A DNA stretch of 21,688 bases, taken from IMG/VR virus record IMGVR_UViG_3300042731_000297, positions 1 through 21,688 of that record; one strand, 5' to 3'. Each line of letters opens with the position of its first letter. Position 1 is the first letter of the stretch. The notes below the pieces were generated by a model. The model did no database searches. It saw only the letters and a list, made by a program, of their open reading frames with translations, and was not told the origin of the DNA. Made by a program: the position numbers and the translations under genes. Origin of the DNA: a virus. Of this stretch, positions 1 through 21,688 are shown one piece after another.

Positions 1-3000
1 CAAGGAACGTCTCTTCGCCTGTAATAGCGTTGATCTTACGGTTACCGATATAGAGGTCACCGTTGGAGTTCAGACCAGTGTAGAAGACGATACCAGCGTC
101 CTCACGCTTCGCTTGTGCGTAGAAGTCCTGCTTATCAGATAGAACGACTTCCTGGCGCAATGGGAAACCAGTTGAGTAGTTACCAGGACCGAAACCAAGG
201 TATTCAAACGTGTGGTTACCAGATCTTGCAATCGAAGGACGACGCAGTTCAGTGTAGAATCTTCTGTCTAGAGGATATACAGAGTCACCAGAGATAGGAA
301 TCTGTCTGTTCTCGGAACCTACAGATGCGTTACCTTCTTGTGCCTGCAATCTGTTATCCAGAATTGCACTGTTCAGATCGCTTGTAGTATTGGTATATTC
401 AAAACCAGCGAAAGGTAGCGTTCTAGTCAGGTCAGTGATTGCTTCCTTCGTCTCACTGAACTTGTAGTCGTTAAGAGTAACAAGACCATGGACATAGTTG
501 TCAGCAGCCGCAGCAGATGCTGGGGGATCAAGAACCGTTGCATCTCTAGATCCAGTGTCAACATTGATCTGGAACCACAGTGGGTCATTCTTGTAGTCTA
601 GAGGATACAGGTTAGAGATAGGTTGAGAGAACCTGTAGTAGTGGAAGTTAGTTCCAACACCAGCACCCAGAGGATATGGAGAGATGTTACCACGGACACA
701 AGTCAGATAGTAAATACCGTCTTGCTGTAGAGGAATCTGCTCTTGGATAGTCTCAACATCAAAGATGTAGAAGGTATCATCAATTTCAGGTACATCCTCT
801 AGTGTAGTGACAGTGTATGTGTCGCCACCAGGTGTAGTAATCTTATCACCAGGTACTACAGTGTAAACATTAGCGCCCTCGATTCTGTAGAGATAGTTCT
901 TTCTATCGGATCTAGAGATTTGTGTTGGATACGCATCAGGATATCCAGCAAGTGCAAAGAATGTTCCATTGTTTTGAACAAAGTTGGTCTGACTATTGAC
1001 AGAATAGTCAATCTTGCCAGTGATGTTCTTAAGGATAACAAACGCAGTAGCGTCTGCCTGATAATATCCATGAATGTAAGCAGATCCAGAACAGTAACCA
1101 GTCCAGCTAACGTAGTTGGAGTCATCGCTGTTGTAGATGCTAGTTTGAATACCTGCACCCTGTGGAGTTCCAATCTCAATAACAGTGAAGATTTCATTCT
1201 TCAGTTGCTGGTTGATGATCGTATGATCAAATACAGTCAACTCAAGTCTATCCACCAGGGTTCCTGTACCTTGAGGATCAACCTCAATGGTTCTAGCAGA
1301 CTGGATAGTAGTTGCAATCTTGGACTCAAACTCGATCTGTAGAGGATTTTCGTATGGATCATAGAATCCACCACTAACATCGACGTTAGCGGCATCTAGG
1401 TCCGCCAGGGAGAGACCCAGCTGCTCACCAGCACGAGCAGGGTTAAAGAACTGTGCAACGTCTGGAGCGCCGTTGCTGAATGGTTCTAGGTAGAACTTCT
1501 GTGGCTTCAGGCGTCTTCTGTCGTCAGTTCTTGTCTTAATGACGTAACCATTGAGAGGTTCACGAACTGTCTGTAGATATTGTGGTAGAACATAACGCAG
1601 GCGATAGATTCTATCGAGAGCGGTTCTATCATCCTGAATTCTTTCATACCAAGTATCTGGAGTAAACAGGTTACCAGTTCCATCTACAAAGTCAGACTGG
1701 TGGAATCTAGTCAGGATAGCATTAGGATCAAGACCACCTGCAGATTCAGGTTTGACATTCAAGTACCATCTTTGGAAGTCAACTGGGTCGTACTTGAGGG
1801 GGGAAGTCTTTTTATTGCCATAGACGATAAAGTCGCTTCCGCTACCTGAAGTAAATATGACAGCATTTGTGCCAGCTTGAGCATCTGCCTGGGTGGTATG
1901 AACACTAAACTTCGTTTTGGTGATAAAACGTGGGTAGTAATACACATCTGTTGCCACGTCGCCAGCGCCCGAAATAGTTGGGAGTTGAGAACTTGCATCG
2001 CCAGATGTAGCGAAGAAAATTGTTTGTGCAGGGACATTTGGTACAGGAACGTCGAATACGTGTGGAATATCCGTTTCGATGTAAATACCAGAGACATTAC
2101 AAACATATCTGTGCAGATCATAACTTTCGTCAAGAACCTGTTGTTGAATCAATAGTTCAACATCTGGGCTCATGCTCTCCGTTTCAGAAGAGTAAATGTA
2201 AATACCAGCAGCAGCGTTTTCTTTAGTAGCAGCAAGCATCAACTTGGTGCCTGCACTATTATCGAACTCTGAAGTATTATTAAACGAATTTGGATATGTA
2301 TCTCTGCCAGGAGCAATTACATAGTATGGTCTGTTAGTCTCAAAACCACGAGGTAGTCTGACCAGACGCTTATCAACGCCAGCATTAGTTGCTCTTGGAA
2401 CAAGTCTTACAGGGGTTCCAGTTTGGAATCCATGAGGGTCGGTCTGTCCTAGACCAGTATCAATCGTGAATACAGTTGCTCTACCAATCAAAGACGAAGA
2501 CTCAATGATAGGTTCAACTCTGGTTACCTGATTAGCATTGCCATTGAGGACCAGATTGACAACATCGAAGTATCCTTCGATCGCTGACGCAATGTTAGTA
2601 CACTCGGGATATGTATCGTCTTGGGTGATCGAAAGATCAATGATTCTTGGCGATCCAGAGTAAATATTACTATTCTCAAAATACAACCATGCGGTCGTGC
2701 TATCTTGCTGTGGTTGATATACCAGACCAGTGTTAGGATCAACTAACTCGATTGTAGTTGCATTGACAATCTGACCAATAATTAGTGGACTACCACCGAG
2801 CAAGTTAGTGCCAAGAGGAACAGCACCTTCGTTTAGAAGACCATTGGTGAAGTCATTTTGAGCATACTCATTAACCTGCATACCAGGTACGAGACCAGAA
2901 GTATCACCAACAATAACATTGGTGCTGCTGGTAGATGTGGTGCAATTCTTGATTAGCAGTGTACCATTACGAATTACACCGAAGATCAATCTCTTCAGAT

Positions 3001-6000
3001 AATCATATGCAAGTAGAGTCTCGGTGAGTTCTCCATCAACGTAAGACACATTGCCGCCAGAGATGTAAGATTCTGCAGCATATACAGTATTGATGTTACC
3101 ACCAACACGAAGGTCTTTCACAACTGCATCAGTGATGAATCCGATATCTCTTTGACACTTGGTGATGGTCAGAGACTGATTAGTCAGCAGTGCTGGATAG
3201 AGAGTAGTAATGTATCCATAAGTTTCTTCTGCCAAATAATCTCTGTTCTTCTCGATGAGATTAGCAGCATCATATGCCTTGTTAAAGTCATCGTTACCAT
3301 CACCATCTAGGTCGAACAATACGTTCAGGTTAGTAGGTGTTAAGGTAGACAGAGATGCTCTATAAGTAGTGATACCAGATGGTTCTAGTGTACCATGGTA
3401 AGTTTGCTTACCACCTACACCACCAGAAGGTAGTTTGACATACAGTCTATCATCTTGCTTGGCACCAATTCTGTATCCATCGATGGATGCAGCAGGACGT
3501 GTTGCTGGATCTACGTTGATGTCACCTGCTAGGTATAGCTTGGTGTCGTTAGCAACATCGTTGGATGCTTCAATGTCAAGGGTGTAGTAAGCATTCTTCT
3601 TGATTGCTTCCTGATTTGTATTAACAACCTTGGGAGGAATGATAGCATCAATGTAACCACCCTTGTCCTGGTTGAATGCAAATCCTTTGAAACCAATAGA
3701 GTGAAGTGAGGTATTACCAAAGTTGGAGTTCGAGTTGGTGATAGACATGTCACCACCACTTTCCATCAGGAAGTGATCGTGGAAACCAACAGCGAAGACC
3801 GAAACGCACTGGATGAAGGAGTCATCAGAAGCACGAATGTGGAAGTTTCTCCACTCATCTTTCCAATATGCATCACCCTTGGTGTGATAAGGAATCGTAG
3901 CGAAAGCATCAGTTAGAGATGCCTGATTCCAAGTGTTAGTGAATCTGTCGTAGCGGATGAATGCACGGTCGTCCTTCTGGAGTGAAACACCCGTGTACTG
4001 TGCAACAACCATCGACTTGAATCCAGTTGCCTTGGATCCATCTGCCCACATACCACACTGACCCCAGGTGGATCTGATGGAACAGTTGAAGACGTATGGA
4101 GATGCAGACTCAACGGAGTCAATCTCTGCCTGAATCACTGCACTGGTGCCGAGACCGTTAGCAGTGGTGTAAGTTGTGCCAGAAACTAGTCCTAGACCAG
4201 CAGCTGTGATAGGAATAATGTATTCAAAGACTTTGGGGTTATTATCATCAATGCTCTCAACCTTGAAGGTTCCGTTAACCTCATCAGATAGACCACTATT
4301 GATAACAGCGATGTACTGACCTTTGAAGTATCCGTGCTCAATCTTGGTGGTAACAGTGAGTCTAGAAGTTGATGTGCCAGGGATATCAACAACTTCGATC
4401 TGCTCAACAGTTCTAGTGTCAGATAGAGGACCAACAATTCTGGTTTCTTGTACCAGTGCTTCTAGTTCACCATCATCGATTGTAGGTTGGAACTGTGCAA
4501 ATGCTCTACCAACTTTCTCATAGTATCTGTCTAGTTCATCATTACCTGCATAGGTCATGATGCAGATCTTGTGGTGAGAATACTCGGGGATCTTTAGATC
4601 TGTAGAGTTCTTCTTATAGTAGACCTTACCTACTTTGTCTGCCTGATCGTATAATGGGGAGTTCTCGGAGAGGTCGCCGTCCTTAATAGTAAACTGCCAC
4701 AGGTAGCAACCACCAGTCAGTTTGAAGATACCAGTTCTCTCTTGATCTCCATCTACAGGATCGGGAACATATAGAGGTCTGATAATGGTGCGACGAAGGT
4801 CATAACCGATCAGAGAACAACCTCTAGGAACAATACAACCGCCTTCGGTAGAGTTGAACTTGTAAAGTACGTTATCAGGGTTGCCCAGGTCAAGGATGCT
4901 ATCATCCTGCCACTCTTGGAGTGCTCTGTTGTAGTCAAAGATAGGAACAACACCTGTAACCTGAACAGATGAAAGAACAGAGAGACTACCAGCGTTGATA
5001 ACATCCGTCAGGATCGTCATCAAAGTCTGAATGTTAGTCTGAACGTCAATACATGCACCAGGGTTACCAGACTCATCATACTCGATGTCTGGAGTGAGGG
5101 CGTTAGCGATTGCAGGACCAGGAGAGATAGTCAGATCCTTGTCATACAGGGAGTTCGTGACCGCCAACTTCATCATATCACGAGCTTTGTTGTAAGCAGT
5201 GATACTTTCTGCCTCTTCACCGACAATAGCGTCTGCTAGAGGATTTCCTTCTCTATCAAAGTATGTCTTTGCAACAGAGATGATGTTGCTATTACCACCA
5301 TTTCTGATGTCAGCAAGAATACCATCAACAATAAATCCGATGTCACGCTTACACTTCTGCTCACCAGGTGTTTCGTGATCAGTAACAGTTTCAGCAGGTA
5401 GTTGAGAGAGGTTACCATCAGTCAGAACGGTCTCAACAATAGCTGCAAGGTTGCCCAGGAAGCTAGCAACATCAGCACATAGAGGAGTACCGTTAGGATC
5501 AGCAGTAATTGTAGAGTCTTTGGTGAATAGTTCATTCTGGAAAGCGGAGATCATCAGATCTCTTGCCTTATTGAAAGCAACAATAGACTCTGACTCCTCA
5601 CCTTCTAGAGAACCAGTAATGAAGGCGTTTCCTGCTTCATTGAAGTATGTTTTCAGATACTTACGAGTGTATCTATTACCACCAGCAAGTGCAATGTCAA
5701 GGGAGAGAGCATCAATGTACTCACCAAGGTCACGCTTACACTCAATTTCGTTATCACTAGCAAAGTTGCCTAGGTTTTCAACAGGAAGTTGAGTTAGGTT
5801 ACCATCAGTAATAACAGTGGTAAGGATCTGCGTTAGAGTAGCGATTGCAGACTGTACGTTAGCACAACCACCACCATCTACAGTGATAGTAGAATCCTGC
5901 ACCAATAGGATATTGTTAACAGCAGACTGCATCAAATCACGCGCTTTGTTGAAAGCAACGATACTTTGTGCTTCTTCTCCTACGAGTCCGTTAGAAATTG

Positions 6001-7255
6001 GGGATCCGTTATCAAAATATGTACCAGCAAGGCGACGAGTGTACTCGTTACCACCACTAATGAGATCGAGCCCAAGATAGTCAACAAATAGACCCAGATC
6101 ACGCTTGCATTTTGCTTCATTTGTCAGATCCGAACCTACTGTTTCTGCAGGCATTCCCGATGCATCGGCAGCAGCAAATGCGTCAGTAACGATCTGAACT
6201 AGAACATTGATTGCAGACTCAACGTTAGCACAGGAATTGGGGTCAACAGTGATAGTAGGATCAGTGATCGTCAACTGATTCTTCATTGCTTGGACCATTA
6301 GGTCCCTAGCAGCATTATATGCATCGATAGTAGCAGCTGCTTCGCTTACGATGTAAGAGAAGACACCACCATCAAAATACTTAAGGGTAAACTTACGGGT
6401 GTACTCGTTACCACCTTTTACAATATCAATACCAACATAATCGACCAGAAGACCGATGTCACGCTTACACTTGTCCTCATCAGCAGGATCCGCAGTGTTA
6501 GATCCCGCCTGCATTGTAGTCCATGCAGTGTCAATGATCTCCTGTCTGTTCTGCTGAATCAGACGATATGCATCCTTAAATCTGTATACAGGATCGTCTG
6601 CAGGATCACCAGGGAAGAAGAAATCAGGGTGCGTTACAGCGATCTCTGCTGCTGCTCTATCAACAATCTCTTGCTTATTCTGCTGGATTAGACGATATCC
6701 ATCTTTAAATCTGTACTCTGGTTCAGATGTACCGTCACCACCAGGATAGAAGAAATCAGGAAACTCTACTGCAATATGTGCAGCAGCTTTGTCTACAATT
6801 TCCTTACGGTTCAACTGTACTAGACGATATGCATCAGCATATCTCGATCCAGCATCAGTTTGGTTATCACCAGGATGGAAGAAATCTGGGTGTTGTACAA
6901 AAATTTCTGCTGCAGCACGATCTACAATCGTCTGCTTATTTGCCTCGATGAGGTTACCAGCATCAAAGAATCTAGACTCTGGATTAGCTGTATCTACAAG
7001 ACCAGGGCGGTTATCAATAAAGTGATTACCAGGCATCAGCATAATGCTGAACTGGTCAAATCTATCATTATCCTTACCAGGTAGATAAGAATAACGTGCT
7101 ACTTCAAGGAAAGCACGCTGGATGGTTTTAAATGGACGGAGAGGTGAATTGCCTCGGTTGTCTAACTCGTCTGTCGCATTAAAATCATCTGGTGATACGT
7201 ATAGATACTTACCTGTTTTACTTGAGTAAAGGTTATCAAGTCTTGTAAGAGGCAT
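1..7255 (-). CDS. Giant virion structural protein, modular and repeat-rich (partial, 3' end outside window)
   Basis: One reading frame is open on the minus strand from ATG at 7255 to the left edge. I read every codon and found no stop, giving at least 2418 residues. The N-terminus (about residues 36-57) has a PFKTIQRAF-type stretch like the first coil of right-handed beta-helix proteins. A 43-residue tandem repeat follows (about 93-235), then four modules starting C(K)RD(I/L)G...GGN (about 262-755) and a fifth, divergent one near 1366. The rest is beta-rich and Gly/Asn/Asp-rich, with a DLDGDGNDD calcium-loop-like motif just before the fifth module. The visible C-terminal part resembles large structural proteins of T4-like cyanophages from memory. 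By position after gp5 it may replace a T4 baseplate wedge or fibre protein (gp7/gp10-like role). That role is inference. A TATAAATA late promoter lies 36 nt upstream; the ribosome-binding site is weak (AGGATTGGG). Confidence 0.88.
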   Translation of the reverse strand, partial: MPLTRLDNLYSSKTGKYLYVSPDDFNATDELDNRGNSPLRPFKTIQRAFLEVARYSYLPGKDNDRFDQFSIMLMPGNHFIDNRPGLVDTANPESRFFDAGNLIEANKQTIVDRAAAEIFVQHPDFFHPGDNQTDAGSRYADAYRLVQLNRKEIVDKAAAHIAVEFPDFFYPGGDGTSEPEYRFKDGYRLIQQNKQEIVDRAAAEIAVTHPDFFFPGDPADDPVYRFKDAYRLIQQNRQEIIDTAWTTMQAGSNTADPADEDKCKRDIGLLVDYVGIDIVKGGNEYTRKFTLKYFDGGVFSYIVSEAAATIDAYNAARDLMVQAMKNQLTITDPTITVDPNSCANVESAINVLVQIVTDAFAAADASGMPAETVGSDLTNEAKCKRDLGLFVDYLGLDLISGGNEYTRRLAGTYFDNGSPISNGLVGEEAQSIVAFNKARDLMQSAVNNILLVQDSTITVDGGGCANVQSAIATLTQILTTVITDGNLTQLPVENLGNFASDNEIECKRDLGEYIDALSLDIALAGGNRYTRKYLKTYFNEAGNAFITGSLEGEESESIVAFNKARDLMISAFQNELFTKDSTITADPNGTPLCADVASFLGNLAAIVETVLTDGNLSQLPAETVTDHETPGEQKCKRDIGFIVDGILADIRNGGNSNIISVAKTYFDREGNPLADAIVGEEAESITAYNKARDMMKLAVTNSLYDKDLTISPGPAIANALTPDIEYDESGNPGACIDVQTNIQTLMTILTDVINAGSLSVLSSVQVTGVVPIFDYNRALQEWQDDSILDLGNPDNVLYKFNSTEGGCIVPRGCSLIGYDLRRTIIRPLYVPDPVDGDQERTGIFKLTGGCYLWQFTIKDGDLSENSPLYDQADKVGKVYYKKNSTDLKIPEYSHHKICIMTYAGNDELDRYYEKVGRAFAQFQPTIDDGELEALVQETRIVGPLSDTRTVEQIEVVDIPGTSTSRLTVTTKIEHGYFKGQYIAVINSGLSDEVNGTFKVESIDDNNPKVFEYIIPITAAGLGLVSGTTYTTANGLGTSAVIQAEIDSVESASPYVFNCSIRSTWGQCGMWADGSKATGFKSMVVAQYTGVSLQKDDRAFIRYDRFTNTWNQASLTDAFATIPYHTKGDAYWKDEWRNFHIRASDDSFIQCVSVFAVGFHDHFLMESGGDMSITNSNSNFGNTSLHSIGFKGFAFNQDKGGYIDAIIPPKVVNTNQEAIKKNAYYTLDIEASNDVANDTKLYLAGDINVDPATRPAASIDGYRIGAKQDDRLYVKLPSGGVGGKQTYHGTLEPSGITTYRASLSTLTPTNLNVLFDLDGDGNDDFNKAYDAANLIEKNRDYLAEETYGYITTLYPALLTNQSLTITKCQRDIGFITDAVVKDLRVGGNINTVYAAESYISGGNVSYVDGELTETLLAYDYLKRLIFGVIRNGTLLIKNCTTSTSSTNVIVGDTSGLVPGMQVNEYAQNDFTNGLLNEGAVPLGTNLLGGSPLIIGQIVNATTIELVDPNTGLVYQPQQDSTTAWLYFENSNIYSGSPRIIDLSITQDDTYPECTNIASAIEGYFDVVNLVLNGNANQVTRVEPIIESSSLIGRATVFTIDTGLGQTDPHGFQTGTPVRLVPRATNAGVDKRLVRLPRGFETNRPYYVIAPGRDTYPNSFNNTSEFDNSAGTKLMLAATKENAAAGIYIYSSETESMSPDVELLIQQQVLDESYDLHRYVCNVSGIYIETDIPHVFDVPVPNVPAQTIFFATSGDASSQLPTISGAGDVATDVYYYPRFITKTKFSVHTTQADAQAGTNAVIFTSGSGSDFIVYGNKKTSPLKYDPVDFQRWYLNVKPESAGGLDPNAILTRFHQSDFVDGTGNLFTPDTWYERIQDDRTALDRIYRLRYVLPQYLQTVREPLNGYVIKTRTDDRRRLKPQKFYLEPFSNGAPDVAQFFNPARAGEQLGLSLADLDAANVDVSGGFYDPYENPLQIEFESKIATTIQSARTIEVDPQGTGTLVDRLELTVFDHTIINQQLKNEIFTVIEIGTPQGAGIQTSIYNSDDSNYVSWTGYCSGSAYIHGYYQADATAFVILKNITGKIDYSVNSQTNFVQNNGTFFALAGYPDAYPTQISRSDRKNYLYRIEGANVYTVVPGDKITTPGGDTYTVTTLEDVPEIDDTFYIFDVETIQEQIPLQQDGIYYLTCVRGNISPYPLGAGVGTNFHYYRFSQPISNLYPLDYKNDPLWFQINVDTGSRDATVLDPPASAAAADNYVHGLVTLNDYKFSETKEAITDLTRTLPFAGFEYTNTTSDLNSAILDNRLQAQEGNASVGSENRQIPISGDSVYPLDRRFYTELRRPSIARSGNHTFEYLGFGPGNYSTGFPLRQEVVLSDKQDFYAQAKREDAGIVFYTGLNSNGDLYIGNRKINAITGEETFL
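4990..6480 (-). repeat. Four tandem CKRD(I/L)G modules of about 120-129 residues
   Basis: The module-start cysteine codons lie at 6469, 6109, 5740 and 5353, so the spacings are 120, 123 and 129 residues. Each module reads CKRD(I/L)G.(I/L/Y)(V/I)D....DI..GGN, then a YF(D/N) motif, EEA.SI.A(F/Y)NKARD(L/M)M, D.TI..., and a C.(N/D)V.(S/T) segment. The Cys, the GGN and the ARDLM cores are kept in all four. A fifth copy (CQRDIG) lies at 3157, preceded by a LIEKNRDYLAEE helix that matches the 43-residue repeat core. This suggests that the two repeat types originally formed one unit. Confidence 0.8.
6460..6976 (-). repeat. 43-residue (129-nt) tandem protein repeat, four units
   Basis: Units begin at 6976, 6847, 6718 and 6589, exactly 129 nt apart each time. 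The consensus is (S/E/V)-R/Y-R(F/Y)xDAYRLIQxN(R/K)xEIVDxAAAxI, then a PDFFxPGD stretch and an acidic linker. Units 2 and 3 are very alike. Unit 4 loses the PDFF part and runs into the first CKRD module after 40 residues. This is seen directly by translation. The amphipathic LIQxNRxEIVDxA segment suggests a short helix; the function is unknown. Confidence 0.85.
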
Positions 7256-7291
7256 AATTAACCCAATCCTGCTGGACAATTTCTTCTGGAT

Positions 7292-7299
7292 TATTTATA
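7292..7299 (-). promoter_or_regulatory. T4-type late promoter (TATAAATA)
   Basis: The minus strand reads TTGTATAAATAATCC. The octamer is identical to the T4 late-promoter consensus recognised by the gp55/gp33-directed host polymerase. It lies 36 nt upstream of the giant structural gene and just downstream of a terminator hairpin, so it marks a new late transcription unit. Confidence 0.75.
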
Positions 7300-7303
7300 C
7301 AAT

Positions 7304-7329
7304 AAAACCTCCCCTTGTAGGGAGGTTTT
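7304..7329 (-). terminator. Symmetric 10-bp terminator hairpin
   Basis: A perfect inverted repeat with a 6-nt loop: AAAACCTCCC (7304-7313) pairs with GGGAGGTTTT (7320-7329). On the minus strand the stem ends in TTTTATT, fitting an intrinsic terminator for the tRNA/metabolic block. The A/T flanks are symmetric, so it could work in both directions, but no plus-strand gene is present. Confidence 0.75.
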
Positions 7330-7368
7330 ACAGCACACGGAAGGGGTTTGGTTTGGCAGTATCGCCAA

Positions 7369-7442
7369 CTCCTCCACCTGGACTCGAACCAGGAACCTAT
7401 TGATTAACAGTCAACCGCTCTGCCTAATTGAGCTATAGAGGA
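7369..7442 (-). tRNA. tRNA-Asn(GTT)
   Basis: The minus strand folds as a cloverleaf. The acceptor TCCTCTA pairs with TGGAGGA, there is a D-arm AGCTCAATTAGGCAGAGC, the anticodon loop is CTGTTAA (anticodon GTT), and the T-arm is CCTGG-TTCGAGT-CCAGG. The discriminator is G, as usual for Asn. The 3' CCA is not encoded. Confidence 0.93.
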
Positions 7443-7451
7443 AAGGGAATA

Positions 7452-7473
7452 TCCCCTGCTCGTCAGCAGGGGA
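7452..7473 (-). other. Strong 9-bp hairpin in the tRNA-Ala/tRNA-Asn spacer
   Basis: The spacer 7443-7568 holds a perfect 9-bp stem with a GACG loop on the minus strand (stem CCCCTGCT/AGCAGGGG plus one A-T pair). A weaker outer stem, GGGAA/TTCCC (7487-7491 with 7445-7449), encloses it. No U-run follows, so it does not look like a terminator. It may protect or process the tRNA precursor. I see no third tRNA and no credible CDS in this spacer. Confidence 0.5.
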
Positions 7474-7568
7474 GGCATCAAGAGGGTTCCCACCTCTCTC
7501 CCACGCGGGTTGGATTCCGATTCTTTTTTCTCTCGGAGACGTGAGCACGGATGTATTCCAGTCCGTTA

Positions 7569-7641
7569 TGGAGAATAGGAGACTCGAACTCCTGACATCC
7601 TGCTTGCAAAGCAGGCGCTCTACCAGCTGAGCTAATTCCCC
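7569..7641 (-). tRNA. tRNA-Ala(TGC)
   Basis: The acceptor GGGGAAT pairs with ATTCTCC (one G-U), with discriminator A. The D-arm is AGCTCAGCTGGTAGAGC, the anticodon arm is CCTGC-TTTGCAA-GCAGG (anticodon TGC), and the T-arm is AGGAG-TTCGAGT-CTCCT. Its first 10 nt are also the last codons and the TAG stop of the upstream oxygenase gene. Confidence 0.95.
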
Positions 7642-8222
7642 GCAGGTACAAGTGGTTCATGATAGTTGAACCAACCTGTGATAATGTACTTATGCTCATT
7701 TGGAGCAACTTCGCCCCTATGAGTATAGGTCCAATCGCCTGGCCAGATCAAGGTTTTACCCTTTCTTGCCTGAACTGTGTATTTCTGATGATAAAACTCG
7801 GTTCCACCACCATCTTCCACATGATTAAGATAAGTCATCCAAACTAGATGCCTATTATTATATGGTAGTGATGCATTACAACGTTCTGTATGCCAGTTGT
7901 AAAAACCTTCGCCTGGTTTATACCACTGGATATTAAATCCCTCGTTTAATCCCCAGGGACCGTATTCGTTACAATAAGGAAACTCGCGAACATACTGGTC
8001 AGCACAGTCTCTCAACTGTTCTATGTAATTTGCTATAACAGGAAATTGTTCCCATTCCGAGTTAAACAGGGTAAGATCAGTAGATTTCTTACCCTTGTCA
8101 GGACCACCATATGTAATACCAGGACAACGATGTATTTTAGCAAACCTAGAGTTGTGAAAGAAATCAATGATTTCATCACAAATAGAGATGTCTCTAATAT
8201 AAGTTTCTAAAGTAAAATCCAT
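7632..8222 (-). CDS. 2-oxoglutarate/Fe(II)-dependent oxygenase (prolyl-4-hydroxylase-like)
   Basis: A 196-aa protein with a double-stranded beta-helix oxygenase signature. The Fe(II) ligands would be H111 and E113 (WHTE, an H-x-E variant of the usual H-x-D) and the distal H168 (TYTHRG). K178 in HKYIITGWF sits where the 2-oxoglutarate-binding Arg/Lys is expected. W160-PGDW and the GGGTEFYHQ strand also fit the family. Such oxygenases are common in T4-like cyanophages, but the substrate is unknown; a protein, nucleotide or cell-surface target is possible. The start ATG lies 11 nt after the tRNA-Leu(TAG) 3' end, with the Shine-Dalgarno AGGA in that gap. The stop TAG lies inside tRNA-Ala (its nt 8-10). 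Confidence 0.85.
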   Translation of the reverse strand: MDFTLETYIRDISICDEIIDFFHNSRFAKIHRCPGITYGGPDKGKKSTDLTLFNSEWEQFPVIANYIEQLRDCADQYVREFPYCNEYGPWGLNEGFNIQWYKPGEGFYNWHTERCNASLPYNNRHLVWMTYLNHVEDGGGTEFYHQKYTVQARKGKTLIWPGDWTYTHRGEVAPNEHKYIITGWFNYHEPLVPAGN

Positions 8223-8233
8223 GTTATCCTGAA

Positions 8234-8315
8234 TGTCGGTGAGAGGACTTGAACCTCCACGTCATAAGACACTAGAACCTAAACCTAGCGCGTCTACCGA
8301 TTCCGCCACACCGAC
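8234..8315 (-). tRNA. tRNA-Leu(TAG)
   Basis: An 82-nt class II tRNA. The acceptor GTCGGTG pairs with CACCGAC, with discriminator A. The D-arm region is TGGCGGAATCGGTAGACGC, the anticodon loop carries TAG, there is a long variable arm, and the T-arm is GGAGG-TTCAAGT-CCTCT. It reads CUN leucine codons. Confidence 0.93.
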
Positions 8316-8316
8316 G

Positions 8317-8362
8317 AAAAAAGGGGGCACTGCTTCTATACGCAGATCTTTTGTACTCCCCC
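8317..8362 (-). terminator. Possible terminator between tRNA-Thr and tRNA-Leu(TAG)
   Basis: On the minus strand GGGGG (8362-8358) can pair with CCCCC (8327-8323), and six T residues (8322-8317) follow. An inner CTGC/GCAG stem sits in the 30-nt loop. The U-run fits an intrinsic terminator, but the long loop makes it weak. It could be partial, or it could serve as a tRNA-processing spacer. Confidence 0.35.
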
Positions 8363-8366
8363 AAAG

Positions 8367-8440
8367 AGCCACATGTCGGACTTGAACCGACGACCTACGG
8401 TTTACAAAACCGTTGCTCTATCCAGCTGAGCTAAAGTGGC
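8367..8440 (-). tRNA. tRNA-Thr(TGT)
   Basis: The acceptor GCCACTT pairs with ATGTGGC with one T-T mismatch. The D-arm is AGCTCAGCTGGATAGAGC, the anticodon arm is ACGGT-TTTGTAA-ACCGT (anticodon TGT), and the T-arm is GTCGG-TTCAAGT-CCGAC. Its first 10 nt overlap the end of the cpeT-like gene. Confidence 0.92.
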
Positions 8441-8973
8441 ATCTTGGTAAATTCAAACTCTCCGAAGCGACCGCCCCAGACTTGTTCGGTGGTTCCTACA
8501 AGGAATCCACGATCAACTACATTATAATAGTCTACGCCAAGAGTTGCCTCGTTTCTGACATAGGTCATTTGATCTGCCTTGTAGGGAACCAAACACTCAC
8601 AACCGTCGATAGAACCGTTAAATTCGTTTTTATCTGGGTCGTAAGTCATAATTGTATCACACTTTGTCTTGTGTGTCAACCCCTTGTCGTACTTGATTTG
8701 CTCTAGATTTAGAGCACCCAAATAACGCCATTTTTCAAAGTCATAGTTAAGGACCCTAATCTGCCCATTAGGGTCTTCAACTGCTTCTACAATAAACTGC
8801 CTATATGGCGCATGTAGTTTGTAATTGTACGCTTGCTCACCATAAAACATGGTGTCCGTGCCAGGGACTTTATGATGAGTTAGGCGCACCATAGCGAACC
8901 TAGAGGGGTTGGAAAATGCCTGAACTTTGTTCTCCCACGTTCCCTCAAACCATTCTATAAATTTATCAATCAT
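8431..8973 (-). CDS. cpeT: CpeT-like phycobiliprotein chromophore lyase
   Basis: A 180-aa protein of the CpeT/CpcT family (Pfam CpeT). In cyanobacteria this family attaches bilins to phycobiliprotein cysteines. Family marks are the N-terminal helix with WENKVQAFSNPSRF (13-26), APYRQF (55-60), the middle FNGSIDGCECLVP segment (118-130), and the C-terminal DRGFLVGTTEQVWGGRFGEF core (154-173). cpeT homologues are well-known cyanophage auxiliary genes, which ties the host to marine Synechococcus or Prochlorococcus. The frame is open further upstream, to 9129, but the start at 8973 is chosen because it overlaps the previous stop (ATGATTGA) and begins the conserved region. The TAG stop lies inside tRNA-Thr. 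Confidence 0.85.
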   Translation of the reverse strand: MIDKFIEWFEGTWENKVQAFSNPSRFAMVRLTHHKVPGTDTMFYGEQAYNYKLHAPYRQFIVEAVEDPNGQIRVLNYDFEKWRYLGALNLEQIKYDKGLTHKTKCDTIMTYDPDKNEFNGSIDGCECLVPYKADQMTYVRNEATLGVDYYNVVDRGFLVGTTEQVWGGRFGEFEFTKMPL

Positions 8974-9232
8974 CTTTAGGTAATAGTTCTGGATTGTCAA
9001 CAGTGAGTTCAAACATACATGGATGACATTCCTCCGCCATGAGATATGAAGACCATTTGTACAGTTCTTCATCATCCCAGTCTCGTCCTTCCAACGCTTC
9101 TGTTTGAATCGCTGGATGATCTTGGACAATCAGCGGAAGTTCGTCAAAGGTATATGGTATACCTTGAATGAAATACATCCGCACTACCATGCCCATGTAA
9201 AAAGCATACGACTGTGTTAGTGTGTATTCCAT
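8966..9232 (-). CDS. Small protein of unknown function (88 aa)
   Basis: I do not recognise this gene. It is an acidic 88-aa protein with an aromatic N-terminal half (YAFYMGMVVRMYFIQ, probably amphipathic rather than a true membrane span) and an acidic C-terminus ending KDD. It has C77 and C80 separated by HP? only loosely, as ECHPC, which is a possible metal or redox pair. It overlaps cpeT by 8 nt, so the two are likely translated together. An ACTAAATA motif lies 18 nt before its ATG. Confidence 0.7.
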   Translation of the reverse strand: MEYTLTQSYAFYMGMVVRMYFIQGIPYTFDELPLIVQDHPAIQTEALEGRDWDDEELYKWSSYLMAEECHPCMFELTVDNPELLPKDD

Positions 9233-9250
9233 AACATTTCCACTACATTT

Positions 9251-9258
9251 TATTTAGT
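9251..9258 (-). promoter_or_regulatory. Late-promoter-like octamer ACTAAATA
   Basis: The octamer matches 6 of 8 positions of TATAAATA and sits between tRNA-Leu(TAA) and the 88-aa gene, 18 nt before that ATG. The same octamer has nearly the same spacing before the genes starting at 14534 and 18417. Confidence 0.45.
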
Positions 9259-9265
9259 AGCGGAA

Positions 9266-9350
9266 TAGGGCAAGCGAGACTTGAACTCGCACGACTGTAA
9301 TAGTCAACAGATTTTAAGTCTGGTGTGTCTACCGATTCCACCACTGCCCC
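9266..9350 (-). tRNA. tRNA-Leu(TAA)
   Basis: An 85-nt class II tRNA. The acceptor GGGGCAG pairs with TTGCCCT (two G-U pairs), with discriminator A. The D-arm region is TGGTGGAATCGGTAGACAC, the anticodon loop is CTTAAAA (anticodon TAA), there is a long variable arm, and the T-arm is GCGAG-TTCAAGT-CTCGC. A sigma70-type promoter lies directly upstream. Confidence 0.93.
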
Positions 9351-9363
9351 TTGGGACCTCTGT

Positions 9364-9392
9364 ATTATATCACAGAAACATCCCTTTGTCAC
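9364..9392 (-). promoter_or_regulatory. Sigma70-type promoter, extended -10, for tRNA-Leu(TAA)
   Basis: The minus strand has GTGACA (9392-9387), a 17-nt spacer and TATAAT (9369-9364), preceded by TG at the extended -10 position. The TGA stop of the glutaredoxin gene supplies that TG. Transcription would start near 9357, about 7 nt before the tRNA 5' end. The -35 matches 5 of 6 and the -10 matches 6 of 6. Confidence 0.7.
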
Positions 9393-9615
9393 TCATATAA
9401 CGAAGTGCTTCCTTCATTCCACCAATATGCTTGTCGCCAATGGCAATTTGTGGAAAAGTAGCATCTTCGCCAAATTCTTGCTGAAATGCATTCTGGGTAA
9501 AGTGCTTATCTAGACGATATTCAAGATATTCGTCGATATTCTTCAAATCTTGGAGCAACATGCCCATGCGCTCACACTCTTGACTGCCGTTACTGTAGAT
9601 TACTGCTGTGGTCAT
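9370..9615 (-). CDS. Glutaredoxin-like protein (single-cysteine variant)
   Basis: An 81-aa thioredoxin-fold protein. It has a beta1 strand AVIYSN (4-9), an active-site loop with only C14 (C-E-R-M instead of C-x-x-C), the cis-proline motif TFPQIAIG (53-60) and the glutathione-binding HIGG motif (63-66). Family members use glutathione to reduce disulfides, for example to supply ribonucleotide reductase, and cyanophages often carry one. The loss of the second cysteine implies a monothiol mechanism (deglutathionylation) or loss of dithiol reductase activity. It overlaps the preceding small gene by 26 nt, and its stop forms part of the next promoter. Confidence 0.8.
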   Translation of the reverse strand: MTTAVIYSNGSQECERMGMLLQDLKNIDEYLEYRLDKHFTQNAFQQEFGEDATFPQIAIGDKHIGGMKEALRYMSDKGMFL

Positions 9616-9727
9616 ATTCGATGACGATTTTTTTGTGTTGAGTTTTTTTGTCGCAACAAACGATATATTGTACTTCAGCGTCTAATAACTCGCCAACCTT
9701 CTCTAGGAGATTTTTGGCGATATTCAT
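9590..9727 (-). CDS. Small protein of unknown function (45 aa)
   Basis: I do not recognise the family. The frame is open from 9799, but ATG at 9727 is preferred: it lies one base after the TAA stop of the upstream gene (TAATATG), and the sequence looks structured from there. The protein has an amphipathic helix NIAKNLLEKVGELLDAE followed by beta-like VQYIVCC and KIVIEYDH strands, with adjacent cysteines 28-29. It overlaps the glutaredoxin start by 26 nt. Confidence 0.6.
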   Translation of the reverse strand: MNIAKNLLEKVGELLDAEVQYIVCCDKKTQHKKIVIEYDHSSNLQ

Positions 9728-9728
9728 A

Positions 9729-10043
9729 TTAGTCACGCTGACGCCAGTCGTCTGGTTTGTCTCTTCCGAACCATTCGTTGATGTCATCTGCACCGTCAAA
9801 TCCAGTTTTGTAGTTATTTGGGTCAGGATCGCCCAAACCCATTTTGTTCATAAAATCGTCCATGCTACCCTCTTGGATATCTTGAGCAGCTTGTCTTCGT
9901 GCCTTGTTTAACCAATCTCGGGCAGTAGTGTGTCTCTTGGCGAGTTTTTCTGCCCAGATCATGTCGTCAAGTTTGACTTCTTCCTTATTTGCAATTTTCT
10001 TGCAGATGAACTCCAAACGGAGTCTGTACTGGGTAGACAGCAT
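9729..10043 (-). CDS. Conserved-looking cyanophage hypothetical protein (104 aa)
   Basis: A 104-aa, mostly helical, charged protein. The N-terminal half (RLEFICKKIANKEEV, WAEKLAKRHTTARDWLNKARRQA) is likely helical. The C-terminal half is acidic (GLGDPDPNNYKTGFDGADD) and ends INEWFGRDKPDDWRQRD. From memory the tail and the MIWAEKLAK stretch resemble a small protein of many T4-like cyanophages; its function is unknown. It starts 3 nt after the previous stop and is co-transcribed with it. Confidence 0.75.
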   Translation of the reverse strand: MLSTQYRLRLEFICKKIANKEEVKLDDMIWAEKLAKRHTTARDWLNKARRQAAQDIQEGSMDDFMNKMGLGDPDPNNYKTGFDGADDINEWFGRDKPDDWRQRD

Positions 10044-10046
10044 AAA

Positions 10047-10241
10047 TCACTCGCGCAGTTTTAGCTCTAGATCTTCGAGTTTGTGATACTCTGCATGTGC
10101 CGCTTCTTGGCGGTCACATACAATATTTAGAATGTCACCCACAATGATGTCATTCTCAACATAGTCATCAAGGTATTTGTCGATTGCTTCCTTCAAATAC
10201 CGATATCTATGCCACTCTGGTGAATATGGTTTGTAGTGCAT
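10047..10241 (-). CDS. Conserved-looking cyanophage hypothetical protein (64 aa)
   Basis: A 64-aa, mostly helical protein with many aromatic residues at the start (HYKPYSPEWHRYRYL) and an acidic middle. Its function is unknown. It is the first gene after a perfect sigma70 promoter, and its ATG is only about 15 nt from the predicted transcription start with no clear Shine-Dalgarno site, so translation may be nearly leaderless. Confidence 0.72.
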   Translation of the reverse strand: MHYKPYSPEWHRYRYLKEAIDKYLDDYVENDIIVGDILNIVCDRQEAAHAEYHKLEDLELKLRE

Positions 10242-10263
10242 GATAAAGCGATTTCATACAACG

Positions 10264-10292
10264 ATTATAGGGCAATGTCGCCGTTTTGTCAA
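10264..10292 (-). promoter_or_regulatory. Perfect sigma70 promoter TTGACA-17-TATAAT
   Basis: The -35 TTGACA (10292-10287) and the -10 TATAAT (10269-10264) both match the consensus fully and are separated by 17 nt. It lies between the needle gene and the small-gene block. It should be read by unmodified host RNA polymerase, as for early phage genes, and gives the tRNA/metabolic block its own early start. Confidence 0.8.
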
Positions 10293-10359
10293 CTCGACCT
10301 TCAGGACGAAAAATTGGTGGCGAATTTTTTTCGGAATTCTGGTAACCGAAAGTCGAATT

Positions 10360-11475
10360 TCAGTTGAGGAAGATCGACAGACCTTTGATGGTTAGTGTAC
10401 CAGCTGGGTTCATGATGTCAAGTGTACCTACCTTGTTAGTAACAATACTGTTGCCTTTCATAGCAGTGATAGCAAACGCAGCGCCAGATTTCATGAGGAA
10501 TCCCATCTTATTGACACCTAGAGTCAAGGAATAGGTCTGTGTAGGTGGTTTCTTGTCAGTAATTGATTTGAGACCAAAGATTTTCTCTTCCTTTGGACCA
10601 TAAATTTTTTCAACTACCTTCCCTAAAGTTTTAAGTTGATAGCTACCAGTTATTGAAGTCAAGTTAATGTTCTTCAGTGACCTCACATTATAGCGTCCAC
10701 CCTGAACATCAACCTCATAACTTCCTTGGATCTTATGAGTAACGTCACCAGAGGTGTTAATAACATGAGTAGCGCCAGGTTTAATCTGCTGGTCAACTAC
10801 AACCTCACCAGTTCCTTTGGTGATCTTACGACCATCAATGTTCTCATTCAAAAATTCTGCATCAAATGTGATGTCGCCCGCAAATACATTAAACTTGCCG
10901 CTACCATCACCAACCTCAATGTTAACAACTTCTCCTGCTTTGAGTGTTAGAGTCTTAATAGCATGGATAAGTACGTTGTCTCCCTTAATACCACAGTTAT
11001 CTCCTGACGCTTCAATTGCGACAGCTCCCTCCGCCATAACGGAGTAAGCAGGATCCTCTTTAGTTGCGCTTCCAGTTCCTGTTCTTGTAGATCCAACTCG
11101 CTCCGAATCTTTTGGACCCGTTGCTTGAATAGCAATAGTTCCAGATGCTTTCTGAATTTGATCACCTGTATTCATGATCAGTTTGCCACCACAACCTGCT
11201 TGTCCTGGCACGCCAGTAGAGAACGTCATGTTGCCGTTCTCATCAAAGAACATGGCACTTTGACCATTGGTGACAGTGTAACCACCTGGTTGTCCGTCGT
11301 CACCCCTCCAACTCATACACGTCCAACCATCAGACACCCAGTGTACTGTTGGTTTACCATTACAAAATGCATCGTCAGATACGTTTGCTTTTCTACCACC
11401 AGCTGGTTCTGCCGCAGGTTGCCCCGAAGCAGAACTCTGATGTTGATTATCGACGTTTGGTTTAATATCAGACAT
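10360..11475 (-). CDS. Beta-helical cell-puncturing needle (gp5 C-terminal-domain-like)
   Basis: A 371-aa protein from ATG at 11475; an ATG three codons upstream would give 374 aa. The preferred start shares its A with the upstream stop (TAATG), so translation is coupled to the gp5-like gene. After a Gly/Ser/Ala linker and a W/C-rich strand region (VHWVSDGWTCMSWRGDD), the protein is a long series of short beta strands with turn repeats (SGTIAIQATG, GAVAIEASGD, NVLIHAIKTLTLKAGE, GSYEVDVQGGRYNVRS). This pattern is typical of the trimeric gp5C/VgrG-type needle. In T4 this needle is the C-terminal part of gp5; here it is a separate gene. It would form the tip that pierces the outer membrane. Confidence 0.75.
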   Translation of the reverse strand: MSDIKPNVDNQHQSSASGQPAAEPAGGRKANVSDDAFCNGKPTVHWVSDGWTCMSWRGDDGQPGGYTVTNGQSAMFFDENGNMTFSTGVPGQAGCGGKLIMNTGDQIQKASGTIAIQATGPKDSERVGSTRTGTGSATKEDPAYSVMAEGAVAIEASGDNCGIKGDNVLIHAIKTLTLKAGEVVNIEVGDGSGKFNVFAGDITFDAEFLNENIDGRKITKGTGEVVVDQQIKPGATHVINTSGDVTHKIQGSYEVDVQGGRYNVRSLKNINLTSITGSYQLKTLGKVVEKIYGPKEEKIFGLKSITDKKPPTQTYSLTLGVNKMGFLMKSGAAFAITAMKGNSIVTNKVGTLDIMNPAGTLTIKGLSIFLN

Positions 11476-14400
11476 TATGGGCAATCAATATAACGACCAG
11501 TTCCAATCTTAACGAGTCCTCTGCTGTTGAGATCCTCGGAGGAGAGACAAATCATGTTTGGTAGAACAATAGCACCAGATCCTCCACCACCAATCAGTTT
11601 AACGACTGGTTTCTTATCATTGTATGTCTTTGTTCTGTCCTTGATCTGGACACTCGTAACATATCCTCTTTCATCAATGATAGCAGTTGCCAAATTTGGA
11701 TCTCCATTTATGTATACTTCGGGAGCAGACGTATATCTGATACCAGGAGAGATAAGAGTAAAGGAATCGATGATGCATTGTACATCATTATCTTCTGCTA
11801 GGTTACGTTTGTATCCTAGTCCACCTCTAGTAACTCTAATCTCCGACACAAATCCGTTGGTGTCAAGAAGAGCGATAGCAGTAGCACCATATCCTTCTCC
11901 AGAGATGATAACTTGAGGTGCTTCAGAGTATGACTCACCAGTATCACTGATAGGGATGCTAACAATAGATCCATCGGAACCAGTGATAGGATCACCTGCC
12001 TTTGGTTTGTTAGGAACGTATTCAGGTACAGTATCTTTCTCATCATCATCGTTGACGCCATCACCATCTAGATCCTCAAACCCACCACTAGAGAAGATGG
12101 TTGCTTGGGCTCTTGCACTTGTTCCCATGATTCTGAAGTCCACAAGTTCAGCAGGTTCTATTCTTTCGTCCTCCAAGATACCAACGACAACTCTTGCTTG
12201 GTTGTCTTTGATCTTGAATTTACCAGAGATTGTACCACCAACAAAATCATTGGCGTCAACATCACCCAGAATAATCCAATCAAACTCTGTGTTGTCATCA
12301 ACATTCTCACTTGTGATAGAGAAAATGATGTCCTCACCCTCTATGTAAGCAGGTTTGTCAGTGGTAACAGAGATGCTAGATTCACCTCCCAATTCAGGAT
12401 CAAGTATCGAATCAGGGAACAGAGATTCTTCATAGTCTGCTGCAATATCTGTGTCAGCAAAAGAACCTGTATCGAAGTTTGCGTCAGCAAGTTCAGTATT
12501 TCCTGGATCAAACAGAGTGAATCTAAACGTTTGGATTCTACCCAACTCAATCTCTTCCTGCATGGTAAGAGTAACCGTGCCTCTACAACGTGGGATAGAG
12601 ATTGTTTGTAGATCTCCTTCCTCGTCAAGGAATTCTTCTGTTAGAGTTTCATATTCAGATACCGTAACAGTTCCTGTGAGAGATGGATTAGCATCATCAA
12701 TGTACTCTTCTACTATATCACCAGTCAACTCATAAGTCAAGACCGCGCCGTGTGCTACGTTAGAAGTGTTGATGGTGAATGTTACAGTATCACCACCAGC
12801 AACGATGGTTGGATCACCAATGACAGAGTAAACCTTGCTGCCATCAAAGGTGACAGGCAGTGAGATGTCATCGTCATCATCGTCATCATCTGGACCACCA
12901 AAGATATCATCTGGGATGTCATCATCATCTGGGAATCCATCGTCGTCATCGTCATCAGGATCGTCAGGTGGAATCACATCACGATCAAACTCTGGTGTGT
13001 CGGGTCTACCAGGACCAGGTGGTTCTGGTGGACCAGGTGGTTCTGGGATTGGTTCTGCTGGGATACCACCAACAAAAATAACTCTAGTTCCTTTAGGATC
13101 TAGGTAGTCTTGACTCTCTTCACAGTAGAATCTCTCACCAGTATCACCCGCTTCGATATCATCGAGCAGTTTGTCTAACCAATCATCCTCATCTTCGTCC
13201 TTGGAACAGTCAGTACACTTAACAGTTTCCTTTGGACAGTTACTATCAGGACCACTACAAGAGATGCCTAGGAATGACATGACCTTCGAGATAGCACCGC
13301 CGATCATGTTCAACGGTGCCGCTATAATTGATAGTATACTTTGCAAAGGTCCAAGTATACTGTTTATCAAACCATCAATAAGTTCTAGGATCTTATTGAT
13401 GATACCTTCTACCAAGTTAATGACTGCACATGCTGCTGGAGCGAAGACATCCATGATAAAATTGAACAGCAAGTTCGTTAGGAACGCTGCAATTCTGTCG
13501 GTGATATTCTCGATGGAACAACCAAGTGCTTTTAGGATCTGCTCAAGTACCTTCTGAATTCCATCGAGCAAGCGACCTTTCTTGCCAACAGATTTTTCAG
13601 TTTGTTGTGTATCCTTGGGTACTTTCTCTTTCTGTTGTTTGAATACCTCAATACCTAACAGACCGTTGATTAGATTTTGAATACCCTCACGGAGATTCCT
13701 AATGATTTCAGACTGGGTGCGACCTAGCAAACTACGGACAAGTCTAGTGACTCTACCGATATGATGTCTAGCAATCGCTACCTTATCATACAAGAAACCA
13801 TTAACCTTACTGACATAGAAGTTACCTAACTGACCACCAGATGCTTGGTTAGCAGCGAGCATCTCACCAATGATGTTCTGCATCTGCTTACCGAAGTTAC
13901 TCTCCGTACCACACTTGGGGTTGGCAATAGTAACACAGTTCTGTGATCCAATAGGATTAGTCTCGCTATGCTTTCCACGTAGAGCAGCGATGATAGCAGG
14001 AGCACCCTTCTCCTCATTAGAACGAGCAGCAGCTGGTTCACCACCATCTATGTTAGCACCAGTCTCTGGGTCGGTTCCGTTGGTGCTATCTTGAGACCTA
14101 TCCATCTGTGGGAGAACATCAGCAGCACGTTGCCTCTGCAGTCCTCGGGGACCATCGCCACCACCTTGACTGTCCTGATTGACAACAACAGTAGATGCTT
14201 TGGTGTGACCAATAGATCCCATGATGACAGGCTTCTGCCTATCATTGTCAAGGAAGAAACCAATGACCCAGTTGCCTGCACGAAGTTCTGCAGTAGCACT
14301 TGACTTACCATCACTGAATGGTGTAGTCACAGGCATGACTACGTTTGCCCAAGGCAGTTGATCTGTTGGTGTCTGCTGTCCCTCCTTCAGGTGTACACCA

Positions 14401-14534
14401 ACGATACGCACACGATATCTACCAGATTTCTTGGGGTCACTCTCTCTCCCCGTCTCAACCTGTCCAATCCACCAGTTGAAACCATCAGAACCTATTGAGT
14501 TTGTCTGTAATAATGAAGATAATACTGGATCCAT
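11475..14534 (-). CDS. gp5-like baseplate hub OB-fold protein without lysozyme domain
   Basis: A 1019-aa protein. Residues 1 to about 110 form a gp5-type OB fold (NWWIGQVE, GRYRVRIVGVH, LPWANVVMPV, AGNWVIGFFLDN, PVIMGSIGHT) that in T4 sits on the gp27 ring. No T4-lysozyme-like domain follows. Instead there is a linker, then a very hydrophobic helical stretch (about 285-420), a cysteine cluster (CSGPDSNC...CTDC, about 423-445), a Pro/Asp-rich linker with runs of six to eight Asp (about 490-560), Ig/Calx-beta-like domains (about 570-815), a DLDGDGVNDDDE calcium loop (about 820) and repeated G..Y..AP.V.I strands to the end. It follows the gp27-like gene after 17 nt and is coupled to the needle gene. 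I infer a spike platform that displays the separate needle. Confidence 0.78.
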   Translation of the reverse strand: MDPVLSSLLQTNSIGSDGFNWWIGQVETGRESDPKKSGRYRVRIVGVHLKEGQQTPTDQLPWANVVMPVTTPFSDGKSSATAELRAGNWVIGFFLDNDRQKPVIMGSIGHTKASTVVVNQDSQGGGDGPRGLQRQRAADVLPQMDRSQDSTNGTDPETGANIDGGEPAAARSNEEKGAPAIIAALRGKHSETNPIGSQNCVTIANPKCGTESNFGKQMQNIIGEMLAANQASGGQLGNFYVSKVNGFLYDKVAIARHHIGRVTRLVRSLLGRTQSEIIRNLREGIQNLINGLLGIEVFKQQKEKVPKDTQQTEKSVGKKGRLLDGIQKVLEQILKALGCSIENITDRIAAFLTNLLFNFIMDVFAPAACAVINLVEGIINKILELIDGLINSILGPLQSILSIIAAPLNMIGGAISKVMSFLGISCSGPDSNCPKETVKCTDCSKDEDEDDWLDKLLDDIEAGDTGERFYCEESQDYLDPKGTRVIFVGGIPAEPIPEPPGPPEPPGPGRPDTPEFDRDVIPPDDPDDDDDDGFPDDDDIPDDIFGGPDDDDDDDDISLPVTFDGSKVYSVIGDPTIVAGGDTVTFTINTSNVAHGAVLTYELTGDIVEEYIDDANPSLTGTVTVSEYETLTEEFLDEEGDLQTISIPRCRGTVTLTMQEEIELGRIQTFRFTLFDPGNTELADANFDTGSFADTDIAADYEESLFPDSILDPELGGESSISVTTDKPAYIEGEDIIFSITSENVDDNTEFDWIILGDVDANDFVGGTISGKFKIKDNQARVVVGILEDERIEPAELVDFRIMGTSARAQATIFSSGGFEDLDGDGVNDDDEKDTVPEYVPNKPKAGDPITGSDGSIVSIPISDTGESYSEAPQVIISGEGYGATAIALLDTNGFVSEIRVTRGGLGYKRNLAEDNDVQCIIDSFTLISPGIRYTSAPEVYINGDPNLATAIIDERGYVTSVQIKDRTKTYNDKKPVVKLIGGGGSGAIVLPNMICLSSEDLNSRGLVKIGTGRYIDCP

Positions 14535-14551
14535 ACCAATAAGGTTTATTT

Positions 14552-15931
14552 TTATTTAGTTGTCGTATTGGACTCTTCGTTAGGTCTACCGTAAGAGTCT
14601 CTAACTAGAGTCAAGTATGTGTTTGCTCTTCTTGCTTTTGTTTCACATGCGTGATTAAGTTTGGCGACCAAGTAAACACCACTGTGCTCTGGATCATATA
14701 GATCTGGTTGTCTATCTTGTGTTGGAATCTGGTTAGGTATTCTTATCTCAACAGTAGAACCAACCCTCAAGTCAAGTCTAACAGGAACTGTGATCAATAC
14801 CTGCTGATTGTTCTGCGACTCAAGTCTAGCGATGCTCTGTGCAATATAATTCTTTTGCCAGTCAGGAAACTCGGCAGTGTTTTGTTTACCTCCGTCTGGT
14901 TTCTCTGGTGATGCTACCTCGACACCATCAAACCAGGTCTCATGGTCAATCAACACCGACATGATTCTACTTGGAGTAGCTGCTAGATCTGCCTGTCCTT
15001 TAGCAAGACCCGACTGCGATCCAAGATGCTCCATGTCATCGAAAGAATCTTGTAGTTTATAGTTGTACTCTTCGTATGCACCTGTGCTGTAGTTGTAGAA
15101 ACAGATAACATTAGAGAACGTACCCATCCTCAACTTGGTAAGGATGTCAATCTCTTGCTGGAAGTCAATACTTAAAATCTTTTGCTGCTTTGATGCACCA
15201 GCGACAGCATCAGTCTCTTGCGTGAATATTTCTACTGGAGGATTCTTATCGGTAGAATTCAATCTATCAATAGAATTGAAGTAGTATCCGTCTACGTTCT
15301 GGTAGAAATAATATCCTGCACTACCAGTTGACTTTGCAAACTCACCTGTGACACTGTTGCTTGAGTTGTTTACCTTACTGTCTTCAGCGACGGTCTTCAT
15401 TCTCATAGACTCAATGATAGAGAAGGGAGTCTTCTTACCAGGAAAGAATCTAACCTTAAACATTGCAGGATCTGTTTTAATCCTGTCACCAGCAACACCA
15501 AGTTCTTCTGTCAATAATTTTCTGACGATACCATCTCCCTTTCCAGTAAGTATAGTACCAACTCTCTTGGATTCATTGAGCAATGCCTCTGCAGAGATCA
15601 ACCCAAGAGAATACTTCTGGAATCTATCACCAGAGAATCTACTGTGGATTCTAAAGACCTTGAAGTTATATACCTGCTTCAGTTTTCCATCATCGTCACC
15701 AATTTGTACCATAGTAATCTTGATATCTTCATACCCCTGAATAGGTAGAGATGAGATCAAGTTAGCACCTGTGTCAACCAACTCCAAGTTTGCCTCGAAT
15801 GTTGGGAGACTAATGTTCTCGAAGTAATCAAACCTGACGACTAGATCGGTAATGTTTTGCTTGTCACCATCAACTGAAGTAATGATACATTCTTCTAGTT
15901 GTAAGTCAGCAGCGTATGATAACTCGGACAT
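14552..15931 (-). CDS. gp27-like baseplate hub protein
   Basis: A 459-aa protein. The N-terminal part (DLVVRFDYFENISLPTFEA...YEDIKITM) and a later barrel segment fit the gp27/phage late-control D hub fold. The C-terminus has a second barrel (VRLDLRVGSTVEIRIPN...GVYLVAKLNH...YLTLVRDSYG) as in hub proteins of contractile tails. The trimeric hub joins the tail tube to the gp5 spike, and the gene directly precedes the gp5-like gene as expected for partners. T4 gp27 is shorter (about 390 aa). The start ATG shares a base with the upstream stop (TAATG). The assignment rests on pattern and position. Confidence 0.72.
   Translation of the reverse strand: MSELSYAADLQLEECIITSVDGDKQNITDLVVRFDYFENISLPTFEANLELVDTGANLISSLPIQGYEDIKITMVQIGDDDGKLKQVYNFKVFRIHSRFSGDRFQKYSLGLISAEALLNESKRVGTILTGKGDGIVRKLLTEELGVAGDRIKTDPAMFKVRFFPGKKTPFSIIESMRMKTVAEDSKVNNSSNSVTGEFAKSTGSAGYYFYQNVDGYYFNSIDRLNSTDKNPPVEIFTQETDAVAGASKQQKILSIDFQQEIDILTKLRMGTFSNVICFYNYSTGAYEEYNYKLQDSFDDMEHLGSQSGLAKGQADLAATPSRIMSVLIDHETWFDGVEVASPEKPDGGKQNTAEFPDWQKNYIAQSIARLESQNNQQVLITVPVRLDLRVGSTVEIRIPNQIPTQDRQPDLYDPEHSGVYLVAKLNHACETKARRANTYLTLVRDSYGRPNEESNTTTK
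14553..14560 (-). promoter_or_regulatory. Late-promoter-like octamer ACTAAATA before the gp5-like gene
   Basis: The octamer overlaps the last codons and stop of the gp27-like gene (ACT AAA TAA) and ends 18 nt before the gp5-like ATG. The spacing matches the copies at 9251 and 18437. It could allow extra late transcription of gp5 and the needle. Confidence 0.45.
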
Positions 15932-18417
15932 TATGCAACAGGATTAGGATTATAGTATGCCTCTAGACCAGATGATCTACCAGGTGAGATAGCAGTGTTC
16001 TGTGTAGTAGGCGGCGCGGATGTTTCACGCGACTGCTCTTGCCCCGCTGGAGTATTTAGAGCAATGATCTGACCCTGTGAGTTTCTGATAGGTTTATCAG
16101 GTTTCATAGCAGTCATGGTCTCTACTGGTTGTGAAGCAGGAGGATTGATTGCCTGGGGACCATTAGCAGGAAGCAGTTTCTTCTTCTTTAATCTTCTCTG
16201 GATCTCATTCTGCACAACAGTAGGTGTGCCAGTGAAGATGGTAGTGTTAGTCTCCTGATCAATCAGTCTGTCGATAGGTGGTCCAAGACCGAAGAACCTT
16301 CTACCTCTTTGATAGGTCAGACCTAACTCATCAATGCTGAATGTACTACGGTCACCTGATGTAGACTTGCTGATGAACTCGGCAAGGTTCGCTGCACCAG
16401 TTTCAGTGATCGTTGCTGGATCCTTCTGCTGCACCTTGGCTTTCATAGCCCTAACATGATTGAGCGTATCATCCCAAGATAGGTGTGCCTTATTGTCTCC
16501 AACACCAGCATAGTAACTACGACCACCAGCATCAGCAGGTAGTGCTGCCCACTCCATGGAAAGATTACGTGCGAACTTTTCATCACTAATCTTACCAGAC
16601 AAGTATTCGTTCAGTCCACGACGCACCAATAACATGTGATAGATTTGATCCTGCCCCTCTTTATTGAAGACAAACGAATCAGGATCCTGTCCATTGTTTC
16701 TCAAAACTTCTCTAGCAGTTCTCATTTGAATCTGATACCTACCCATAGCAAACTGTCCACCAAACTCATTGTTTAGTTGGTTGACTGTCTTCTCCATAAT
16801 GCTGGTGTCTTCTCTACCACCAACCAGTTTAGTGTAACTATTGCCAGACTCTTTAGCGCCAAGGAACTGTGCGAAGTCAGCACTACCTTGCTCATCATAG
16901 TTACCTTCTACTCCATCGCCCGCTGGTGATGCGATGGGAGCACCGCCGCCACCAGTATCCTGTGGCGCTCTTCTACCTTGGTTGATAACATTCTGCAGAT
17001 CTTTTAACAGACTGCTTCCTGTCTTCTCTGCAGGTACAGGAGGTGGTGTAGAAGGTGGTGCTGATGCCAGTGTAGCAGGCAACCCATAGATATCTGCTAC
17101 AGGTCTTGCTTGTGCTGTGATTGCTGCCTGCAATCTAGGATCTCTACCACCAATCTCTTGTTGATACTGTTGCGTAGCAGACAGAACATGACCACCACTC
17201 ACCATCATAGGCAATGACATTGCCGTAACCAATGCTTTATTCATTTCAGGACTCGATTGTAACCCAGCTGTCCTGGGTTTGTCCGAATATTTAGGGATTT
17301 TAAGTGGTGTAATACCCATATTTCCACGTTCATACTTCGGTGGAGTTATGTCTGGTTGTTTCAGCGACCCCATTTCATACTGTGGTGTGGGTCTAGTTAC
17401 ACCATCAACAGCACTTGGTTCTCCTTGTGTGTAATTATTATCAAGGGGCACAACCATCTCATCACCATGTAGTGTGACTTCATATCCACTATCAGGACCA
17501 GATACTATACCACCTTGCTCTAGCTGTGGATTGTTATCCTGCTGCATGTTATACATCTGCTGCATCTGGAACTCTATGTTCTGCTGATCGGTAGCACCTA
17601 TTGTCTTGCTTTCATCTTTAGCAGTAGAAGTATCATCAGGTATCTCATTGAAGTCAGTGTCAACCTGTTTCTTTAGACTTGCTTCTTGTCTGATGTTCTT
17701 CTGCTTCTCCTCACTAGATTTAAGTGTTGCAGTCTGCTGATTGACAGCAGCAATTAACTTATCAAGTTTACCCTCAATGCTATCTGTTCTCTCACTAATC
17801 TGGGAGACAACATCAGTTCTCATTCCAGAAATACTGGTAGCAAGTGCAGTATTTTCTTGCGCTTGTCTGTTGATAGAACTAGCAGTCTTTTGTAGAGACT
17901 TGGCAATGTCTGACACAGCAGACAAGATATCTTCTCTAGATATTCTCTGCTTTGGACCAGATGCTGCTTGCGCTACCTTCTCTGTAGAACTGGGTTGCTG
18001 CCTAGGATATGCTGAACGAGGACGGAGTGCTGGATCATCAATCATGATGTCATTGAGACCCAGAGCATCACGGAATCTCTGTGTGCTACTCCTCTTCTTA
18101 CCCTTAAAATCTAGAAAAGTAAAAAAGTTTTTCCTTGGATTCTTTAGTAGTTTAGTTCTGTCTTTTAAATTTTTGAACGCTTCTTTCTTGTCCTCAACCC
18201 AGTCACCACCAAAGGTATGGAACAACGCTGCCTTAAAGAAGTGTCCCTTTTCAATGCCTGCTTCTTCTAAAGATGTTTGATTTCTTTCTGCTAATTCTTC
18301 TGCATTTTCACGCTCGCGTTCCGCCATTCTTCTGGCAGCCATGACCATACTGATGGCATCACCAATGTGATTCTTTCCACCATCTGTACTCTGATACGCT
18401 TCGGTAAATGCTGCCAT
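15931..18417 (-). CDS. Tape-measure-like structural protein with lambda-endolysin-like (GH104) domain
   Basis: An 828-aa protein. A long coiled coil (about 160-255) ends in a RQEASLKKQ..TDFNEIP motif that is also found in the 896-aa neighbour. A GG..SGPDSGYEVTLHGDEMVVP segment (302-324) is the glycine/GE-rich motif often found near tape-measure C-termini. Pro-rich linkers lead to a lysozyme-like domain (about 512-660). Its FAQFLGAKESGN has E523 as candidate catalytic acid, then AMGRYQIQ (557-564) and SMEWAALPADAGGRSYYAG (620-638), which matches the lambda R IWASLPGAGYG segment. The domain would cut the peptidoglycan glycan strand during entry. Its ATG has a strong Shine-Dalgarno site (AGGGGGAT). 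Confidence 0.72.
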   Translation of the reverse strand: MAAFTEAYQSTDGGKNHIGDAISMVMAARRMAERERENAEELAERNQTSLEEAGIEKGHFFKAALFHTFGGDWVEDKKEAFKNLKDRTKLLKNPRKNFFTFLDFKGKKRSSTQRFRDALGLNDIMIDDPALRPRSAYPRQQPSSTEKVAQAASGPKQRISREDILSAVSDIAKSLQKTASSINRQAQENTALATSISGMRTDVVSQISERTDSIEGKLDKLIAAVNQQTATLKSSEEKQKNIRQEASLKKQVDTDFNEIPDDTSTAKDESKTIGATDQQNIEFQMQQMYNMQQDNNPQLEQGGIVSGPDSGYEVTLHGDEMVVPLDNNYTQGEPSAVDGVTRPTPQYEMGSLKQPDITPPKYERGNMGITPLKIPKYSDKPRTAGLQSSPEMNKALVTAMSLPMMVSGGHVLSATQQYQQEIGGRDPRLQAAITAQARPVADIYGLPATLASAPPSTPPPVPAEKTGSSLLKDLQNVINQGRRAPQDTGGGGAPIASPAGDGVEGNYDEQGSADFAQFLGAKESGNSYTKLVGGREDTSIMEKTVNQLNNEFGGQFAMGRYQIQMRTAREVLRNNGQDPDSFVFNKEGQDQIYHMLLVRRGLNEYLSGKISDEKFARNLSMEWAALPADAGGRSYYAGVGDNKAHLSWDDTLNHVRAMKAKVQQKDPATITETGAANLAEFISKSTSGDRSTFSIDELGLTYQRGRRFFGLGPPIDRLIDQETNTTIFTGTPTVVQNEIQRRLKKKKLLPANGPQAINPPASQPVETMTAMKPDKPIRNSQGQIIALNTPAGQEQSRETSAPPTTQNTAISPGRSSGLEAYYNPNPVA

Positions 18418-18436
18418 TAGTTACGATCCCCCTTGA

Positions 18437-18444
18437 TATTTAGT
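18437..18444 (-). promoter_or_regulatory. Late-promoter-like octamer ACTAAATA before the 828-aa gene
   Basis: The octamer includes the TAA stop of the tape-measure gene and ends 19 nt before the ATG at 18417, a nearly identical spacing to the two other copies. Confidence 0.45.
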
Positions 18445-21130
18445 ACAGCGATTGCAAAATCAAGGATCTAGATGCGCCATGCATCCTACCACCAGTAGCA
18501 ATACCTTGCATTGACTTCTCGCCACCACCAGTATTCACAATTGGTTGAGTCATGTTAATAATGAATGTAGTTTGCTGATGTTCTTCTTCCTCATCATACA
18601 TGAGAATATCAGGACTAAACTTTGCATATGCAGAGACAACTTCATCCTGGGTCTGTGCATCAGCAACAGCAAGCAAGTGATCTCTTGCTACACCTGTAGA
18701 TTGTGCATGTGGAATGACAATCTCTTCACCTTCCTCACCCATCAGTGCGACGTGTGGTTTGTCATATGTTAGACCACCATTCTTGTATGCAATGTGAACA
18801 TGATGATGGTGCGAGTCTGGATACTCACGATATGATCCAGTGCCTCTGTAAGCAGGTGATCCATGTACCAGTTCTACTGGAGACACACCCTTTGCCTTGT
18901 TCCACTTGAGAATCTCACGAATCACAGGTGCCTGCTCATCAGCACCAGATGATCCTGGGAAGTCAGCAGTCTGTGGAGTAGAAGGAGAGAATCCACCAAT
19001 GTCTAATGCTCTGCCACTATAGTGCATGGACATGGCACGATGTCCACTATTCTGTGACCAAGGTGGATGATCTGGATGCCTATGGATCTGTCCAGTAACA
19101 GGTAACTTATCTCTCAATCCTTTTAGATGTGTTCCCAGTTCTCCAGCAGTCTTTCTACCACCAGTAGGATCCCCCTCCGAAAGACCCTCTCTAGAATCTA
19201 GGTTTCCTAGGTTGGTGAAGTCAGAGTTTACATCCTCACCTGACCTCATAGGGAACCCAAAGAACCTAGCAATCATGCCCAGCATACCTTCCTTGTTTGC
19301 CTGTGGTTCTCCATCCTCTCCCTCGGGACCACCAGCAGGACCATAGTATGGTTTCTCCGCCGCTGCTCTCTTCTCATACTGATCCATGCGCGATCCAGTG
19401 CCAACAAAGGACCCACCAGCACCACTGACAGCATTGACATGAGTGATGCCAAACTGTCTGGATAGTTTACCCGCTTCTCTATTGTATAGTGGTGCGATGT
19501 AAGATGCAGATGGTCCTGCCTGGCGCATGTATGCTGTTGTAGATCCTAGAATGCCAGAGATAATAGGAGAGTAGAGTGCTGTTGCTGGGTCAGCATTCTT
19601 GTGTGTAATTAGTTCTGTTCCATGCAAGATTGCAGTGCCAGGTTTTGTAGCACCACCAGTCTCGTACTGATCAGGTCCAATACCTAGAGCATCCATGAAG
19701 AATGCAGTGAAGTTTTCATCACTAGGCATGGGGAAGTTTGGTTCAATGTGCCTCTCATATGCTGGGATGTCAATCTCCCTGAACAAATCAAGCATAGCAA
19801 AACCAACACCAGCAGCAGGTATTGCACCACCAAATGATAAGAACATACCTTTCCAATCACCCATCATACCACGAGCAATGCCCTCAACAGCACCATAGAT
19901 AGTGCCAAAACCTGGCACCAATTTACTTGCGAGTCTAGCAGTCAATTTTTCTGCTGTTTCTGACCCAAGTTTCTTTGCCAATGCATTACGAACAGGAGCA
20001 CTCATCAAAGCACGCTGAAGAACATTAGGAGTTTTACCCTCAACAGCTTTATCCATAGCCACAGCGGCTGCTTTTTTTCCCGTCATTCTAGCAATCGCTT
20101 CCTTCGACAGCTCACCAGCGCCTCGCCCCATTACTTTACCGACACGATTACCACTACTATACGTCGCACCTTTGGCAATTGCTCTTTTAGTTTGCTCCTT
20201 GGTGACAGTAGATACTGCTCTCTTTCCCGCCGTTTTCTTAATAAATCTTGGAACATTCTTGAGAGCGTCACTCTCTTTAATAACAGCGGGCAAATTTTTA
20301 GTTTGTGTGCCTTTAACAAACCACGATGCCGCTCTCTTGGTTCCAATCTGGTCAATCAGACTTACACCCTTAATAAACAGAGGTAACGCTACTCTAGTTC
20401 CTTTAACAACAGCAGAAGCAATTTTAGGACTAAATTTGGATCCAACTTTACCAGTTACTGATCTAGTAAGACCAACTGCACCACTACTGATAGCAAAGTT
20501 TGCTACCTGTTTATAAAGTCTCTTACCAAGAGAATTGATTAATGCTTTCTTTCCAAATCTACCAAGACTTTTAATACCAAGACCTCTTTCAGGTGCAAGG
20601 AATGTCATCACCCTCGAAAGTCTTTGTATTGACCTTCGTATTGCTTTGAGAGCAGGACTAGTTACCCTCGCACCTCCAGTAGTCTCGGGAAGTTCGACAA
20701 AATTATTATCAGCCTGTCTCTCTAATGCTGCCTCTTGTCTTCTATCTTCAGCAAGTTCTGCCTGCTTTGCGAGGAGTTCATTCTGTGCCTCATAGGCATC
20801 AGTCAATGCATCAATCTTTGAGGCAAGTAGACTGTCTTGTGCTTCAATAGCATTCAACAACCCACCAGTCAGTTTGAGGTTAGATTGGATCAGCGCATTT
20901 TGCTGCGCTAATCTGTTGTCGATCGTAGTAAGTTGTCCTTGTACTTTCTGCAAGGACCCAGTAAGAACGCGAAGAATTTTGGTGTTAGTTACACCAGTGC
21001 TACCCTTCTTCTCGGGGACGGGGATGTTTCCACCCTTCTTATTGATGAACTCTGCCAAGGATCTCTTGACACTATCAGGCATGTCATCAATGACTGACGG
21101 ATCTATTTGATTGTCAGTTTCCTCGTTCAC
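18440..21130 (-). CDS. Tail tape-measure protein with M15-type peptidase motif
   Basis: An 896-aa protein starting with GTG at 21130, in a GTGA overlap with the gp51-like frame. A coiled coil spans about 55-140 and ends RRQEAALERQADNNFVELPE. Basic amphipathic helices follow (160-390), then a hydrophobic stretch (about 405-450: PGFGTIYGAVEGIA, FGGAIPAAGVGFAML). GG...P...LHG.E motifs occur at about 491-508 and 785-807 (KPHVALMGEEGEEIVIP), as in tape-measure C-termini. Between them a zinc-peptidase pattern H703-x6-D710 (MHYSGRALDIGG) and HHHHVH (774-779) matches D-Ala-D-Ala-type M15 enzymes. It would set tail length and later cut peptide cross-links during DNA entry. Position after the chaperone pair supports the tape-measure call. 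Confidence 0.78.
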   Translation of the reverse strand: MNEETDNQIDPSVIDDMPDSVKRSLAEFINKKGGNIPVPEKKGSTGVTNTKILRVLTGSLQKVQGQLTTIDNRLAQQNALIQSNLKLTGGLLNAIEAQDSLLASKIDALTDAYEAQNELLAKQAELAEDRRQEAALERQADNNFVELPETTGGARVTSPALKAIRRSIQRLSRVMTFLAPERGLGIKSLGRFGKKALINSLGKRLYKQVANFAISSGAVGLTRSVTGKVGSKFSPKIASAVVKGTRVALPLFIKGVSLIDQIGTKRAASWFVKGTQTKNLPAVIKESDALKNVPRFIKKTAGKRAVSTVTKEQTKRAIAKGATYSSGNRVGKVMGRGAGELSKEAIARMTGKKAAAVAMDKAVEGKTPNVLQRALMSAPVRNALAKKLGSETAEKLTARLASKLVPGFGTIYGAVEGIARGMMGDWKGMFLSFGGAIPAAGVGFAMLDLFREIDIPAYERHIEPNFPMPSDENFTAFFMDALGIGPDQYETGGATKPGTAILHGTELITHKNADPATALYSPIISGILGSTTAYMRQAGPSASYIAPLYNREAGKLSRQFGITHVNAVSGAGGSFVGTGSRMDQYEKRAAAEKPYYGPAGGPEGEDGEPQANKEGMLGMIARFFGFPMRSGEDVNSDFTNLGNLDSREGLSEGDPTGGRKTAGELGTHLKGLRDKLPVTGQIHRHPDHPPWSQNSGHRAMSMHYSGRALDIGGFSPSTPQTADFPGSSGADEQAPVIREILKWNKAKGVSPVELVHGSPAYRGTGSYREYPDSHHHHVHIAYKNGGLTYDKPHVALMGEEGEEIVIPHAQSTGVARDHLLAVADAQTQDEVVSAYAKFSPDILMYDEEEEHQQTTFIINMTQPIVNTGGGEKSMQGIATGGRMHGASRSLILQSLY

Positions 21131-21318
21131 ATTGATGTCCTCGCTGCCTCTTGTTTCTTCTTCTCTTCTTGAATGTGTTGAATCAAGAGGGAGGTGTATA
21201 CTTCACGCTCCCAAGGCATCATGTTTTCTATCTCTGTCAAGCTATATTTATGGTACTGCATCATAGCAAAGTTAGTCTTGTAATAGCCCTCCAAACTATT
21301 TTGGAAGACTGCTATGCG
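21127..21318 (-). CDS. gp51-like frame, probably made only as a -1 frameshift extension of gp26
   Basis: A 63-codon frame runs from CGC at 21318 to TGA at 21127. It reads RIAVFQNSLEGYYKTNF, then AMMQYHKYSLTEIENMMPWE, then REVYTSLLIQHIQ and a Lys/Gln-rich end. No ATG, GTG or TTG with a fitting ribosome site precedes the conserved-looking start. The first ATG (21264) would remove 18 residues, and the only GGAGG is 23 nt upstream of it. The frame is exactly the -1 frame of gp26 at the slippery heptamer. The product would be the long form of a tail-assembly chaperone that binds the tape measure. The gp51 name follows cyanophage gene order and is tentative. Confidence 0.72.
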   Translation of the reverse strand, partial: RIAVFQNSLEGYYKTNFAMMQYHKYSLTEIENMMPWEREVYTSLLIQHIQEEKKKQEAARTSM

Positions 21319-21324
21319 AAAAAA
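21285..21324 (-). promoter_or_regulatory. Programmed -1 frameshift signal (U UUU UUC plus hairpin)
   Basis: The slippery heptamer is T TTT TTC (21324-21318) in the gp26 frame, one sense codon (GCA) before its TAG stop. A 7-nt spacer follows. Then comes an 11-bp stem with two G-U pairs: AGTCTTCCAAA (21310-21300) pairs with TTTGGAGGGCT (21295-21285) around an ATAG loop. The spacing and order match known -1 signals. Confidence 0.8.
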
Positions 21325-21688
21325 GATTGCAGTCCCTCAATGGTGTAAGAACACTCGTTACCAGTGTTAGGATTGATCACAGTGAATGTATGAGTCAAGC
21401 GTGGCATAGTCTCATAGAACTTTTGGATTGCCTCAAACTGTTTAGTTGTCAGACTCTCCACAAACTCACGGAACTCTTTCTTACTTGTAGTAGAAGAGTC
21501 ATACACATCCTCACCTTGGAAGATCTGATCAATGTGATCAGCAATGAATGTAAATACCTCATCAGTAGTTACATTCTTATCCAAGAACTGCGACTCGATA
21601 AATCTATCCATACTAGGATACCTCATCACAATACCAGACTCCTCGTCCAGCATGATCTTATTGGTATGACCCTCTGGTTTATCTACAA
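21312..21688 (-). CDS. gp26-like baseplate/tail-assembly protein (partial, 5' end outside window)
   Basis: The frame is open to the right edge of the window, so only the C-terminal 124 residues are seen; the internal ATG at 21653 is not the start. The sequence (PEGHTNKIMLDEESGIVMRYPSM, read in two parts, then F..SQFLDK..TTDEVFTFIADHIDQIFQGEDVYD, F.ESLTTKQF..I..FYETMPRL.H) fits the T4-like gp26 baseplate family in cyanophages. It ends GLQSFFA-TAG at the frameshift site. By analogy with lambda gpG it would be the short chaperone form, and the -1 product the long gpGT-like form. The family call is from memory of the conserved pattern. Confidence 0.75.
   Translation of the reverse strand, partial: VDKPEGHTNKIMLDEESGIVMRYPSMDRFIESQFLDKNVTTDEVFTFIADHIDQIFQGEDVYDSSTTSKKEFREFVESLTTKQFEAIQKFYETMPRLTHTFTVINPNTGNECSYTIEGLQSFFA

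Follow-up and report, generated by a model that had tools for sequence, protein, structure and literature searches.

The locus

The window, i.e. the whole stretch of 21,688 nucleotides analysed here (positions 1 to 21,688 of the IMG/VR virus record IMGVR_UViG_3300042731_000297), has its nearest annotated relatives among Synechococcus cyanomyoviruses such as S-CAM1 and S-CAM3. On its minus strand, an island of small accessory genes and tRNAs lies within the late baseplate cluster, between a needle-like hub gene and a giant tail-fibre gene (Table 1). A host-type promoter element sits in the 118-nt gap separating the needle-like gene from the first island gene, whose start at 10241 is likely correct because the phrog_1461 match begins at the first residue. 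No intrinsic terminator was found between the hub genes and the island, the 118-nt gap included.

Table 1. Features of the accessory/tRNA island and its borders, in order of transcription
Feature	Coordinates	Strand	Remarks
Needle-like baseplate hub/tail lysozyme gene	10360..11475	(-)	phrog_4540 match; directly upstream
Sigma70/SigA-type promoter	10264..10292	(-)	-35 TTGACA 10292-10287, 17-nt spacer, -10 TATAAT 10269-10264
Predicted transcription start	10257	(-)	7th base past the -10; derived from hexamer geometry
Predicted 16-nt leader	10242..10257	(-)	no Shine-Dalgarno-like stretch
First island gene, 64 aa, Syn9 gp135 relative	10047..10241	(-)	phrog_1461
Syn9 gp136 relative	9729..10043	(-)	phrog_507
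Small ORF	9590..9727	(-)	phrog_618; 9590-9724 searched, start read from sequence
Glutaredoxin/thioredoxin-domain gene	9370..9615	(-)	phrog_22
Second sigma70-type promoter, GTGACA-17-TATAAT	9364..9392	(-)	13 nt before tRNA-Leu(UAA)
tRNA-Leu (taa)	9266..9350	(-)	
Late-like element CTAAATA	9251..9257	(-)	before the phrog_4134 gene
phrog_4134 gene	8966..9232	(-)	function unknown
cpeT-like antenna protein gene	8431..8973	(-)	phrog_488; 8431-9060 searched, start read from sequence
tRNA-Thr (tgt)	8366..8440	(-)	
tRNA-Leu (tag)	8234..8315	(-)	
2OG-Fe(II) oxygenase gene	7632..8222	(-)	phrog_61
tRNA-Ala (tgc)	7569..7641	(-)	
tRNA-Asn (gtt)	7368..7443	(-)	
Terminator hairpin ending the island	7304..7329	(-)	folding; also in S-CAM1 and S-CAM3
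T4-type late promoter TATAAATA	7292..7299	(-)	for the giant tail-fibre gene (ATG at 7255)

At the other end of the island, a 56-nt stretch folds at -24.1 kcal/mol (z -5.7), a value that none of 200 shuffles equalled. A late TAAATA element precedes the tail-fibre gene in the window and in 13 of the 13 named phages compared; in Syn9, where the neighbouring gene is a different one, no late TAAATA stands at the tail-fibre position. Within the island, the second promoter (9392-9364) scores 11/12, and so does its counterpart in all nine other loci of the window's lineage in which the tRNA start was found, these counterparts coming in two divergent sequence versions. The CTAAATA element, which stands ahead of cpeT as well as of the phrog_4134 gene, also occurs in S-CAM1, at 75768. 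The promoter at 10292-10264 is not the only signal of the island, as the tRNA-Leu promoter, CTAAATA and read-through from the hub genes may also serve it.

As a pair, gp135 and gp136 form a small unit that moves between places. Located after the needle gene here, it follows gp23 in Syn9 and in loci L076 and L085, and elsewhere lies downstream of uvsW-gp55; L087 (5971-6640) and L017-L018 are among the loci with the unit. Depending on the place, the unit carries a late-type or a host-type promoter.

A conserved host-type promoter at the needle-gene junction

The element TTGACAAAACGGCGACATTGCCCTATAAT (minus strand, plus coordinates 10292-10264) reads TTGACA-17-TATAAT. The full consensus match of the original prediction is thus borne out at 12 of 12 positions with a 17-nt spacer, and TTGACA-N15-19-TATAAT has this single exact instance across the window, against 0.03 expected per window in dinucleotide shuffles. 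The kind of promoter is already known, namely the host-like cyanophage promoter. Between the needle stop and 10241 there is no [TCA]TAAATA, the pattern sought for a T4-type late promoter, and by eye no MotA-like box accompanies the full TTGACA at -35.

The window's lineage shares the same 118-nt gap in 11 loci, which give nine distinct sequences. Among these nine, all 12 hexamer positions are invariant versus 6 of the 17 spacer positions and 70 of the 106 gap positions outside the hexamers; by a hand calculation, such invariance would have p ~0.01 if the hexamers behaved like the remaining gap. The pattern indicates that the hexamers are under constraint. Wherever gp135 or gp136 directly follows the needle gene, the -35 is TTGACA without mismatch and is separated by 17 nt from a TANNAT, in 9/9 named phages and in 13/13 IMG/VR loci, five of the latter being copies of rows already counted. 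The junction carries a site of at least 10/12 in 12 of 13 named phages, and the gap of ACG-2014h scores 9/12; in S-CAM1 the site occupies 76807-76779.

An unbiased set of junctions was obtained by searching IMG/VR with a needle-protein alignment and scoring the 200 nt past the stop. From 68 loci, three weak hits (L231-L233) and two with too little sequence (L170, L199) were removed, and the near-copies among the remainder were collapsed to 39 distinct junctions. A site of at least 10/12 is present in 32 of these 39, of at least 11/12 in 17, and a perfect one in 10; at the 10/12 threshold, Markov shuffles give 3.5%, antisense strands 4/39 and coding windows 0/39. Since the host-type site is lacking in 7/39 distinct junctions, it is not essential, and according to the needle tree it was lost in the clade sister to the window (L171, L179 and L181; support 97/99 for the seven-row set).

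That weaker promoter-like sites are no commoner in the window than in shuffles (36 sites of at least 9/12 against 39.9 expected, window 1-20000) is what a functionless chance match would also predict; yet the conservation of the hexamers relative to the spacer and the recurrence of the site at most junctions reduce the likelihood of mere coincidence to almost nothing. On the strength of motif and conservation, it is almost certain that the element functions as a host-type promoter. Along the same line, the idea that such a promoter marks a late-cluster boundary and reads into the block of small genes, glutaredoxin, tRNAs and cpeT is supported, its hexamers being conserved in relatives.

What follows the junction is less constant. 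Where a DUF680 gene stands between the needle gene and gp135, only 3 of 12 IMG/VR loci reach 10/12, and in three other DUF680 loci (L050, L073 and L077) a promoter fused to a terminator lies right before gp135. In Syn9, a perfect host-type promoter at 18628-18656 (L105 3628-3656) follows gp5 directly, and its distance to the next ATG is 22 nt as in the window, but its first gene, gp21, is unrelated.

The variety of the first gene past the promoter (gp135, gp136, DUF680, Syn9 gp21) might suggest a boundary element kept mainly for recombination, its promoter activity being secondary. Indeed, the surroundings "near gp5 with tRNAs" count among the four hot spots that a 2010 comparison reported for genes specific to Synechococcus phages (PMC3037559), where gene gain is described. 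Moreover, promoter-terminator composites, the PeSLs, are known in T4-like phages and described as mediating shuffling there (PMC4503421, as given in citing text). The PeSL cassettes of T4-like myoviruses, as far as their definition in that citing text goes, resemble the window in placing a host-like promoter where modules meet; however, the 118-nt gap has no terminator stem-loop, the island hairpin being 3 kb off at the other end, and across lineages conservation covers the two hexamers and the 17-nt distance between them but no longer block. A mainly recombinational role is therefore very improbable, and the reading as a working promoter is retained.

Predicted start point and leader

Counting from the hexamers, transcription would start 16 nt before the ATG at 10241. 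The short leader without a clear ribosome site, put at about 15 nt in the original prediction, is thus confirmed, but it is no peculiarity: short leaders are ordinary in these phages, about one third of such promoters being alike. Among 113 strong sites in seven genomes, 39 have the next start codon 18-30 nt beyond the -10 (10% at random positions), as do 18 of 45 sites in four further genomes (control 10%). Where relatives have a longer leader, gp135 likewise has no ribosome-binding stretch by eye. The predicted +1 coincides with the first base of an ATG, from which an out-of-frame ORF of 16 codons begins, and in 9/9 distinct lineage sequences an ATG falls exactly at this +1; the conservation of this ORF is not independent, because its 3' part overlaps the start of gp135.

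A possible operator in the spacer, prompted by GGC..GCC in the window and a perfect repeat in Syn9, was discarded: over 104 of the 113 sites, those without TTTTT in the spacer, inverted repeats had a mean arm of 2.82 versus 2.76 in shuffles.

The promoter class and the timing of the island

When 14 named phage genomes were scanned for TTGACA-17-TATAAT, allowing up to one mismatch, each had one strand with 10-20 sites and an opposite strand with 0-3; reversed-pattern controls gave 0-4 sites per strand. As read from the annotation, none of the sense sites stands directly before an annotated virion gene, neither in S-CAM1 (16/16) nor in Syn9 (16/16). Those of S-CAM1 precede gp32, gp55, gp61 primase, mazG, the gp43 operon, psbA, ferredoxin and tRNA-Leu, and those of Syn9 precede gp43, gp61, mazG, hli and psbA; the others are located before genes of unknown function or within genes. 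Some sites of this class lie inside coding sequence, where the protein may keep their bases. For this reason a near-perfect site within cpeT (8679-8651) was dropped as evidence.

Because sites of the same class precede replication and metabolic genes in both phages and directly precede no annotated virion gene, it is well supported, by analogy, that the island would be transcribed before the late structural genes. The expectation that the promoter switches the block on early thus holds in so far as expression ahead of the late genes is meant, whereas strictly early expression is not supported, as promoters of this class stand before replication and metabolic genes. In Syn9, as Doron reportedly described in 2016, middle genes are driven by host-like promoters and early genes by a separate novel element. 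Metabolic genes belong exclusively to the middle cluster in P-HM2 (PMC5082946), and nucleic-acid metabolism genes are among the middle genes of cyanomyoviruses (PMC7238727). By analogy with these genes, middle expression is the likelier reading of the timing.

Immediate-early expression, in which unmodified host polymerase would use the promoter at DNA entry and the island would be made with the host-takeover genes, is possible but rather unlikely. It would agree with an older view (PMC2984593) whereby sigma70 motifs alone serve early genes and middle control works via overlapping early and late promoters, the added late promoter being precisely what the window's lineage lacks. The same source describes cyanomyoviruses as devoid of alt, modA, modB, motA and asiA. 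Several sites of the class also occur in the small-gene region of S-CAM1. Against it stand the replication and metabolic genes preceded by the same class in S-CAM1 and Syn9, the exclusively middle metabolic genes of P-HM2 and the distinct early element reportedly used in Syn9.

The most coherent account is that a functional SigA/sigma70 promoter borders an accessory island within the late baseplate cluster, and this is probably correct. Host RNA polymerase would start near 10257, ahead of gp55-dependent late transcription, and the island would therefore be made at the time of the replication and photosynthesis genes, which most likely means middle expression. Transcription would end at the hairpin 7329-7304, after which TATAAATA (7299-7292) would start the late tail-fibre gene.

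Turnover of promoter class

In the other main lineage (S-PM2, Syn1, S-RIM32, S-RIM44, S-H9-2, Sf-CH11 and Sf-CH3), the first gene is preceded by a sigma70 site at a distance of ~60 nt and by a late-type CTAAATA at 16-21 nt; the alignment shows that the window's lineage is without this late-element segment. Promoter states were mapped on a needle tree of 50 rows, namely the 39 distinct junctions, the window and 10 of the 13 named phages, with S-CAM3, S-PM2 and S-RIM32 represented by what were judged to be their IMG/VR copies (L198, L227 and L203). Under rough labels, 23 rows have both promoters, 20 the host-type only, 5 the late only (L181 by a loose pattern, its first start codon not being preceded by a late element) and 2 neither, and with these labels the tree requires at least nine changes of state.

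Close relatives of the window (L171, L179, L181, L196 and L197) have junctions without the host-type promoter, some with a late element only; as their motifs indicate, these are natural cases of promoter-class switching. Upstream of psbA, the -10 is fused with the late element, reading TATAATAAATA or, in Syn9, TATGATAAATA, at S-CAM1 104396, S-CAM3 188699, S-PM2d 125670, Sf-CH11 185425 and Syn9 165814. The merged element is an overlap of host-type and late promoters, which fits PMC5931967.

A further arrangement was found in terminators. Seven genomes hold 12 sense-strand terminator hairpins with TTGAC, and in 11 of the 12 a -10 follows at the exact 17-nt spacer, compared with 31 of 177 other sense terminators having a -10 at that offset and 0 of 8 antisense TTGAC hairpins (Fisher 2e-7). 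With the rule fixed beforehand, four further genomes gave 7/7 versus 21/93, and 0/5 antisense (7e-5). As some of them are orthologous, the TTGAC hairpins are not all independent. In such a fused terminator-promoter, the U-tract forms the spacer, and the -35 hexamer falls within the loop or next to it. Examples are Sf-CH11 172213, S-RIM32 170577, S-CAM1 105091 and S-PM2d 114765, as well as L050 near 4440-4478, for which the folding was computed. No description of this overlap between terminator and -35 was found in the literature searched, which does not by itself make it new.

It may be, tentatively and with the odds somewhat against it, that the post-needle junction is a fixed regulatory gateway, where the promoter stays, the cargo changes and the promoter class turns over; sister phages would therefore express one and the same accessory/tRNA operon at different times. 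Together with the terminators that carry a -35 in their loop, this would amount to a boundary grammar giving inserts pre-late expression.

Known systems and significance

The host-like promoters of T4-like cyanophages (S-PM2, Syn9, and S-PM2d psbA) have the same hexamers, 17-nt spacing, strand bias and short leaders, and the class is also found before gp43, gp61, psbA and hli; unlike these, the promoter of the window lies within the late baseplate cluster and would gate a tRNA/accessory island. Overlapping or paired early and late promoters (RB49, S-PM2; psbA) are another point of comparison: relatives at the junction carry sigma70 plus CTAAATA ~40 nt downstream, whereas at this gene the sigma70 part alone is present in the window's lineage. 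The T4 middle promoter consists of a MotA box and a -10; its timing is possibly that of the window's promoter, which differs in having a full -35 and, by eye, no MotA box.

To sum up, a conserved and testable control point takes the place of a vague "promoter-like" sighting. The same operon stands in cultured phages under host-type plus late promoters (S-PM2, Syn1) or under the host-type alone (S-CAM1, S-CAM3), and the post-gp5 promoter of Syn9 offers a testable site in a phage with a published time course. Comparing the two cultured sets would decide between two ideas of how middle transcription is controlled in cyanomyoviruses, and also whether tRNA/accessory islands precede the virion genes in expression.
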